64,000 nucleotides of DNA from Marispirochaeta aestuarii (GTDB lineage: Bacteria > Spirochaetota > Spirochaetia > JC444 > Marispirochaetaceae): positions 1 to 64,000 of the forward strand of contig NZ_MWQY01000018.1 in assembly GCF_002087085.1 (NCBI RefSeq). The letters run 5' to 3'. A program made the position numbers and the translations under genes. The notes beneath the pieces were generated by a model. It was not told the origin of the DNA and ran no database searches. It saw only the letters and a program-made list of their open reading frames with translations. This document shows positions 1-64,000 of the stretch, in pieces (within the stretch, counting starts at the first letter, position 1; the number at the start of each line of letters is the position of its first letter).

Positions 1-1
1 C

Positions 2-115
2 TTTTTCTCACGGACTGCCCGGCTCTCTGTCAGTGACAGGCTGATCTGGCTTAAGAGGATCAGTACTCCGTTAAAACAGGCGGCGGACTACCTTCCGGCC
101 TATGCATGGGCCTGA
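2..115 (+). CDS. Possible C-terminal end of a gene cut by the window edge
   Basis: One plus-strand frame is open from base 2 to a TGA at 113-115 and encodes 37 residues ending in ...YLPAYAWA. It converges on the adenosine-specific kinase gene. No family is recognisable from so short a piece, so it may be chance; sequence left of the window would settle it. Confidence 0.25.
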   Translation, partial: FFSRTARLSVSDRLIWLKRISTPLKQAADYLPAYAWA

Positions 116-141
116 GGTATCCCCAGGGTTCGGGACACTAG

Positions 142-630
142 CTAATACTTGTACCCAAATTTTCGTAACAACTCGCGGCGCTCCCGCTTTTCCTTCTCCC
201 CTTCGACGCCTTTGGGAGAAAATCCGTCCACTACACCGATAATTCCCCGGCCCTGACCGGTCTCGGCAGTCAGGATCTGCAGGGGGTTGGCTGTGGCCGC
301 GTAAATCCGGGCGACTTCGGGGCACTGCTTTATCTGATTCAGGACGTTGATTGGAAACGCGTTCTTAATTATCAGATAAAAACTGTGCCCCGCCGCAGTG
401 ATTCTGGCGCATTCCACAGCTTGTGCAATTAGGTCGGCATTGTTGCCTTCGCTGCGGATAAGACATGGGCCGGAAGCCTCACAGAAAGCCAGGCCGAACT
501 CGATTCCCGGTACGGACCCTGCCATGATCTCACCGAGGTCCTCCACAGTTTTAATAAAATGAGACTGGCCAACTATGATGTTGCAGCCCTCTTCCCACTC
601 AAGCTGGTGAACTTCGATCCTTGCATTCAT
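142..630 (-). CDS. Adenosine-specific kinase (PF04008 family)
   Basis: A 162-residue protein matching the small adenosine-specific kinase family found in archaea and some bacteria. Family features visible are the [19 protein letters not shown] stretch near residues 45-65, the [20 protein letters not shown] segment in the middle and the [22 protein letters not shown] segment near residues 112-135. It would phosphorylate adenosine to AMP in the cytoplasm, though the physiological role of the family is poorly defined. It lies 22 bases downstream of the Na/Pi symporter gene on the same strand, so the two are probably cotranscribed; a phosphate importer next to a nucleoside kinase is a plausible pairing. 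Family membership is confident, substrate is by family. Confidence 0.85.
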
Positions 631-652
631 TCTTTCCGCCCCCTTCCAACTA

Positions 653-2326
653 TTACTCCACCTGCCGCAGAGCCTGACTTATATTAAGGCTGTAGTCCCC
701 GATATGTTCGAGGTGTCGCACAATATCCCGGAAAATCAGCTCTCCCTTAAGTTCAGAACGTTTCTTCTTGGCCATTTTCCGCCAGGAAATCTTGTTCAGC
801 TGGTCCCGCATTTCGTCTATGGCTTCCTCCAAGCGCAGGGCAGCCTCCAGATCGTAATCCCGGATCGACTTTCCCAGATTGTCGGCATTGAACTTAAGGA
901 AGTCCAGAACTCTTCCGGCATACTCGGCGATCTCTTCGGGACCTTTTTTATGAAGCTGAAGTTCTCCCTCTTTCAGTTTTTTTATCAACATGGCAATGCT
1001 GTAGGCGGAGTCCGAGATGCTCTCTAGTTCGTAGACCACCCTCTGCAGGGCCTGAATATTCCGCGCCTGGTAGTTGCTCAAGGAATCCCGCATGCAATCG
1101 GTAAGAAAATCCGTCAGCTCTTCCTGCATATCATCCAGATATTTTTCCAGGTCGCCCATCTCCATTTCCACCTCATCGATCCGGGAGAAATCCCTGGCTG
1201 CCAGCTGAATCTGCGACATCATTGACCAGGTCTCCCGGGCCATTCTGGCAGCTTCTGCGTGAACGCTGATCAGGTTTGATTCAACCGCATCAGGAATGTT
1301 GGAAGGAACCGCGACAAAACGGTACGCCCCGTATCCGGGCCGGATTTCGTCGTCCTTTACCATGCGTTTGACGAGTTCGGCAATCAGGGGGACAAACCAG
1401 ATCAGCAGCAGGGTATTTGCAATGTTGAAGAAGGAATGAAAAGCCGATAGGTGCAGAGGAATCATGCTGCTTTCCGAGGAGAGTCCAGGTACGAGCTTCT
1501 CGATAAAATCGACGAACGGAAAGAATATAATCAGCATCCAGGTCACGCCGACCAGGTTGAATACCATGTGTGCCCGGGCGGATCGCTTCGCTTCTGCTTT
1601 CATGGGAAGAGAGGCAAGAAATGCCGTGATGGTTGTTCCGATATTCTCGCCGAGAACAATGGCGGCGGCAATCGGAAAATCGATCCAGCCCTTGTAAGCC
1701 ATGGTAAGGGTCAGTGCCATGGCCGCCGAAGAGGACTGAAGGATTACCGTAAGCACGGCTCCTACCAGAACAAAGAGGATAATGGAAAGATACCCCAGGG
1801 AGGTAAAACGGGCAAGAAAGGCCAGGGCCTGCGGACTGCTCCCGATATCGGGGACCGACTCTTTCATCAAGTGCAGGCCCAGAAAAAGCAGTCCGAAGCC
1901 GATCAGGACCTCCGCAATTTCCCGCCGTTTTTCGGAACGGCTGAAATAGAAGGGAATGGCGATCGCCACCGCAGGAAGGGCAAAACCCGTAATTTTGACC
2001 TTGAAACCAAAGATCGAAACAATCCAGGCGGTGAGGGTGGTTCCGATATTGGCGCCCATAATCACCCCGATGGACTGTTGCAGGTTTACAAGTCCGGCAT
2101 TAACGAGGCTGACAAGAATAACCGTCGTTGCGGAAGAGGACTGAACAATACAGGTCGCCGCCAGTCCGGTAATAACCCCCATCAACCTGTTGGTCGTAAG
2201 GGTACCCAACAGGGACTTCAGCTTATCCCCGGACCGTTTGTGAATTCCATCGCTCATGGACTTCATACCGATCAGGAATATGCCGAGCCCTCCCAAAAGA
2301 TTCAGTATCTGAAAAATCGCAGACAT
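653..2326 (-). CDS. Na+/phosphate symporter with C-terminal PhoU domain
   Basis: A 557-residue inner-membrane protein of the Na/Pi cotransporter (NptA/YjbB) family. The duplicated QSSSA signatures occur near residues 62-68 (QSSSATT) and 197-202 (QSSSAA), each inside a set of hydrophobic helices within residues 1-320. The last roughly 200 residues are soluble, acidic and helical, as in PhoU domains that modulate phosphate transport. Start is the ATG whose product begins [13 protein letters not shown], consistent with the family. It is first in a two-gene unit with the adenosine-specific kinase. Direction of phosphate movement, uptake or export, cannot be told from sequence. Confidence 0.9.
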
Positions 2327-2466
2327 GATTGCTCCACAGGGAAAAATGTTGGCATTAGTGCAGGATGCCTTTTATGTTTTAGCATACATTTCGGCATTTT
2401 TGGAATAGGAAGCAGGAATAGCCTTCTTCCTTCATGCCGGATAATGCTATACTTTTTTAACTGCAT

Positions 2467-3345
2467 ATGAAAACAAAAGCCCTGGTAGTATCGGCCGTGA
2501 TCCTCTGTTTCAGTGTGCTTGTAAGCGCCGAGGGAGCCCGGGAGGGTACTGGAAACTCCTCCCCAATATTACAGCGGGAAGTGCGCCTGATAATCTCCGG
2601 AAATGCAGGAAGTACCCAGGACCAGCTGATAAGAGCCGTCCTGCCTGTTCTGGAAGACAGCCTTCCCTTTCCCGTTCTGGTGGAATACGGAATCGATTCG
2701 TCCCGCTCTCCAGGGGATCGGTACAGCTGGATAGCCGGAAACATCAGCAAGCATGTAGATAAACCGTCACCGGATGTGCATGTATTTGTTGCCTTTGAGA
2801 TACCGGTTGTACTGGCCGCCTCTCCGGTATCTCCCGTGGTCAGTTTTCCGGATATTTTTCTCATCCCGCGGGATTCCTCCTTTCTTGAGTGCCCGGTAAC
2901 ACCCGGAGCCATGAGAAGAGAAAGCACTGCATCCCAGAAGCTCAGCCATATCCACTTCAGGGAAACGGAACCTGTCTCCGCCCTGAAAGCTGCAATCGAA
3001 GCACGGGTCCCCATGATGGCCGCCCTATCGGTGGAGCTGACCGAAGTTCTTCGAACCGGAAAGCTGAAGGCCCTCGCGACCTTCTCCTCCTCTCCCTTGC
3101 GGATAGAAGGCTACGGAACGGTCCCTCCCGTGGCTTACTGGGAGAAAGGCTATTCGCCGAAACCGGACTATTTTGGTATATTATTACCCGATACTGTGTC
3201 GCCGGAAATTCTGGAGATGCTTACAGAAATCTGGATGAAGGATATCGGTGGTTCCGGGGACTTACGGGCCTACGCCGCTGAAAGAGGTCTCATTTTCAAT
3301 CCCGTGGTAAACCCTGGAGAGACCGGCACGCCTTCCCCGCGGTAA
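2467..3345 (+). CDS. TctC/Bug-like periplasmic binding protein, orphan
   Basis: A 292-residue protein with an N-terminal signal sequence (MKTKALVVSAVILCFSVLVSA). The C-terminal half keeps the pattern of tripartite tricarboxylate receptor (TctC/Bug) proteins: LKALATFSSSPLRIEGYGTVPPV followed after a gap by YFGILLPDTVSPEILEML. The N-terminal half is poorly conserved. No TctA or TctB membrane component is nearby, so it is either an orphan receptor serving a distant transporter or a sensor-type binding protein. It is followed 28 bases later by an ArsR-type regulator on the same strand. There is no clear Shine-Dalgarno; a TATACT -10-like element lies at 2448-2453. Confidence 0.6.
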   Translation: MKTKALVVSAVILCFSVLVSAEGAREGTGNSSPILQREVRLIISGNAGSTQDQLIRAVLPVLEDSLPFPVLVEYGIDSSRSPGDRYSWIAGNISKHVDKPSPDVHVFVAFEIPVVLAASPVSPVVSFPDIFLIPRDSSFLECPVTPGAMRRESTASQKLSHIHFRETEPVSALKAAIEARVPMMAALSVELTEVLRTGKLKALATFSSSPLRIEGYGTVPPVAYWEKGYSPKPDYFGILLPDTVSPEILEMLTEIWMKDIGGSGDLRAYAAERGLIFNPVVNPGETGTPSPR

Positions 3346-3373
3346 TGATTTTATTTAGGAGAAAAGAACGCCG

Positions 3374-3688
3374 ATGGACCGGCACTACGATGAATTTTCA
3401 CGTTTTTTCAAAGCCCTGGGAGATCCCAGCCGGCTCCAGCTGGTGCATATTCTGCTCCAGTCTGAAGGCAGCCTCAGCGTCAGCGCCCTGGGGGAGCAGG
3501 TCAGCATAGGCCAGTCGACCGTAAGTCAGCACCTGCGGATACTGAAGGACGCCGGAGTCATCCGGGCGGAGCGCCGCGGGGCATCGATCTTTTATCAGGT
3601 AGATCGGCCCCGTCTGCGCGAAATGGGACACCGGTTCCAGGCCCTATTCGGTTCACTCCTCTTCGAAGGGGAGGCTACTCCATTTTAA
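3374..3688 (+). CDS. ArsR-family winged-helix transcriptional regulator
   Basis: A 104-residue ArsR/SmtB-type repressor. It starts MDRHYDEFSRFFKALGDPSRLQLVHIL, the usual dimer helix and first recognition element; the helix-turn-helix is QSTVSQHLRILKDAGVIRAERRG near residues 48-70, followed by a beta wing (ASIFYQVD). The protein contains no cysteine, so it lacks the ELCVCDL metal site and is unlikely to sense thiophilic metals through alpha3 cysteines. It follows the TctC-like gene, probably in one transcript, and its 3' end overlaps pheT (opposite strand) by 14 bases. Its ligand is unknown. Confidence 0.85.
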   Translation: MDRHYDEFSRFFKALGDPSRLQLVHILLQSEGSLSVSALGEQVSIGQSTVSQHLRILKDAGVIRAERRGASIFYQVDRPRLREMGHRFQALFGSLLFEGEATPF

Positions 3689-6125
3689 GGGGATAGCCCG
3701 CCTTCTCTGTTGCCGTGATAAGCTGTTTCTGGGCCTGTTCGAGAAAATCCCCGCTCAGGGTCTTTTCCGGATCAAAAAAGGTCGCCCGTACGGTAATCGC
3801 CCGACGGCCCGCTCCCATATCAAAGACATCAGCCACCGAACAACCGCTGAGTTCCTTAATCCCGGCCTTTTCCGCGGCACGCAGAATGTCCGCGGCCCGG
3901 TCATCCGGTCCGGCTATGACGGTAAAGTCGAACACAGAATGGGGAAAGCGGGGAAGGGGTTTGTAGACCGTCTTGTCGGGCCGTGAATCCTCCTCGAACA
4001 GAGAAAGGTCCAGCACGATCAGAGTGCAGTAGCCCTTAGCCTTGAATTCCCGCATGGTAAGAGGGTGCACCGTGGTAATCATCCCCGCGGGTTTCCCCTT
4101 TATATGGATATCCAGGCTCTCAAAAGGGTGAATCCCCTGCCAGTCCCGGGGTATCGCCGGATTGGGAAGTTTGTTTCCCTTTCCGCTCTTTTCTTCCTTC
4201 AGCTCCACCAGCCGGCCGGGGAGCCTCAGGTAGTTCATCAGGCGATCGGCGGTATTGGCGGCATCCATAAAGCGGGATACCTGACGGTCGTAGAATGCCG
4301 CCGCAAAGAGGTTCCGTTCCCGGGAGAAACCCTCATCATCTGAGGAATAGCCCCGGCCTATCTCGAACATGGCGAAACGGTTGTAGTGCCTGCTGTTGTC
4401 TGCGGCGGCTTCCAGAAAGCCCGGAACCAGGCTGGGGCGCATGCGGCCCATTTCCTTGCTCAGGGCATTGGCGAGCTGCAGATTCTCATTCTTCTCAGGC
4501 CATCCGACCTTCTCCAGCAGGGCTTCTCCGATCAGGGGATAGGTAATGACCTCATGGGCGTTCCCGTGGAGCACCATGAAGTCCTGAATCGAACGTTCCA
4601 GACGTTTCGGATTCGGCAGGCGCACAGCCTCTATCTTCCATTTCGGCGGCTGGGCGGGAATGGCGTTGTAACCGTACATTCGGCCGATCTCTTCTATCAG
4701 ATCCGCATCGCACTCCACATCCTTCGTTGCCCGGAAGCTGGGAACGCTGACTGAGAAGCCTTCCGCTGTTCCGCTGACACCGAAGTCCAGGGCCTCCAGG
4801 ATCTCCTGTACCCGGGACTTCTCCAGGGTACAGCCCAGCAGTGACTCAATCTTGCTGTGCTTGAGATCGATCACAGGCGTCTGTATTTCCGAAAGATCGA
4901 TCCCATCGTATTCCAGCTTTCCCTCCACCTCGGCGCCGGGATTAAGTTCCAGCAGAAGTTCGAGAATTCGCAGGGCTGTTGGCTCCAGCATCATCGGATC
5001 CAGACTCTTTTCGTAGCGAAGGGAGGAATCGGTCCTGAGGCCGATTCGGGTGGAACTCTTCCGTATTCCCGCATCCACAAAGTTGGCCACCTCGACGAAG
5101 ACTTCGGTGGTATTCTCCGTGACTCCGCTGTTCAAGCCCCCCATGATGCCGGCGATAACCAGAGGCTTCACCCCGTCGGCAATCACAGTGTCCTCCGCCT
5201 CGAGACGGCGGGTCTGCTCGTCCAGGGTGATAAACTCCTCCTCCCTGCCGACTTGTCGCACAATAATGCTGCCTTTCTCTATGCTCTTTTTGTCGAAGAT
5301 ATGGTTCGGCTGTCCCATCTCCAGCATTACATAGTTCGAAATATCGACGATACTGTTGATGGGGCGCAGGCCGCAGTCCAGCAGCCGCTTCTGCATCCAT
5401 TGGGGACTCTCTCCCACGGTGACCCCTTTTACGGTGTATCCATAGTAGGCCCTGCAGTAGGAGTCGGGATGTACAGTAACGCTGACCGGGGATTTTCCTG
5501 TTCCGAAGCGGGAGAGCATCTCCCTGCGCCATTCAGGATTAAAGGGACGCTTGAGGGGTACCTGAAAAGCTGCGGCAAACTCCCGTGCCATTCCGTAGTG
5601 ACCCCATAGGTCCGGACGGTGGGTTATGGACTTGTTGTCGATATCAAGTACCACCGTTGGCGTTGAATCCAGGTATTCTGCCATGGTCATGCCGATTACC
5701 GCCCCGCCGTCGAGTTCCATCAGTCCTTCATGGCTGTCCGAGAGTCCCAGCTCGTCCTCGGCGCAGAGCATTCCCTCCGAAAGGATCCCCCGGATCTTCT
5801 TGGGCTCCAGGGTAAACCCCAGGGGCAGGGTCGTGCCGACGGGCGCATAGGGGACCTTCATGCCGATGGCGCAGTTGGGCGCACCGCATACAACCCGACC
5901 CCTGCCTGCGGCGCCCGCATCGAAGGATACCAGCTGGAGCTTGTCCGCGTCGGGGTGGGGTTCGATACCGGTAATCGTCGCCACATAGGTTTCTTCCAGA
6001 ACCTTGCCGCTTTCAAGAACCTCCTCAACCTCGCAGGTACTGAGGGTAAAGCGCTCGGCAAGATCGTGAGAACTCATCGCCGGCAGTTCTACATAATCAT
6101 GAATCCAGTCCATGGAAATCTTCAC
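3675..6125 (-). CDS. pheT: Phenylalanine-tRNA ligase beta subunit
   Basis: An 816-residue beta chain of the (alpha-beta)2 enzyme that charges tRNA-Phe. The N-terminal tRNA-binding OB fold is visible (residues about 40-150, with GIEPHPDADKLQLVSFDAG and VVCGAPN), then B3/B4 editing and B5 domains (DVECDADLIEEIGRMYGYNAIP) and a C-terminal FDX-ACB anticodon-binding domain (PLPRFPHSVFDFTVIAG). Length is normal for the bacterial protein. It starts 10 bases after the end of pheS and is cotranscribed with it under the Phe attenuator upstream. Its end overlaps the ArsR gene by 14 bases tail to tail. Confidence 0.97.
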   Translation of the reverse strand: MKISMDWIHDYVELPAMSSHDLAERFTLSTCEVEEVLESGKVLEETYVATITGIEPHPDADKLQLVSFDAGAAGRGRVVCGAPNCAIGMKVPYAPVGTTLPLGFTLEPKKIRGILSEGMLCAEDELGLSDSHEGLMELDGGAVIGMTMAEYLDSTPTVVLDIDNKSITHRPDLWGHYGMAREFAAAFQVPLKRPFNPEWRREMLSRFGTGKSPVSVTVHPDSYCRAYYGYTVKGVTVGESPQWMQKRLLDCGLRPINSIVDISNYVMLEMGQPNHIFDKKSIEKGSIIVRQVGREEEFITLDEQTRRLEAEDTVIADGVKPLVIAGIMGGLNSGVTENTTEVFVEVANFVDAGIRKSSTRIGLRTDSSLRYEKSLDPMMLEPTALRILELLLELNPGAEVEGKLEYDGIDLSEIQTPVIDLKHSKIESLLGCTLEKSRVQEILEALDFGVSGTAEGFSVSVPSFRATKDVECDADLIEEIGRMYGYNAIPAQPPKWKIEAVRLPNPKRLERSIQDFMVLHGNAHEVITYPLIGEALLEKVGWPEKNENLQLANALSKEMGRMRPSLVPGFLEAAADNSRHYNRFAMFEIGRGYSSDDEGFSRERNLFAAAFYDRQVSRFMDAANTADRLMNYLRLPGRLVELKEEKSGKGNKLPNPAIPRDWQGIHPFESLDIHIKGKPAGMITTVHPLTMREFKAKGYCTLIVLDLSLFEEDSRPDKTVYKPLPRFPHSVFDFTVIAGPDDRAADILRAAEKAGIKELSGCSVADVFDMGAGRRAITVRATFFDPEKTLSGDFLEQAQKQLITATEKAGYPLKME

Positions 6126-6135
6126 AGCAGTCCTC

Positions 6136-7179
6136 CTAGTAAGCCTTGAACTGGGAGACGAAGCGCAGGTCCCCAGAACGCAGATGGCGAATGTTGTCGA
6201 TGCCGTAGCGCATCATAACCAGACGGTCCCAGCCCATTCCGAAGGCGAAACCGGAGTAAAGATCCGGATCGATGTTGCCGTAGCGCAGCACCCGGGGATG
6301 CACCATACCGCAGCCCAGGGCCTCGACCCATCCAACCTGCTTGCAGACAGAGCAGCCCTTGCCGCCGCAGAGCAGACACTTGTAATCCAGCTCAAAGCCG
6401 GGCTCAACAAAGGGAAAGTACCCGGGACGCAGCCGCACCTCGAGTTCTTTATGGAAAATCTCCGAGAGCAGAGTCTTGAGAAAATGGACCAGGTGAGCTA
6501 CCGAGACCCCTTCTCCAACCATCATCCCCTCTATCTGCCGGAAGGCCGCCTCGTGGGAGGCGTCGATGGCCTCGTTCCGAAAGACCTCCCCGGGACCGAC
6601 AAACTTGAAAGGTGGCCGGTGTTTTTCCATTCCCCGCACCTGGATCGGAGAGGTATGGGTCCTCAGCAGGTGGTGCATATCGGAAAACCAGAAGGTGTCC
6701 TGCATATCCCGGGCGGGATGATTGGCGGGAATATTCAGGGCCTCGAAGTTATAGTAGTCGCTTTCGATGTGGGGACCGTCGAGTATATCGAATCCCATGG
6801 AGATAAAGATGTCCTCCACTTCCCGCCCGATGGCGGTGAGAGGGTGGTATCCGGCGCTGCCGAGGCCCCGGTCGCGGAGGGAATCCAGCAGCGAAATGTC
6901 CTGCCGTTCCGATGCCAGCCTGCGGTCGATCTCTTCCCGTTCGATCCGGACAGCGGCCTCATCAATTTCCGAAAGGATCTTCTGCTTAAGTTCGTTGGAA
7001 AGGGGACCCAGGGTTTTCCGCTCTTCCGGGGTCGCATCCTTGAGGCTTTTCAGAATCTCGTTGAGCCTGCCCTTTTTGCCAAGGTACTCCGCTTTGATGG
7101 TGGCCACCTCGGCACCGGTAGAGACAGCGCCGATTTCGCGGGAAAACTCGGCGTACAGACTTTCTAAGCGTTCCTCCAT
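6136..7179 (-). CDS. pheS: Phenylalanine-tRNA ligase alpha subunit
   Basis: A 347-residue class II synthetase alpha chain. It has an N-terminal helical arm (residues 1-90) and the catalytic core with motif 2 (PGEVFRNEAIDASHEAAFRQIEG) and motif 3 (SGFAFGMGWDRLVMMRYGI). A CxxC...CxxC cluster (CLLCGGKGCSVC) near residues 275-290 may bind zinc. The start ATG is preceded by AAAAGGAG. The gene sits directly behind a Phe-codon-rich leader peptide and an intrinsic terminator, so its expression is expected to follow the supply of charged tRNA-Phe. Confidence 0.97.
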   Translation of the reverse strand: MEERLESLYAEFSREIGAVSTGAEVATIKAEYLGKKGRLNEILKSLKDATPEERKTLGPLSNELKQKILSEIDEAAVRIEREEIDRRLASERQDISLLDSLRDRGLGSAGYHPLTAIGREVEDIFISMGFDILDGPHIESDYYNFEALNIPANHPARDMQDTFWFSDMHHLLRTHTSPIQVRGMEKHRPPFKFVGPGEVFRNEAIDASHEAAFRQIEGMMVGEGVSVAHLVHFLKTLLSEIFHKELEVRLRPGYFPFVEPGFELDYKCLLCGGKGCSVCKQVGWVEALGCGMVHPRVLRYGNIDPDLYSGFAFGMGWDRLVMMRYGIDNIRHLRSGDLRFVSQFKAY

Positions 7180-7200
7180 GGAATAACTCCTTTTAAAAAC

Positions 7201-7238
7201 AAAAAAGCGGGTCCCTCCTCTTTCAAGGAGAAACCCGC
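7201..7238 (-). terminator. Attenuator terminator of pheST (3:4 hairpin)
   Basis: On the minus strand, 7238-7226 pairs with 7219-7207 to give a 13-bp stem (two G-U pairs) around a six-base loop, followed by TTTTTT at 7206-7201: a standard intrinsic terminator placed 22 bases before the pheS start. Its 3' arm carries the 12-mer AGGAGGGACCCG (7219-7208), which also occurs upstream at 7286-7275 inside the leader peptide gene. The upstream copy can therefore pair with the 5' arm CGGGTTTCTCCT (7237-7226) and prevent termination. Confidence 0.9.
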
Positions 7239-7286
7239 CGCATTTACGCTGATCACACCACGATCATGGCAGCCCGGGTCCCTCCT
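7226..7286 (-). promoter_or_regulatory. Antiterminator (2:3 pairing) of the pheST leader
   Basis: AGGAGGGACCCG at 7286-7275 (region 2) is identical to the terminator 3' arm and complementary, with two G-U pairs, to CGGGTTTCTCCT at 7237-7226 (region 3). Region 2 starts eight bases after the last Phe codon and lies 8 bases before the leader stop. A ribosome stalled in the Phe codons would leave region 2 free to pair with region 3; one that reaches the stop would cover region 2 and let the terminator form. Confidence 0.8.
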
Positions 7287-7341
7287 GGGTGCTAAAAAAG
7301 AAAAAAAAGAAGGAAAAAAATATGCCCTGCATACCTGTCAT
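7264..7341 (-). CDS. pheL: Phe-rich leader peptide of pheST
   Basis: A 25-codon frame with ATG at 7341 and TGA at 7266-7264. The core reads IFFSFFFFFFS, eight Phe codons in a run of nine (TTT or TTC with one serine codon between). This is the hallmark of a ribosome-mediated attenuation leader, analogous to E. coli pheM/pheL. No Shine-Dalgarno is present: the -10 element ends nine bases before the ATG, so the transcript would have about a 3-base leader; a second in-frame ATG is at 7332. The peptide is probably only a translational sensor. Function is inferred from position, codons and the competing hairpins. Confidence 0.85.
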   Translation of the reverse strand: MTGMQGIFFSFFFFFFSTQEGPGLP

Positions 7342-7350
7342 GGTGGCTTT

Positions 7351-7378
7351 ATTATAGCGACGAGGACGATACTGTCAA
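7351..7378 (-). promoter_or_regulatory. Consensus sigma70 promoter of pheL-pheST
   Basis: TTGACA (7378-7373), 16-base spacer, TATAAT (7356-7351): both hexamers perfect. The predicted start is near 7344, three bases before the leader-peptide ATG. Confidence 0.88.
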
Positions 7379-7404
7379 GGCGCAGATAGAGCTCACTGGA
7401 TTAG

Positions 7405-7467
7405 CGCTACAAGGAGAGGAGGTCCTTCACTAGGTGAACAACGTTACGGACCTCCTCTCCAGTAGCG
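7405..7467. repeat. Large intergenic inverted repeat with nested hairpin
   Basis: GGAGAGGAGGTCC (7413-7425) and GGACCTCCTCTCC (7448-7460) form a perfect 13-bp stem, extended outside by CGCTAC (7405-7410) and GTAGCG (7462-7467). The 22-base loop contains a second dyad, TTCAC-TAG-GTGAA (7426-7438). It lies between the divergent pheS and patatin promoters. No T run follows on either strand, so it is not an ordinary intrinsic terminator. Function unknown. Confidence 0.75.
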
Positions 7468-7536
7468 GCATAATTTGTGCCATCTCTCCGTGCGGACAGT
7501 TTCGTCCTCGCACTTGATGGCGCCTATGGTTCGGGG

Positions 7537-7566
7537 TGGACAGTACGGCCTCCGTGGGCGTAATAA
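7537..7566 (+). promoter_or_regulatory. Promoter of the patatin-like gene, near-leaderless
   Basis: TGGACA (7537-7542), 18-base spacer, TAATAA (7561-7566). The expected start falls about 7573, one base before the ATG at 7574, and there is no Shine-Dalgarno. The spacing fits; the hexamers are moderate matches. Confidence 0.5.
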
Positions 7567-7573
7567 TAGTACC

Positions 7574-8911
7574 ATGGCGAACAAAAAGAATACGTATTGC
7601 CTGGTCCTCGGCGGAGGCGGCGGCCGGGGTGCCTATGAAATCGGGGTCTGGCGGGCCCTGCGGGAACTGGGCATTGGTTTTCACGCTGTAGCGGGGACCT
7701 CTGTCGGGGCCCTGAATGCCGCCTTCGTTGCCCAGAACGATTACGAAGGAGCCATGGAGCTTTTCTCCTTTGCCACCATCAGGGACATTGCGGACGTTCC
7801 GGAGAAATTTCTCAAGGACGGCAGGATCAATCGTGATCTGAACAATCTTCGTCGTCTCAGCAGTTATGTTCTGTCCCGACGGGGACTTGATACATCCCCC
7901 ATGAAAAAGCTCATTAATCACTATCTCCGGGAAGAGACGATCAGAAAGTCCGGGATCGATTTTGGCCTTGTTACCTTCGATCTGTCACAATTCAGACCCC
8001 GGCATCTCTTTCTCGAAGACATACCGGACGGTCAGCTGGCTGACTATCTCCTTGCCAGCGCTTCCTACCCCCTGTTCCGCAGTCCCGTTATTGACCAGTC
8101 AAAACTGACCGACGGTGGCGTAGCCGACAATATGCCCTACAACATGATGAAGGAACGGGGTTACCGGCGCATCATTACTGTCAACCTGTCCGGAGTGGGA
8201 CGTACCAGGCGTCCCCAGACGGAAAACACCCAGACCGTATACCTGAAAAACTCCCAGCCCCTGGAGGGAGCCCTGGAAATCTGTCCGGAAAATTCCCGCA
8301 GGGCAATGGATCTTGGATACCTGGATACGCTGCAGAGCTTCGAGGAGATAGACGGCATACGCTACTTTATTCAGAACGACCTGCCTCTCTTCCGCTCCCT
8401 GGAGGAGCATTTCTTTAACGAGAGGAACCTCCCCTTGATGCGATCCGCTGCCAAAGGGCTGATAAAAACGGAAAAAGGCGCCCCGTCGAAACCTGAACAC
8501 CTGGTGCGGAAGCTCCTGCCCAGGGACCTGGCAAAATACCGCTTCCCGGTGATTCCTGCCATCGAATGTACCGCCATCTGTCTGGGAATTCCCCGGGAAC
8601 CCCTCTATTCCCTGCCTGAACTTATCCGGCTTATCAGGGAAGAGGAACAGAAGCTCGGTAGCATCGAACCCTTTACTGAACAGGAGAATTTTCCGGGACT
8701 TGTCCGGCGTCTGCGCGGTGAACTTGATTCCCTGAAAACCGCAGGGCTTCTGCAACTGCCCCCCGCACGTTACGTAACGGCTCTTCGAACAGTTACAGGC
8801 ATGAGCGACGGGAACTTCGCCGTGCGAATGCTGCACCCCCTGTTCCCGGAGCTTCCCGTCGCGAATCTGATGCTCCGTATTATCCAAAGCAGTACCGGTT
8901 TTTTCTATTGA
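7574..8911 (+). CDS. Patatin-like phospholipase (RssA/NTE type)
   Basis: A 445-residue protein with an N-terminal patatin domain. The oxyanion loop LGGGGGRGAYEIG is at residues 12-24, the nucleophile elbow GTSVG has Ser43, and the catalytic Asp is in DGG at residue 180; these make the Ser-Asp dyad of the family, which hydrolyses phospholipids or lysophospholipids. Residues about 290-445 form a further domain I do not recognise. No signal peptide is evident, so it is probably cytoplasmic or peripheral at the inner membrane. The ATG at 7574 is chosen because the domain begins right after it; the frame remains open upstream to 7475 but that part is low-complexity and unlike the family. Confidence 0.88.
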   Translation: MANKKNTYCLVLGGGGGRGAYEIGVWRALRELGIGFHAVAGTSVGALNAAFVAQNDYEGAMELFSFATIRDIADVPEKFLKDGRINRDLNNLRRLSSYVLSRRGLDTSPMKKLINHYLREETIRKSGIDFGLVTFDLSQFRPRHLFLEDIPDGQLADYLLASASYPLFRSPVIDQSKLTDGGVADNMPYNMMKERGYRRIITVNLSGVGRTRRPQTENTQTVYLKNSQPLEGALEICPENSRRAMDLGYLDTLQSFEEIDGIRYFIQNDLPLFRSLEEHFFNERNLPLMRSAAKGLIKTEKGAPSKPEHLVRKLLPRDLAKYRFPVIPAIECTAICLGIPREPLYSLPELIRLIREEEQKLGSIEPFTEQENFPGLVRRLRGELDSLKTAGLLQLPPARYVTALRTVTGMSDGNFAVRMLHPLFPELPVANLMLRIIQSSTGFFY

Positions 8912-8936
8912 CCTGAATGAAGGGTGACCATACAAT
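8908..8936 (+). promoter_or_regulatory. Sigma70-type promoter of the nucleoside transport operon
   Basis: TTGACC (8908-8913), exact 17-base spacer, TACAAT (8931-8936). The -35 overlaps the stop codon of the patatin gene. The start would be near 8943, about 32 bases before the BMP lipoprotein ATG, which has a good AAGGAG site. Confidence 0.75.
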
Positions 8937-8974
8937 CATACTACACGGAATCATAATCCTTAAGGAGAAAAGAT

Positions 8975-10060
8975 ATGAAAAAGATTTTAGTATCTGTCAT
9001 CGCCATCGCTCTTATTTTCACCCTTGTTACCTCGTGTTCCAAGAAGGAAGAAGGCGCCGCGGCAGTGGATCAGGCCATGAAAGTCGGAATGGTGACCGAC
9101 GCCGGAACAATCGACGACAAATCCTTCAATCAGGGTACCTGGGAAGGTATTCAGGCAGCCCAGGAGGACATGCCCATCGACATCAAGTACCTTAAACCCA
9201 CCGGTACTACCGAAGCGGATTATCTCAAGGAAATCGGGAACCTCTACGACGCGGGTTACAAGTTTGTTGTTACCCCGGGGTTCAAGTTTGAAACCGCCAT
9301 CTACCAGGCTCAGCAGAAATATACCGACGCGAAATTCGTCCTACTGGACGGCGTTCCCCACCCCGGCGATTACAACACGGAGGTCGGTCCCAACACGGTA
9401 TCCATCTTCTTTGCAGAGCACGAGTCAGGATTTCTCGCGGGAGTTGCCACAGCGCTGGAACTCAATGAAGGCGAGGTCGCCTTTATCGGCGGTATGGAGA
9501 TTCCCCCGGTCCAGAAATTCAACTGGGGATTCCAGCAGGGTGTTACCTACGCCAACGAAAACCTCGGAACATCCATCAGCATCAATCCGGACAATGTCGT
9601 CTACCAGGGCTCCTTCGACAATGTAGCCGCGGGACAGCAGCTGGCCGCCCAGATGTTTGAGAAAGGTGTTGACGCAATATTCTGCGCCGCCGGCGGCGTC
9701 GGCGTCGGAGCCATCAACGAAGCAAAGGCCAGGGCCAAGTCCGGTGAAAAGGTCTGGATTGTCGGCGTAGACGTAAATCAGTATACCGAAGGAATCTACG
9801 AGGGCGAGAAGTCGGTTATTCTGACCTCGGCCATGAAGCGGATTGACCAGGCGGCCTACGACATGATCAAGGCTGAAATAGACGGGAACTTCCCGGGTGG
9901 ACAGATCCTGACCCTCGACGCAACCAACAACGGAGTCGGAATCCCCGAGGAGAATCCCAACCTCTCCGCCGATACCCAGTCACAGATGGACGAAGTTTTC
10001 TCTGACCTGCAGGCTGGAAAAATAACCGTATCCGCAGAGCAGGGCTCTCTGATTAAATAA
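8975..10060 (+). CDS. BMP/PnrA-family nucleoside-binding lipoprotein
   Basis: A 361-residue substrate-binding lipoprotein of the basic membrane protein family (Treponema PnrA, Borrelia BmpA-D). The N-terminal signal MKKILVSVIAIALIFTLVTSC ends in a lipobox with Cys21. The mature part shows family motifs: VGMVTDAGTIDDKSFNQGTWEG, then GFKFETAIYQAQQKY and FIGGMEIPPVQKFNWGFQQG. It should bind purine or other nucleosides in the periplasm and deliver them to the permeases encoded next. A Shine-Dalgarno (AAGGAG) precedes the start. A terminator-like hairpin follows the gene, which would give more binding protein than membrane components. Confidence 0.93.
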   Translation: MKKILVSVIAIALIFTLVTSCSKKEEGAAAVDQAMKVGMVTDAGTIDDKSFNQGTWEGIQAAQEDMPIDIKYLKPTGTTEADYLKEIGNLYDAGYKFVVTPGFKFETAIYQAQQKYTDAKFVLLDGVPHPGDYNTEVGPNTVSIFFAEHESGFLAGVATALELNEGEVAFIGGMEIPPVQKFNWGFQQGVTYANENLGTSISINPDNVVYQGSFDNVAAGQQLAAQMFEKGVDAIFCAAGGVGVGAINEAKARAKSGEKVWIVGVDVNQYTEGIYEGEKSVILTSAMKRIDQAAYDMIKAEIDGNFPGGQILTLDATNNGVGIPEENPNLSADTQSQMDEVFSDLQAGKITVSAEQGSLIK

Positions 10061-10072
10061 ACCGAAACCTTA

Positions 10073-10110
10073 AACAGGCGTTTCCCCCGGGAGGCGCCTG
10101 TTTTTATTTT
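10073..10110 (+). terminator. Partial terminator after the BMP lipoprotein gene
   Basis: AACAGGCG (10073-10080) pairs with CGCCTGTT (10095-10102) and is followed by TTTTTATTTT. It lies between the binding-protein gene and the ATPase gene of the same operon, where a leaky terminator commonly sets the excess of binding protein over the membrane complex. Confidence 0.8.
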
Positions 10111-10128
10111 CCCGGTCCGGAGGCGCCG

Positions 10129-11652
10129 ATGGAACATGTTGTCGAAATGGTGAATATCCGCAAGGAGTTTCCCGGTATTGTTGCCAATGACCGAGTCTCG
10201 ATAGATCTCAGAAAAGGAGAAATTCTGGCCCTTCTGGGGGAAAACGGGGCCGGTAAATCGACCCTCATGAGTATTCTTTTCGGCCTCTACAGGCCGGATG
10301 AGGGGTTCATCAAGGTCCGGGGAAAGGAGGTACAGATTACCAACCCCACCCAGGCCAGTGCCCTGGGAATTGGTATGGTACACCAGCATTTCAAACTGGT
10401 TCACAACTTCACCATCACCGAAAATATCGTTCTCGGTATGGAACCCAGGAAAGGACTCAGCCTCGATCTGGCATCCGCGGCAAAGCGGATTCGCGAACTG
10501 TCCCGGCACTACGGACTCAACGTCGATCCCGATGCGATTATCGAGGATGTCTCCGTAGGAATGCAGCAGCGTGTTGAGATTCTGAAAATGCTCTACCGGG
10601 ACGCTGAGGTCCTGATCTTCGATGAACCCACCTCCGTCCTGACGCCCCAGGAAATTCAGGACCTGATGGAGATAATGCGGAACCTGATCAGGGAGGGTAA
10701 ATCGATTATCCTGATTACCCATAAACTGAAGGAGATCAAGGCAATAGCCGACCGTTGTACCGTAATCCGCCGGGGCAAGGTAATCGGTACCGTGGATGTC
10801 AAATCCACCAGCGAATCGGAAATGGCCCGCATGATGGTCGGCCGGGAGGTCTCCTTCACTGTGGATAAGGAAAAACGCGAGCCCGGCGAGCTGATTCTGG
10901 AGATAGAGGACCTTTCGGTCCGGAGCGGACGGAATATCCTTGGGGTCAAGAATTTTTCCCTGCAGGTCAGGGCCGGAGAGATCCTCGGACTGGCCGGGGT
11001 GGACGGCAACGGACAGACCGAACTTGTGGAGGCCCTGACCGGACTTCGGAGCATAGAGAGCGGACGGATCCTGCTGAAAGGAAAGGACATAAGTTCCGAC
11101 GGTATCCATCAGCGGATACGGGCGGGGATAGCCCATATCCCGGAGGACCGGCAGAAGCGCGGCCTGGTCCTGGATTACAGTGTCGAAGACAATCTTGTTT
11201 TGGAAACCCACAGCAATGAGCCCTTTGCAAAACACGGTTTTCTCCAGCGTGAACCGATCCGGAAACACGCCCGGAAGATCATGGAAGACTTCGACGTCCG
11301 GGCAGGAGAAGGTGCCGTCACCAGAGCCCGGGCACTTTCGGGAGGAAATCAGCAGAAGGCCATTGTCGGCCGGGAGATAGACCTGGATCCGGATCTGCTG
11401 ATTGCCGTACAGCCCACCAGGGGTCTGGATGTCGGATCCATCGAATACATTCACCGCCGGCTGGTCGAACAGCGGGACAGGGGCAAAGCAGTACTCCTCG
11501 TGTCCCTGGAACTGGATGAAATCCTGGACCTTTCGGACAGAATCGCCATTATCAGCCGGGGTGAACTGACAGGGATTGTCCGGGCCGACGAAACAGACGA
11601 AAACGAGGTGGGCCTCATGATGGCCGGAGTCAGGCAGGGAGAATCGGCATGA
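10129..11652 (+). CDS. Nucleoside ABC importer, duplicated ATPase subunit
   Basis: A 507-residue tandem ABC ATPase of the NupA/RbsA type. Domain 1 has Walker A GENGAGKST near residue 39, an unusual-but-typical signature (VSVGMQQ) and Walker B LIFDEPTSVL; domain 2 has a degenerate Walker A (GVDGNGQTEL) and the ALSGGNQQKA signature, as in other CUT2-like importers where the second site is inactive. It energises uptake by the two permeases downstream. GGAGG precedes the ATG; the stop overlaps the next start (ATGA), indicating translational coupling. Confidence 0.93.
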   Translation: MEHVVEMVNIRKEFPGIVANDRVSIDLRKGEILALLGENGAGKSTLMSILFGLYRPDEGFIKVRGKEVQITNPTQASALGIGMVHQHFKLVHNFTITENIVLGMEPRKGLSLDLASAAKRIRELSRHYGLNVDPDAIIEDVSVGMQQRVEILKMLYRDAEVLIFDEPTSVLTPQEIQDLMEIMRNLIREGKSIILITHKLKEIKAIADRCTVIRRGKVIGTVDVKSTSESEMARMMVGREVSFTVDKEKREPGELILEIEDLSVRSGRNILGVKNFSLQVRAGEILGLAGVDGNGQTELVEALTGLRSIESGRILLKGKDISSDGIHQRIRAGIAHIPEDRQKRGLVLDYSVEDNLVLETHSNEPFAKHGFLQREPIRKHARKIMEDFDVRAGEGAVTRARALSGGNQQKAIVGREIDLDPDLLIAVQPTRGLDVGSIEYIHRRLVEQRDRGKAVLLVSLELDEILDLSDRIAIISRGELTGIVRADETDENEVGLMMAGVRQGESA

Positions 11653-12722
11653 AGGTGAGAGTTTCACGGGAGATAATCGTCGCCCTGACCGCGGTAGTAC
11701 TCGGGCTTGCCGCCGGGGCTCTTTTCATGCTGATAACCGGCCATAATCCCTTTGAAGGTTATACCTACCTTTTTCGCGGCGGATTAATGAACGTTGAACG
11801 AATCGGGAACTCCCTGGCCACCGCCACTCCCCTGATCATGACCGGACTTTCGGTGGCCTTCGCCTTCCGTACCGGGCTGTTCAATATCGGCGCCTCGGGG
11901 CAGATGCTCATCGGCGGACTCTGTGCCACCGCCGTGGGCCTGACACTTGTTCTGCCCCAGCCGCTGCTCCTTGCACTTATGCTTCTGGCCGCTGTCTGCG
12001 GCGGAGCCCTCTGGGGACTGGTCCCCGGCTTCCTCAAGGCCAGGTTCAACGTCCACGAGGTAGTAGCCACCATCATGATGAACTGGATCGCCTACTGGAC
12101 GGTCTACTATACGGTCCCGGCCTATTTTAAAGGACCCTACCTTGAGACCGAATCCCGCAAGATTCCGGAGTTCGCCTCGTTGAAGGTTCCCTGGCTTACC
12201 AGGATATTTGAAGGTTCCTACGTCAACCTCGGCCTTTTTGTGGCCCTTGCGGCGATTGTTGTTATTGCAGTTATTCTGAACCGTACCGTACTGGGGTATC
12301 AGCTCAAGGCCGCCGGTTTCAACCGTTACGCCTCGGAATATGCGGGTATGAATGTTCAGCGCAACATCATCCTTTCCATGACAATTGCAGGCGCCCTGGC
12401 GGGAATCGGCGGAGCGACCCTCTACGTCGGGTATGCCTCAAACATGCAGATAGGAGTCCTGCCCAGCCACGGCTTTGACGGAATCGCCGTCGCTCTCCTT
12501 GGATCAAACACCCCCATCGGGGTTCTGGGCTCGGCACTCTTCTTCGGTATTCTCCACTCCGGGAAGGGCTTTATGAACGCCATGACAGAGATTCCGCCGG
12601 AGATAGGAGACACCATCATCGCGACAATCATCTATTTTGCCGCCACCAGCGTCCTTATCGAGAACGGGCTGAACGCTCTTCAGCGCCGCCTGGTCAGACG
12701 CAAGGGACAGGAGGAAAGCTGA
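11649..12722 (+). CDS. Nucleoside ABC importer permease 1
   Basis: A 357-residue integral membrane protein of the BPD_transp_2 family (NupB/YufP-like), with about eight to ten hydrophobic segments and the characteristic FRTGLFNIGASGQMLIGG stretch near residues 80-95. It overlaps the ATPase gene by four bases and ends one base before the second permease, so the two permeases form the heterodimeric channel of the importer fed by the BMP lipoprotein. Confidence 0.92.
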   Translation: MKVRVSREIIVALTAVVLGLAAGALFMLITGHNPFEGYTYLFRGGLMNVERIGNSLATATPLIMTGLSVAFAFRTGLFNIGASGQMLIGGLCATAVGLTLVLPQPLLLALMLLAAVCGGALWGLVPGFLKARFNVHEVVATIMMNWIAYWTVYYTVPAYFKGPYLETESRKIPEFASLKVPWLTRIFEGSYVNLGLFVALAAIVVIAVILNRTVLGYQLKAAGFNRYASEYAGMNVQRNIILSMTIAGALAGIGGATLYVGYASNMQIGVLPSHGFDGIAVALLGSNTPIGVLGSALFFGILHSGKGFMNAMTEIPPEIGDTIIATIIYFAATSVLIENGLNALQRRLVRRKGQEES

Positions 12723-12723
12723 T

Positions 12724-13671
12724 ATGTGGGCTATCATAACGCAGATATTCCCCTATGCCGTCGCCTTTACGATCCCTCTGCTGATTACCTCCCTGGGGGG
12801 CCTCTTCAGCGAACGCTCCGGCGTCGTCAATATCGGACTGGAAGGTCTCATGGTAGTGGGATCCTTTACCAGCGCTCTGACAATTTCCAGCCTTTATCCC
12901 GTCATGGGCAGCGCGGCGGTCTGGATGGGGCTTGGTGCGGCGGTTCTGGCGGGTGCCGCTTTTTCACTGCTCCATGCCTTTGCCAGCATCAACCTCAACG
13001 CAAACCAGGTAATCAGCGGGACGGCCATCAATATGATCGCCGGCGCTCTTACGGTTTTCTTTGCCCGCAATATCACCGGTTCGGGAAACATCCAGATCGT
13101 TTCAGGACTCTCCCGCCGCAGCATACCCCTTTTGAAAGACCTGCCGATTGTCGGCCCCCTCTTCTTTACCCAGACCTATACCACCACATGGCTGGTCCTG
13201 CTGATCCTCTTTGGTGCCTGGTATCTGATCTACAAGACCTCCTTCGGCCTCCGGCTCAGATCCTGCGGGGAACATCCCCAGGCCGCGGATGCCGCCGGGG
13301 TAAATGTCTACCTGATCCGCTATATCGGGGTACTCTTCTCGGGGGCCTTCGCGGGTCTTGGGGGAGCGATTATCCTGGTAACCTACTCTGGAGAGTTCAA
13401 CGGCTCTGTCGCGGGACTGGGATTTCTCGCCCTCGCTTCGCTGATCTTCGGTCAGTGGAAACCCCTGGGGATTCTCGCCGCAACCTTCTTCTTCGGCTTC
13501 GCCTCGACCATCGCCAATGTCTCCCAGGTAATCCCGGCCCTGGCCCTGATTCCTGGACTTGTTCTGAAAGCTTTTCCCTATGTGGTTACCCTGATTGCTC
13601 TGGTTATCTTCTCCAAATCCTCCCAGGCTCCCCGGGCGGCGGGAGAACCCTTTGATCACGGGAAGCGCTAG
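12724..13671 (+). CDS. Nucleoside ABC importer permease 2
   Basis: A 315-residue membrane protein, paralogous partner of permease 1 (NupC/YufQ-like). It carries the ERSGVVNIGLEGLMVVGS motif near residues 30-47 and the FGLRLRSCGEHPQAADAAGVNVYLIRY loop near residues 175-200 that contacts the ATPase. Cytidine deaminase follows after five bases, which supports nucleosides as the substrate. Confidence 0.92.
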   Translation: MWAIITQIFPYAVAFTIPLLITSLGGLFSERSGVVNIGLEGLMVVGSFTSALTISSLYPVMGSAAVWMGLGAAVLAGAAFSLLHAFASINLNANQVISGTAINMIAGALTVFFARNITGSGNIQIVSGLSRRSIPLLKDLPIVGPLFFTQTYTTTWLVLLILFGAWYLIYKTSFGLRLRSCGEHPQAADAAGVNVYLIRYIGVLFSGAFAGLGGAIILVTYSGEFNGSVAGLGFLALASLIFGQWKPLGILAATFFFGFASTIANVSQVIPALALIPGLVLKAFPYVVTLIALVIFSKSSQAPRAAGEPFDHGKR

Positions 13672-13676
13672 ACGAT

Positions 13677-14084
13677 ATGGAAAAAGAACCGGATATTGAA
13701 CAGCTTGTAACCGCCGCCGCTGCCGCCAGGAACAACGCCCATACACCCTATTCCCGGTTCAAGGTGGGCGCCGCCCTGCTCCTGGCGGACGGCAGCATCC
13801 GCGACGGGTGTAACATAGAAAACGCCAGCTACGGCGCCACGGTCTGTGCCGAGCGTGTGGCCATCCTGAAAGCCCGAAGCGAAGACCCTGAGATGCAGAT
13901 TCAGGCAATCGCGGTGGTAACCCAGAGCGAGACCCCCTCCCCCCCCTGTGCACTCTGCCTGCAGGTCATGGCTGAATTCTGCTCTCCCGAAACCCCGATA
14001 ATCCTCGCAAACACTTCGGGAAAGCGCCTGCACTACCGCTTTGACGAGCTGCTGCCCCATCCCTTTACCCAATCCTTATTGTAA
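13677..14084 (+). CDS. cdd: Cytidine deaminase
   Basis: A 135-residue homotetrameric-type cytidine deaminase that converts cytidine and deoxycytidine to uridine and deoxyuridine. The zinc and catalytic motifs are complete: NIENASYGATVCAERVA with Cys and Glu, and PCALCLQVMAEF with the PCxxC pair. The N-terminus has the YSRFKVGAALLLADG substrate-binding stretch. It is the last gene of the nucleoside uptake operon and provides the first salvage step for imported cytidine. Confidence 0.95.
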   Translation: MEKEPDIEQLVTAAAAARNNAHTPYSRFKVGAALLLADGSIRDGCNIENASYGATVCAERVAILKARSEDPEMQIQAIAVVTQSETPSPPCALCLQVMAEFCSPETPIILANTSGKRLHYRFDELLPHPFTQSLL

Positions 14085-14116
14085 ATTCACCCCCCGTTAA
14101 CAGAAAACTCACACAC

Positions 14117-14136
14117 CGGTATTTACATATATACCG
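14117..14136. promoter_or_regulatory. Dyad immediately before the PHP-glycosyltransferase start
   Basis: CGGTAT (14117-14122) and ATACCG (14131-14136) form a perfect 6-bp dyad with an 8-base centre that touches the ATG at 14137. There is no Shine-Dalgarno between. It may be an operator covering the start region or a translation-blocking hairpin; I cannot decide. Confidence 0.4.
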
Positions 14137-16530
14137 ATGGCAAAGGTAGATTTACACGTACATTCAAAGTATTCCGATCACCCGTCGGAATGGTTCCTTC
14201 AGCGTCTTGGTACCTCCGAGTCCTATACCGAACCGGAGTATATTTACACCACCGCAAAACAGCGGGGCATGAACCTGGTTACCATAAGCGATCATAACAG
14301 CATCCAGGGAGCATTGGAGCTGAAGAAGCAGCACCCGGAAGACTGTTTTGTCAGCGTGGAGTCCACGGCCTACTTTCCCGAGGACGGCTGCAAGATTCAC
14401 ATTCTGCTCTTCGACATAACCGAAGAGCAATTCGAACACATAGAAGCTCTCAGAAAGGATATTTACCTCCTCAGGGACTACATCAAAGAGGAAAATATCG
14501 CCTATTCGGTGGCTCATGCGACCTATTCTGTAAACGGTGCGGTTACGGCAGAGCATCTGGAAAAACTGATTCTCCTGTTTGACGTTTTCGAAACTATTAA
14601 CGGGGGCCGGAACGAACGCAACAACAATGAGTGGACCCGTTATCTCTCGTCCCTTACCCGGGAAGACATCGAAGGGCTGCAGCAGCGTCACCGGATCGAA
14701 CCCATGAGTGTTACCCCCTGGATCAAGGGCTTCACCGCAGGGTCGGACGACCACGCGGGAATCTTTATCGGGAAAACCTGGACCTCCAGCGAAGCTTCCA
14801 CGGTGGAGGAGTTTATCCACAGCATACGGACCAGGAAAACCGCTGCCCACGGGCGGCATCACAATTTCCACTCCATGACCTTCATGATCTACAAGATCGC
14901 TTTTGATTTTTTCCGCATCAGGCATAACGGCTCAGTCCCCGGACCGGTCTCTCTGGTTCTTGACGGTCTTTTCAACGAAAAAGAGCTGAACCTGAAACGC
15001 GCCTTCGCCCTGAAGCGGATACAAAAGAAAAAGAAGAAGAGTGCCAACCAGCGAATCCTGGTCGATCTCATCGAACAGGTTCGAAGCGTGAACTATCACG
15101 AAATCGATGCCCGTCTGGATATTGTCTATGAAAAGGCTTCGGAGCTTCTGGATGCAATTATCAAGGATTTTATCGATTCCTTCGGAAAGCACCTGCGTAA
15201 GGGCAACTTCGACAAGCTGATGCGGAACTTTTCCTCCCTGCTCCCGGCCCTGTTTCTTACGGTTCCCTTTATCAGTACCTTCACTCACATGTTCAACAAC
15301 CGCAAGCTGGTTAACGAAATGTTTCTGCGTCTTGGCAAGGAACCTCCCCGAAAGGAGAAAAAGATCCTCTGGTTTACCGATACCCTTACCGAGCTGAACG
15401 GGGTGGCCATAACGGTGCAGGAGATCGGATGGATCGCCCATACAATGAAAAAGGAGATCCGCATTGCAGCTGCAGTCGGGAGTGAGAACCTGGGGGAACT
15501 TCCTCCCAATTTAATGAACATTCCCATCGTCGGCAGCCTGCCCCTTCCCCATTACGAAAAGCTCAACTTGAAGGTCCCGAGTCTGCTGGCCACCTTAAAG
15601 CTGATAAACGACTACGATCCGGACGAGATCTACATATCCACCCCCATGACCATCGGGCTCACAGGACTTGCCGCCGCACGGCTTCTGAATATACCCGCCG
15701 TCGCGATTCACCATACCGACGGAACCATGCAGGTACGTAAAATTGTTGATGATATAACCATTACCAATTACGTTGAATCCTACATGAAGTGGTTTCACTC
15801 AGCCTGCGACAAGACCCTGGTCAATACCCGGGAATACGCGGAAATATTGAAGAAACGGGGCTACCGCATGCCAGAGGTGGGTCTCTTTCACCGGGGGGTG
15901 GATACAAATCTGTTCAAACCTCATGCCGGAGCCCGGAGGGTCCTGGGGGAGAAATACGGAATCAGAAAAGGAATCAATCTCCTCTATGCAGGACGTATAT
16001 CCCGGGACAAGAGTGTGGACATCGTTGTTGACTGCTTTCTTCATCTGAAAGAGGAGTTTCCGGAACTGAACCTGATTATCGCCGGGGAAGGCCCGTATAC
16101 CGATGAGATGCTGCGCCGGGTACAGAGGGAGGAGCGGGTCCATTTTCTCGGCAGGGTCGACCACGACCTGATGCCCATCGTCTACGCCGCCTCGGACCTG
16201 TTCCTCTTTCCCAGCGTAACCGACACCTTCGGCAGGGTTGTAGCCGAAGCCCAGTCCTGCGGGGTACCGACCATCGTAAGCAACGCAGGGGGCCCCCAGG
16301 AGATAATCGCGGACGAACGAACCGGCTGGATTGTCCGCACCCAGTCCGGAGAGGACTGGATCACAGCGACCAGGAAACTTCTTCAGAACCTGAAGGAAAA
16401 CCCGGAAGAGTATAACCGCATGGGACTGGAGGCCCGCTCCCATATCATTGAAGAGTACAGCATGCAGCATTTTATTACCGGATTGTTTAGAAAACACCCC
16501 CGGGAATCCAAACTCGCTGAATCAGCATGA
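14137..16530 (+). CDS. PHP-domain / GT4 glycosyltransferase fusion
   Basis: A 797-residue two-domain protein. Residues 1-250 are a PHP phosphoesterase-like domain with DLHVHSKYSDHP at the start, the DHNSIQGALE motif near residue 50 and GSDDHAGI near residue 205, which are metal-ligand positions of the superfamily. After a helical linker, residues 405-780 are a GT-B retaining glycosyltransferase of family GT4: N-terminal acceptor domain, LLYAGRISRDKSVDIVVD near residue 615, and the donor-site segment EAQSCGVPTIVSNAGGPQEI near residue 705. It probably glycosylates a lipid or envelope component; the PHP half may remove a phosphate from the substrate or regulate. No membrane segment is obvious. 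The start lacks a Shine-Dalgarno. Confidence 0.85.
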   Translation: MAKVDLHVHSKYSDHPSEWFLQRLGTSESYTEPEYIYTTAKQRGMNLVTISDHNSIQGALELKKQHPEDCFVSVESTAYFPEDGCKIHILLFDITEEQFEHIEALRKDIYLLRDYIKEENIAYSVAHATYSVNGAVTAEHLEKLILLFDVFETINGGRNERNNNEWTRYLSSLTREDIEGLQQRHRIEPMSVTPWIKGFTAGSDDHAGIFIGKTWTSSEASTVEEFIHSIRTRKTAAHGRHHNFHSMTFMIYKIAFDFFRIRHNGSVPGPVSLVLDGLFNEKELNLKRAFALKRIQKKKKKSANQRILVDLIEQVRSVNYHEIDARLDIVYEKASELLDAIIKDFIDSFGKHLRKGNFDKLMRNFSSLLPALFLTVPFISTFTHMFNNRKLVNEMFLRLGKEPPRKEKKILWFTDTLTELNGVAITVQEIGWIAHTMKKEIRIAAAVGSENLGELPPNLMNIPIVGSLPLPHYEKLNLKVPSLLATLKLINDYDPDEIYISTPMTIGLTGLAAARLLNIPAVAIHHTDGTMQVRKIVDDITITNYVESYMKWFHSACDKTLVNTREYAEILKKRGYRMPEVGLFHRGVDTNLFKPHAGARRVLGEKYGIRKGINLLYAGRISRDKSVDIVVDCFLHLKEEFPELNLIIAGEGPYTDEMLRRVQREERVHFLGRVDHDLMPIVYAASDLFLFPSVTDTFGRVVAEAQSCGVPTIVSNAGGPQEIIADERTGWIVRTQSGEDWITATRKLLQNLKENPEEYNRMGLEARSHIIEEYSMQHFITGLFRKHPRESKLAESA

Positions 16531-16568
16531 ACACAACCGAAATTTCGTGCATTTTTTCTTTATGGCGC

Positions 16569-16574
16569 TATAAT
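16569..16574 (+). promoter_or_regulatory. -10 element before the secreted-protein gene
   Basis: A perfect TATAAT about 55 bases before the start of the secreted-protein gene. No convincing -35 sits at 16-18 bases. Confidence 0.5.
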
Positions 16575-16630
16575 TTAACTAGAAAAGCATCATCGTGTTG
16601 CACCGACTGATTTTCTTCAGGAGGTTCAAA

Positions 16631-17146
16631 ATGAAAAAAATCTTGGTCTTGCTGCTTGTTGTTACTCTCGGGGCTGCATATGTCAACGCCCAGGACCAGA
16701 AAACGGGCTCCGTCGGCCTGGTTCTCACGAATTCCATTGCCTTTGCCGGTATCGGCGGAGAACTCTTCCTTGGCAACCTCGGCCTGGGTGCTACCTTTAC
16801 CTTTCTGCCCATCGGGGGCGGAGGCGATATGGTCATCTTCTATGAACCCGGAGCCTATGCCCGCTTCTATTTCGGTAACCCCGCGAGCGCCATGTACCTG
16901 ATGGGCGGCATGAGTTACTTTACCGCCGCGGGAAGTTCCGGGGACAGCGGACTAAGCAGCTTTGACGGAGGGATTCTCAACATTAATGGGGGCTTCGGTT
17001 ACAACTCCATGTTCGGAGATAATAACGCAACGCGATTTTACATCGAGGTTGGTCCGCGCTATACTAGCCTTGTTGTAGACAGTGACGAGGAGATTTACGC
17101 CGGATTCTTCCTCCACTTTGCCTTAGGATTCGGCGCCACATTCTAA
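16631..17146 (+). CDS. Small secreted, probably outer-membrane beta-barrel protein
   Basis: A 171-residue protein with a clear signal peptide (MKKILVLLLVVTLGAAYVNAQ). The mature part alternates polar and hydrophobic residues, is rich in glycine and aromatic residues, and ends in phenylalanine (ALGFGATF), all features of small outer-membrane barrels. Start is the ATG after AGGAGG at 16619-16624; an upstream in-frame start would add 12 residues before the signal peptide and lacks a site. No specific family recognised. It precedes the ACT-domain protein by 15 bases. Confidence 0.65.
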   Translation: MKKILVLLLVVTLGAAYVNAQDQKTGSVGLVLTNSIAFAGIGGELFLGNLGLGATFTFLPIGGGGDMVIFYEPGAYARFYFGNPASAMYLMGGMSYFTAAGSSGDSGLSSFDGGILNINGGFGYNSMFGDNNATRFYIEVGPRYTSLVVDSDEEIYAGFFLHFALGFGATF

Positions 17147-17161
17147 GAAAGGGATTCTTTA

Positions 17162-17692
17162 ATGGGAGACTACTTCGTTTTTACCGCCATCGGGACCGAC
17201 CGGGTCGGAATCGTGGACGAGATCGCCGCGGTTCTGGAAGCCGAAAACTGCAACATCGAGGAGAGCCGCATGGCCGTGCTGGGAACGGAGTTCTCCGTGA
17301 TGCTGCTGGCCTCCGGCGGTCAGGGGATTGTTCAGATCCTTGAAAAAGACCTCCCCGATATAGGCGACAAGCTGGGACTGCACGTGCAGATCCGCCCGAC
17401 GAGGGCTCCCCGCGGGTCCTCTGAAGGGCGTCCTTACAGCATCGAGGCAATCTCATTGGATGCCCCCGGTATCATGCACGCCGTTACAGCCGTACTGAAG
17501 AGAGCGGGAGTAAATATCGAGGAGATATCCACCGAAACAACATCGGCTCCCTGGACGGGGGCAACAATGTTCCAGATGCGGGGCACCCTGATCGTGCCCC
17601 GGGAGGTTCACATTGCCGAGCTTCGAGACCAGCTGGAAAATCTGGAACATGAACGGGACATAGACATTGTACTCAAGCCCCTGAACAGATAA
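17162..17692 (+). CDS. Double-ACT-domain protein (GcvR-like)
   Basis: A 176-residue protein made of two ACT domains: residues about 5-80 (FTAIGTDRVGIVDEIAAVLE) and about 95-170 (ISLDAPGIMHAVTAVLKRAGVNIEEI). This is the architecture of glycine cleavage system repressor GcvR and related amino-acid-responsive proteins. No DNA-binding or enzymatic domain is present, so it would act by binding a partner in response to an amino acid. No gcv gene is nearby, so the specific role is open. Confidence 0.8.
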   Translation: MGDYFVFTAIGTDRVGIVDEIAAVLEAENCNIEESRMAVLGTEFSVMLLASGGQGIVQILEKDLPDIGDKLGLHVQIRPTRAPRGSSEGRPYSIEAISLDAPGIMHAVTAVLKRAGVNIEEISTETTSAPWTGATMFQMRGTLIVPREVHIAELRDQLENLEHERDIDIVLKPLNR

Positions 17693-17851
17693 GGGACAGC
17701 TCCAAAAACTGCTATTTTACACATATCCTGCGCCGTCAAGATCGCCCGCGGACCCCAACTCTCGCTATGGCCAGAGTTTACTGGAGCTACAAAATCTTTC
17801 CTCCCTGACCAGGGTAAAACTTCCACGTTTATAAAGGTGCCCTGAGCAAAC

Positions 17852-17905
17852 ATTACAAAAGTGTAATCTTCCTGTAAGGATACGGTAATCAGGATTCTGT
17901 ATTGT
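17852..17905 (+). promoter_or_regulatory. Activator-box array and -10 of the htrA promoter
   Basis: Three boxes spaced by exactly 11 bases: TGTAA (17862), TGTAA (17873), GGTAA (17884), preceded by ATTACA (17852-17857) that makes a dyad with the first box. A -10-like TATTGT is at 17900-17905 and there is no recognisable -35; the boxes cover that position. Eleven-base direct repeats overlapping the -35 are typical of OmpR/PhoB-family response-regulator activation. The regulator is inferred, not identified. Confidence 0.55.
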
Positions 17906-17945
17906 ATGTATGTACGGAAAAAATACAGTGAGGAGGAATCCTGTT

Positions 17946-19409
17946 ATGAAACGAAAAATATTTTCCCTTTTAATACTGCTTCTTTTTGCCCTGGGAATGT
18001 CAGCGGCGGCTTTCGGCCAGTCCGAAGGTTATTCCCGGGCACTCTACAGCACATCGAACGGTGCAACCCAAAACCTGAAAGGTTTGCAGAACGATTTTCG
18101 CCGGGTTGCCCAGGAGGCACTTCCGGTAGTTGTATCCCTCGATGTGGTTGATGTAATTGAGCAGCAGGTACGATCACCCCAGTCACCCTTTGAGTTCTTT
18201 TTCGGCCGTCCGGACAACCGCGAACAGCAGCAGGGAGAACCTGAAACCCGGGAGTTCCGGCAGGAAGGACTCGGTTCCGGTGTGATAGTTCAAAAAACCG
18301 GACGAACTGTCTATGTCCTGACGAACCATCATGTCGCCGGTAAGGCTGACGAAATTACCGTCAACCTCTACGACGGACGCAGTTACTCGGGAACCCTCGT
18401 GGGAAGCGATGCACGAAAAGACCTGGCCCTGGTCAAGTTTGAGACGGCGGAAAATATTCCCGTGGCAAAACTGGCAGATTCGGACCAGACCCAGGTCGGA
18501 GACATCGTATTTGCCGTCGGAAACCCCCTGGGATTTGAATCGACCTTTACCTACGGAATCGTGAGTGCTGTGGGGCGTACCGGAGGTCCCGGCGTGGAGG
18601 GCAATCTTACGGATTACATTCAGACCGACGCCGCCATCAACCGCGGCAACTCCGGCGGAGCCCTGGTCAATATCGATGGAGAGGTAGTAGGCATCAACAC
18701 CTGGATAGCCTCTCAGACCGGCGGCAATATCGGGATCGGTTTTGCCATCCCCATAAACAACGCCAAAAAAACCATCCAGGACCTGATTGAATCCGGAGAG
18801 GTTCAGTACGGATGGCTCGGTATATCCATGGGAAATCCCTCGGAGAACATTGCCAAAGAGATGGGATTCGAAGGTCAGAAGGGGTCCTTTGTCTATAATG
18901 TCTACAAGGAATCCCCCGCCATGAAGGGCGGAATACGCCCCGGAGACCTGATAACCTTTATTGACGGACGCCGTATAGAAAGCAGCGACAAACTTCTGCA
19001 GGAGGTCGCAGCCCTGGAGCCCGGAAAAACCTACAGCTTTGGAATTATCCGCGACGGTTCCTCCATGAATGTACGGGTTCGCATAGCCACCCGGGCACCG
19101 GAAGACGCCATTCGATCGAACGTGGAAAACCTGTGGCCCGGCATGACCGTCGTCGGTATAACCGATGAAATCCGGGAGCGTCTGGATCTTCCCAGAAACA
19201 TGGGCAATGTAATGGTCGGAGCAGTAGAGCAGGGATCCCCCGCCTACAATGCGGGTTTCAGGTCCGGCGACATCATCAAGGAGGTCAATCGCACCAGGAT
19301 TGAATCCTCCCGGGACTTTTATCGTGTGTTCAATTCCGAGGAGAGTGACGAGCTTATCTTCAAAGTGAATCGTCAAGGAAACGACATGATCCTCGGACTT
19401 GTACGGTGA
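17946..19409 (+). CDS. HtrA/DegP-type periplasmic serine protease
   Basis: A 487-residue envelope protease. It has a signal peptide (residues 1-25, ending AAAFGQ), a trypsin-like domain with the triad His129 (NHHVAG), Asp159 (RKDLALVKF) and Ser236 (GNSGGALV), and two C-terminal PDZ domains (about 290-375 and 390-485; YNVYKESPAMKGGIRPGDLIT and VEQGSPAYNAGFRSGDIIKEV). It degrades or refolds damaged periplasmic proteins. The start is the ATG behind GAGGAGGAATCC; an upstream in-frame codon would add 12 charged residues before the signal. The upstream activator boxes suggest envelope-stress control. Confidence 0.95.
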   Translation: MKRKIFSLLILLLFALGMSAAAFGQSEGYSRALYSTSNGATQNLKGLQNDFRRVAQEALPVVVSLDVVDVIEQQVRSPQSPFEFFFGRPDNREQQQGEPETREFRQEGLGSGVIVQKTGRTVYVLTNHHVAGKADEITVNLYDGRSYSGTLVGSDARKDLALVKFETAENIPVAKLADSDQTQVGDIVFAVGNPLGFESTFTYGIVSAVGRTGGPGVEGNLTDYIQTDAAINRGNSGGALVNIDGEVVGINTWIASQTGGNIGIGFAIPINNAKKTIQDLIESGEVQYGWLGISMGNPSENIAKEMGFEGQKGSFVYNVYKESPAMKGGIRPGDLITFIDGRRIESSDKLLQEVAALEPGKTYSFGIIRDGSSMNVRVRIATRAPEDAIRSNVENLWPGMTVVGITDEIRERLDLPRNMGNVMVGAVEQGSPAYNAGFRSGDIIKEVNRTRIESSRDFYRVFNSEESDELIFKVNRQGNDMILGLVR

Positions 19410-19443
19410 CGCGTTGCGTCATCTAATGTTCCCTTCCTTCGTT

Positions 19444-19475
19444 CCCCCGGTCTTTCGAGACCGGGGGGCTTTTTT
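19444..19475 (+). terminator. Terminator of htrA with UUCG tetraloop
   Basis: CCCCCGGTCT and AGACCGGGGG form a 10-bp stem closed by TTCG (19454-19457), followed by GC and six T. A strong intrinsic terminator. Confidence 0.93.
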
Positions 19476-19550
19476 GTCCTGTGATGTTTTCGGCATTTGA
19501 TGGAATACAAAAAAACAGGTACTATTTACCTGAAGGTAACGAGGAAAAGC

Positions 19551-20183
19551 ATGGCTGCATCGAATGATTTTTTCAGAGGTTCTGACCCGGAAAATACGAA
19601 TCGCGGGTCTCTGGAAGGACATTTCCTGATCTCAGAAACCGAACTTACAGATCCAAACTTCATTCAAACCGTCGTCTATCTGGTTGAACACAATGATAAT
19701 GGTGCTTTGGGTTTTGTCGTTAACCGGAAAAGCGAAACAGCCCTGAAAGACGTTATTCCGGATTTTACCGATAGCCCCGCAGGGGAGCTCGAGGTGTATA
19801 TAGGCGGACCGGTGGAACAGATGTTTCTATTTACCCTCCACTCCGGACTTCCAGGGGACAAGCGATCCGACGCAGCCAGCTCATCCCTGCAGGGGGTAAT
19901 TCTGGAACCGGATTTTGAACTGATACGCCGCTTTCTCAGCGAGCAGTGGCCTGACCTCAACCCGGAGCACCGGCCGGAGATCCGTTTCTATGCGGGATAT
20001 GCCGGATGGGCTCCCGGCCAGCTGGAAAACGAGCTTCGTCACGGAGCCTGGGTTGTTATTCCGGCAACACCGGGAATAGTATTCGCCCCGGAACCGGAAG
20101 AGTCCTGGCGAAACGCCCTGAGAAAAAAAGGCGGTATCTACTGGGTTGTGGCGGAAACCGGATTCAAACCCTCCATGAACTGA
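19551..20183 (+). CDS. YqgE/AlgH family protein (DUF179)
   Basis: A 210-residue cytoplasmic protein of the conserved YqgE/AlgH family. Signature pieces are LEGHFLISETELTDPNFIQTVVYLVEHNDNGALGFVVNR near residues 20-58, VYIGGPVEQMFLFTLHS and FYAGYAGWAPGQLENELRHGAWVV. The biochemical function of the family is not established. The ATG at 19551 follows CGAGGAAAAGC; the frame is open 54 bases further upstream but without a ribosome site. Confidence 0.9.
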   Translation: MAASNDFFRGSDPENTNRGSLEGHFLISETELTDPNFIQTVVYLVEHNDNGALGFVVNRKSETALKDVIPDFTDSPAGELEVYIGGPVEQMFLFTLHSGLPGDKRSDAASSSLQGVILEPDFELIRRFLSEQWPDLNPEHRPEIRFYAGYAGWAPGQLENELRHGAWVVIPATPGIVFAPEPEESWRNALRKKGGIYWVVAETGFKPSMN

Positions 20184-20226
20184 AAAAACCCGGCCGCCCC
20201 CGCTTCAGGGACGGCCGGGTAAAACA
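20183..20226 (-). terminator. Terminator after hsp20, possibly bidirectional
   Basis: ACCCGGCCG (20188-20196) pairs with CGGCCGGGT (20212-20220). On the minus strand it is followed by six T, making it a good terminator for hsp20. On the plus strand the tail is TAAAAC, so termination of yqgE is weaker. Confidence 0.85.
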
Positions 20227-20247
20227 AAGCGTACCCTCCGAGGGCTG

Positions 20248-20682
20248 CTATTTTTCCTGTCTGATCTCAATCTGACGGGGTTTGGCCTCAGGTCTTTTTT
20301 CCATCGTCAGGGTCAGTATACCGTTACTGAAGCTTCCGCTTATCTTCTCGTTATCCACATCCTTGGGCAAGACGAAGCTGCGACTGAACTCCCGGATCTT
20401 TCTTTCCCGGACCAGGTAGCGGGCTTCGGTTTTCCCGGAGTTTTCCACGTTCACGGATGAAATAGTCAGCAGATTATCATCCACCTTTACATCCACATCC
20501 TTCTCGCTGAAACCGGGTATTTCTGCTTCCAGCAGATAGCGTCCCTCTTCTTCACGCACATCTACCCGGGGAGCATAAAAACCGTCCTGGGGCAGGTCTT
20601 CAAAGAAGTTGTTGAAAAGTCGGTCCATATCGTTCCACAGGCTTGCATTGCGGGGTCTGGTATGTCGTACAATAGCTCTCAT
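20248..20682 (-). CDS. Small heat-shock protein (Hsp20/alpha-crystallin)
   Basis: A 144-residue ATP-independent chaperone. The alpha-crystallin domain spans about residues 35-135: PRVDVREEEGRYLLEAEIPGFSEKDVDVKVDDNLLTI, ending with the family motif FSNGILTLTMEKRPEAKPRQIEI. It keeps unfolding proteins soluble as an oligomer. The ATG at 20682 follows AGGAG; a longer frame would add 21 residues with no support. A possible sigma54 promoter lies upstream (see separate entry). Confidence 0.93.
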   Translation of the reverse strand: MRAIVRHTRPRNASLWNDMDRLFNNFFEDLPQDGFYAPRVDVREEEGRYLLEAEIPGFSEKDVDVKVDDNLLTISSVNVENSGKTEARYLVRERKIREFSRSFVLPKDVDNEKISGSFSNGILTLTMEKRPEAKPRQIEIRQEK

Positions 20683-20733
20683 AATTGTCTCCTCTTCTTC
20701 CCTGGGGGAAGATAATATTTCTATCATAATACA

Positions 20734-20750
20734 AGCATTTTTCATGCCAA
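20734..20750 (-). promoter_or_regulatory. Possible sigma54 (-24/-12) promoter of hsp20
   Basis: On the minus strand TTGGCATGAAAAATGCT has GG (20748-20747) and GC (20736-20735) separated by exactly 10 bases, close to TGGCAC-N5-TTGC. It lies about 55 bases before the hsp20 start. E. coli ibpB is a precedent for sigma54 control of a small heat-shock gene. An AT-rich sigma70 -10 cannot be excluded. Confidence 0.4.
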
Positions 20751-20764
20751 TTTATATATTTCAT

Positions 20765-20785
20765 TGCATAATAACAAGTTATGCA
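20765..20785. repeat. Dyad upstream of hsp20
   Basis: TGCATAA (20765-20771) and TTATGCA (20779-20785) form a 7-bp dyad with a 7-base centre, about 20 bases upstream of the -24 element. It could be an activator or repressor site for hsp20. The rest of the 283-base interval between hsp20 and pth holds nothing else I can name apart from the pth promoter. Confidence 0.4.
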
Positions 20786-20927
20786 TATTTTGCCCTGTGG
20801 TACCTGTCAGCCGAATGCTATCTTGTGTGTCGTTTTTACACATGTCCCATTTTAACGATACATGTAGTGTTATTTTGACTCATCAACAGGCTCCTGGGAT
20901 CCCGATACGACACAAACCGCTGCAGCC

Positions 20928-20956
20928 TTGATTCACCCTGACGAGATCGTTAGAAT
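20928..20956 (+). promoter_or_regulatory. Promoter of pth, near-leaderless
   Basis: TTGATT (20928-20933), 17-base spacer, TAGAAT (20951-20956). The expected start is about 20963 and the ATG is at 20966, with no Shine-Dalgarno. Confidence 0.6.
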
Positions 20957-20965
20957 CCTCAGTCA

Positions 20966-21493
20966 ATGGAAAGCAGGATTATCTGCGGGCTCGGCAATCC
21001 TGGAAGGGAATACGCACGGAGCCGCCACAACATCGGATGGATGCTCCTTGAGGCCTGGCAGCCGTCCCTCGACTACCGCAGCAAATTCAAGGGTGAATAC
21101 GCCCTTATACACAGCCCTGTAAAACTGATAAGCCTGAAACCCATGACCTTCATGAATAAAAGCGGCGAAAGTCTCAGATCCTGCGCGGACTTTTTCTCCG
21201 TCTCACCCGGGGACATCCTGGTAATTCATGACGATCTGGAGCTCTCCTTTGGAGATGTTCAGATAAAGAAGGGGGGCGGCCTGGGAGGACACAACGGACT
21301 CAAGTCAGTCAGGCAGCACCTTGGGACCCCGGATTTTTACCGGCTGCGTTTCGGTATAGGACGCCCCCGGAGGGGCAGTGTTTCGGACTTTGTCCTTTCC
21401 CGGTTCTCCAAAGAAGAGGAAGCGGAGCTGCCGGATCTGCTTCTCAAGGGAGTTCAGATTCTGGAAGAGTTCATTCGCAAGGAGAAACAATGA
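20966..21493 (+). CDS. pth: Peptidyl-tRNA hydrolase
   Basis: A 175-residue Pth that frees tRNA from peptidyl-tRNAs dropped by ribosomes. The family core is complete: GLGNPGREYARSRHNIGWM with the catalytic His near residue 21, KPMTFMNKSGE, VIHDDLELSFG with the catalytic Asp, and GGGLGGHNGLKS. Length is slightly short at the C-terminus but within the family. Its stop overlaps the following HD-domain gene by four bases, so the two are cotranscribed. Confidence 0.96.
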   Translation: MESRIICGLGNPGREYARSRHNIGWMLLEAWQPSLDYRSKFKGEYALIHSPVKLISLKPMTFMNKSGESLRSCADFFSVSPGDILVIHDDLELSFGDVQIKKGGGLGGHNGLKSVRQHLGTPDFYRLRFGIGRPRRGSVSDFVLSRFSKEEEAELPDLLLKGVQILEEFIRKEKQ

Positions 21494-21978
21494 ACCACGA
21501 ATTATCCCTCAGGGTAATCGAGTATTTTGGAACCGACTCCAGAAGAATTCACCACGCCATGCAGGTCTACGGTTTTGCCGAGACAATTCTTCTTGCAGAA
21601 GGGATTGTCGGCAAGGAAAGGCAGGTCATTGAAACAGCAGCCCTTATCCATGACATCGGGATTCCTGAGGCGGAACGAAAACACGGCTCTTCCGCCGGCA
21701 ATTACCAGGAGCTCGAAGGACCTCCCCTGGCCCGGACAATCCTTGAAGGACTCTCATACCCGGAGGAGGTAATCAATCGCGTCTGCTTCATAATAGCCAA
21801 CCACCACAGCTACACTAAAATTGACGGCATCGACTTCCGCATACTCGTGGAAGCCGATCTTATCGTCAATATCTACGGCAACACCATGTCCCGGCAAGCC
21901 GCAGACACCCTGATCAGCAAACACTTTGTCACTGCCGCCGGGAGGCGAATCGCCGAAGGGATGTATCAGGGGTATTGA
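21490..21978 (+). CDS. HD-domain phosphohydrolase
   Basis: A 162-residue protein with a single HD domain: first His in RRIHHAMQVYGFAE, the HD doublet in AALIHDIGIPEAER near residue 55, later His residues in IIANHHSYTKIDGIDF and a distal Asp in LVEADLIVNIYGN. This pattern fits a metal-dependent phosphohydrolase acting on nucleotides, substrate unknown. It starts inside the end of pth and its own end overlaps the SMP-30 gene (opposite strand) by 13 bases, which marks the left boundary of the AT-richer sugar cassette. Confidence 0.85.
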   Translation: MNHELSLRVIEYFGTDSRRIHHAMQVYGFAETILLAEGIVGKERQVIETAALIHDIGIPEAERKHGSSAGNYQELEGPPLARTILEGLSYPEEVINRVCFIIANHHSYTKIDGIDFRILVEADLIVNIYGNTMSRQAADTLISKHFVTAAGRRIAEGMYQGY

Positions 21979-22883
21979 GCTCCCGCGACACCAACATATA
22001 CCGAGTACACAGCATGGGTTCCCATGATGAACAGCTGATTTCGTTTCTTTCCGCCAAAGGTGAGGTTGGCAACGACATCAGGGACCAGGATCTTACCGAG
22101 AAGCTCTCCCCCGGGAGAATAACAGTGAACACCGTCAGCTGCACTGCTCCAGACATTTCCGTCGATATCAACCCTGAATCCGTCGGAAATCCCCGGATTC
22201 ACTTCGACAAAGACCGTGTTCCCGCTTAACTCATTTCCATCTTTCACTTGGAAACGACGAATATGGTGGGCTCCATTCTTGTCGTGGGTAGCTCCCGTAT
22301 CCGAAATATAGAGGTATTTTTCATCGGGAGAAAAGGCCAGACCGTTGGGCATCTGGAAATCATCGGCCACGACCGTCAGCTTCTCTTCCTTCGGGTCATA
22401 CCGAAATACATAGTTCTTTCCTGTTTCGCTGGGGCTGCGCTTTCCCTCGTAATCAGACATGATGCCGTAGGGAGGATCGGTGAACCAGATTGTACCATCC
22501 GATTTAACAACGACATCATTCGGAGAATTAAGACGTTTCCCTTCATAATTATCAACCAGCACGGTTATCGATCCGTCTATTTCCGTGCGGGTAACCCTCC
22601 GGGAAAGATGCTCGCAGCTTATAAGGCGTCCCTGTCTGTCCCGGGTATTGCCATTGGAATTATTCGATGGCGACCTGAATACGCTCACCCCCAGACCATC
22701 AACCCAGCGCATCATGCGGTTATTGGGAATATCACTCCAGACAAAATAGTCCCCATCGGAAAAATAGACCGGACCTTCGCACCACTTCATTCCGTCATGA
22801 ACCAGTTCCAGGTCACAGTTTCCCAGCAGATAATACCGGAACCGTTCATCAAAAATTTCATAATCCCGAATACGTTCTCCCAT
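21966..22883 (-). CDS. SMP-30/gluconolactonase-like sugar lactonase
   Basis: A 305-residue six-bladed beta-propeller of the SMP-30/Gnl/LRE-like family. The metal-ligand positions are present: Glu in WCEGPVYF near residue 35, Asn in RLNSPNDVVV near residue 119 and Asp in ISDGFRVDIDGNVW. Such enzymes open aldonolactones to sugar acids. It is the last gene of the unit starting with the sugar-binding protein, 16 bases after the permease, so the imported compound is probably a sugar oxidised to a lactone, or a lactone itself. No signal peptide; cytoplasmic. Confidence 0.88.
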   Translation of the reverse strand: MGERIRDYEIFDERFRYYLLGNCDLELVHDGMKWCEGPVYFSDGDYFVWSDIPNNRMMRWVDGLGVSVFRSPSNNSNGNTRDRQGRLISCEHLSRRVTRTEIDGSITVLVDNYEGKRLNSPNDVVVKSDGTIWFTDPPYGIMSDYEGKRSPSETGKNYVFRYDPKEEKLTVVADDFQMPNGLAFSPDEKYLYISDTGATHDKNGAHHIRRFQVKDGNELSGNTVFVEVNPGISDGFRVDIDGNVWSSAADGVHCYSPGGELLGKILVPDVVANLTFGGKKRNQLFIMGTHAVYSVYVGVAGAQYP

Positions 22884-22899
22884 ACCTTGCTCCTTGTCT

Positions 22900-23898
22900 T
22901 TACGTACTCTTCAGCTGCCGAATAATACTGTCCAGCAATACAGAAAAGATGATGACCACACCGACGGCGGCTCCCTGCCAGAAGGGTGATACCCCGAGAA
23001 GATTTAATCCATTGTTAAGAACCGTAATAATGGCTATACCTATAAGCGTTCCCAGGAGCCCCCCCTTGCCGCCGGCAAGACTTGTTCCTCCGATGACGAC
23101 TGCAGCAATGGCATTCAATTCAATATTTATGCCCGTATCAGGATCGACTGCTCCCAGGCGGGATGTAAGAATCAATCCGGAAACAGCGCAAAGAAAACCG
23201 GTAATTGCATAGGTCAGCGCCGTATAAAAACGGACGCGTACGCCCGAAAGATGAGCGGCCTCTTCGTTGCTTCCGATGGCATAAATATATAAACCGACCT
23301 TCGTCTGTTTCAGCATGAAATAGGCCATTCCAAACAACACAATGAACACAATAAGGTACAAGGGAACGCTTCCGATCTCTGCATTTCCGAAAAAGCGATA
23401 CGCCTCAGGAAGTCCCACCAGCGAACGGCCATCCGTCAGCAGATATGTGGCCGATCGCCCTATGGATAAAAAGCCCAGGGTGACTATAAACGCCGCCAAC
23501 CGCGCATATGCCACAAGAAAACCCTTAATGACACCGACAAGGGTTCCCAAAAGCAGCATGGCAACAACGCCCGGAATTACACCGAACTGCTGCATTACGA
23601 TTCCACCGAACATTGCTGCCACCGCGGCGTTACTGCCTACGGACAGATCTATACCCCCCGTCAGGATTACAAGGGTTTGACCTATGGCAATAATCCCCAG
23701 AAATGTTGCCTGCCAGAACAGGTTTCGAAAGTTGCGAATGGTAAGGAACCTCGGGGTCAGTATCGTCAGTACCAGACAGAGAAGGATGAATGCAATTGTC
23801 ATGACAATCTCAACCTGGGATGTGTAGGACAGCAGCTTATTCCCTTTCTCTTTCCATTTCTGAATTAAATTTGGCGACCCGTACATAGTCTCTTTCAT
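22900..23898 (-). CDS. Ribose-type ABC sugar importer permease
   Basis: A 332-residue membrane protein of the CUT2 (RbsC) family with about eight to ten hydrophobic segments. Family stretches include GGIDLSVGSNAAVAAMFGG near residue 80, AIGSNEEAAHLSGVRVRFYTALTYAITG near residue 210, and NIELNAIAAVVIGGTSLAGGKGGLLGTLIG near residue 255. It forms the homodimeric channel with the ATPase encoded immediately upstream, whose end it overlaps by four bases. The real substrate is unknown; ribose itself is only one option. Confidence 0.93.
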   Translation of the reverse strand: MKETMYGSPNLIQKWKEKGNKLLSYTSQVEIVMTIAFILLCLVLTILTPRFLTIRNFRNLFWQATFLGIIAIGQTLVILTGGIDLSVGSNAAVAAMFGGIVMQQFGVIPGVVAMLLLGTLVGVIKGFLVAYARLAAFIVTLGFLSIGRSATYLLTDGRSLVGLPEAYRFFGNAEIGSVPLYLIVFIVLFGMAYFMLKQTKVGLYIYAIGSNEEAAHLSGVRVRFYTALTYAITGFLCAVSGLILTSRLGAVDPDTGINIELNAIAAVVIGGTSLAGGKGGLLGTLIGIAIITVLNNGLNLLGVSPFWQGAAVGVVIIFSVLLDSIIRQLKST

Positions 23899-25415
23899 GA
23901 ATTTTCTACCTCGTTTGTTGATGCACTGGACGCATAGCGTATTATTTTCTCCTCATCTGCCTCTGACCAGTCCAGTTCTTTTACAATTGTGCCGGAATTC
24001 ATAACCAGTATTCGATCGCTTAAGGCCAGGATTTCCGGTAATTCCGAGGATATCAGAATGATTCCCTTGCCTTCCTGCACAAGCTGATCGATCAATGTAT
24101 AGATTTCGTATTTCGCACCAATATCTATTCCCCTGGTCGGTTCATCGAGGATAAGGATATCAGGATCCAGGGTCAGCCATTTTGCGAAGACGACCTTCTG
24201 CTGATTCCCCCCGGAAAGAGAATCCACGGGGTCCGAGACTTCACCAATACGAATTCGCAGATCATCCACCCGTTTTCTGACAATCCGATCCCCCTCCCGT
24301 TTAGCAAGAATCATCCCTGAACCAAGGGCATAATGGGCAAGCAGCAGGTTATCCTGGATGCTCATGTTGACAATCAAACCGTGACTCTTTCTGTTTTCCG
24401 GAAGCATGCCGATACCCTGCTGAATCGCTTTTCTCGGGGATCGGAAGATCTGGGACCGACTGCCTGTTGATACAGCACCTTCCTTCAGTTTATCTGCACC
24501 AAAAATCGCCCGGGCAAATTCGGTTCGGCCGGCGCCGACCAATCCTGAAAGTCCGACAATCTCGCCCCGACGCACGGTAATGTCACAGCCGCGGCAACGG
24601 GGTCCATTGTTTACATTCTGCGCCTGCAACAGGATTTCTCCAGGTTCACGTCTTTTCCGAATGGAAAAAAGGTCCCCGATCTCCCTTCCAACCATCGAGG
24701 CAATCAGTTCATCAGGAGTTGTTTCTGCTGTTACAAAATCGTTAGTTTTTTCTCCGTCCCGTAAAACGACGATACGATTGGAAAGTTCAAATATCTCTTC
24801 TATTTTATGGGTAACAAAAACAACCGTTGTACCATGATTTTTTTGCAGGCGTCGAACTAATTGAAACAGCTTATCTACTTCCCTGGGACTCAGGGCGGCG
24901 GTAGGCTCATCCAGAATCAAAAGCCGGGCTTCGTATGCGATACCTTTCAGAATTTCCAGAATCTGCTGTTCCGCGACAGACAGATTGGAAACGAGAATAT
25001 CGGGATCGACCGGAAGATCCCAGCCAATCTGACTGTAGAGCTCAAGGGCTCTTTTACGCATATCCTTTCGGTTCAAGAGGGTTTTTGTCGTCCCCCTGGC
25101 GCAGTCGGAAAGATACAGGTTTTCCGCAATTGAAAGGTCCGGCACAAGGTTGAATTCCTGAAGAACAATCCCTATACCTGAATCAATTGCCTCGTTTGTA
25201 TCCCGAAACGATACACGCCTGCCTTCAAGCAGAAGCTCTCCACTGTCATACCCCTGAACCCCGGCGATTATTTTTGCCAGTGTTGATTTTCCAGCACCAT
25301 TTTCACCTACAAGTGCCAGGGTATCACCTTTTTCGATGGTCATGCTGACATTATTCAGGGCCTGGATTCCACCAAAGCGTTTGCTTATCTCTTTTACTTC
25401 AATTAACGGATACAC
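23895..25415 (-). CDS. Ribose-type ABC sugar importer, duplicated ATPase
   Basis: A tandem ABC ATPase of the RbsA type, 506 residues from the GTG at 25415, which follows AGGGGATGAT; an alternative GTG at 25451 would add 12 residues. Domain 1 has Walker A GENGAGKST, signature LSVAEQQ and Walker B LLILDEPTAAL. Domain 2 has a degenerate Walker A (GLVGAGRTEF), signature LSGGNQQKV and Walker B DILILDEPTRGID. It drives import through the permease encoded next. Its first domain is the closest relative in this window of the ABC domain fused to the histidine kinase across the divergent promoter region. Confidence 0.93.
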   Translation of the reverse strand: MYPLIEVKEISKRFGGIQALNNVSMTIEKGDTLALVGENGAGKSTLAKIIAGVQGYDSGELLLEGRRVSFRDTNEAIDSGIGIVLQEFNLVPDLSIAENLYLSDCARGTTKTLLNRKDMRKRALELYSQIGWDLPVDPDILVSNLSVAEQQILEILKGIAYEARLLILDEPTAALSPREVDKLFQLVRRLQKNHGTTVVFVTHKIEEIFELSNRIVVLRDGEKTNDFVTAETTPDELIASMVGREIGDLFSIRKRREPGEILLQAQNVNNGPRCRGCDITVRRGEIVGLSGLVGAGRTEFARAIFGADKLKEGAVSTGSRSQIFRSPRKAIQQGIGMLPENRKSHGLIVNMSIQDNLLLAHYALGSGMILAKREGDRIVRKRVDDLRIRIGEVSDPVDSLSGGNQQKVVFAKWLTLDPDILILDEPTRGIDIGAKYEIYTLIDQLVQEGKGIILISSELPEILALSDRILVMNSGTIVKELDWSEADEEKIIRYASSASTNEVENS

Positions 25416-25461
25416 ATCATCCCCTATGCTATGCAGAAGCACTGCGGACACAATAACTGAT

Positions 25462-25493
25462 CCTGTTGCCCGGCTTTACGGCCGGGTAACAGG
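25462..25493 (-). repeat. Hairpin between binding-protein and ATPase genes
   Basis: A 13-bp stem (one G-T pair) formed by 25462-25474 and 25481-25493 with a 6-base loop. No T run follows. A stem at this place typically protects the upstream mRNA end and gives extra binding protein relative to ATPase and permease. Confidence 0.8.
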
Positions 25494-25525
25494 AATGTAT
25501 ATATGTCCTGCCGAGACACCCTCGT

Positions 25526-26527
25526 TTATTTCTGAGCTTCCAATTCCGCAGGAAAGACATTATCTGCCAGCTGGTCTTCCACATCGAGCACGTTTTCGCG
25601 GGTGACCAGAATGGTCGGAACGAGAACTCTCTCCTCCGGAGTCTCACCATTCAGGTATTTCCACATTGCCTTGAAGGACTCCCGGCCCATAAGCACAGGC
25701 TGCTGCATGGAAGCCGCGGCAATCCTGTCACCTGATTTTATTGCTTCAACCGTTTCAGGGCTGCCGTCGAATCCGACGTGGGCTATGTTCTTGTAGTCTC
25801 CGGTATTTTCAAGAGCAGACAGGGCGCCAAGGTTTGCTTCATCGTGCTGGGTAAACAGGCCGTGAAGGTTCTCATGCGCAGCCATCAGATCCTGAGTAAA
25901 GTTGAATGATTCTCCCCGGGTATACTGATTGCACTGCAGCAGATTAACGACGTTGATTCCGGCTTCGGTCATGGCTTTTTCGAATCCTGCGGTGCGGTCA
26001 CGTCCATTCTGCCGGGCCTGGGAGATAGCAATCTGAGCGACGTCTCCGTTCTCCCATCCTTTTTTCTTCATGATCCGGGCCAGATACTCGCCTGCCTGAT
26101 AGGCACCTTCAAAGTTGTCGGAAATGATAAAGGATACGTATTCACCGGAGTCGGTTCCAATGTCACTGATAACTACGGGGATACCGTCGGCCTTTGCCAG
26201 TTCAAGAACCGGAGGACAGGAGGCACTGTCGGTGGGTGAAATGATAATTCCATCCACTCCTCGCTGAATCAGATCCTGCACGTTCTGCAGCTGAGTTGCA
26301 GCATTCAATTCGGAATCCGAATCAATTATGGTTACCTTCTGACCGAGCTTTTCCGCTTCCTGCTTTATTCCATCGGACACATTTTTCCAGAACGGAACAT
26401 GAAGCGCGGGGGTTACATAAGCAATGGTTATTCCTTCGGAATCACCAGTCGCCTCCTGTTCACCGGCAGAAAAGACAGCTCCCACCAGAAAACAGCTTAC
26501 AATAAGACACAACAATAGTTTCTTCAT
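25526..26527 (-). CDS. Periplasmic sugar-binding protein (RbsB family)
   Basis: A 333-residue type I periplasmic binding protein. The signal peptide is MKKLLLCLIVSCFLVGAVFSAG; the mature part begins ITIAYVTPALHVPFWKNVSDGIKQEAEKLG and includes GVDGIIISPTDSASCPPVLELAKADGIPVVISD, as in ribose/galactose/autoinducer-2 binding proteins. It is the first gene of the transporter-lactonase unit. The ATG at 26527 follows GAAAGGAG; a longer frame adds ten charged residues. The predicted transcript from the sigma54 promoter begins about at the first base of this Shine-Dalgarno, leaving a leader of only about 15 bases. Confidence 0.92.
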   Translation of the reverse strand: MKKLLLCLIVSCFLVGAVFSAGEQEATGDSEGITIAYVTPALHVPFWKNVSDGIKQEAEKLGQKVTIIDSDSELNAATQLQNVQDLIQRGVDGIIISPTDSASCPPVLELAKADGIPVVISDIGTDSGEYVSFIISDNFEGAYQAGEYLARIMKKKGWENGDVAQIAISQARQNGRDRTAGFEKAMTEAGINVVNLLQCNQYTRGESFNFTQDLMAAHENLHGLFTQHDEANLGALSALENTGDYKNIAHVGFDGSPETVEAIKSGDRIAAASMQQPVLMGRESFKAMWKYLNGETPEERVLVPTILVTRENVLDVEDQLADNVFPAELEAQK

Positions 26528-26551
26528 ACTATTTCTCCTTTCAGTTTTTAT

Positions 26552-26568
26552 GAGCAATATTTATGCCA
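26552..26568 (-). promoter_or_regulatory. Sigma54 (-24/-12) promoter of the sugar transporter operon
   Basis: Minus-strand TGGCATAAATATTGCTC: GG at 26567-26566 and GC at 26555-26554, separated by exactly 10 bases, against the consensus TGGCAC-N5-TTGC. The predicted start is near 26542, 15 bases before the binding-protein ATG. A gene for a sigma54-dependent activator lies divergently 150 bases away. Confidence 0.8.
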
Positions 26569-26591
26569 CATACAGCATATCTTTGAGATAC

Positions 26592-26630
26592 TATCAATAA
26601 TCTTTTTCCCAGCAAGGATTTATCAATAAT
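26592..26630. promoter_or_regulatory. Candidate upstream activator sites, two direct repeats
   Basis: The 10-mer TATCAATAAT occurs at 26592-26601 and again at 26621-26630, 29 bases apart, about three helical turns, between the sigma54 promoter and the divergent sigma70 promoter. This is where an NtrC-type activator would bind. Specific binding is inferred. Confidence 0.5.
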
Positions 26631-26640
26631 ACACTTTATG

Positions 26641-26670
26641 TTGACAGAAATATTCCGGCCGCCGTATAGT
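26641..26670 (+). promoter_or_regulatory. Sigma70 promoter of the regulator-kinase operon
   Basis: TTGACA (26641-26646), 18-base spacer, TATAGT (26665-26670). The start would be near 26677. A perfect dyad ACACA-G-TGTGT (26702-26712) lies in the 5' leader just before the regulator start. Confidence 0.78.
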
Positions 26671-26718
26671 CAAAGGTGTGCATTTTGAAAACAATGAAAC
26701 TACACAGTGTGTGAAATT

Positions 26719-28071
26719 ATGATACAACAATTGGAAAAGAAATGCTCTGTCCTTGTTGTGGATGACAGGGAAAAGGTCTGCCAGACACTTGTCAAGAATT
26801 TTGTAAAACTGGGTTACGAGGCAGACTTCGTTACTTCCGGATCTGAAGTTCTTCGCACAATACGCAAAAACCGGCCGGATACCGTCCTTCTGGACATTAT
26901 GCTCGGAAGCGACGATGGTATCGAAATCCTGAAAATGGTAAAGCATGAAAACCCTGATCTTCCGGTCATAATGATAACCGGATACGCATCCATTGATTCT
27001 GCTGTACAGTCTCTCAGATGCGGCGCCTATGATTATGTTCAGAAACCCCTCGAATTTGAGGAACTGAGAGAGATTGTCGACCGTGCAGTCAGGGAAAATT
27101 CATCCGGGATGTCACAGCCCGGTCAGGAAACTTCATTTCCAAAGATTGTTACCCAGAGTAAAGAAATGCTCTCCATAATCAAGCAGATTGACAAGCTGGC
27201 ACCCAGCGATCTTCCCATCCTGATTCTCGGAGAAAACGGGACAGGGAAGGAACTGATTGCTGATCGAATTCATCGAAAGTCAAAGCGAAGCTGCCGGCAG
27301 ATGCTGAAAATAAACTGCGCGGCTCTGCCCGAATCGCTTCTTGATAACGAGCTTTTCGGACATGAGAAAGGGGCCTACACAGGAGCAGAGTCGACCTTTC
27401 AGGGTGTCTTTGAGAAGGCCGACGGAAGCAGCCTGATGCTGGATGAAATCGGAGACATGTCGCTGTCCATACAGGCCAAGATTCTCAGGACTCTGCAGCA
27501 TAACGAAATCAGGCGTATCGGAGGAACAGAAACCATATCCATAAATGTCCGATTCATTGCGGCTACCAACAAGGATATCGAAAGTCTCATAAAAAAAGGA
27601 GACTTCCGGGCGGACCTCTTCTATCGACTCAATACCGCTATTATTCGAGTCCCCCCCCTGAGAAACAGACGGGCCGATATCCTTCCCCTGGCACAAACGT
27701 TTCTGGAACAATACTCTCTGAAAAAGGGGATACCCGCAAAGTCACTGACGGACAAAGCTGCCGATATTCTGATGGAGTATCACTGGCCGGGCAATATACG
27801 GGAACTGAAGAATATTGTCGAGTACAGCGCAGCTATTACCGAGTTCTCCGACACCATCACCGACCGCGATCTTCCTCCGCAAATTATGGGAAAAGAAGAT
27901 CTGTTCTCTTCAGATGACGATCCACTCAATATACGTGAAACCATGGAAAGAGAACTTATACAGAAAACCCTGCACAATACCCTGTTCAATAAAAGCGAAA
28001 CTGCACGAATCCTTAAAATGAGCCGTCGAACCTTATACAATAAAATCCAACGCTACAATATTGATATATAA
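26719..28071 (+). CDS. NtrC-family sigma54-dependent response regulator
   Basis: A 450-residue activator in three domains. Receiver: acidic pair Asp15-Asp16, phospho-acceptor Asp59 in TVLLDIML, Lys in YVQKPLEF. AAA+: residues about 145-370, with Walker A GENGTGKE, the sigma54-contact loop GAYTGAEST (Tyr in place of the usual Phe of GAFTGA) and Walker B LMLDEIGDM. C-terminal Fis-type helix-turn-helix KSETARILKMSRRTLYNKIQ. ATG at 26719 is chosen over a GTG four codons earlier. It is followed five bases later by the ABC-kinase gene and is expected to activate the -24/-12 promoter of the divergent sugar operon. Confidence 0.93.
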   Translation: MIQQLEKKCSVLVVDDREKVCQTLVKNFVKLGYEADFVTSGSEVLRTIRKNRPDTVLLDIMLGSDDGIEILKMVKHENPDLPVIMITGYASIDSAVQSLRCGAYDYVQKPLEFEELREIVDRAVRENSSGMSQPGQETSFPKIVTQSKEMLSIIKQIDKLAPSDLPILILGENGTGKELIADRIHRKSKRSCRQMLKINCAALPESLLDNELFGHEKGAYTGAESTFQGVFEKADGSSLMLDEIGDMSLSIQAKILRTLQHNEIRRIGGTETISINVRFIAATNKDIESLIKKGDFRADLFYRLNTAIIRVPPLRNRRADILPLAQTFLEQYSLKKGIPAKSLTDKAADILMEYHWPGNIRELKNIVEYSAAITEFSDTITDRDLPPQIMGKEDLFSSDDDPLNIRETMERELIQKTLHNTLFNKSETARILKMSRRTLYNKIQRYNIDI

Positions 28072-28076
28072 AGACC

Positions 28077-29918
28077 ATGCCGGAAGTACCATTAATTGAG
28101 CTTAAAAATATCAATCTTGACTACGGAGACATTCCCGCCCTCCGTGACATTAACCTGTCCCTGCTGCCCGGAGAAGTGCACGGAATCGTGGGAGAACACG
28201 GTGCAGGCAAATCATCCCTGGGAAAAGTAATCAGTGGAGTAATCCGCCCTCAATCCGGTACTCTCTTATATAAAGGAAAACACTACGGAAACACATCTTT
28301 AAAAGAGGTAATGAAGCTCGGCATTCAGATGGTGTATCAGCATACACCGCTCATAGAAGATTTTACGGTGATAAAAAACCTGTATTTTGCTCATCAGCCT
28401 TCCGCTTTTTTTCGACGCCGCCAGCTGAATACCATCGCCGAAGAAGTGGATACCATAAAGAAAAAATATGGAATATCGATCGATACCAGTGCCCGGGTCC
28501 AGGACTTGAACCTGTCGGATAAAGCCGTGGTTGATATCATCAAACACGTCATATCCAGGCCCAGCCTGCTGATCCTTGACGAAGCGCTGGAAAAAATCGA
28601 AACAAAAAACCTGGGGCCGGTTATTGAACTCCTTCATGCCTTGAAAGACAATGGAATGTCGATTTTATTTATTACCCATCGAATCGATGATCTTTTTGAG
28701 TTTGCCGACCGGGTCAGCATTATACGAAACGGAACCGTTCTTCTAAGTGAGTATGTATACAATATAGATAAAATAAACCTCATCCGTATGACATATACGC
28801 AGATCAATAAAAAGAAATACCCGGGGGTATACAGCCAGGAATTCTATCGTCTGTTAAAGTATAATGAAGCCATTTTACGCAAATTGCCCATTAACCTTAT
28901 AGTGATCGATACGAAGGAACATGTCCGCCTCGTAAACGAGTACTGTAAGGAGTATTTCGGCATTGACGACAATGCAAATATCGAATTGACCCTCGATCAG
29001 ATCATCGACCGGGGATCAGAATCTTTTCGCTCATCCATGCAAAGCGCACTCAAAAAGCGAAAAGAGGAAGTCTTCTATCATCTTCCTCTTAGAATAGGAA
29101 ATCGCGAAATCGTAACAAACCTGCGTGTTCTTCCCATCTTTGATAAAACCTCATTTATCGGTTCCATTATAATAATTGAAGATATAACTGAATACGATAA
29201 GCTGCAGAAGCAATATGTCTTATCGGAAAAACTGGCCTCCGTCGGACTGCTGTCTGCCGGAGTTGCTCACGAAATCAACAATCCCCTTGAAATAATGCTC
29301 AATCAACTCAACTATATCAAGCTTTCTTTCCAGAACCAGGAACTCATCAGTCTGATTGATGATGTTAAAGAGGAAGTTACATTCATCGCAAAGATCGTAC
29401 GAAATCTGCTCTCCTTTACTGATAACCGAAAAGTTGAGGAAGACAACATAGAAATAAATCATCTTATAAACGAGGTGATACGTTTTGTACGATTTTCCGC
29501 CAAAAAGCGCTCTGTTCAGATAAGTGTGCATAATGCCCGGGATCCTCTTTATATCAAAGCGAATGCTGATGAGATACGACAGGTCTTTCTCAACCTCCTG
29601 AAAAACAGCTTCGAGGCAATGCCCGGAGGCGGAAAAATCAATATCAAGATCCAGTTTACAGAAATTAACGATAAGCACTATATTGAGGTGCGCCATTGTG
29701 ATACCGGCCATGGGATTCAGACAGAAAACCCGGATGATATTTTTCTTCCCTTCTTTTCCACAAAAGAGAGTAATGGATTAAATAACGGCCTGGGGCTTTC
29801 CGTCAGCTATGGAATCGTAAGCAAATATAATGGAATAATACAGGCGGAAAATGATCCCAATGGAGGTTGCATCTTTGTCATAAGATTACCGCTCCAACAA
29901 CCCGATGCAAAGGAGTAA
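28077..29918 (+). CDS. ABC-ATPase / PAS / histidine kinase fusion
   Basis: A 613-residue soluble protein without membrane segments or signal peptide. Residues 5-240 are a complete sugar-importer type ABC ATPase domain: Walker A GEHGAGKSS (39-47, Lys45), Q-loop Gln88, a diverged signature LSDKA (146-150) in place of LSGGQ-like sequence, Walker B LLILDE (164-169) and switch His201. Residues about 255-375 are a PAS domain, then a HisKA dimerisation helix with His398 in GVAHEINNPLE, and a HATPase domain with N-box Asn510, DTGHGI and the NGLGLSVSYGIV lid. It is RbsA with its second ATPase replaced by an NtrB-like kinase. Gene order makes it the kinase of the adjacent NtrC-type regulator; sensing through the importer is inferred. 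Confidence 0.9.
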   Translation: MPEVPLIELKNINLDYGDIPALRDINLSLLPGEVHGIVGEHGAGKSSLGKVISGVIRPQSGTLLYKGKHYGNTSLKEVMKLGIQMVYQHTPLIEDFTVIKNLYFAHQPSAFFRRRQLNTIAEEVDTIKKKYGISIDTSARVQDLNLSDKAVVDIIKHVISRPSLLILDEALEKIETKNLGPVIELLHALKDNGMSILFITHRIDDLFEFADRVSIIRNGTVLLSEYVYNIDKINLIRMTYTQINKKKYPGVYSQEFYRLLKYNEAILRKLPINLIVIDTKEHVRLVNEYCKEYFGIDDNANIELTLDQIIDRGSESFRSSMQSALKKRKEEVFYHLPLRIGNREIVTNLRVLPIFDKTSFIGSIIIIEDITEYDKLQKQYVLSEKLASVGLLSAGVAHEINNPLEIMLNQLNYIKLSFQNQELISLIDDVKEEVTFIAKIVRNLLSFTDNRKVEEDNIEINHLINEVIRFVRFSAKKRSVQISVHNARDPLYIKANADEIRQVFLNLLKNSFEAMPGGGKINIKIQFTEINDKHYIEVRHCDTGHGIQTENPDDIFLPFFSTKESNGLNNGLGLSVSYGIVSKYNGIIQAENDPNGGCIFVIRLPLQQPDAKE

Positions 29919-29921
29919 AGG

Positions 29922-31073
29922 ATGCAGCACTCCGAACTCTCAGCCGAAACCCTCAGCTTCATGAAGAACCTCGGATTCCCCAGGCTCAAGGTACATCACT
30001 CCTATAACCACTTCGATTTTACCGAAGGGGCACGCAGGATTCTTGTAATCGGACCCATGGGTTCGGGAAAAACGGAATTCTCCGCCCGGGTATGGCGGGA
30101 CGCCCGTATAGCCAGGCAGAAATCCGGCGCCGTGGCGGAGCAGACAACCAGCGGAAGGGCGGACCGTCGTATCGTCTATTTTGTCCGTTCCGTAATGGAC
30201 AAACTGCGCTTCCCAGACTATCCCGCCGACGCCCTGGCCTATCGCGGCGGCTACGAACGCTGCGGCGAGAATATCTGCTATATATCCAACTCCTTCGAAC
30301 TGGAACAGGCCATTCACGACCACCCGGACGCGGGAACCTGGATTGTCGATGAAGCGAGTTTCTACGATGAGCGGACCGCCTACGTCGTCAAGGAGGCCTC
30401 GCTGCGGAACGATCTCGTCTTTATATTCCCCACCCTGGTGCTGAATTTCCGGCGGGACATATTCAACCGGACGACCCAGTTCCTGCTGGAAAACTGCACG
30501 GATATCTTTCCCCTGACAGCCTACTGTGAACACCCGGACTGTATCGAAGACTCCTTTTACACCTACCGCTATTACCGGATCGACGGAGAGGAGTGCCCCG
30601 CCCTCTACTTTGATCCCCTGATCGTCATCGGCGGGGATACAACGAAGGACGATCCCCGCCAGCCCAACTACTGCACCCGTTGCGACCGGCACCACTACCT
30701 GCCGGGGAAGGAGTACACCTATCTGGTGCTGAAACCCCTGGGAGAGAGTGCTTCCCGGGGTGATCTTGCACCCCTCCGCCGGGAACTTGAACTGATCAAA
30801 TCGGATATTACCCGATCCCGGCTGCACAGCCACCTGGAGAACCGTTTTCTTCAGGGAGAATCCCCGGAACCGGTTAATCTGAATGCCCTGAAGGTCCCCT
30901 GTATCGCCGAAAAGGCGCTGATCTTCCTCTTTGCCGAACAGAACCTGATCTCAGAAGACCAGATGCGCCTCCTGGTCGGGGAACTGGATCTCGACCGGGA
31001 ATACATGCAGCAGACCCTCCGGGACAACGGCCGTCCCCTGGACCTGGATCAGTTTACCCTCTCCTTCAAGTGA
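29922..31073 (+). CDS. Divergent thymidine kinase-like P-loop protein
   Basis: A 383-residue protein, about twice the length of usual type II thymidine kinase. The TK pattern is recognisable: P-loop GPMGSGKTEF (44-53), Walker B/catalytic WIVDEASFYD near residue 145, and a lasso region with zinc cysteines, TAYCEHPDC then LIVIGGDTT...NYCTRC, parallel to the CxxC and VIGG-C pattern of TK. Residues 260-383 are an extra helical tail. It likely binds a nucleoside and ATP; activity on thymidine is unproven. A strong AAAGGAG precedes the start, three bases after the kinase gene, but its GC-rich codon use matches the backbone, not the cassette before it. Confidence 0.7.
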   Translation: MQHSELSAETLSFMKNLGFPRLKVHHSYNHFDFTEGARRILVIGPMGSGKTEFSARVWRDARIARQKSGAVAEQTTSGRADRRIVYFVRSVMDKLRFPDYPADALAYRGGYERCGENICYISNSFELEQAIHDHPDAGTWIVDEASFYDERTAYVVKEASLRNDLVFIFPTLVLNFRRDIFNRTTQFLLENCTDIFPLTAYCEHPDCIEDSFYTYRYYRIDGEECPALYFDPLIVIGGDTTKDDPRQPNYCTRCDRHHYLPGKEYTYLVLKPLGESASRGDLAPLRRELELIKSDITRSRLHSHLENRFLQGESPEPVNLNALKVPCIAEKALIFLFAEQNLISEDQMRLLVGELDLDREYMQQTLRDNGRPLDLDQFTLSFK

Positions 31074-31082
31074 GGTTTTAGG

Positions 31083-31673
31083 ATGATAATCAACAGCGCC
31101 CTGTTTTTGACAGCCCTGATCAACCCCATCAGCAAGATAGCTGTAATTTCCATGCTGCCGGAATCGGCCAGCATGAAAGACGTGGAAAAGATTGCCCTGA
31201 GATCCAGCCTGGTGGCCTTCGCGATGCTGATCGTCTTTGCCCTGGGGGGAAACCTGCTTTTTAAATCGGTATTCCATATCGAGCTCTATTCCTTCCAGAG
31301 CGTCGGGGGATTCGTCGTTTTCTTTTACGGTTTCATGGCCCTCAGGCAGGGGGTTTTCTTTGAGGTCTCCTCACAGCAGAAGCTTCTTGACCTCTCCATC
31401 GTCCCCATTGCGAGTCCCCTGATTGCAGGACCCGCGACAATAACCGCAGTGATTACACTCTCCGCCGAGCATCATATCAGTACGGTTATCATCGCCCTTG
31501 CACTGGCCCTGGGCCTGAATCTGGCGGCAATGCTGCTTTCGCGGGTCATAGCAAAGCCGCTTATCAAGTTCAATGTGATGGGCGCCCTGATCCGGATCAC
31601 CGGTCTTTTTGTCGCCTCCATCGGAGTCGACATGATGTTCACGGGAATCCGCTCATTCGTTCAAACGCTGTAG
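31083..31673 (+). CDS. MarC-family integral membrane protein
   Basis: A 196-residue inner-membrane protein with six predicted hydrophobic helices, matching the MarC/UPF0056 family (NSALFLTALINPISKIAVIS at the N-terminus, SPLIAGPATITAVITLSAEH in the middle and a final RITGLFVASIGVDMMFTGI helix). The family's function is unknown; early links to multiple antibiotic resistance were not confirmed. It follows the thymidine kinase-like gene after nine bases and is probably cotranscribed with it. Its stop abuts the otsAB stop. Confidence 0.9.
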   Translation: MIINSALFLTALINPISKIAVISMLPESASMKDVEKIALRSSLVAFAMLIVFALGGNLLFKSVFHIELYSFQSVGGFVVFFYGFMALRQGVFFEVSSQQKLLDLSIVPIASPLIAGPATITAVITLSAEHHISTVIIALALALGLNLAAMLLSRVIAKPLIKFNVMGALIRITGLFVASIGVDMMFTGIRSFVQTL

Positions 31674-31674
31674 A

Positions 31675-33870
31675 TCAGTCCAGGCGGGCGAGTTTCTTCA
31701 ATACCCCCCGCAGGGATCTCCATCCTTTTACATGATACTTCGCCTTCGACAGGGTCATTCCAACCTTTATTGAATATGCCGTATCGGGCACAACATCGAA
31801 GAGGTCCTCATCCGTGTAGTCGTCTCCCACGGCGAAGATAAAATCAAACTCCTCTCCCCGGAGCCACTCGGAAGCTGCTATACCCTTGTTTACGAAGGAA
31901 TCCTTTACCTCAAGGACCTTGTTGCCGTCCAGCAGCCCGATATTCATGTTCTCGATAACCGAATAGAGGGAATCCTTCAGTTCCCCGACCCTCAAGGCCG
32001 CCAGATCCGGTTCGCAGCGGCGGTAATGCCAGGCCAGGGAGAACTCCTTCTCCTCGATAAAGGAACCGGGAGTACGGTCGGTATAGCTTTCCAGAATGGG
32101 ACGGATGCCTTCCTTCCATTCGGTGGAGAAAAGCTCCGCTTTTTCCCACTCCCTGCCCTTCATCTTGACCCAGCTTCCGTGACCTGCAGCCATTTCTATG
32201 GGAACTCCGCTGAAGAAGCTTTCCAGGTCCTTCGGTTCCCGACCGCTTATAACAACGACCCTGTTTCCCCTGGACTTGCAGAGGGCCGAGACAATATCAA
32301 GAAGTTCCGCGTCGGGGCGGGCCTTTTCCGGCTTGTCCCGGAAACCCACCAGGGTACCGTCGTAATCGAGAAAAAATATGGCTTTCCTGGACTTTTCATA
32401 GTCCGCCAGCATTTTCGATTCCACGGAATCGATCATGTTCCTCGCCGATTGGGAACGCTGGTATTCATGGACCTCTTCCAGTTTCCTGACGAAGTCCCTG
32501 GCCCAGAAACGGACGTTATAGCGGGAAATCCTTCGCTTCATGATGGAATTCTGCCGTTTCTGATCCTCCACGTCCATCTTCAGTCCGGTATCGATGGCAT
32601 CGGCGATACCCTGCAGGTCGTTCGGATTGATCATCAGCGACTCACCCAACTCGTGGACGGCACCGGCGGTTTCGCTGAGAATCAGGACACCCGTATCGTC
32701 CCTGCGGGCCGCCAGGTACTCCTTGGCAATCAGGTTCATCCCGTCCCGCAGGGCTGTAACCAGAAGCAGGTCAGCCTCCATGTATAGGGCGGTCAGGTCT
32801 TCAAAGGAGAAGGAGCGGTAAAAGAAATGAATCGGCGTCCAGCCCAGGCTGCCGTGCCGTCCATTGGTTGCGCTTACCAGTTCCCGGATCTCCTTCAGGA
32901 GGTCCTGATACTCCTCAACTTCGGTACGGGAGGGAGCGACTATCAGGAAAAGTTCCACCTTTTCATGATATTCCGGGTGCTGGTCCAGAAAAAGGGCGAA
33001 GCTTTTTATGCGCTCCGGGATTCCCTTGGTGTAGTCCAGCCGGTCCACCGAAAGGATTGTCCTCTTTCCCGACAGTTCCCGCTTTACCTCGGCATGAGCG
33101 GAGATAACCTCCGGTGTATTGTCCGCCTGATTGTACTTTTCGTAATCGATCCCCATGGGAAAGACATCCGCCCGCACAAGCCGCTGCCCCGCGGTCAGAT
33201 ATCCAAGACTGAACTCGTAGCCCAGAAGCCTGCGGGCGCTGGAGATAAAGTGGCGCACGTAGTCATAGGTATGAAAACCCAGCAGGTCCGAACCCATCAG
33301 GCCCTCCATGATCTCCTCACGCCAGGGCATCAGACGCATGATTTCGTAGGAAGGAAAGGGAATATGCAGAAAAAAGCCCACAAGGGCTTCGGGAAACTCC
33401 TCGCGGATCATCTGTGGCAGCAGCATGAGCTGGTAATCATGGACCCAGATTGTATCTCCCGGTTCAATATATGGTTTGAGCTCTTCAAAAAAAAGCCGGT
33501 TCACCCGGAAATAGGCCTCCCACTGGTCGGTATGGTAGTGGGCCCGGTTGGGAAAGTAGTGGAACAGGGGCCAGATGGCCTCGTTGCAGAAGCCTAGGTA
33601 GAAATCTTCAAAGTCCTTCCTGGACAATTGAAAGGGTACGCAGCTCTCCTCCCGCATCAGGAGGCGCTTCAGCTCCTCCGCGTCGGAACCGGATACATCC
33701 TCCTCGTGGAGGCCGCTCCATCCCACCCAGAGGCTTCCGCCTTCGTTGTGAACGGAACTCAGTCCCGTTGCCAGCCCGCCGATACTGCGGGTAAAACTGT
33801 ACTCTCCGCTTTCGGGATTACGATTAATCGTTACCGGAAGCCGGTTTGATACATAGATAATTTTTGCCAT
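31675..33870 (-). CDS. Fused trehalose-6-phosphate synthase/phosphatase
   Basis: A 731-residue bifunctional enzyme. Residues 1-470 are a GT20 synthase (IIYVSNRLPVTI, WVHDYQLMLLPQMIRE, VDRLDYTKGIPERI, ALRDGMNLIAKEY) that joins UDP-glucose and glucose-6-phosphate. Residues about 495-731 are a HAD phosphatase with DYDGTLVGF, VVISGREP and AVGDDYTDEDLF. Together they make trehalose, an osmoprotectant. The ATG at 33870 follows CGAGGAG; the frame is open 51 bases further up without support. It lies 10 bases after a LysR-type gene on the same strand, which may form one transcript with it. Confidence 0.94.
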   Translation of the reverse strand: MAKIIYVSNRLPVTINRNPESGEYSFTRSIGGLATGLSSVHNEGGSLWVGWSGLHEEDVSGSDAEELKRLLMREESCVPFQLSRKDFEDFYLGFCNEAIWPLFHYFPNRAHYHTDQWEAYFRVNRLFFEELKPYIEPGDTIWVHDYQLMLLPQMIREEFPEALVGFFLHIPFPSYEIMRLMPWREEIMEGLMGSDLLGFHTYDYVRHFISSARRLLGYEFSLGYLTAGQRLVRADVFPMGIDYEKYNQADNTPEVISAHAEVKRELSGKRTILSVDRLDYTKGIPERIKSFALFLDQHPEYHEKVELFLIVAPSRTEVEEYQDLLKEIRELVSATNGRHGSLGWTPIHFFYRSFSFEDLTALYMEADLLLVTALRDGMNLIAKEYLAARRDDTGVLILSETAGAVHELGESLMINPNDLQGIADAIDTGLKMDVEDQKRQNSIMKRRISRYNVRFWARDFVRKLEEVHEYQRSQSARNMIDSVESKMLADYEKSRKAIFFLDYDGTLVGFRDKPEKARPDAELLDIVSALCKSRGNRVVVISGREPKDLESFFSGVPIEMAAGHGSWVKMKGREWEKAELFSTEWKEGIRPILESYTDRTPGSFIEEKEFSLAWHYRRCEPDLAALRVGELKDSLYSVIENMNIGLLDGNKVLEVKDSFVNKGIAASEWLRGEEFDFIFAVGDDYTDEDLFDVVPDTAYSIKVGMTLSKAKYHVKGWRSLRGVLKKLARLD

Positions 33871-33880
33871 ATACTCCTCG

Positions 33881-34783
33881 TTATATCGTCGTAACCGGCT
33901 CCCGGGTAAGGATGTACTCACGCATCAGCTTCGCCGCCCCGGAAGGCAGGGAGGCGCCGAGGCTGACAATTCCGAGCTCCCTGTCGGGCAGGGCCGGTTC
34001 TGTATTAATAATAAACAGCTCCCCTGCGGAAACTGCCCGTTGAATACTCATCTCTTCCACGTGGGCAATGCCGAATCCTATCTTTGCAAACTCCTCCAGC
34101 AGATCCATGCTCTCGAGTTCTATGGCGGGAACGACCTTTATTCCCCGGGACTGAAGAAAGTGATCCAGCAGCTTGCGGGTGGTACTTTCACCGTTCAAAA
34201 GGAGCAGGGGATATTCCGCCAGGTTCTCGATTCTGCAGCGCCCGCCCCGCAGTTCTTCAAAACGCCGGGAGGCCACAAAGACATCCCTGACCCTTCGGAA
34301 GGGCTGTATCGTATACTGCCCCGATCCTGCAGGAAGGGAGACTATACCGAAATCGATGCTGCCGTTTTTCAGCAGAGAGAGGATTCCGGAGCTTGTCCGG
34401 TTCTTTACCTGGATCCTGATCCCCGGATACTCCTCGGCAAAGCTCTTGAAGATGGGGATCAGATGATAGCGGCAGATGGTATCCCCCACGCCGATTCTCA
34501 CCTCCCCGGAATCAAAGCCCGCCATCTCCTTGAGACTCCGCTCACCGGCGGAAAAATTGAGGATACCCTGGGAAATATGACGGAACAGGACCTCTCCCTC
34601 ATGACTGAGGCGTATGCGCCTTCCGTCCCGCAGGAACAGGGGAGTCCCGAGCCGGGATTCCAGGTTCTTGATCGCCTGGCTTACCGCCGACTGGGTAATG
34701 TGCAGTTCCTCCGCACCTTTGGTAAAACTGCCCGCACCGGCGACACGATGGAAGATTTTATATAGTTCGTAATCGATATCCAT
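33881..34783 (-). CDS. LysR-type transcriptional regulator
   Basis: A 300-residue LysR regulator with an N-terminal winged helix (FHRVAGAGSFTKGAEELHITQSAVSQAIKNLESRLG, residues about 9-45) and a two-lobed ligand-binding domain resembling periplasmic receptors. It reads away from purL and directly precedes otsAB, so it could control either. The intergenic space holds AT-rich repeats (ATAACTTATCTTATAAATAA near 34790-34809) that might be its operator. The inducer is unknown. Confidence 0.88.
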   Translation of the reverse strand: MDIDYELYKIFHRVAGAGSFTKGAEELHITQSAVSQAIKNLESRLGTPLFLRDGRRIRLSHEGEVLFRHISQGILNFSAGERSLKEMAGFDSGEVRIGVGDTICRYHLIPIFKSFAEEYPGIRIQVKNRTSSGILSLLKNGSIDFGIVSLPAGSGQYTIQPFRRVRDVFVASRRFEELRGGRCRIENLAEYPLLLLNGESTTRKLLDHFLQSRGIKVVPAIELESMDLLEEFAKIGFGIAHVEEMSIQRAVSAGELFIINTEPALPDRELGIVSLGASLPSGAAKLMREYILTREPVTTI

Positions 34784-34818
34784 TAGTATAACTTATCTTA
34801 TAAATAAATAACATTAAT

Positions 34819-34847
34819 TTTACTAAAGTTCAAGATTCCGCTATCAT
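34819..34847 (+). promoter_or_regulatory. Probable purL promoter
   Basis: TTTACT (34819-34824), 17-base spacer, TATCAT (34842-34847). Moderate match, correct distance from purL, which has an AGGAGG ribosome site. Confidence 0.45.
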
Positions 34848-34880
34848 GAGCGCATAGTCCAGATTATGCAGGAGGCCCCC

Positions 34881-37800
34881 ATGGTCCGACGGGTTTACGT
34901 CGAAAAATTGTCCCCCTTTGCCCACGAGGCGCAGCACACCCTCAAAGAGATTTCCGGGAGCCTCGGAATCAGGGGAATCCACGCCGCCCGTCTGCTTCAC
35001 CGTTACGATATCGACGGCCTCTCGGAACCGGAGTTCCGATCCGCTGCGGAGACAATTCTGGCTGAGGCTCCGGTGGACAGGGTCCATTACGAGCTTCCCG
35101 TCTTGAGCCCGAAAGACCATGTCCTCGCCATCGAAGCCCTGCCCGGGCAGTATGACCAGCGGGCGGACTCCGCCACCCAGGCGATTCAGCTGATGACCCA
35201 CGCTGCTCCGCCGGCGGTCAGCGCTGCCGGGGTCTGGATCTTCACCGGCGACATCTCCCCTGAGAATATGACGGCCATCCGGGAGTACCTGATAAACCCC
35301 GTGGAGTCCCGGGAGGCTTCCCTTGATCTGCCGGAATCCCTGGAACTGAAAGCCCCGGAACCTGCTCAGATCCCCCTGGTGGACGGCCTGATGGATGCCG
35401 ACGGAGAGACCCTGAGGAACATCATGAACCGTTACGGCCTTGCCATGTCGGAGGCCGACCTGGCCCTCTGCCGGGACTACTTCCGTAACACGGAGAAGCG
35501 GAACCCCACCGAGACGGAACTGAAGGTACTGGACACCTACTGGTCCGACCATTGCCGGCACACAACCTTCCTGACCAGTCTGGAAGAAATCAGTTTCGAA
35601 GACAATCCAATATCCCGGCGCATCGAAGCCACCTACCGGGAATACCTGGAACTGAAGAAGCTCTGCTCCCCCAAAAAGCCGGTATCCCTTATGGACCTGG
35701 CGGTAATCGTCATGAAGGAGTTCCGGGGAGACGGCAGGCTGGAGGATCTGGAGGTCTCGGAAGAGATAAACGCCTGCAGCATCCGGGTGGAGGCCCGGGT
35801 GAACGGCAAACCCGAGCCCTGGCTAGTGATGTTCAAGAACGAGACCCACAACCACCCCACGGAGATCGAACCCTTCGGCGGGGCCGCCACCTGCCTGGGC
35901 GGGGCAATCAGGGACCCCCTCTCCGGCCGCTCCTATGTCTACCAGGCCATGCGCGTCAGCGGAGCGGGAGACCCCGGGACAGCCCTTGCGGACACTCTGC
36001 CGGGAAAACTTCCCCAGCGGAGCATCTGCACCACAGCGGCCCGGGGCTACAGCTCCTACGGCAACCAGATCGGGATAGCCACCGGGAAGGTCCACGAGTT
36101 CTATCATCCCGGTTACATCGCCAAGCGCATGGAGATCGGAGCGGTTATCGGCGCAGCCCCGGAACGCAACGTCAGCCGTCTTGAACCGGCCCCGGGAGAC
36201 CTGATCCTCCTGGTAGGCGGCAGGACCGGTCGGGACGGCATCGGCGGGGCCACCGGCTCATCACGGGAGCACTCCCAGGATTCCCTGGCAAGCTGTGGTG
36301 CGGAGGTCCAGAAGGGCAATCCCCCCACGGAGCGCAAACTGCAGCGCCTCTTCCGGGATCAGGAATTCTCCCGGCGCATCAAGCGCTGCAACGACTTTGG
36401 CGCGGGAGGGGTTGCCGTCGCCGTGGGAGAACTGGCCCCGGGACTGGAGATAAACCTGGACGCGGTCCCCAAGAAATATGCCGGTCTGGACGGCACGGAG
36501 CTCGCTATCTCCGAGTCCCAGGAACGCATGGCCCTGGTAATCGAGGCCGGGGACCTGGATTATTTTATCCGACGGGCAGCGGAGGAGAACCTCGAGGCCA
36601 CAAGGATCGCCGAGGTTACCGACTCCGGGCGTCTCGTGATGCGCTGGAACGGCAGTACCGTCGTCGATCTTTCCCGGGACTTTCTTGACACCAACGGAGC
36701 GGAACAGCAGAGCAGTGCTTGTATCGAAGGGCCCCTGACTGAGGAACCTCCCTTCGATCTCGATAAGCGGTCCCGCAGCTTTTCTGAACAGCTCCTCTCT
36801 GTTCTTTCCGGGCTGGACTCTGCCGGCCAGGAGGGGCTCGGCCAGCTCTTCGACTCCACCATCGGGGCTGGCAGCCTCCTGATGCCCTTCGGCGGAAGGA
36901 CCCAGACCAGCCCCTCCGACGGTATGGCGGCCCTCCTCCCCCTGGAGGAAGGTGAAACGGACACGGCCACCCTGATGAGCTTCGGCTTCGACCCCAGGAT
37001 CAGCTCCTGGAGCCCCTATCACGGAGCCGTCTACGCGGTACTGCAGAGCGTCGCCCGCATTACCGCCATGGGGGGAGACTACCGCAGAACCCGGCTTACC
37101 CTGCAGGAGTATTTCGAACGGCTGGGGAAGGACCCGAAGCGCTGGGGAAAACCCCTGGCGGCCCTTCTTGGTGCTTTCCACGCCCAGCGCGCCCTGGGAA
37201 CACCCGCCATCGGAGGCAAAGACAGCATGTCCGGCTCCTTCGAAGAGCTCGACGTTCCCCCGACCCTTGTCTCCTTTGCAGTCGCCCCCGTCACGGCGGA
37301 GCGGGTAATTTCCCAGGAGCTCAAGGTGGCCGGCAGTACGCTGCTTCTGTTGAGCATTCCCCGGGACGACGATTACCTGCCGGACCTGAAAATCGCGGCG
37401 GAAACCTACGGCAGGATTCACGCAGCGGAACCCGGAATTATCCGCAGCGCCAGAAGCATTGGGGCCGGAGGTATCGCAGCTGCCCTTGCGGAGATGGCCT
37501 TCGGCAACGAACTGGGCGTGGAGATCGACGGAAGCGTCGCGCGGGAGGACCTCTTCCGCCTGGAATACGGCAGCATAATCCTGGAGGTATCCACGGACAG
37601 CCCATGGCGGGAGCTTTTCCAGGGTCTCCCCTGCCGGGAAATCGGCCGGGTAATCGCCGGGGGAGAACTCAGGTTCGGAACGGAGGTTCTGCCCCTCGAC
37701 ACCGCTCTGGAGGCCTGGAGGAATCCCCTCCTCAAGGTATTCCCTATCGCCCCTTCGCCGGCGGAAGCATCAGGGAAGGTGGAAGTCCGCGGGGAGAAGA

Positions 37801-38639
37801 AATCCGCGGTGACTGCAGCCCGCAGCTACACAGGTCCAAAGGTTTCCCCCCGGGTCCTGATTCCCGTGTTCCCCGGGACGAACTGCGAATACGATTCAGC
37901 CGCCGCCTTCCGCAGGGAGGGGGCGCTCCCTGAGTTTGCCGTCGTTCGCAACCTGAACCCCCGGATGGTAGATGAATCCATCGCCCGGATGGCCGCAGGG
38001 CTCAAGAAAGCCCAGATCCTGATGATCCCCGGCGGCTTCAGCGCAGGAGACGAGCCGGAGGGGTCGGGAAAGTTTATCGCCGCCTTTTTCCGCAACCCCG
38101 AGCTGACAGACGCGATCCATGAGTTCCTGGACAGGGACGGGCTTGTCCTGGGAATCTGCAACGGCTTTCAGGCCCTCATAAAGCTGGGGCTCCTTCCCTG
38201 GGGACGGATTACTCCCCTGAAGGCGGACAGCCCCACCCTGACCTTCAACACCATCGACTCCCACGTCAGCCGCTTTGTGGTAACCAGGATCGACAGCGCC
38301 TCCTCTCCCTGGCTGACGCATACAAAACCCGGAGAACTTCACTGGATACCCGTATCCCACGGGGAAGGCCGCTTTGTGGCAGCTCCGGAGGTTCTGAAGA
38401 AACTGGAAGATTCCGGGCAGATCGCCGCCCGTTACGCCGACCAGTCGGGAAGGCCGACCATGGAAGGACCGGCCAATCCCAACGGTTCCATGGGAGCGGT
38501 GGAGGCCCTGGTAAGCCCCGACGGAAGGATCCTGGGCAAGATGGGACATTCCGAGCGCTGGCGCCCCGGGCTTTATCGGAACATACCGGGGAACAAGGAC
38601 CAGGGGCTGTTCAAGGCGGGTGTGGAGTACTTCGGGTAA
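34881..38639 (+). CDS. purL: Phosphoribosylformylglycinamidine synthase, large type
   Basis: A 1252-residue single-chain enzyme of purine synthesis that converts FGAR, glutamine and ATP to FGAM. In order: N-terminal PurS-like region, linker, two ATP-grasp-like AIRS domains (DTYWSDHCRHTTFLT, FKNETHNHPTEIEPFGGAATCLGG, DFGAGGVAVAVGELAPG, GGKDSMSGSFEEL) and a C-terminal class I glutamine amidotransferase from about residue 990 (PVFPGTNCEYDSA, nucleophile Cys in VLGICNGFQALIKLG, His in PVSHGEGRF). The ATG after GCAGGAGG is preferred over one five codons earlier. This long form replaces separate PurS/PurQ/PurL subunits. Confidence 0.96.
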   Translation: MVRRVYVEKLSPFAHEAQHTLKEISGSLGIRGIHAARLLHRYDIDGLSEPEFRSAAETILAEAPVDRVHYELPVLSPKDHVLAIEALPGQYDQRADSATQAIQLMTHAAPPAVSAAGVWIFTGDISPENMTAIREYLINPVESREASLDLPESLELKAPEPAQIPLVDGLMDADGETLRNIMNRYGLAMSEADLALCRDYFRNTEKRNPTETELKVLDTYWSDHCRHTTFLTSLEEISFEDNPISRRIEATYREYLELKKLCSPKKPVSLMDLAVIVMKEFRGDGRLEDLEVSEEINACSIRVEARVNGKPEPWLVMFKNETHNHPTEIEPFGGAATCLGGAIRDPLSGRSYVYQAMRVSGAGDPGTALADTLPGKLPQRSICTTAARGYSSYGNQIGIATGKVHEFYHPGYIAKRMEIGAVIGAAPERNVSRLEPAPGDLILLVGGRTGRDGIGGATGSSREHSQDSLASCGAEVQKGNPPTERKLQRLFRDQEFSRRIKRCNDFGAGGVAVAVGELAPGLEINLDAVPKKYAGLDGTELAISESQERMALVIEAGDLDYFIRRAAEENLEATRIAEVTDSGRLVMRWNGSTVVDLSRDFLDTNGAEQQSSACIEGPLTEEPPFDLDKRSRSFSEQLLSVLSGLDSAGQEGLGQLFDSTIGAGSLLMPFGGRTQTSPSDGMAALLPLEEGETDTATLMSFGFDPRISSWSPYHGAVYAVLQSVARITAMGGDYRRTRLTLQEYFERLGKDPKRWGKPLAALLGAFHAQRALGTPAIGGKDSMSGSFEELDVPPTLVSFAVAPVTAERVISQELKVAGSTLLLLSIPRDDDYLPDLKIAAETYGRIHAAEPGIIRSARSIGAGGIAAALAEMAFGNELGVEIDGSVAREDLFRLEYGSIILEVSTDSPWRELFQGLPCREIGRVIAGGELRFGTEVLPLDTALEAWRNPLLKVFPIAPSPAEASGKVEVRGEKKSAVTAARSYTGPKVSPRVLIPVFPGTNCEYDSAAAFRREGALPEFAVVRNLNPRMVDESIARMAAGLKKAQILMIPGGFSAGDEPEGSGKFIAAFFRNPELTDAIHEFLDRDGLVLGICNGFQALIKLGLLPWGRITPLKADSPTLTFNTIDSHVSRFVVTRIDSASSPWLTHTKPGELHWIPVSHGEGRFVAAPEVLKKLEDSGQIAARYADQSGRPTMEGPANPNGSMGAVEALVSPDGRILGKMGHSERWRPGLYRNIPGNKDQGLFKAGVEYFG

Positions 38640-38641
38640 TC

Positions 38642-39823
38642 CTATGAATTATATTCAGTGAATACTCTCTTTAATGAATCATAATCATCGAGAAATTTAT
38701 CAGCATATTCTTTTGCCCATTTCTGCCATTCAATTGAAGAAGCATACTCATTGTCTTTATTTTTCTTAAAATTGCCAATTCCACTACTATTCGTGGTTCG
38801 CCAAAGGTACCAATAGTCATTTGGGTTTAATTCATCACAAGGTATAGATTTCTTGTTCACGATATGCTCAATTCTATCCTTCACGTTCTGATCTGTGGTT
38901 CCAGGTGAGACAGGCTGTAATCCTGTCCCTAAGCGATAATTACCATTATTCCAGTTAAACTCAACCACCCAATTATACTGTTCGGACATTGTAACGCAGA
39001 ACCCATAATCATCACCTTCAATAGCACTTTGTTTGATTTCATTTACGTCTGTTTCGATTTTTAAGCCACGTTGTTGTAGCTCCTGCATCAGTTCTTGTAA
39101 AAACATTACATGACATCTCTTTTGTGATGCATTCAGTACATAGCGTGTCTGATTCGGTTCTATTGAACCCTCCTCGAAAACAGCACTTGCCGCTTCTCTT
39201 TCATTAAAGGAATCATTAACCATTTCTTCTATCATCTCCCTGTATAATCGTATATTGCAGCGGATATTGTCATTACCAAAAGCTTCAGGCGTATCATCAC
39301 AAGTCTGCAACCACTTAATAATATGCTCTTTATAAGAACATGGCGTTATCGGTCCCGTATAATCTCCGATGGAATCAACTGATGGATCCCAGCCTAATGG
39401 AGTAAGATAGACAACGTGTATCGATTCTTCTTTATAGTTGTATTTCTCCCCTTTTAAAGTTTTTACATAGTTACTAATTTGAGCAGGCTGATCGCGGGCA
39501 TCAACTTTGTTTTCGATTATTATTGCAGTCTTCTCATTCAATAATTCTATAAGAATATCTATATTATCTGTTTCTCTTGAAACTATGATCGATTTTGGAT
39601 CTTTTAGTGAATAATTGGGGAATTCTTTAATTTGAAGACACCTAAATAGAAGTCTGACTCGTTCCAGACTGCCATCATAATTCGTATCTATAAGCTTAGC
39701 TATAATGTCTGAATGAAGAAGTTCTCTCCGGAGTACATTACTGGAAAGAAGTAAATTGAGATTATCATTTTTTAAGGTATATAGTTTTCCTGAGATATCG
39801 ATTATTGTCTTCAATACAGACAT
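38642..39823 (-). CDS. PD-(D/E)XK nuclease-family protein
   Basis: A 393-residue protein with the core of the PD-(D/E)XK_4 family: Asp in TDNIDILIEL and ENK with a following Gln in AIIIENKVDARDQPAQISNY (residues about 88-125), then VVYLTPLGWDPS. The remaining part is typical of the long uncharacterised members, often found in defence or mobile regions. It starts after TGAGGAATT. The gene is clearly richer in A and T than purL and the TRAP genes beside it, suggesting transfer. Nuclease activity is inferred from the motif. Confidence 0.75.
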   Translation of the reverse strand: MSVLKTIIDISGKLYTLKNDNLNLLLSSNVLRRELLHSDIIAKLIDTNYDGSLERVRLLFRCLQIKEFPNYSLKDPKSIIVSRETDNIDILIELLNEKTAIIIENKVDARDQPAQISNYVKTLKGEKYNYKEESIHVVYLTPLGWDPSVDSIGDYTGPITPCSYKEHIIKWLQTCDDTPEAFGNDNIRCNIRLYREMIEEMVNDSFNEREAASAVFEEGSIEPNQTRYVLNASQKRCHVMFLQELMQELQQRGLKIETDVNEIKQSAIEGDDYGFCVTMSEQYNWVVEFNWNNGNYRLGTGLQPVSPGTTDQNVKDRIEHIVNKKSIPCDELNPNDYWYLWRTTNSSGIGNFKKNKDNEYASSIEWQKWAKEYADKFLDDYDSLKRVFTEYNS

Positions 39824-39962
39824 AGATAATTCCTCACAAGAAATATTTTAATATGACCATAAAGCAACTTCCTCTGAATATGCTGTCAATAATCTTCATC
39901 AACTTTCAACTTGGATTATTCAAAGACATTCAGTATTGGTGCACCATCCTTTAGAAATCTCA

Positions 39963-40673
39963 TTAATTATTGCTCTGTCTCGGTCGAACTGAATCTTCCT
40001 CATTTTCTTGAGTTATAACATCGTTTCGGAGATCGAGATATATTCTGGATAAACCTATAGGGACTGATAAATATTTGGCAAGTAGATCAAGATATTTTCG
40101 GTTTATAATGTTTGAATTTGCGACTACGTACTTATCGTTGCTTTGCTTGTATAAGATTAAAACAAAGGAAATGAATTTTTCTTTTACAAATCTTTTTACA
40201 TCCTGAATTCTTCTAATACTTTCAGGTTTTGAAAAAACCAAGAAATATGATTTTCTATCATAAATGGCCCCTCCTGCTTTAGTTATCCTATGAAAATGAC
40301 AAGGCTGGAAATTCCCGGTTCTTAACCTATGAACATCAAGAGCACACATAGCAGACAATAAGTCCATCATAATCGCATCTGCGGATTGATTTATGCTAAT
40401 AACCAGGCATGGAATTTTCTTCGTTATTGATAATCTCTTTAAAAATTCCATTGTTGGCAATTTCTTGTACAACATTTTCGATACATAATCATCCTTACAT
40501 TCTTCTCGTCCGCATATATATTCAATTTTGCCATATGTCTCCTCGATATCAAATGCTGGATAATTAACTTCTTGAGAACGATTATGATATCTCTTTTCAA
40601 TTAATTCCATACACTCAGTAAGAGCCTCGCTATACATTAAAATTCGATAAATTGTGGGAACACTGTCTGACAT
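39963..40673 (-). CDS. DnaB-like RecA-fold protein lacking ATPase motifs
   Basis: A 236-residue protein that aligns by eye with the C-terminal ATPase domain of replicative helicase DnaB. The segment PCLVISINQSADAIMMDLLSAMCALDVHRLRTG corresponds to DnaB's region after Walker A (FSLEM...IMMR...VD...RTG), and YLDLLAKYLSVPIGLSRIYLDLRND to the later LAKELNVPVVALSQLNRSLE region. The Walker A position reads CGREECKDDYV and Walker B FVLILYKQSN, so the catalytic Lys and Asp are missing. It is probably a non-hydrolysing binding protein. ATG at 40673 follows AAGGAG. AT-rich like the nuclease gene 139 bases downstream, with which it may be cotranscribed. Confidence 0.55.
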   Translation of the reverse strand: MSDSVPTIYRILMYSEALTECMELIEKRYHNRSQEVNYPAFDIEETYGKIEYICGREECKDDYVSKMLYKKLPTMEFLKRLSITKKIPCLVISINQSADAIMMDLLSAMCALDVHRLRTGNFQPCHFHRITKAGGAIYDRKSYFLVFSKPESIRRIQDVKRFVKEKFISFVLILYKQSNDKYVVANSNIINRKYLDLLAKYLSVPIGLSRIYLDLRNDVITQENEEDSVRPRQSNN

Positions 40674-40691
40674 ACATTTCTCCTTTATCAA

Positions 40692-41111
40692 TTACTCTGT
40701 TAGCCCAGAGTGGGTATTTATAAACAAGGCTCTCGACCGATTTTTCCGGGCGTTTGTGCTGTTTTCACTACTGCTAAATGCCATGAAGAAAAGAGATTTT
40801 TATAAATTAAAGATACTCTACTCATGACGCTCCACTGCAACTGAAACAATGAAAATAGGCGGTCCGAAAGTGTGTAATGAGAATGGCGGATTGGTAGCGG
40901 CATCATATCCGATCCTGATCATTTTCAGCCAGGTCCGGAACACCAAATTAGTGAAGAGTAGTCATTCCAAAAAGCAAACCTTTCAATTAGCCGGGCATAC
41001 ATTTTCAATCAGACGCTTGGGTACGTGTAATCTGTATGCAAACTGCACTGTGCTAAAAGCCGGAATTCGGCAATGGATATTCCTCTTCAGCCAGCTACAA
41101 TAAACCTGCCT
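40692..41111. other. Gene-free AT-rich stretch
   Basis: No frame here looks like a real protein on either strand; the longest are 62-84 codons without ribosome sites. It sits at the right edge of the AT-rich insertion and may be remnant mobile or intergenic DNA. No terminal inverted repeats or target duplications were recognised. Confidence 0.5.
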
Positions 41112-43148
41112 TTACACAGCCGCCTTCAAACTCACCTTCTGCATCAGATACACCCCAGCGTATACAGCCAGACCCGCAGGGTAGAGCATGAAGCGCAGTT
41201 CATGGGCAATCCCGAATAATCCGGCAAAAAAACCGGGATTAAAGAGAATAAAGGAAGCCAAAAGCAGAACAGGGATTTCGTACCAGCGGTTCTGCCGCAG
41301 AAACCAGCCCTGCACGGCATTGGTAAAGGCGAAGGCCCCGAAGATCGCCATGACGAAGATCAGCATGGATACCGGCCAGCCCCGCACTCCCTGGAGTACC
41401 AGGTCGGGATTGAAGATGAACATGAAAGGGATCACCGCCGTCCGCAAGTCGTAGATAAAGCCCTGAATACCCGTTTTTATGGCGTCGGACCCGGCAATGG
41501 CGGCGGCGGTATATGCCGCAAGACCCACCGGCGGGGTATCGTCGGCGAGAATCCCGAAGTAGAAGCAGAAGAGGTGGGCGGCGATGGCGGGGATAATGAT
41601 TCCCATGCCGCCCCCCAGCTGGAGAATGATCGGTACGGTAATGGAGGCCATAACGATGTAGGTGGCGGTTGTGGGCAGCCCCATGCCGATAATCAGGCTC
41701 GCCACGGCGGTAATAAAGAGCAGCAGGAATATGTTTCCCATGGCCATATACTCCACCACCTGGACGATCATGCTGCCGATTCCCATATTCACGATACCCA
41801 CAACGATTCCCGCCGTGGCGGTTGCAAGGGCCACGGTCAGCATGTTACGGGAACCTTCGATCATTCCCTTTCCCACAAGAAGGACCACTGCCCAGGATGC
41901 CTTTAAGGGGGATTCTTTTTTCCTGACCGCCAGGAATATCTCCCGTGCAAGATGCACGACAAAGAGGGTCACAATTGCGGTAAAAGCCGAGAGCTTCGGA
42001 CTGTGGCGCATTATCATCAGTTCGTACAGAAGAACAAAGAGGGGAATCAAATTATGGAAGCCCCCTTTCAGGACGGTCCAGAAGGGAGGACACTCCTCCT
42101 TCGGCAGCCCCTCCATACCCCGCTTTGAAGCCTCAAGATGGGTAATATAAAAGAGGGCGAAGTAGGAGACAAAAGCGGGGATTGCCGCAGCCCTGACGAC
42201 CTCCATATACGGCAGACTCAGGTATTCGGCAATAATAAAGGCGGCGGCTCCCATTATCGGAGGCATGAGCTGCCCGTTGGTACTGGCGGCCACTTCAGTG
42301 GCGGCGGCAATACGTCCGGGATACCCGACCTTCTTCATCAGCGGAATTGTAAAGGTCCCGGTGGTAACAACATTGGCGATACTGGACCCGGAAACAAGCC
42401 CGGTAAGTCCTGAGGAGACCACTGAAGCCTTGGCGGGTCCGCCCTTGTAACGCCCGAGAAGGGAGATTGCCAGATCGTTAAAATAGAAGCCCGCGCCGGT
42501 CCGGTTCAGAAGCGCCCCCAGAAGCACGAAGAGAAAGACCGTGTTCGCCGAAACATCCAGGGGAATTCCGAAAATTCCCTCCGTGGAGAGGGCAATCTGG
42601 CTCAGGTACTTGCTGACGCTGACCCCCCGGTAGGCGATAAAGTGAGGCAGATAGGGCCCCAGAAAAGCGTAGGCGGTAAAAAGCACGGCGATGGTCCCCA
42701 GGGGCATCCCGATAACCCTCCGGGAAGCCTCCAGCACCAGAAGGATCATCACAAAACCGAATACCAGGTCCCGCCCGATGGGGCGTCCCGCCCGGGAGGC
42801 GATTCCTTCGTAATCAAACACCACATAGAGCACCGCCGTAACCGCCGCGGCGGCCAGAAAGAAGTCGATTATGGGTATCCGGTCCACGGCATGGAGAAAC
42901 TTGATTCGCCTTTTATGTTTGGAAATCGGGTAACCGAGATAGACCAGGGCCACCGCGAAGGCAAGGTGGATTGCCCGGACAGTAACGCTGTCCAGAACCA
43001 CAAGCCTGGGCAGAGCAAGCTGGAAGAGGGCCCATAATACCGCGATGGTACCGAAGAGGATCCTGTCTATGGGCCGCTTATCACGGATAAGACCCAGTTC
43101 CTCTTTTAATAATTCTTCCGCGGTTTCGTTTTCCCACTCCTTGGACAT
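41112..43148 (-). CDS. TRAP transporter fused 4TM/12TM permease
   Basis: A 678-residue inner-membrane protein in which the small (DctQ-like, residues about 30-180) and large (DctM-like, residues about 190-640) TRAP permease subunits are fused, as is usual for TAXI-type systems. Typical stretches are SGLTGLVSGSSIANVVTTGTFTIPLMKKVGYP, NGQLMPPIMGAAAFIIAEYL and IGMGLPTTATYIV. It imports an organic acid or similar compound with sodium. The ATG at 43148 follows CAGGAG; an upstream start would add 14 residues. It lies 61 bases after the receptor gene on the same strand. Confidence 0.94.
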   Translation of the reverse strand: MSKEWENETAEELLKEELGLIRDKRPIDRILFGTIAVLWALFQLALPRLVVLDSVTVRAIHLAFAVALVYLGYPISKHKRRIKFLHAVDRIPIIDFFLAAAAVTAVLYVVFDYEGIASRAGRPIGRDLVFGFVMILLVLEASRRVIGMPLGTIAVLFTAYAFLGPYLPHFIAYRGVSVSKYLSQIALSTEGIFGIPLDVSANTVFLFVLLGALLNRTGAGFYFNDLAISLLGRYKGGPAKASVVSSGLTGLVSGSSIANVVTTGTFTIPLMKKVGYPGRIAAATEVAASTNGQLMPPIMGAAAFIIAEYLSLPYMEVVRAAAIPAFVSYFALFYITHLEASKRGMEGLPKEECPPFWTVLKGGFHNLIPLFVLLYELMIMRHSPKLSAFTAIVTLFVVHLAREIFLAVRKKESPLKASWAVVLLVGKGMIEGSRNMLTVALATATAGIVVGIVNMGIGSMIVQVVEYMAMGNIFLLLFITAVASLIIGMGLPTTATYIVMASITVPIILQLGGGMGIIIPAIAAHLFCFYFGILADDTPPVGLAAYTAAAIAGSDAIKTGIQGFIYDLRTAVIPFMFIFNPDLVLQGVRGWPVSMLIFVMAIFGAFAFTNAVQGWFLRQNRWYEIPVLLLASFILFNPGFFAGLFGIAHELRFMLYPAGLAVYAGVYLMQKVSLKAAV

Positions 43149-43209
43149 GCACTGCTCCTGTAAAAATATAAATTCTGCGGTGCAGGGCATGCACCGCAGT
43201 CACGTTCGT

Positions 43210-44214
43210 TTATTTCTGTATAAGCGCCGGGTTGATGTATTCGGTCAATCCCGCTTCTTCATAGTACCTGAGGGCACCTTTGTGAATCGGGGCGGAGAGA
43301 CCTTTGAGCATACTCTCCCTGGTCAGGTTCTGGTATGCCGGATGCAGTTTTTTAAAATCGTCGAAGTTTTCGAAAACCTCTTTGGTAATGGCATACACTA
43401 CATCCTCCGGAACCTTGGTCGAGGTAACAAGGGTAGCCGTTACTCCCACGGTAACAGGATCGGAGGTGTTGGCCGCCATGGGATACTCCTTGCCGGGAAG
43501 AACAGCCTTGGCATAATAGGAGTACTTGTCCGTCAGGGCCTTGAGAACGTCTCCGTCGATATTGACAATGCGGACCTTCACCCGGCCGGCGGTTGCTTCC
43601 TTGACGTTCCCGTTGGGGTGTCCGACGGTATAGAAAAAGGCGTCGATACGACCGTCATTCAAAAGCCCCGGGGCTTCCACGGCGTTTACGTTTTCCGCCT
43701 GCACATCAGCCTCGGAGAGTCCCGCCGCGGCGAGAACATCCAGGGCGTTCTGAAGGTTTCCGGAACCGGGATTACCCAGGTTGACGCGTTTTCCCTTAAG
43801 GTCCGCCACCGATTCAATCCCGCTCTCAACGCTGGCCACCAGGGTAACCGCCTCGGGATGAATGGAGAATACCGAGCGCAGCTCCTTCTGGGGACCGCTC
43901 TCTTCCCATTCAGCAAGACCGGTGTAGGCCTGGAACTGACGGTCGGACTGGGAAATCCCGAAATCCAGGTCGCCGCTTAGAACTGCGTTCACGTTATATA
44001 CCGAACCGCCGGTGGACTCCACCGTCGCTTTGATGCCGTATTCATCGTACTTCGCATTTACCATACGGCTTATGGCACCGCCGGTGGGATAATAGACCCC
44101 TGTTACTCCGCCGGTACCGATGGTGACAAACTTGCTCTGCCCCTGTCCGCCTGCAAAGACCTGAGGCGCAGCCTGCAGAAGCACAAGCAGGGAGAAAACG
44201 AGGATTTTTTTCAT
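43210..44214 (-). CDS. TAXI-family TRAP solute receptor
   Basis: A 334-residue periplasmic receptor with signal peptide (MKKILVFSLLVLLQAAPQVFAGG) and the family start FVTIGTGGVTGVYYPTGGAISRMVN. Conserved pieces such as DLDFGISQSDRQFQAYTG and LKGKRVNLGNPGSGNLQNALDVL are present. It delivers substrate to the fused permease encoded downstream. The ATG follows TAGGAGAATCAT. The substrate is unknown; TAXI receptors with known ligands bind dicarboxylates or glutamate-like compounds. Confidence 0.93.
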   Translation of the reverse strand: MKKILVFSLLVLLQAAPQVFAGGQGQSKFVTIGTGGVTGVYYPTGGAISRMVNAKYDEYGIKATVESTGGSVYNVNAVLSGDLDFGISQSDRQFQAYTGLAEWEESGPQKELRSVFSIHPEAVTLVASVESGIESVADLKGKRVNLGNPGSGNLQNALDVLAAAGLSEADVQAENVNAVEAPGLLNDGRIDAFFYTVGHPNGNVKEATAGRVKVRIVNIDGDVLKALTDKYSYYAKAVLPGKEYPMAANTSDPVTVGVTATLVTSTKVPEDVVYAITKEVFENFDDFKKLHPAYQNLTRESMLKGLSAPIHKGALRYYEEAGLTEYINPALIQK

Positions 44215-44247
44215 ATGATTCTCCTATAGAATAATAATTGTGGATAT

Positions 44248-44287
44248 ACAATACTGGATTTTTGAGGATATTACAAGTTTCAACTTG
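44248..44287 (-). promoter_or_regulatory. Promoter and palindromic operator of the TAXI-TRAP unit
   Basis: Minus-strand TTGTAA (44276-44271), 17-base spacer, TATTGT (44253-44248). A perfect dyad CAAGTT-TC-AACTTG (44274-44287) overlaps the -35, a repressor-type arrangement. No regulator gene is adjacent. Confidence 0.55.
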
Positions 44288-44386
44288 ATTCTTTTCATTT
44301 TCTCATAAATTGCCGGTGTTTATTCAGAATCTGATAATACCCTGCTTTACTTGACCTAAACAGCTGCAGATGGGTAGGGTTTCTTC

Positions 44387-45220
44387 ATGACAGATCAATT
44401 TGCCTCCGCCGTATTCTATCTGCTTGCGGCTGTGCTTGTATTCAACATGACCCAGAGAAAGTATCAGGACCTGGGGGAACAGAAACGTTTCGCCAGTCTT
44501 TTTATCGCAGTGGGAATTCTGCTTTTTATGGTGGGACTGCAGATTATCCGGCATTTCGCTCTCCCCCCCGTCAGCTATCTGCCCCTTGGACTGGCCGTGG
44601 CTGCCTACCTGGGGATGCTTCGGGAAAAGATCTTCATCTTTTCGCCCCGCTGCCGGGAATGCGGAAAACGCTTTTCTCTGAAGGAGATCCTCTATATCGA
44701 TTCCCCGGATTGCAGCTGCGGTCCCCGCAGCGTGGATGATATAGACTGGGACACCTGGGAGCCCACCGAACATGCGGTACTCTGCTTTATCGTCTCCGAA
44801 GGCCGGGTGCTGATGATTCATAAAAAAACGGGTCTCGGAAAGGGAAAGATCAACCTCCCCGGGGGACGTATCGAAGCGGGGGAGACCCCCAGAGAAGCGG
44901 CGATACGGGAGACCCGGGAAGAGACAGGTCTTACCCCTCTGGACCCGGAAGAGCGGGTTGAGCTCTCCTTTGTTTTTACCAACGGGTACTCCCTTCACGG
45001 CAGGGCATTTTTTGCCGCATCCTTCGAGGGCGAGATGACGGAAACCGATGAGGCCGATCCGTTCTGGTGCGATCTGGATAAAATCCCCTGGGACCGCATG
45101 TGGGAGGATGATCCTCTCTGGATTCCCAGGGCATTGAAAGGAGAAAAGCTCAAAGGGGTATTCGTATTCGATGAAGATACGATGCTGAGCCACAGAATTA
45201 CCAGCCTGGATGGAAAGTGA
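44387..45220 (+). CDS. Membrane-anchored zinc-ribbon Nudix hydrolase (MTH1-like)
   Basis: A 277-residue protein. Residues 1-80 contain two to three hydrophobic helices; residues about 88-112 hold a CxxC...CxC zinc-ribbon-like cluster (CRECGKRF, DCSCG); the rest is a Nudix domain with a complete box, GGRIEAGETPREAAIRETRE followed by ETGL. The C-terminal part, PWDRMWEDDPLWIPRALKGEKLKGVFVFDED, closely resembles the MTH1 (8-oxo-dGTPase) region, so oxidised purine nucleotide hydrolysis is likely. Membrane attachment of such a domain is unusual. A moderate purine-rich ribosome site precedes the start. Confidence 0.8.
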   Translation: MTDQFASAVFYLLAAVLVFNMTQRKYQDLGEQKRFASLFIAVGILLFMVGLQIIRHFALPPVSYLPLGLAVAAYLGMLREKIFIFSPRCRECGKRFSLKEILYIDSPDCSCGPRSVDDIDWDTWEPTEHAVLCFIVSEGRVLMIHKKTGLGKGKINLPGGRIEAGETPREAAIRETREETGLTPLDPEERVELSFVFTNGYSLHGRAFFAASFEGEMTETDEADPFWCDLDKIPWDRMWEDDPLWIPRALKGEKLKGVFVFDEDTMLSHRITSLDGK

Positions 45221-45227
45221 TTATTAT

Positions 45228-45256
45228 TTGATCCTGATACAAAAATTCCCTATGCT
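45228..45256 (+). promoter_or_regulatory. Promoter of the bifunctional-nuclease gene
   Basis: TTGATC (45228-45233), 17-base spacer, TATGCT (45251-45256), about 30 bases before the ATG at 45285. Confidence 0.55.
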
Positions 45257-45284
45257 ATACTTGAGGGGTAAACAGAGGTAGCTG

Positions 45285-45863
45285 ATGTTAGTTGAAGCCG
45301 AAATATGGACAATTGCCAGAACAGACCAGGGCAACGCCGTTCTGGTCCGTCCCATCGGCAGCGAATCCGCTGTTCCGATCTTTATCGGTCAGCTGGAGGC
45401 GCAGTCCATCCTTATCGGGCTTGGAAACGTCCCCATGCCCCGTCCCCTTACCCACGATCTGTTCATTACCCTTTTTTCCATGCTCGGCGCCGAGCTGCAG
45501 CGTATCGAGATAACCGCCCTCAAGGAGGGAACCTTTTACGCCCAGATAATCCTGAGTAAAACGAACGGCGAGGAACTGATTATCGACGCCCGGCCCTCCG
45601 ACTCCATCGGAATAGCCGTACGGGCCAAATGTCCAGTCTATATTGACGAATCCGTGGTTGATGAAGCCGGGATTTCCGTATCCGCCGTAAGCACTGGCAG
45701 CGAAGAGGTGGCATCCAACCCCTACGAACAGGAGAAGCGGCGTCTGGAAGAGGAGCTGAACCGGGCCGTGGAGGTCGAAAACTACGAGGAAGCCGCGAAG
45801 ATCCGGGACAAGCTGCAAAGACTGTCGGAAACCTTCCCCCAGGGGGATGAAGAAGCAGAGTAG
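45285..45863 (+). CDS. Bifunctional nuclease-family protein (DUF151) with UVR motif
   Basis: A 192-residue protein. Residues 1-125 are the BFN/DUF151 domain (ARTDQGNAVLVRPIGSESAVPIFIGQLEAQSI, PRPLTHDLF, DARPSDSIGIAVRAKCPVY), and residues about 152-186 form a UvrB/UvrC-type helical hairpin (EEELNRAVEVENYEEAAKIRDKL). DUF151 plus UVR is a recurrent pairing in several phyla. Nuclease activity has been reported for plant relatives; in bacteria the role is unclear, possibly protein quality control or repair. A small helical-protein gene follows 32 bases later. Confidence 0.88.
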   Translation: MLVEAEIWTIARTDQGNAVLVRPIGSESAVPIFIGQLEAQSILIGLGNVPMPRPLTHDLFITLFSMLGAELQRIEITALKEGTFYAQIILSKTNGEELIIDARPSDSIGIAVRAKCPVYIDESVVDEAGISVSAVSTGSEEVASNPYEQEKRRLEEELNRAVEVENYEEAAKIRDKLQRLSETFPQGDEEAE

Positions 45864-45895
45864 CTCTCCTACAGGCAGAGCGAAAGGAGGCGATC

Positions 45896-46237
45896 ATGAG
45901 AATTTCACAACTGGACTGGGAAGCGAAGATGTTTCTCGCCGGCTGCATCAAGAGCGCCATCATGGCGGACGGCCGCTTTGGCGATGATGAACTTGCGGAA
46001 CTAGAAGAGCTCGAATCTGATCTCCCCTTCCGGGACTTTCCTGCTGCCCTGGAGGAGTTTGAAGCGGTTGTAAAAGACAGCGAATCCTTCTGGGAGATGG
46101 CGGAGGAGATCCAGAAGAAGGACATTCAGGAGCTGATTCTGTCCATCCTGCGGGAGATCAGTCTGCGGGAGGGTTTTCCTGACGAACATGAACTCGAACT
46201 TATCAGCGACCTGGAAAGGGTCTGGAATTTCCAGTAG
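45896..46237 (+). CDS. Small acidic helical protein, TerB-like
   Basis: A 113-residue protein with many Glu and Asp residues and only predicted helices. The arrangement MFLAGCIKSAIMADGRFGDDELAEL resembles the first helices of TerB-like domains, where acidic residues after an ADG turn can bind metal, but the match is weak. GGAGG precedes the ATG. It probably shares a transcript with the DUF151 gene. Its stop is immediately adjacent to the stop of the convergent EIIA gene. Function unknown. Confidence 0.7.
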   Translation: MRISQLDWEAKMFLAGCIKSAIMADGRFGDDELAELEELESDLPFRDFPAALEEFEAVVKDSESFWEMAEEIQKKDIQELILSILREISLREGFPDEHELELISDLERVWNFQ

Positions 46238-46720
46238 TCAGGCGCTTATGGCATACCCGCTGCCTATGGTATCCAGCGCTCCGTGGAGGAGGACCCGGGC
46301 AATATGCCCTTCGCTGTTGATTATCCGCTCCCGAAAGGCTGCCAGGTGCAGGTACCGGGAAAGCACCGCAAGCATATGAAGATACACTCCCTGCATGGAA
46401 GGCGGATTGGCCGCCACAAACAGAAGACGCACAGGCTCACCGTCGTAGGAACCGTATTCAATACCATGCATGGATATTCCGAGGCACAGAAAAATATCCG
46501 TCAGACTCTGCAGTTTTCCGTGGGCCATGGCGACGCCATGCCCGATACCCGTATTTCCCTCGAGTTCCCTGCGAAGGACTGCCTCCTTGAGACCATGTAT
46601 CCGGTCCAGGGTCCGCAGCATGCTGATCCCTGCAAAGAGTTCGTCAAAGGCTTCCTGCTTGGTTTCGGCCCGAAGGGGAACAAGTACCGACGAAGGGGGG
46701 AGGAGGTGATGGTAGTCCAT
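46238..46720 (-). CDS. PTS EIIA domain protein (fructose/nitrogen type)
   Basis: A 160-residue stand-alone EIIA of the fructose/PtsN type. The phospho-acceptor site is in NTGIGHGVAMAHGK near residues 57-70; the second His is the expected acceptor from HPr. No EIIB or EIIC is nearby, so it is more likely regulatory (PtsN-like) than a sugar transporter part. The ATG at 46720 follows GGAGG at a good distance; a longer frame up to 46789 has no ribosome site. Confidence 0.85.
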   Translation of the reverse strand: MDYHHLLPPSSVLVPLRAETKQEAFDELFAGISMLRTLDRIHGLKEAVLRRELEGNTGIGHGVAMAHGKLQSLTDIFLCLGISMHGIEYGSYDGEPVRLLFVAANPPSMQGVYLHMLAVLSRYLHLAAFRERIINSEGHIARVLLHGALDTIGSGYAISA

Positions 46721-46754
46721 GGCTGAATCCTCCATACCTCTAGTATCGTCCGTT

Positions 46755-46784
46755 TTGTACCAGCTTCTTACGCTTAAATATAGA
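46755..46784 (+). promoter_or_regulatory. Promoter of the GGDEF gene
   Basis: TTGTAC (46755-46760), 18-base spacer, TATAGA (46779-46784), 29 bases before the start. Confidence 0.55.
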
Positions 46785-46813
46785 AACAACTACACGTAAA
46801 CAGGATCAGGAAG

Positions 46814-47863
46814 ATGAGCAGCGAAGATCGGAGCTTAGAACAGATAAAGGCCGGGTACGAAAAAAAGATTTCCGATCTTAAAAAGCTTATACGCATAAGC
46901 CGGGATTTTAACGCAACCCTGGAGTTTCCAATCCTGATCGAGTCGATTCTCTTCGTCTTTATGGGACATCTGCGGCTTCTTCAGGTGGGCCTTTTTATTC
47001 GGGACCAGTTTGACCAGGGAGATCTGAGTCTCTACCGGAATTACCGGGGCTTTCAGATTGACCACCGCGTTGACTATACCCTGAAGGGAAAATCTCCCTT
47101 TATGCAACTGGTGCAGGAGCAGGCCTGTCCCTGTACCCTTGAAGAACTCAGCACCCTTCTGCCCGCCGGAGAGGATAGCCTCACCGTTCTCGAAAAGCTG
47201 ACCCCCGGACTGATTGTACCCCTGACAGCCAAAAATACGGTAATGGGTATCCTGGTCCTGGGACAGGGGACATCCCCGGGGTTAATCTCCCCGGAAATTC
47301 TGGAACAGATACGGATTATCGGCCCCTTTGCGGCCATGGCAATCTACAACGCCCTGCTCTACGAAATGGCCATTACCGACATGATGACCAAACTAAGGCT
47401 GCGCCACTATTTTCTCTCCTCCATGAACGAGGCCTTTGAAAAGGCCTGCAGGAACAAGAGCAGTCTGTCGCTTCTGTTTCTGGACATAGATCATTTCAAG
47501 GCCTTCAATGACTCCCATGGTCACAGCTGCGGGGATTTTGTGCTGATCAAGGTGGCTGACCTGATCCGGGGCAGTATACGACGGGGGGATATTGCCGCCC
47601 GCTACGGAGGAGAGGAATTTACCGTTCTTCTGCCGGATACGGACAGTAAAATGGCCCTTCTTGTTGCCGAGAGAATCCGCAGAAAAATCAGCCAGGAAGA
47701 CTTCGCATATGAAGGGGAAACCGTCAAAACCACGATTTCCATCGGTGTTGCGGAGCTTGAGACTGAACGGGATTTTACCAGCGAATCCCTTATCAAACGC
47801 GCCGATACAGCCCTCTACCAGGCCAAGGAACAGGGTCGGAACCAGGTTGTACTGGCACAGTAA
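46814..47863 (+). CDS. GAF-GGDEF diguanylate cyclase
   Basis: A 349-residue cytoplasmic protein: short coiled-coil start, GAF-like sensor domain (residues about 25-180) and GGDEF domain (about 190-349) with the active-site RYGGEEFTVLLPD, LFLDIDHFKAFNDSHGH and SIGVAE. It should make cyclic di-GMP in response to a signal bound by the GAF domain. I do not see an RxxD inhibitory site five residues before GGEEF. The ferredoxin gene follows after 21 bases. Confidence 0.93.
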   Translation: MSSEDRSLEQIKAGYEKKISDLKKLIRISRDFNATLEFPILIESILFVFMGHLRLLQVGLFIRDQFDQGDLSLYRNYRGFQIDHRVDYTLKGKSPFMQLVQEQACPCTLEELSTLLPAGEDSLTVLEKLTPGLIVPLTAKNTVMGILVLGQGTSPGLISPEILEQIRIIGPFAAMAIYNALLYEMAITDMMTKLRLRHYFLSSMNEAFEKACRNKSSLSLLFLDIDHFKAFNDSHGHSCGDFVLIKVADLIRGSIRRGDIAARYGGEEFTVLLPDTDSKMALLVAERIRRKISQEDFAYEGETVKTTISIGVAELETERDFTSESLIKRADTALYQAKEQGRNQVVLAQ

Positions 47864-47884
47864 TTCAACACTTCAGGAGAAACC

Positions 47885-48172
47885 ATGGCCAGACTGACCG
47901 TACAGCCGGAAAACAGGAGCTATCCCCTGTCTGCGACAGTGTCCCTGCTGAATACCCTTCTCAGGAACAGCCATCCGATTCAGCACAAATGCGGAGGCAA
48001 AACCCAGTGCGGAACCTGCAGGATTCGCATACTGGAAGGTTCCCGCTTCCTGAATCCCGTGGGAGAAAACGAGCTCAACAGGCTGGGGCAGGAAAACCTG
48101 GCCGCCGGCCTGCGTCTCGCCTGTCAAACCTTTGCCTACGGGGATGTCAGCATCGAGATCCCGAAGGATTAG
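47885..48172 (+). CDS. [2Fe-2S] ferredoxin, plant/adrenodoxin-like fold
   Basis: A 95-residue one-domain ferredoxin. Four cluster cysteines are in KCGGKTQCGTCRIRILEG (three) and LACQTFAYGDVSIEIP (one), the spacing of the 2Fe-2S fold. It carries electrons for an unidentified partner; no oxidoreductase lies beside it. AGGAG precedes the ATG. The end overlaps pepD (opposite strand) by four bases. Confidence 0.9.
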   Translation: MARLTVQPENRSYPLSATVSLLNTLLRNSHPIQHKCGGKTQCGTCRIRILEGSRFLNPVGENELNRLGQENLAAGLRLACQTFAYGDVSIEIPKD

Positions 48173-49614
48173 AGCCGGGCCAGGAGTTCCTTCAGGAAGG
48201 ACCAGAAGGCTTCCGTTGAGGGAATACTGACCCTCTCGTCCGGGCTGTGGGCCCCTTCAAGGTCCGGTCCGAAGGATACCATGTCCATGCCGGGTACCTT
48301 GTCGGCGATCACTCCGCACTCGAGCCCCGCGTGTACCGCGGTCAGGTGGGGTTCCTTTTTCCGGACCTCCCGGTATACCTCGGCGGCAAAGCGCAGCAGA
48401 GGAGAGTCCGGATTCGGTTCCCAGGAGGGATACTCGCTCTCGTACTCCACGGTGCAGCCCATGAGTTCCAGCTGTGCCTTTACCCTGCGGCTGATAATAT
48501 CCCGCTTGTAGCCGGCGGCTGAACGCTGACTTGTCAGCACGTAAAGCTTCTTATCATCCATGGTGACAGCCGCAAGATTGGTGGAGGTCTCCACCATTCC
48601 CGGCACAACCGTACTCATCTCCTGGGACCCGTGGGGCATGGCAAGGAGCCCCCGGATTATCCGGATTCCGTCCTTCAGGACCCGGGAAGGCTTCTCCTTC
48701 AGCTCTTCCACAACAACCCGTACGGGCTTGTCCTCGGTGTAGAGTCCGCGGGCATCCACTTCCACCTTCGCCGCAGCCTCTTTCAGCCGCGGAATATCCC
48801 CGGGGGCCAGGGCAAGAATAAACTCCGCCTCCCGGGGAATCGCGTTGTGCTTTCCGCCGCCCCTGAGCGAGACAATCTCCATGGATTCTGCCTCGGCAGA
48901 ACAGATGGCCAGCGCCCCGAGCTGAAGGGCGTTTCCCAGGCGCCGATGAATCTCTCCCCCGGAGTGTCCCCCGGAGAGCCCTTCCACCCGAAGTCGCAGC
49001 ATCCGGCTGCCGGATCGGGGAGATGCAAAGGAGGGCACCAGGCTTCCCGAGGTGTTCCTGCCCCCGGCGCAGCCGAAGTAGAAGACCCCCTCCTCCTCGG
49101 AGTCCAGATTGATAAGGCGACGGCCCTCGATCAGGTCGGGGGTAATCGCCATGGCCCCGTTCAGGCCGGTCTCCTCGTCGACGGTAAAAAGTGCTTCCAG
49201 GGAAGGATGCTTCAGATCCGGATTGTCCAGCACCGCCAGAGCAGCTGCCACGCCGATGCCGTTGTCCGCCCCCAGGGTCGTGCCGTCCGCCCGGAGCCAG
49301 TCTCCGTCTATTACGGGCCGGATGGGGTCTTGTTCAAAATCGTGGACGGTCCCGTCGTTTTTTTCGCACACCATGTCTATATGTCCCTGAAGCACCACCG
49401 GGGGATGATCCTCGTAGCCCGGAGAGGCGGGCTTTTTTATAATGACATTCCCCGCCGCATCGATACGGACAGGGAGTTTCCGCTCCTGTGCAAAGGAGCG
49501 GATATATTGCGCCAGGGCCGCCTCGTTTCCGGAGCCATGGGGAATCGCGAGCATCTCTTCAAAGAATTTCCACAGCGGAGCAGTACAGCCTGCTCCTTCG
49601 TTCAGTACAGCCAT
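48169..49614 (-). CDS. pepD: Aminoacyl-histidine dipeptidase (M20 family)
   Basis: A 481-residue zinc peptidase of the PepD type that cleaves Xaa-His and other dipeptides. Metal and catalytic residues are present: VLQGHIDMVCEKN, LGADNGIGVA, VDEETGLNGA and HAGLECGVIADK. Central insert residues about 210-390 form the lid/dimerisation domain. It reads divergently from the cyclase gene, from which it is separated by about 108 bases. Length is normal. Confidence 0.94.
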   Translation of the reverse strand: MAVLNEGAGCTAPLWKFFEEMLAIPHGSGNEAALAQYIRSFAQERKLPVRIDAAGNVIIKKPASPGYEDHPPVVLQGHIDMVCEKNDGTVHDFEQDPIRPVIDGDWLRADGTTLGADNGIGVAAALAVLDNPDLKHPSLEALFTVDEETGLNGAMAITPDLIEGRRLINLDSEEEGVFYFGCAGGRNTSGSLVPSFASPRSGSRMLRLRVEGLSGGHSGGEIHRRLGNALQLGALAICSAEAESMEIVSLRGGGKHNAIPREAEFILALAPGDIPRLKEAAAKVEVDARGLYTEDKPVRVVVEELKEKPSRVLKDGIRIIRGLLAMPHGSQEMSTVVPGMVETSTNLAAVTMDDKKLYVLTSQRSAAGYKRDIISRRVKAQLELMGCTVEYESEYPSWEPNPDSPLLRFAAEVYREVRKKEPHLTAVHAGLECGVIADKVPGMDMVSFGPDLEGAHSPDERVSIPSTEAFWSFLKELLARL

Positions 49615-49683
49615 TCATCTTCCTCCAGTCAAATCCGTATCCTACCATGCATGCCTCATTGTGCCCATACGGAAGTTTTGTGC

Positions 49684-49712
49684 TTGACGTATTCCCCGCT
49701 TAGCCGTAAGGT
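49684..49712 (+). promoter_or_regulatory. Promoter of the class III cyclase, near-leaderless
   Basis: TTGACG (49684-49689), 17-base spacer, TAAGGT (49707-49712). The start is expected near 49719, four bases before the ATG, with no Shine-Dalgarno. Confidence 0.5.
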
Positions 49713-49722
49713 TTTCTACACT

Positions 49723-50826
49723 ATGCAGCGCACTATCTTAAGCATTACCACCGATCCCATCGACACGGAAGAGCTGATCTCCGTTCTTGACAGTGTCGGT
49801 CTGGGCAGTTTCCGTATCATCAGCGCCGCTTCCATGGAAGAGGCGGAGCCTCACTTTTATGTACAGGAAATCTATCTGGTAATTGCGGACGAGCGCGTTC
49901 CCCAGGCGCTCGAAGTCCTGCAGGAGATGAAGCAGGACGAAATGTTCGCCCATGTCCCGATTCTGCTGCTCATCGAAAAGAGGACCAAGGAGCGCATACA
50001 GGCGGCCTTCCGGATGGGCTTTGATACCTGCGTGGCCCTGCAGGAGGTCTCCGCCCTGCTTGCACACCAGGCCATACCGCTTATCCGCAACCACCTGAAC
50101 AACGACGATACCATGGAGAAGATTTCCGTCCTTCAGGAAAAGGCCATTCAGGATTTCATACTCCTCGATCTCATCAAGGATTACATTCCCCGGACAATCT
50201 GGAATGTCGCCAAAGAGTACGCTCACGAACAGCGGATTGAAATCCCCGAGGAAGAGCGGATCCTTACCATCGTATTCGGGGACATCAAGGATTTTACCCC
50301 CCGAACTCAGAGAATGGAACCGAAAAATGTTATCCGTTACCTGAACAGCGCCTTCGACGTTGTCGCCCGCCTGGTATACGCCCATGACGGAGACATCGAC
50401 AAATACATCGGGGACGCCTTTCTCGCGGTCTTCAACGATCCGGAAAAGGCCGTTGCCTCCATGCTCAGAATCCAGAAGGAGTTCGAGAAACTCAACAGTG
50501 AGCGCTCTTCCCGGGGCGAAGACACCATCGTATTCCGGGTGGGTATCCACACCGGACCGGTGATCCGGGGCAACGTGGGGGGAAACCAGCGCTTCGACAA
50601 TACCCTTATCGGAGACACCGTCAACACCGCCGCGCGCCTCGAGGCTATAGCCCCTCCCGGAGGAATCCTGATTTCCGAGGCAACCCGCAGAGAACTGGGG
50701 CTGGAGCTGCCCGAGGCTTGCGGCCGGACGGAAAACCTGAAAGGCCGGGTCGGCGACGAGAAGGTCTGGGAGATCTACAAACACCTGAAAGACTCCTCCT
50801 TAGCCAATGAACCTGCTGCTCTGTGA
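49723..50826 (+). CDS. Class III adenylate/guanylate cyclase with receiver-like domain
   Basis: A 367-residue soluble cyclase. Residues 1-125 resemble a response-regulator receiver: an Asp in LVIADERVP sits at the phosphorylation position, but the usual Thr and Lys partners are absent (PILLLIEK, then TCVALQ), so phospho-signalling is uncertain. Residues about 170-360 are the catalytic domain with LTIVFGDIKDFT (first metal Asp), GDIDKYIGDAFLAVF (second Asp), VGIHTGPVIRGNVG and TVNTAARLEAIA. It makes cAMP or cGMP. The frame is open far upstream, but that part is antisense to pepD. The end overlaps rsmE by 20 bases. Confidence 0.9.
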   Translation: MQRTILSITTDPIDTEELISVLDSVGLGSFRIISAASMEEAEPHFYVQEIYLVIADERVPQALEVLQEMKQDEMFAHVPILLLIEKRTKERIQAAFRMGFDTCVALQEVSALLAHQAIPLIRNHLNNDDTMEKISVLQEKAIQDFILLDLIKDYIPRTIWNVAKEYAHEQRIEIPEEERILTIVFGDIKDFTPRTQRMEPKNVIRYLNSAFDVVARLVYAHDGDIDKYIGDAFLAVFNDPEKAVASMLRIQKEFEKLNSERSSRGEDTIVFRVGIHTGPVIRGNVGGNQRFDNTLIGDTVNTAARLEAIAPPGGILISEATRRELGLELPEACGRTENLKGRVGDEKVWEIYKHLKDSSLANEPAAL

Positions 50827-51514
50827 ACCTGACGAGGTCGACTCCGGCGGACAGGCGGAACTGAAGGGTCCCCGGGCGGAACACCTGAGAAAAATTCTCA
50901 GGCTCAAAGCGGGGGACTCCGTCGCCGCAGGGATCATCGGTCAGGGGACAGGGAAAGGACGCATCGAAAGTCTCAGCCCCGGATACGCCCTCCTCACCAT
51001 ACACGTTACGGATCCGCCCGAACCTCTCTATCCCTTGAGCCTTGCCGTCGGCATGGTCCGCCCCATCCAGACCAGACGCATACTGAAAACCGCCGCCTCC
51101 TTCGGCATCCGGGAAATCTGCTTCGTACCCACCGCCCTGGGGGAAGCCTCCTATCGGGAGGCGAAAATCTGGGACAGCTACCGGGACTTCCTGGTGGAAG
51201 GAGCCTCCCAGGGAGGAATATGCTCCCTGCCGGAGGTCCTTCGCTTCGCTTCCCTGGAAGAGTTTCTGGAAGAGACACGCCGCCGTGACGGGCGCATCCT
51301 CTTTGACCTTGCTGATACAGCTGCCGCCCCCCCGGAGAAGAGCAGGGAGGCGCTAATACTGATAGGTTCGGAACGGGGATGGACGGGGAAGGAACATCGC
51401 GAAATACTGGATGCGGGCTTTCAGCTCCGGGGTCTTGGCAGACGCATCCTGACCACAGAAACCGCCTGTACCGCAGCGACGGCCCTTACGCTGCGGGAAC
51501 TCGGCCTTTTTTGA
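50807..51514 (+). CDS. rsmE: 16S rRNA (uracil-1498-N3)-methyltransferase
   Basis: A 235-residue SPOUT methyltransferase. N-terminal PUA-like part has PRAEHLRKILRLKAGD; the C-terminal knot has LIGSERGWTGKEHREIL and LGRRILTTETACTAAT, the SAM-binding signature of RsmE. It methylates N3 of U1498 in helix 44. The start lies inside the cyclase gene end, implying translational coupling. It converges with feoB and overlaps it by 29 bases. Confidence 0.92.
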   Translation: MNLLLCEPDEVDSGGQAELKGPRAEHLRKILRLKAGDSVAAGIIGQGTGKGRIESLSPGYALLTIHVTDPPEPLYPLSLAVGMVRPIQTRRILKTAASFGIREICFVPTALGEASYREAKIWDSYRDFLVEGASQGGICSLPEVLRFASLEEFLEETRRRDGRILFDLADTAAAPPEKSREALILIGSERGWTGKEHREILDAGFQLRGLGRRILTTETACTAATALTLRELGLF

Positions 51515-53729
51515 GCCCCATAAGATAGAGAAAGAGGTAGAGGCCCCCGAAAAAGAGGACCGGCGCCGCCATCCAGGCAAACTGATGCCCCTCTGCCGCC
51601 TGGTAGAAGAGGGTTGCCACAATCCAGGCCATCAGAGTGTGGTAGGTAACGAAGAGTACCGTGTAGGGTCCGCCGATCTCCCTGACCACCGTGGCGACCA
51701 CCGCAAGACAGGGAAAATAGACCAGAACGAAGAGCAGATAGGCATAGGCCTGGGCGGGGGTAAAGTGCTGCCTGAGAAGCTGAAAACTTCTGGGGTCCTC
51801 TTCCGCCTCGTCACCAAAGCCCAGGGCTGCAGCCAGCCCGGCGGGAATGGAGAGCAGGGAATCCCGGATTCCCGAAACAAGGGAAAAGCCTTCATCCTCC
51901 TCACCTTCTGCCGGATTTTCCGAGGATTCGCTAAGCTGGGAATAGAGGCCGTTGATTGTTCCTACAATCGATTCCTTGGCGAACATACCGGTAAAGAGTC
52001 CCACCGCGGCGGGCCAGTTGTCCCGCTCGACCCCCATGGGAGCAAAAACCGGCGTCAGGCCCTTGCCCATCAGGGCCATGACGGAGTTTTCGTTGTCCTG
52101 ATTGCCGATGCTGCCGTCAAGGCCAAAGCTGCTCAGGAAACCCAGGACCAGTACCGCCAGAATAATCACCTTTCCTGCCCGGAAGATAAAATCCTTCAGC
52201 CGCAGCCAGGTGTGCAACATGATGTGTCGAAAGCGCGGAGCATGGTAGGAGGGGAGCTCCATGATCAGGTGGCTTGTCTCTCCCCGGAAGGCGGTGGTCC
52301 GGAAGATCAGCCCGGTAAGAATCGCCAGGACAATACCGATCAGATAGAGGGAAAACACCACGAGTCCCGCCTGTTCTCCGAAGAAGGCCGCCGCAAAGAG
52401 GGCGTAGACCGGCAGCCGCGCCCCGCAGGACATCAGGGGAGACATGAAGATAGTCATAATGCGGTCTTTTCTGGAATCCAGGGTACGGGTCGCCAGGATC
52501 GCCGGCACCGTACAGCCGAAGCCCACCAGCATGGGAACAAAGGCCTTTCCCGGTAGGCCTATCCAGCGCATAAAACGGTCCATAATAAAGGCCGCCCGGG
52601 ACATGTAGCCGGAATCCTCGAGCAGGGAGAGCATGAGAAAGAGAAAAAAGATAACCGGAATAAAGGTCGCCACCGTCTGAATACCCGCGCCGATTCCGTC
52701 CGCCAGCAGGGCGATGAGAAAACCAGGGGTGCCGAGGGTCCGCAGCAGCAGACCGAAGCCGTCGACAAAGATTGTGCCGGTAAGAATATCGAAGAAATCG
52801 ATAAAGGCCCCGCCCAGGGATATGGAGAGCCAGAAGACCAGATACATGGCGACTGCGAAGAGAGGAACCCCGAGAACGGGATTCATGACAACCCTGTCGA
52901 TCTTTTCGGTCATGCTCTCCCGGGTGATTGTTCTGGTAACAACCTCCCGTACCACACCGCGGATCAGTCCGTAGCGGGCGTTGGCCACCACCACGTCCGG
53001 CCGGTCCTTCAGGATGCCCGAAACCCGGAGAATCTCCGCTTCCAGCTCCTCCCGGGTAAACCAGCCCTCCCGCAGTATTTCAGGAGTTACGGTTTCATCC
53101 TCTTCCAGGAGTTTAACCGCCGTCCAGCGGGGCCGGGGATGCTCGGGGTCGGCCCTTTTTATCCGCTCCATCATCGAAGCCAGGAGGTCCTCGATCTCGT
53201 TGGGATAGCGTACCAGTTTCTGGGGGACCCGGGGAGGTTTCTCCAGGGATGAGCGCACAGCCCGCATGACCTCCGCGGCGGCGTCCGGACGTGTAGCCGA
53301 AACCTCCACGGCGGGATACTGAAGATGGGTGCTCAGATGCCCCACGTCCACATTCAGGCCCTGTTCACTGGCCAGGTCGTGCATGTTCAATACCATCAGG
53401 CTCGGGATCCCCATCTCCATGAGCTGGGTGGTCAGGTAGAGGTTCCGCTCCAGGTTGGTGGAATCCAGGATATTCACCGCCAGGTCGTACTCACCGGCAA
53501 GCAGAAAGTCCCGGGCCACCCGTTCGTCCTCGGTTTTTGCCGAAAGACCGTAAATACCCGGCAGATCGACAATTCGGAAGCTGTCGTCCCCCTCCCTGCG
53601 GTGGCCCTCGACCAGATCCACCGTAACTCCCGGCCAGTTTCCGATCCGCTGGGAACTGCCGGTGAGGGCGTTAAAAAGAGTCGTCTTGCCGCTGTTCGGG
53701 TTTCCCACCAGGGCTATCGTATATTTCAT
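51486..53729 (-). CDS. feoB: Ferrous iron transporter B
   Basis: A 747-residue inner-membrane Fe(II) transporter. The N-terminal G domain (residues 1-165) has G1 GNPNSGKTT, G3 DLPG and G4-like NMHD; a helical GDI-like region follows; from about residue 280 come the membrane segments with the Gate motifs (MLVGFGCTVPAILATR, SPLMSCGARLPVYALFAAAFF). The product starts MKYTIALVGNPNSG. It lies 29 bases downstream of feoA on the same strand. Overlaps rsmE at the 3' end. Confidence 0.96.
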   Translation of the reverse strand: MKYTIALVGNPNSGKTTLFNALTGSSQRIGNWPGVTVDLVEGHRREGDDSFRIVDLPGIYGLSAKTEDERVARDFLLAGEYDLAVNILDSTNLERNLYLTTQLMEMGIPSLMVLNMHDLASEQGLNVDVGHLSTHLQYPAVEVSATRPDAAAEVMRAVRSSLEKPPRVPQKLVRYPNEIEDLLASMMERIKRADPEHPRPRWTAVKLLEEDETVTPEILREGWFTREELEAEILRVSGILKDRPDVVVANARYGLIRGVVREVVTRTITRESMTEKIDRVVMNPVLGVPLFAVAMYLVFWLSISLGGAFIDFFDILTGTIFVDGFGLLLRTLGTPGFLIALLADGIGAGIQTVATFIPVIFFLFLMLSLLEDSGYMSRAAFIMDRFMRWIGLPGKAFVPMLVGFGCTVPAILATRTLDSRKDRIMTIFMSPLMSCGARLPVYALFAAAFFGEQAGLVVFSLYLIGIVLAILTGLIFRTTAFRGETSHLIMELPSYHAPRFRHIMLHTWLRLKDFIFRAGKVIILAVLVLGFLSSFGLDGSIGNQDNENSVMALMGKGLTPVFAPMGVERDNWPAAVGLFTGMFAKESIVGTINGLYSQLSESSENPAEGEEDEGFSLVSGIRDSLLSIPAGLAAALGFGDEAEEDPRSFQLLRQHFTPAQAYAYLLFVLVYFPCLAVVATVVREIGGPYTVLFVTYHTLMAWIVATLFYQAAEGHQFAWMAAPVLFFGGLYLFLYLMGLKKGRVPAA

Positions 53730-53758
53730 TATCTTCCTGTCCCCTTGATTCGGGTTCG

Positions 53759-54046
53759 TTAATTCTGTTCCTCCGGCGGGTCTTCAGAAGACGAGAGGCT
53801 TACGAGTATGTGTCGAACGATACCATGGCCCAGCATGATCTTTGAGGTTTTTACCATAAGCACATGGGGCATCCCCCTGCCGCCGCGGATTACCCGGATC
53901 TTCTCGCCGGGGACAACCCCCAGATCGAGCAGACGCTGCCGCATTCCCCTTCCGCCCCGCAGGGATCGTATACGAACCTCTGCTCCGGGAGGAACATCTG
54001 CAAGAGAAATGAGCTGATGGTCAGGGTGATTGATACCGGATTCCAT
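53759..54046 (-). CDS. feoA: Ferrous iron transport protein A
   Basis: A 95-residue SH3-like FeoA protein, partner of FeoB: LISLADVPPGAEVRIRSLRGGRGMRQRLLDLGVVPGEKIRVIRGGRGMPHVLMVKTSKIMLGHGIVRHI shows the full domain in residues about 12-80. It probably binds FeoB in the cytoplasm and is needed for uptake. The ATG has no Shine-Dalgarno but the domain begins soon after it. Upstream lie a sigma70 promoter and a dyad resembling an iron-regulator operator. Confidence 0.92.
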   Translation of the reverse strand: MESGINHPDHQLISLADVPPGAEVRIRSLRGGRGMRQRLLDLGVVPGEKIRVIRGGRGMPHVLMVKTSKIMLGHGIVRHILVSLSSSEDPPEEQN

Positions 54047-54051
54047 AAAAT

Positions 54052-54063
54052 TAGGCCCGCCTA
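54052..54063. promoter_or_regulatory. Candidate iron-regulator operator before feoA
   Basis: TAGGC-CC-GCCTA is a perfect dyad between the predicted start point and the feoA ATG. The TTAGG...CCTA look resembles DtxR/IdeR-type sites. A repressor there would block feoAB when iron is plentiful. Assignment is by resemblance only. Confidence 0.45.
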
Positions 54064-54081
54064 TCTTGATTCGGATATGCT

Positions 54082-54111
54082 ATTATCTCTAATCTTGCCA
54101 TATCTTGTCAA
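54082..54111 (-). promoter_or_regulatory. Sigma70 promoter of feoAB
   Basis: TTGACA (54111-54106), 18-base spacer, GATAAT (54087-54082). Start near 54075, upstream of the dyad at 54052-54063. Confidence 0.65.
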
Positions 54112-54182
54112 TTATCTTTCCCTCCAGTTGATCTTCAGATATACTGAAACTCTCACTTTTATACACGGGAGTATGGAGAAAC

Positions 54183-55358
54183 TTGAGTACCTTTCGTCCG
54201 CAGCACACCGTCGATCTGACGGAGCGTAAAACGGAGTCCACAATAAACCTCCAGCGCCGGCGGCTTCTGAGCCTGGACAGCCAGTTAATCGAGCCCGTCA
54301 CCAGATTTATCCGGGAAGGGCTGGTCATTCTGAATACAGAGCTGCAGATTCTCTTTGCCAACCCCTCATTTATCGCCCTTGCCCAGGCTTCAGGCGAGGA
54401 GGAGCTTATCGGAAAGAGGATCGGAGAAGCCATCAACTGCATTAACGCCACCCTCTCTTCCGAAGGTTGCGGCACCTCCAGCGAGTGCTCAGCCTGTATG
54501 GTCCTCTCCTCCCTGGTAAACCTGGGGGAACAGCGCCAGGATACCTCCGCAACGGTCTTCAGGAAGGCAAAAGAGGCCCTGCACCTGAAGGTAAGCTCCA
54601 TCAGGATACACATCCAGGAGGAAGACTACGTCATAAGCGTACTGCGGCCGGTAAACCAGGAGGAGCGCAAGATCTCCCTGGAGAGGATTTTTTATCACGA
54701 TATCCTGAACTCCGCGGGGGTTTTGAAGGGCCTTATTGAACTCCTGCACGAGAACTATCGTCAGCTTCCCGGCTCGGCGGAAACCGGAGGGAACAGCGAG
54801 ATGGAGGAACTCTGGAACGCCACAATACTCTCATCGGCCCGTATTGTGGAGGAGATCCAGGCCCAGCGTGACTTTTCGAAGGCCGAACGCAACGAGCTTG
54901 CCCTGAACATCTCAGCCATACATACAGCCAGCTTTTTCCGGGAACTGCGGAACTGGTTTACCGCCTACGAACTCTCAGAAGAAGGACAGATCAGGCAGGC
55001 CGAAGGTTTTGAGGAACTCGCATTTTCCAGCGATCCGGTCATACTGAGGCGGGTCTTTATAAACCTGATAAAAAACGCCCTGGAGGCGGCCCCCAGGGGA
55101 TCTGTGGTCGTTATCGATGCCAGGGGGAATCCCGGGGGTGTGACCATAAGCGTCCAGAACCAGGGTGTCATGCCCCGGGAGGTGCAGAGGAGTCTCTTCC
55201 GCCAGACCTTCAGTACCAAAGGGTCCGGTCGCGGTTTCGGCAGTTACAGCGTTAAACTGCTTACCGAGCAGTATCTTCAGGGGTCGGTGAGTTTTCTCTC
55301 CGATGACGAACACCAGACCATATTCAAGGTTAGACTTCCATGGAAAATCAATTTGTAG
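54183..55358 (+). CDS. Cytoplasmic PAS histidine kinase
   Basis: A 391-residue sensor kinase without membrane segments. A PAS domain occupies about residues 40-150 and includes a cysteine cluster, GCGTSSECSACMV, seen in other PAS kinases and possibly redox or metal sensing. The phospho-acceptor helix is FYHDILNSAGVLKGLIELL near residue 180; the ATPase domain (about 270-390) has the N-box RRVFINLIKNALEA and FSTKGSGRGFGSYSVK. The start is a TTG at 54183 following GGAG; no in-frame ATG fits. No response regulator gene is adjacent. It overlaps the DUF401 gene by 19 bases, so the two are coupled. Confidence 0.85.
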   Translation: MSTFRPQHTVDLTERKTESTINLQRRRLLSLDSQLIEPVTRFIREGLVILNTELQILFANPSFIALAQASGEEELIGKRIGEAINCINATLSSEGCGTSSECSACMVLSSLVNLGEQRQDTSATVFRKAKEALHLKVSSIRIHIQEEDYVISVLRPVNQEERKISLERIFYHDILNSAGVLKGLIELLHENYRQLPGSAETGGNSEMEELWNATILSSARIVEEIQAQRDFSKAERNELALNISAIHTASFFRELRNWFTAYELSEEGQIRQAEGFEELAFSSDPVILRRVFINLIKNALEAAPRGSVVVIDARGNPGGVTISVQNQGVMPREVQRSLFRQTFSTKGSGRGFGSYSVKLLTEQYLQGSVSFLSDDEHQTIFKVRLPWKINL

Positions 55359-56647
55359 TATCCCTGCTGGCCGTACCGGCCCTCTGGAAAATCGGACTCT
55401 CCCTGGCCCTGATTCTGGTGGTTCAGAAGTTTTCCCGCTCCCTTCTGGCGGGGGTAATCGCGGGATCGGCCCTGCTGGCCTTCTGGGCGGGACACAGTCC
55501 CCAATCTGCCCTGGACATCATGCTGGAGAGTACCTTCACCTTCGACGGCATGATGCTGCTGGCGGTAATCGTGCTGGTTATTCTCCTCTCGAGCCAGATG
55601 GCCAACAGCGGCATGATGGCAGAGCTCGTCGCGGCGGTGCAGAAACGCCTCAACCGCCGGGCCTCGGTGGCCCTGCTCCCCGCACTGATCGGGCTTCTGC
55701 CCATGCCGGGAGGGGCCCTCTTCTCCGCACCATTAATCGACGACTGCGACCGGGACAAAGCGCTCCCCCCCATGGAAAAAACCCGGGCCAACTACTGGTT
55801 CCGCCATATCTGGGAGTTCTGGTGGCCCCTCTACCCGGGAGTGCTTCTGACCATCGAGCTCTCGGGGCTTAAAATCTGGCAGCTCATGGTGGTCATGTTT
55901 CCCCTTACCTTGATCTCGGTGCTTTCCGGGTACCTCTTTATCCTGCGCAGGATTCCAAAAGATCATGCCATCCACGTCAGCGAAGAGGGCCACCACGCCG
56001 CCGGACAGATTCTTCCCCTCCTGAGTCCGGTACTCATCGTCATAGCCACATATCTTGGCTTTATGCTGCTTCTGCCGGGCACGGAAGTTTTCAGCAAATA
56101 CCTTCCCATGGTCTGCGGCCTGAGCCTGGCGGTGTTGTTTGTGCAGGTCCGCCGTCCCCTGGACCGGAAAACCTGGAAAACGATGATCCTATCCCGGAGG
56201 ATCATCTCCATGGTGGCCATTGTGGCGGTAATCCGCATCTACGGAGCCTACATAGAGAGCCCCCTTCCCGACGGCTCCTCCCTGATCGTGCTTCTCCGGA
56301 GCGAACTCGCAGCCCAGGGGATTCCCGCAGGACTCCTGATTATCCTGCTGCCCTTTATCGCCGCCCTTACCACCGGCCTTACCATCGGTTTTGTGGGAGC
56401 CAGCTTTCCGGTGGTCCTGAGCCTGCTGGGGCCGGAACCGACGGCATTGCAGATAATGCAGATTCTGCCCTTCGCCTACGGAGTCGGATTCATGGGAATG
56501 ATGCTCTCCCCGGTGCACGTCTGTCTGCTGGTAACAAATAAACACTTCAATACCGGGCTTACCAGCAGTATAAGGGCCCTGATAGCTCCGGTTGCCTTTA
56601 CGGCCCTGGGCATCATTCTGGTAGGAGGGCTGTGGATGATGGTGTAG
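55340..56647 (+). CDS. DUF401 family integral membrane protein
   Basis: A 435-residue protein with about ten to eleven hydrophobic helices, matching the DUF401 family of putative transporters (PALIGLLPMPGGALFSAPLIDD near residue 115, FVGASFPVVLSLLG and GFMGMMLSPVHVCLLVTNKHF late in the protein). Related families transport organic anions such as gluconate-type compounds, but the substrate of DUF401 is unknown. Its start overlaps the PAS-kinase gene, hinting that the kinase senses or controls this transporter's function. Confidence 0.85.
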   Translation: MENQFVVSLLAVPALWKIGLSLALILVVQKFSRSLLAGVIAGSALLAFWAGHSPQSALDIMLESTFTFDGMMLLAVIVLVILLSSQMANSGMMAELVAAVQKRLNRRASVALLPALIGLLPMPGGALFSAPLIDDCDRDKALPPMEKTRANYWFRHIWEFWWPLYPGVLLTIELSGLKIWQLMVVMFPLTLISVLSGYLFILRRIPKDHAIHVSEEGHHAAGQILPLLSPVLIVIATYLGFMLLLPGTEVFSKYLPMVCGLSLAVLFVQVRRPLDRKTWKTMILSRRIISMVAIVAVIRIYGAYIESPLPDGSSLIVLLRSELAAQGIPAGLLIILLPFIAALTTGLTIGFVGASFPVVLSLLGPEPTALQIMQILPFAYGVGFMGMMLSPVHVCLLVTNKHFNTGLTSSIRALIAPVAFTALGIILVGGLWMMV

Positions 56648-56714
56648 GAGGGATGGAATACTAATTCAGCTTCTGTTATATGGTTTGAAAGTCTGATTTA
56701 ATGAGAAAGCATTT

Positions 56715-56909
56715 ATGATAACATCAGGATTATATGAATCCCTCATCACCCGCATGCTTCAGGAACGTCTGGAAGAGCTTGACGGGTCCTTTTACATAGC
56801 AAAACAGTCCGTGGACTCCGCAGAGGCTGCCGGATATTTATCCCGATTTTTATCCCGGATTCTTTTTTTGTCTTTGAATCTCTGCCTGATCATGAAGATC
56901 GCCTGCTGA
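56715..56909 (+). pseudogene. Detached N-terminal frame of the PLD-helicase gene
   Basis: A 64-codon frame beginning MITSGLYESLITRMLQERLE, the usual start of DUF3427-type helicases (GLYESLIT...). After SRFLSRI it reads into an unrelated tail and stops. The continuation, FFVFESLPDHEDRLLTQVDL, is in the next frame. The switch happens in a run of seven T at 56863-56869; one extra T would give ...SRILFFVFESLP... and restore a single gene from 56715 to 59884. Either a frameshift mutation, a slippage-variable site, or a sequencing error. Confidence 0.8.
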
Positions 56910-56989
56910 CTCAAGTAGATCTTGCCAACGCTTTAGTAAAATGGCTGGCTGAGTATTTAAACAAGGCAGAACTCTCTGAAAATTTACTT

Positions 56990-59884
56990 GTGTCTCAGGG
57001 AGAGATTCTCACAGCTTTGTTTGAAACCCAGAACCCGCTTGCCAAAGATTTGAAAGCATATGTTTCCAGGATTACTCCACAGACCGGCCTGGTTCAAAGC
57101 GAGCTGTTTACCGGAAGCAATGCCGGTCTATCCCTTGAATCGGAACTGAAACGTGAAATCCTCTCATCCAATGAAATATGCTGGCTTGTATCCTTTATAA
57201 AATGGACAGGGATTCGGATTTTCTCGGATGTGCTTAAAGAGGCTGCGAGCAATGGAACAAAGTTGAGAATAATCACGACTTCATATATGGGAGCAACTGA
57301 TCAAAAGGCTGTAGACTTTCTTGCGGATCTTCCCAATACGGAAGTGCGTCTGAGTTATAATACCGAAAGGGAACGCCTGCATGCAAAAGCTTATCTGTTT
57401 TTGCGAAACACCGGTTTTAATACCGGGTATATCGGTTCTTCAAATCTCTCCCGATCTGCTTTAACAAACGGACTCGAGTGGAATCTTAAGGTTACAACCG
57501 GGGAAATTCCACATATTATAGAAAAGTTCAAATCAACCTTTGAAACCTACTGGGTTTCTTCTGATTTTGAACAATACAATAATCAAGATAATTCACATCG
57601 CTCGAGGTTGAAAAAGGCGCTTCAATTCGAGCGCGGTGGTGAATCCTTAGACCCGGACGACCCGGTCTTTTTTACCATTGAACCTCACTCATACCAGAAG
57701 GATATTCTTGAACAACTGCATGTAGAGCGGACTGTACATAAGCGTTACCGTAACCTTGTGGTGGCTGCAACAGGGACAGGAAAAACGGTTATATCTGCCT
57801 TTGATTTTCGATCGTATTACAGGAAGAATCCTTCGGCTCGCCTGCTTTATGTCGCGCATCGCGAAGAAATCCTTCGCCAGGCACGTGCGACATTCAGAGC
57901 AGTTCTGGGTCTGCACTCTTTCGGTGAACTATGGGTCGGGAGTCATGAGCCGGATAACTTCAGACAGCTTTTTGTCTCAGTTCAGACTCTAAACAACAGG
58001 ATTGAAACCCTAAACTTTGATTCCGATTATTATGACTTCATTATCATTGACGAAGTTCATCATATTGCAGCAGAAAGCTATCGGCCCATATTATATCAGT
58101 TCCAGCCGGGAGTTTTACTGGGATTAACAGCCACCCCGGAACGCCATGACGGCACGGATATTCTGGAAGATTTCTGTGGAGTTATTGCCGCAGAACTCCG
58201 GCTTCCGGAGGCAATCAACCTTCGATATCTTTGCCCTTTTCAATACTTCGGAATCGACGATCCTGTTGATCTGTCAAATGTACAGTGGGTCAGAGGAAGA
58301 TACTTACCATCAGAGTTGACCAATATTTACATGGCCAATGATCAGCGGGTCGACCATATTCTTCGTTCCATGAAAGATATTCTGGTTAATCTGAAGGCAA
58401 TTAAGGCGCTGGCATTTTGCGTTTCCCAGGAGCATGCGCAATTCATGGCGGAAAAATTCGTTCTCAATGGAATCAAGGCGGCTGTTTTAACGAGCAGGAA
58501 TTCACCCGATCGTACCAGGCTTCGCGATCAGCTGGTTCAGGGCAAAATAAATATTCTCTGTGTGGTGGATATATTCAATGAGGGTGTGGACATTCCGGAA
58601 ATCGATACGGTACTTTTTCTTCGCCCAACGGAAAGTCTTACAATCTTCCTTCAACAGTTGGGCCGGGGGCTTCGCCTGGTTAATGACAAGGAATGTTTAA
58701 CGGTTCTCGATTTTGTCGGAAATGCCCACGCTGAGTATGACTTTTCCAGAAAATTTCGAGCCCTGGTCGGAAAATCCCATATTTCAATCATCGATGAAGT
58801 GGAAGAAGGTTTTCCGCATCTGCCCCTGGGGTGCTCAATCGTTCTACAGAAGCAGGCGAAAGAAATAATACTTCAAAATATCAAAAACGCAATTGTGAAT
58901 CAGCGTAAAATTATTTCATGGATTCGAAGCTACCCGCTGCATACATCACAGAATCTGACCATCACCAATTTCTTGCGGCTCTTTCCGCAGGTATCAATCG
59001 AGGATATCTATAAAAATAAAATTGATGGTGGAGGCGGATGGTCACGCCTCTGCGTCAAGGCCGGATTTACCGAGGATACTCTCAATAAAAAGCTCGAACG
59101 GGCGATCTTCCGAGGTATATCAAACCGGCTTCTTCAATGCACTTCACAGTCATATCTATCCTTTGTCAGGAAATTAATCATAAACGGTTCCTGGGATACA
59201 ACAAATCCCATTGAAAACCAGATGGCTCTGATGGCCCACTATGATTTCTGGCAGAAGCCGGGGAGTGAACTCGGGTTTTCATCTTTACAGGAATCCCTGG
59301 GCGCTCTGTTGCAGGATTCCCGCCTGAAGATAGAATGTTTTGATGTAATCAATCATCTTCTCGAGCGCCTGAAAACGGATGAAAAACCTATGATCATTGG
59401 ATTTCCAACGGCCCTGCATCTCCATTCCCGTTATACCCGGGATGAGATTCTATCGGCCTTTGGAATACACCGGTTTGGGAAGAAAAGCAGCAGCCGTGAA
59501 GGCGCAGTAGAAATAAAAACTTTGAATTGCGAACTTCTCTTTGTAACCCTTAAGAAAACGGTAAAAAATTTTTCACCCACCACGCTCTACCACGACTACG
59601 CAATCAGTGAAGATCTTTTTCACTGGCAGTCACATAATGCTGCCCGGCCTGACAAAGGGAGAGGATTATCCTATGTTCAGCACCGTATACGTGGGAAAAA
59701 AATCATCCTTTTTGTGCGGGAGCAGATTCTGGATGAATACGGCCGGGCTATGGGTTTTATAAATCTTGGACCTGTTAATCTGGAATCCTGTCATGACAGC
59801 CGGCCGATGAACATAATCTGGCGTCTGGAAGAACCTCTTCCGCCATATCTCTGGAATGACGCGGCAAAAATGGCGGTGGGATAA
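56990..59884 (+). CDS. PLD-domain SF2 helicase with DUF3427, 5'-frameshifted
   Basis: The main part, 964 residues from a GTG at 56990; the true gene begins at 56715 in another frame. Order: PLDc_2 phospholipase-D-like nuclease domain (residues about 45-190, HAKAYLFLR and YIGSSNLSRSAL), superfamily II helicase (Walker A AATGTGKTVIS near residue 264, DEVHH, GLTATPERHDG, QQLGRGLRL) and a C-terminal DUF3427 region (FGIHRFGKKSSSREGAVEI). Such proteins are linked to DNA repair and phage defence. The N-terminal helical domain may be missing if the frameshift is real. Somewhat richer in A and T than neighbours. Confidence 0.85.
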   Translation: MSQGEILTALFETQNPLAKDLKAYVSRITPQTGLVQSELFTGSNAGLSLESELKREILSSNEICWLVSFIKWTGIRIFSDVLKEAASNGTKLRIITTSYMGATDQKAVDFLADLPNTEVRLSYNTERERLHAKAYLFLRNTGFNTGYIGSSNLSRSALTNGLEWNLKVTTGEIPHIIEKFKSTFETYWVSSDFEQYNNQDNSHRSRLKKALQFERGGESLDPDDPVFFTIEPHSYQKDILEQLHVERTVHKRYRNLVVAATGTGKTVISAFDFRSYYRKNPSARLLYVAHREEILRQARATFRAVLGLHSFGELWVGSHEPDNFRQLFVSVQTLNNRIETLNFDSDYYDFIIIDEVHHIAAESYRPILYQFQPGVLLGLTATPERHDGTDILEDFCGVIAAELRLPEAINLRYLCPFQYFGIDDPVDLSNVQWVRGRYLPSELTNIYMANDQRVDHILRSMKDILVNLKAIKALAFCVSQEHAQFMAEKFVLNGIKAAVLTSRNSPDRTRLRDQLVQGKINILCVVDIFNEGVDIPEIDTVLFLRPTESLTIFLQQLGRGLRLVNDKECLTVLDFVGNAHAEYDFSRKFRALVGKSHISIIDEVEEGFPHLPLGCSIVLQKQAKEIILQNIKNAIVNQRKIISWIRSYPLHTSQNLTITNFLRLFPQVSIEDIYKNKIDGGGGWSRLCVKAGFTEDTLNKKLERAIFRGISNRLLQCTSQSYLSFVRKLIINGSWDTTNPIENQMALMAHYDFWQKPGSELGFSSLQESLGALLQDSRLKIECFDVINHLLERLKTDEKPMIIGFPTALHLHSRYTRDEILSAFGIHRFGKKSSSREGAVEIKTLNCELLFVTLKKTVKNFSPTTLYHDYAISEDLFHWQSHNAARPDKGRGLSYVQHRIRGKKIILFVREQILDEYGRAMGFINLGPVNLESCHDSRPMNIIWRLEEPLPPYLWNDAAKMAVG

Positions 59885-59995
59885 GCAACCTGCGTAACGC
59901 CACCAGAAATGATTCCCGGTAGAATCTGCTCATCCTATTCTGGTATATGAAATTGAAGAAGATCTGATAAGGATCATTGCCTGCAGTTTTCATTA

Positions 59996-60538
59996 TTAGG
60001 TCTGGAACGCCTCTTCCCCCACCCGCAGCTCGAAGATATCCACGTCAATGTAGCGGCCGAACTTGCAGCCCACCTCCCGCAGGGTTCCCACGTGGCGAAA
60101 GCCGAAACGCCGGTGAAGGGCAAGGCTCGCGGCGTTGCCTTCGGCTATGCGGGAGATCAGCATATGCAGTCCCTCCCGGCGGGCGATCTCAATAAGCTGC
60201 TCCAGCAGACGGCCTCCCAGGCCCCGCTTCTGATGCGCCGGGTCCACATAGATGGAGACCTCCGCCGTGCTGTCGTAGGCTTTTTTTTCCGACCAGCGGG
60301 AAAGAGACCCCCAGGCGGCGACATCCCCGGATTCCTCATGAAGGACTGCAAAAACCGGGTGGGAGCCGTCATGGGCTGCCAGCCAGGCGCGGCGCTCTTC
60401 CAGGCTTTTTGGTTCGGTGTCGAAGGTGGCGGTGCTTGTCTCCACGGCCTGGTTGTAGATGCGCCGGATTCCCTCCAGGTCGCCCTCTTCAGCGGCGGCG
60501 CAGCGGTATCCTGCGGGAAGGCTGATTTCAGATCCCAT
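59996..60538 (-). CDS. GNAT N-acetyltransferase (phosphinothricin acetyltransferase-like)
   Basis: A 180-residue acetyltransferase of the PAT/BAR subgroup: GIRRIYNQAVETSTATFDTEP at the N-terminus, acetyl-CoA motif A in HQKRGLGGRLLEQLIEIARREG near residues 105-128, and GFRHVGTLREVGCKFGRYIDV near the end. This subgroup acetylates amino acids such as methionine sulfone or phosphinothricin. The start overlaps the end of the aminotransferase gene by 11 bases, so both are translated from one transcript. Actual substrate unknown. Confidence 0.88.
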   Translation of the reverse strand: MGSEISLPAGYRCAAAEEGDLEGIRRIYNQAVETSTATFDTEPKSLEERRAWLAAHDGSHPVFAVLHEESGDVAAWGSLSRWSEKKAYDSTAEVSIYVDPAHQKRGLGGRLLEQLIEIARREGLHMLISRIAEGNAASLALHRRFGFRHVGTLREVGCKFGRYIDVDIFELRVGEEAFQT

Positions 60539-61787
60539 AGATCAGCCGCAGCTCCTCTGCCATTATCTCGATGCCCCGGCGCACGTCTTCACTGTTCTGG
60601 GCGTAGCTTACCCGCAGGCACTGGTCCCGGTGGGGCCAGGGGTCGTCGTTACCGAAAAAGAAGTAGGAGCCGGGAATAACCAGGACGTTTCGTTTTTTCA
60701 GGCGCCGGTAGAGTTCGATGCTGCTGACGGGCAGATCCTTGAACCAGAGCCAGAGAAAGATGGACCCTTCGCTCACGTGGATCGAATAGGGAAGCCCGGC
60801 AAAGGCTTCGTCCATTAGCTTCATGGTTTCCCGGGATTTTTTCAGGTAGAAGGGCCGCACCACCTCGCTGCTCAGGCGCAGCAGCTCGCCGTTTTCCAGG
60901 AGCGGGGCGGTTATCACCTGGCCGATGCTGGAATTGGCCAGGCTCAAAATGGCGTTTACCCCCGACAGGGCCTCGATAATCTCCGCGGAAGCCACGATAA
61001 TACCGGTGCGGGATGCGGGGAGTCCGATCTTCGAGAGGCTCATGCTTAAGATTATATGCTCGTCCCAGATCAGGTTGGCGTCGGTAAAGATGATATTCGG
61101 AAAAGGCGCTCCATAGGCATTGTCCACGATCAGGGGAATCCCCTTCTCCGCGGTCCGCTCAGAAAGCACCGCAAGCTCCTGGTCGGTTATTACGTTTCCC
61201 GTGGGATTCGTGGGCCGGGAGACGCAGACCGCCCCGATATCCGGACCGATCTCCAGGTTGTCCAGGTCGGGATGGTATTTGAACCTGTTGCCCGGCAGCT
61301 CCTCTATGCGGGGCTTCCGGGCGGTAAAGATGCCCTCCTCAATGGCCTGGTCGGCGTAGCCGATGTACTCAGGCAACAGCGGGAAGAGGATCTTCCTCAT
61401 CTTCCCGGATTCATCGGTTCCGCCGAACATGTTCAGAAGGCAGAAGAAGGCGCTCTGGCTGCCGTTGGTAATGGCGATGTTTTCAGGGCCGATTTTCCAG
61501 CCGTACTCCCGGTTCAGCATCCCCGAAAGGGCCTTGAGAAAGCTCTCCTTTCCCTGGGGAGTGTCGTAATTGGCGACCATGCGCTCGTATTCGCTGCCGT
61601 TGGACAGGATATGCTCCATGCGTTCCCGCCAGAGGGCGTTGACCTCAGGAATGTGGGCCGGATTCCCGCCCCCCAGCATATAGACCTTCTCGTCGGTCTG
61701 CAGGGCTTCGCCCATGTCCTTCATCAATCCCGAAATACCGGATGGAGAGGTAAATTTTGTTCCGAACCTGGATAAAGGGTACTTCAT
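60528..61787 (-). CDS. avtA: Valine-pyruvate aminotransferase
   Basis: A 419-residue fold-type I PLP enzyme close to Avt[30 protein letters not shown] at the start, [27 protein letters not shown], the PLP-binding [15 protein letters not shown] and the Schiff-base Lys in [16 protein letters not shown] near residue 250. It exchanges the amino group between valine and pyruvate (or alanine and 2-oxoisovalerate). It is followed by the overlapping GNAT gene. The chelatase locus starts divergently about 130 bases away. Confidence 0.93.
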
Positions 61788-61885
61788 GGCCGTTATCTCC
61801 CTTTCTTCATCTGCATGTCGAGGTGTTGCGGCATCCTATCACAATTCCCGCCTTTTGAGTACCGCGGAAGCCCCGGTCAAAACGC

Positions 61886-61914
61886 TTGACCGTCTTCCCC
61901 GGGACGGGTATTTT
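61886..61914 (+). promoter_or_regulatory. Promoter of the chelatase locus, leaderless
   Basis: TTGACC (61886-61891), 17-base spacer, TATTTT (61909-61914). The -10 ends six bases before the ATG at 61921, so the start point would be the A of the ATG. No Shine-Dalgarno is present. Confidence 0.6.
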
Positions 61915-61920
61915 GCCTGT

Positions 61921-63078
61921 ATGTACAGAGTTTACCCCTTCTCGGCCCTGGTCGGTCAGGAAGACCTTAAAACAGCCCTGCTTCTCTGCGCCGTCGACCC
62001 CGGTATCGGGGGGCTCCTTATCCAGGGAGACAAGGGAACAGCCAAGACAACCGCAGTCAGGGGCCTTGCGGCCCTGCTGGAAGAATATAGACCCCTGCCC
62101 AGGGAGGAGAGCCTGGTACTGGAGGGCGACATGCCCGGCAGTGTTCCCCTCCGGGGATCCATTCTGACGGAGCTTCCCTTGAACGCCACGGAAGACCGTA
62201 TAACCGGCTCGATTCACCTGGAGAGTATCCTGAAAGAGGGCACCCGCCGCTTCGAACCGGGTCTTCTGGCCCAGGCCCACGGGGGAATCCTCTACGTTGA
62301 CGAAGTCAATCTGCTGGAAAGCCATCTTGTGGATATCCTGCTGGATGCAGCTGCCACCGGTATCAACCGGGTGGAACGGGAGGGGATCTCCATAAGCCAC
62401 CCCTCGCAGTTCATCCTGGTGGGTACCATGAACCCCGAAGAGGGGGACCTGCGACCCCAGTTTCTGGACCGCTTCGGGTTCACCATCTTCATAAGCGGCC
62501 TCCATGATCTGGAGGAACGTAAGGAGATCGTCAGCCGACGTCTGGATTTTGACGCCGATCCCGAGGGCTTTTGCGACCGCTGGCTGGAAGACGATGCCCT
62601 GACGGCAGAGATGCTCAGGAAAGCCCGCGAGAACCTTACGGACATAGAAGTACCCGAATCCTCCCGTCACCTTATCGCGGAGCTCTGCAGCCGTGCCGGG
62701 GTCATGGGACACCGGGCGGACATTACCCTTACCAGGGGAGCCCGCGCCCTGGCGGCCCTGGTGGAGGCTCCCGCAGTTACCGGAAACCACGTAAAAGCCA
62801 TGGCCCGCTTTGTACTCCCCCACCGGATTCCCCACTCCGGCGTTGAGGGCTTCAAGGACCTGGCGGACAGGACCGAGCAGCTTATCGGCGGTGCAGGCGG
62901 CGGGGGAAGCGCGCAGGTCGAGACCGGCAGCTTTGTCCCCGGAGACGACGGTTCCCTGGATGATCCCTACGACAATACCGAGATCCCCGGAGGTGCCGCC
63001 GCGGGGAGCCTTGTTTTCGATCACTTTAAAAAAAAACGGCGGACGAGCCCCGGGATACCTCAGGGCTCACCGAAATAA
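61921..63078 (+). CDS. ChlI/BchI-type chelatase AAA+ subunit
   Basis: A 385-residue AAA+ ATPase of the magnesium/cobalt chelatase small-subunit family. [38 protein letters not shown] gives Walker A near residue 37-44; Walker B is [13 protein letters not shown] near residue 125; sensor region [19 protein letters not shown] follows. The ATG at 61921 is where the domain starts; upstream sequence in frame is unlike the family. The stop at 63076-63078 lies beyond a nine-A tract. A -1 slip there would join it to the VWA frame as a 651-residue ChlD-type protein. Confidence 0.9.
63028..63068 (+). other. Candidate -1 programmed frameshift site in the chelatase gene
   Basis: In the zero frame TTT AAA AAA AAA CGG (63025-63039) offers the slippery heptamer A-AAA-AAA (63030-63036) within nine A. 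Eight bases later GAGCCC (63045-63050) pairs with GGGCTC (63063-63068). Shifting -1 enters the VWA frame, which has no stop from 63030 and no ATG before 63135. Layout matches known frameshift signals and described chlD frameshift genes. Confidence 0.75.
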
Positions 63079-63134
63079 GCCTTCCTGAAAACCTGGAGGT
63101 CTTTCACGGTCGCTTTGCCGCCAAGGGACAGCGC

Positions 63135-63875
63135 ATGGAAGAGAGCCCCCGTGGCCGGGGGCGCCAGGTACGGAGCCGGAAGGCCCGGGACCTGAAAGGG
63201 GGCATCGCCCTGCGGGATACCATCTACCGGGCGGCCCTGGAGGGGATCAGCGACGCGGCGGGAAAGCTGCATATCGGCCCTGAGTCCCTGCGCGAGGCGG
63301 TGCGGGTCGAGCCTTCGGGATTCACGGTCATCTTTACGGTGGATGCCTCGGACTCCATGGGTTCGGTTGAGCGCCTGGCCGCGGCCAAAGGAGCCGCCCT
63401 CTACCTCTTGAGCCAGGCCTATGTACGGCGCCTCAAGGTCGGCATGGTTGTCTTTCGGGGAGAATCGGCCTATACGGTCCTGGAACCCACCTCCAGCCTC
63501 TCCCTGGTTCGCCGGCAGCTGGCAGCTCTTTCCATCGGCGAAGCCACCCCCCTGGCGGCGGGACTGGTAAAAAGCCGGGAGCTTGCGCTGCAGGTTCTGG
63601 ACCGGGACGGTTCCGGCACGGCCCTTATCGCGGTCCTTACCGACGGGGAGGCCAACGTACCCCTCACCCGGGGCCGGATGACCCACGAGGAGCTCTACGA
63701 AATGGCGCCGTCCCTTGTTCATCCCCGCATCCGGTACCTCTTTCTCGACACATCCCCGGGAGAACCGGGGGCCCTTATCCGCCGCCTTGCAGCTCAGACG
63801 GGGGGACGATACCTGCACCTGAACACCGGAGAGAGCGGCGATCTGATCAAGGCCCTCAAAGGGCAGAAAGGCTGA
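63135..63875 (+). CDS. ChlD/BchD-type VWA chelatase subunit
   Basis: The second part of the chelatase locus, 246 residues if counted from the ATG at 63135, but probably translated as the C-terminal half of a frameshift fusion (279 residues from 63036). It has a basic/glycine linker (RGRGRQVRSRKARD) and a VWA domain with MIDAS motif DASDSMGS near residue 70, a Thr in EATPLAAGL and the second Asp in LTDGEAN. With the AAA+ part it forms the ATP-driven motor of a cobalt or magnesium chelatase; the large CobN/ChlH subunit is not in the window. No Shine-Dalgarno precedes the ATG. Confidence 0.88.
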   Translation: MEESPRGRGRQVRSRKARDLKGGIALRDTIYRAALEGISDAAGKLHIGPESLREAVRVEPSGFTVIFTVDASDSMGSVERLAAAKGAALYLLSQAYVRRLKVGMVVFRGESAYTVLEPTSSLSLVRRQLAALSIGEATPLAAGLVKSRELALQVLDRDGSGTALIAVLTDGEANVPLTRGRMTHEELYEMAPSLVHPRIRYLFLDTSPGEPGALIRRLAAQTGGRYLHLNTGESGDLIKALKGQKG

Positions 63876-63939
63876 AAGTTTTCCCGGGAAAGCAGTGGCC
63901 GCCTTGTACCATCCGGCCCCGCCATGACAGAATGGGAGC

Positions 63940-64000
63940 ATGGACCAGGAACTGCTGCGACAATGGATACTCGAACACGGAGAGGAGCGCTTCGCCCGCT
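63940..64000 (+). CDS. Start of a gene cut by the window end
   Basis: An ATG at 63940 opens a frame (MDQELLRQWILEHGEERFAR) that runs to the window end. GGGAG lies just before the ATG, at short spacing. It follows the chelatase locus in the same direction with a 64-base gap. No family can be assigned from 20 residues. Confidence 0.5.
   Translation, partial: MDQELLRQWILEHGEERFAR

Follow-up and report, generated by a model that had tools for sequence, protein, structure and literature searches.

What can a histidine kinase sense if it has no membrane segment of its own and carries, in the place where a sensor is expected, a domain of the type found in the ATPases of sugar importers? The question is raised by a gene of Marispirochaeta aestuarii lying in the stretch of 64,000 nucleotides analysed here (the window), whose product had been read from the sequence alone as one soluble protein in which an RbsA-type ABC domain is followed by PAS, HisKA and HATPase domains. 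The 613-residue ORF, its Pfam domains and a hydropathy analysis that gave no transmembrane segment bear out this architecture. The Pfam matches are ABC_tran at residues 22–171 (1.5e-20), PAS_4 at 268–372 (1.2e-6) and HATPase_c at 496–607 (6.1e-20), in addition to a HisKA match at 391–449 (1.3e-4) that is below the gathering score; the ABC_tran stretch is the sole one detected, the second ATPase half of RbsA being absent, as had been claimed. The motifs are located precisely where the sequence-only reading had placed them, namely Walker A GEHGAGKSS at 39–47, Gln88, Walker B at 164–169, the switch His201 and the candidate phospho-acceptor His398.

The protein most likely belongs to an importer-coupled two-component system having a new type of input domain. 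Whereas sequence comparison lends strong support to the regulatory circuit, our hypothesis for the sensing step, held with about as much confidence as doubt, is that the kinase provides the input to a two-component system for a CUT2 importer, which the ABC domain would meet, thereby setting the phosphorylation of His398.

The kinase gene follows that of an NtrC-type response regulator and the pair diverges from the genes of a CUT2 importer (Table 1). The start of the regulator gene, listed as GTG 26707, is likely ATG 26719, as indicated by the alignment with the locus (L029) of another genome which encodes a full-length, 87%-identical orthologue of the kinase with the same neighbours. The true start of rbsB is probably ATG 26527, because the listed TTG start (26557) lies within the sigma-54 promoter. 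This promoter is the sole exact sigma-54 match in the 64-kb window (0.08 expected) and sigma-54 (RpoN) is encoded in the genome, so that the elements of an NtrC-type system, i.e., a regulator with REC, sigma-54 AAA+ and HTH domains, a sigma-54 promoter on the presumed target and RpoN, are all present. In the palindrome, 9/12 arm positions are complementary and conservation in L029 is partial. The SMP-30/gluconolactonase-like gene, being adjacent to the importer genes and on the same strand, is a probable member of their operon and hints at a sugar or sugar-lactone as the substrate.

Table 1. Features of the kinase locus (nucleotide positions in the window; parts of the kinase in residues)
Feature	Position	Strand	Evidence or remark
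SMP-30/gluconolactonase-like protein	21966..22883	-	Pfam; kept in L029
RbsC-type permease	22900..23898	-	Pfam, NCBIfam
RbsA/AraG-type tandem importer ATPase, both NBDs present	23895..25451	-	Pfam, alignment, NCBIfam
CUT2 substrate-binding protein (RbsB-like)	25526..26527	-	Pfam, NCBIfam
Sigma-54 (-24/-12) promoter TGGCATAAATATTGCT	26568..26553	minus	points into rbsB
Sigma-70 promoter-like TTGACA-18-TATAGT, regulator-kinase operon	26641..26670	+	conserved in L029
Palindrome (imperfect) TGTGCATTTTGAAAACAATGAAACTACACA; putative upstream site of the regulator	26677..26706	.	sequence
NtrC-type response regulator (REC, sigma-54 AAA+ with GAYTGA, Fis-type HTH)	26719..28071	+	Pfam, NCBIfam
ABC(NBD1-like)-PAS-HisKA-HATPase soluble histidine kinase, 613 aa	28077..29918	+	ORF, Pfam, homologue alignment, AlphaFold, hydropathy
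Parts of the kinase: ABC 5-241; flexible linker 241-259; helix 253-269; PAS 268-372; DHp with His398; CA 490-607			

The ORF just after the kinase (29922–31073, + strand) has a partial match to the thymidine kinase family of Pfam (PF00265, residues 125–239 of 383) and a MarC gene comes next; in L029, too, the kinase is trailed by ORFs of equal length. A second ABC importer, encoded at 8975–13671 (+ strand) by genes for a Bmp/PnrA-like binding protein, a tandem RbsA-like ATPase and two permease-like ORFs, resembles nucleoside importers, judging from its sequence, and no kinase was seen beside it.

That the N-terminal part of the kinase has an ABC fold is confirmed by the AlphaFold model of the protein alone, in which residues 3–241 form such a block (pLDDT mostly 80–92), followed by a disordered linker, by the helix leading into the PAS domain and by a standard DHp/CA core. 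When residues 3–241 were compared with solved structures (VIA-align), the best match was CbiO (5x40; Z 29.0, rmsd 2.3, 231 residues), followed closely by LptB, MetN and further ABC ATPases. Searches of the solved structures with the importer components yielded no RbsC-like chain at E 0.01 and, among the best 60 matches listed for RbsA, no named CUT2 ATPase.

The assignment of this domain to the RbsA type also holds. In a tree comprising RbsA NBD1, RbsA NBD2 and other ABC ATPases, the ABC domains of the kinases come out as a single clade with support 1.0, and this clade joins NBD1 (0.855, and 0.949 with the Firmicutes set described below added), apart from NBD2 and the other ABC ATPases. Among the CUT2 models of NCBIfam only the first half of RbsA, YtfR, AlsA and similar proteins was matched, the best ABC matches spanning residues 6–240 of the kinase, and none of the models reported covers the whole fusion. 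The derivation of the domain, by a single origin, from NBD1 of an RbsA-type importer ATPase is thus well supported by phylogeny and family models.

A column-by-column comparison with RbsA NBD1 indicates what has been kept and what has changed. Walker A, Walker B and the Q-loop Gln are retained: Lys45, Gln88, Asp168 and His398 are invariant in 82/82 homologues, Glu169 is found in 77/82 and the switch His (His201) in 58/82. The strongest departures concern the D-loop (170–177; JSD 0.46, the highest among the regions compared), where RbsA has PTSA and the kinases a variable sequence, position 173 being Lys/Arg in 73/82, and the C-terminal tail of the domain, where MMVGR of RbsA has become xAYTQ (JSD 0.87–0.95 at positions 239–242). 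Thus, of the traits of a CUT2 importer ATPase (RbsA/MglA/XylG/AraG), the kinase possesses the NBD1 Walker A, Q-loop, Walker B Asp-Glu and switch His, but not the two tandem NBDs, of which the second has LSGGNQ, nor the D-loop PTSA and the tail MMVGR; its single NBD is fused to a kinase and a complete RbsA is encoded separately. As to the ABC signature, said to be altered to LSDKA, the alteration is real but the register is L144-N-L-S-D148 and the change is nothing special, since the NBD1 signature of RbsA itself reads LSVAEQQ in the window and departs from the canonical form in the majority of the 70 RbsA sequences aligned; judged from these alignments, it is inherited and not new, and a degenerate signature, common to RbsA NBD1, was discarded as the key novelty. 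In the kinase core, His398, Asn506, Asn510, Asp542, Gly544, Gly546, Gly571 and Gly573 are invariant (82/82), so that the H-box His, the N box and the G1 and G2 boxes of a HisKA-type kinase are all in place.

The survey from which these numbers derive, carried out in related genomes, then class-wide and then in one genome per species, yielded 82 distinct full-length homologues of 596–711 residues, mostly from Spirochaetota, in all of which the PAS region could be aligned. The related genomes contributed 26 full-length relatives, and in the class-wide search the family was present in about 50/297 genomes, counting strong full-span rows; one match (L150) was left out of the 82 as a member of the second family considered below. 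Outside Spirochaetota, homologues occur in single MAGs labelled Opitutae, Acidobacteria (1/247 genomes), Poribacteria and Gynuella, bearing in mind that MAG labels can be wrong, and the kinase is also found in bacterium UASB270 and in another genome of the same group. No fused homologue was found in the plasmid collection. Among the ABC-only matches in other phyla, those inspected as possible further fusions turned out to be tandem ATPases of the ordinary kind, truncated contigs, one short ORF with ABC alone and chance matches on the reverse strand. The bacterium UASB270 (G302) carries six ABC-kinase copies in one genome of 8.4 Mb, an expansion of the family.

Although the assembly of the window is a draft of 78 contigs, the possibility that the kinase results from a gene-fusion or assembly artefact can practically be dismissed: the L029 orthologue is full-length and has the same neighbours in another genome, and the 82 full-length homologues come from many genomes, including single-contig ones.

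What surrounds these homologues is nearly constant. In the 60 loci with at least 4.5 kb upstream, an NtrC-type regulator is present in 59 and a CUT2 RbsA plus RbsC in 58, the importer being usually divergent from the regulator–kinase pair; the tie between kinase and CUT2 importer, first perceived in the window, is borne out, and recurs in 7/7 loci of the second, separately built family. For comparison, the genome of M. aestuarii encodes about 14 RbsA-type ATPases in 4.2 Mb, so that a random gene can be estimated to have one within 8 kb some 5% of the time. A sigma-54 site directed into the importer was found in 39/44 divergent loci vs 2.4% of matched random regions. That nearly all the relatives lie beside both importer and regulator points to an undescribed coupling of sugar import to gene control, and the kinases with an importer-ATPase input domain appear as a genuine class of sensors that is conserved and, it seems, not described before.

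In the homologue L040 the regulator is present and no importer gene is found nearby despite a full flank, the neighbours being a glycyl-radical enzyme and two zinc alcohol dehydrogenases; in L126:10207-13451, from the MAG labelled Gynuella, the linked importer has a single-domain ATPase of 257 residues instead of a tandem RbsA.

Distance matrices indicate strong co-inheritance of kinase and regulator (r up to 0.82; 0.75–0.82 for the ABC and CA domains vs the regulator), and from this co-divergence and the gene order we infer phosphotransfer from the former to the latter. The correlation between kinase and importer is weak (0.07–0.35) and, once shared operon history is removed, that of the ABC domain with the permease (0.05) or with RbsA (about -0.04) is not significant, nor was residual co-divergence detected with either RbsA NBD1 or RbsA NBD2. 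Co-divergence with the permease or with either NBD was accordingly rejected as a proof of docking, there being no signal beyond shared operon history; the binding protein alone displays a small residual correlation with the ABC (0.13, p 0.02) and PAS (0.15, p 0.006) domains, these p values being uncorrected for several tests. The missing ABC–RbsC co-divergence neither shows nor excludes docking. To judge from these distances, kinase and regulator have evidently changed importers as a pair, so that docking, if any, must make use of features common to CUT2 importers.

A second family offers an independent view of the same association. In a Firmicutes MAG (L150), a separate fusion of the type ABC-GAF-HisKA_2-HATPase is followed by an ANTAR (RNA-binding) regulator and then by RbsB and RbsA; related proteins exist in 8/398 sampled Firmicutes genomes, and ANTAR regulator, RbsA and RbsB are present in all 7 loci with enough flank. 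A CUT2-type ABC input and an adjoining importer are common to the two families, whereas kinase type and output type differ. The Firmicutes ABC domains have an ABC fold, as judged by comparison with LptB (4p33; Z 25.9, rmsd 2.7, 232 residues), and constitute their own clade within the NBD1 group, in which branch support is weak; because this clade is not sister to that of the spirochaetes, the two recruitments were probably separate. The Walker A Lys is kept in 7/7 of these domains, the Walker B Asp and the Q-loop Gln in 4/7 each and the switch His in 1/7, and owing to these partial losses general ATP hydrolysis within this family seems unlikely. Leaders of roughly 290–810 nt precede the importer genes in L181 and L183–L188 and could be antitermination targets; a simple scan of the Firmicutes loci revealed no ANTAR RNA hairpins, and there was no Rfam match at gathering thresholds.

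How might such a kinase operate? According to our hypothesis, the ABC domain would be ATP-loaded but not equipped to run the cycle of a transport motor. At the membrane it would make contact with the importer, on RbsA itself or where the first half of RbsA sits on the permease, docking on the permease or on the importer ATPase being plausible. An occupied or transporting importer would displace the ABC domain, and the movement would be relayed by the 253–269 helix to the PAS domain and the DHp helices, thus affecting phosphorylation of His398, then that of the regulator and finally transcription of the importer genes, the regulator presumably activating the sigma-54 promoter located before rbsB-rbsA-rbsC-lactonase. 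Permease and binding protein would in this way provide the transmembrane receptor missing from the kinase. A more specific and tentative version, which we would not yet favor, is that the kinase acts as a substitute importer ATPase half, its dimer docking two NBD1-like domains on an RbsC-type permease to bring about receptor signalling via His398, and that this device has arisen on two or more occasions, the kinases and outputs being different, namely sigma-54 activation in Spirochaetota and, probably, ANTAR antitermination in Firmicutes.

Docking on the importer is not without difficulties. A kinase that docks at the membrane might be expected to co-diverge with the permease, yet the correlation with the importer is weak and no residual ABC–permease or ABC–RbsA signal is left; furthermore, L040 has no importer gene nearby and it may be the PAS domain that really senses the ligand. 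This outcome keeps two other explanations alive. The ABC domain could be a stand-alone ATP/ADP (energy) sensor, or an ATP-driven clamp, that makes no contact with the importer, the latter being merely the regulated target; such a role would agree with the invariance of Lys45, Gln88 and Asp168, with the lack of co-divergence with permease or importer ATPase and with a kinase dimer that would pair two ABC domains, but is unlikely in our opinion, for it leaves unexplained, twice over, the CUT2 NBD1 origin of the domain and its near-constant CUT2 neighbour, besides being at odds with the divergence of the D-loop, which a canonical ATP sandwich requires, and with the residues lost in Firmicutes. 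If, instead, a sugar or metabolite were bound by the PAS (or GAF) domain as the true sensor, the ABC domain would be only a dimerisation or localisation module. The presence of the PAS region in all the homologues and the small residual correlations of ABC and PAS distances with the binding protein speak for this possibility, which is nevertheless rather improbable given the strong sequence constraint on the ABC domain and the replacement of PAS by GAF in the Firmicutes family, where ABC domain and importer link stay.

The contact could also concern the ATPase of the importer instead of its permease. RbsA NBD1 relies on the LSGGNQ of NBD2 for its ATP site, as implied by the general pairing of ABC sites, and the kinase domain, NBD1-like and, as RbsA NBD1, devoid of a canonical signature, might pair with RbsA NBD2, so that the kinase would sense, or compete for, the importer ATPase. 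With the partner-facing D-loop and signature residues diverged and no co-divergence with RbsA NBD2, this arrangement appears quite improbable. Coupling through a meeting of ABC domain and importer thus stays our preferred explanation.

Comparison with known systems helps to define what is peculiar to this one. Two-component control of a sugar importer is a property shared with XylFII–LytS and CuaD-type systems; XylFII–LytS-type kinases are transmembrane and sense outside the membrane via a binding protein. A binding-protein-coupled transmembrane kinase sensing outside the membrane is likewise described for CuaD (PMC10384115). The ABC kinase has neither transmembrane nor extracytoplasmic region, in contrast to a second kinase of the same genome (L189, see below). 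The state of an importer feeds gene control in MalK–MalT, where, as in Pst–PhoU–PhoR, the transporter or its own ATPase signals, whereas here a dedicated paralogue domain lies inside the kinase. A review of transport-coupled sensing treats Pst–PhoU–PhoR, in which importer state feeds gene control, and BceAB–BceS as separate-protein systems (PMC6978683). The flux sensing of BceAB–BceS has in common with the present case a kinase tied to an ABC transporter under its control and the concept of sensing through the transporter (PMC6978683, PMC10314905). However, BceS is a membrane kinase without cytoplasmic sensor that works with a whole ABC exporter of the BceAB type, whereas the kinase described here has its own importer-type NBD, no transmembrane segment and a CUT2 importer as its neighbour. 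With AtoS/AtoC and NtrB/NtrC the resemblance extends to the kinase core (match to AtoS, 256–610), to the regulator (AtoC/NtrC) and to the sigma-54 promoter before the presumed target, but here the ABC domain replaces the transmembrane/periplasmic sensor.

In keeping with the earlier statement that no characterised system with this architecture was known, no description of it was found in the open-access literature searched on ABC-kinase fusions, CUT2-linked two-component systems, ANTAR-linked importers and spirochaetes, subscription papers being a place where it may have been mentioned earlier; ABC-kinase fusions are also absent from excerpts of the 2005 census of signalling proteins (PMC1183210).

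Two-component systems fed by ABC transporters are known, but usually transporter and signalling proteins are distinct and the contacts between them are difficult to pin down; in the present case a recognisable importer domain within the kinase itself may constitute the contact part, which makes a residue-level test possible, and the sigma-54 promoters located beside most copies provide a ready reporter. If docking were true, it would in principle be possible to regard every CUT2 importer as a receptor for a sugar.

The same genome also harbors a conventional counterpart. Next to another CUT2 importer (L189:2930-11781), a membrane-bound kinase with an extracytoplasmic region, as far as the membrane parts can be read from the sequence, is encoded at 8429–10522 upstream of an NtrC regulator, in a module that includes a perfect sigma-54 site (6925–6939) and an extra binding protein. 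This version suggests that in the ABC kinase the ABC domain occupies the place of the transmembrane sensor, and the two kinases offer a natural comparison within one genome.
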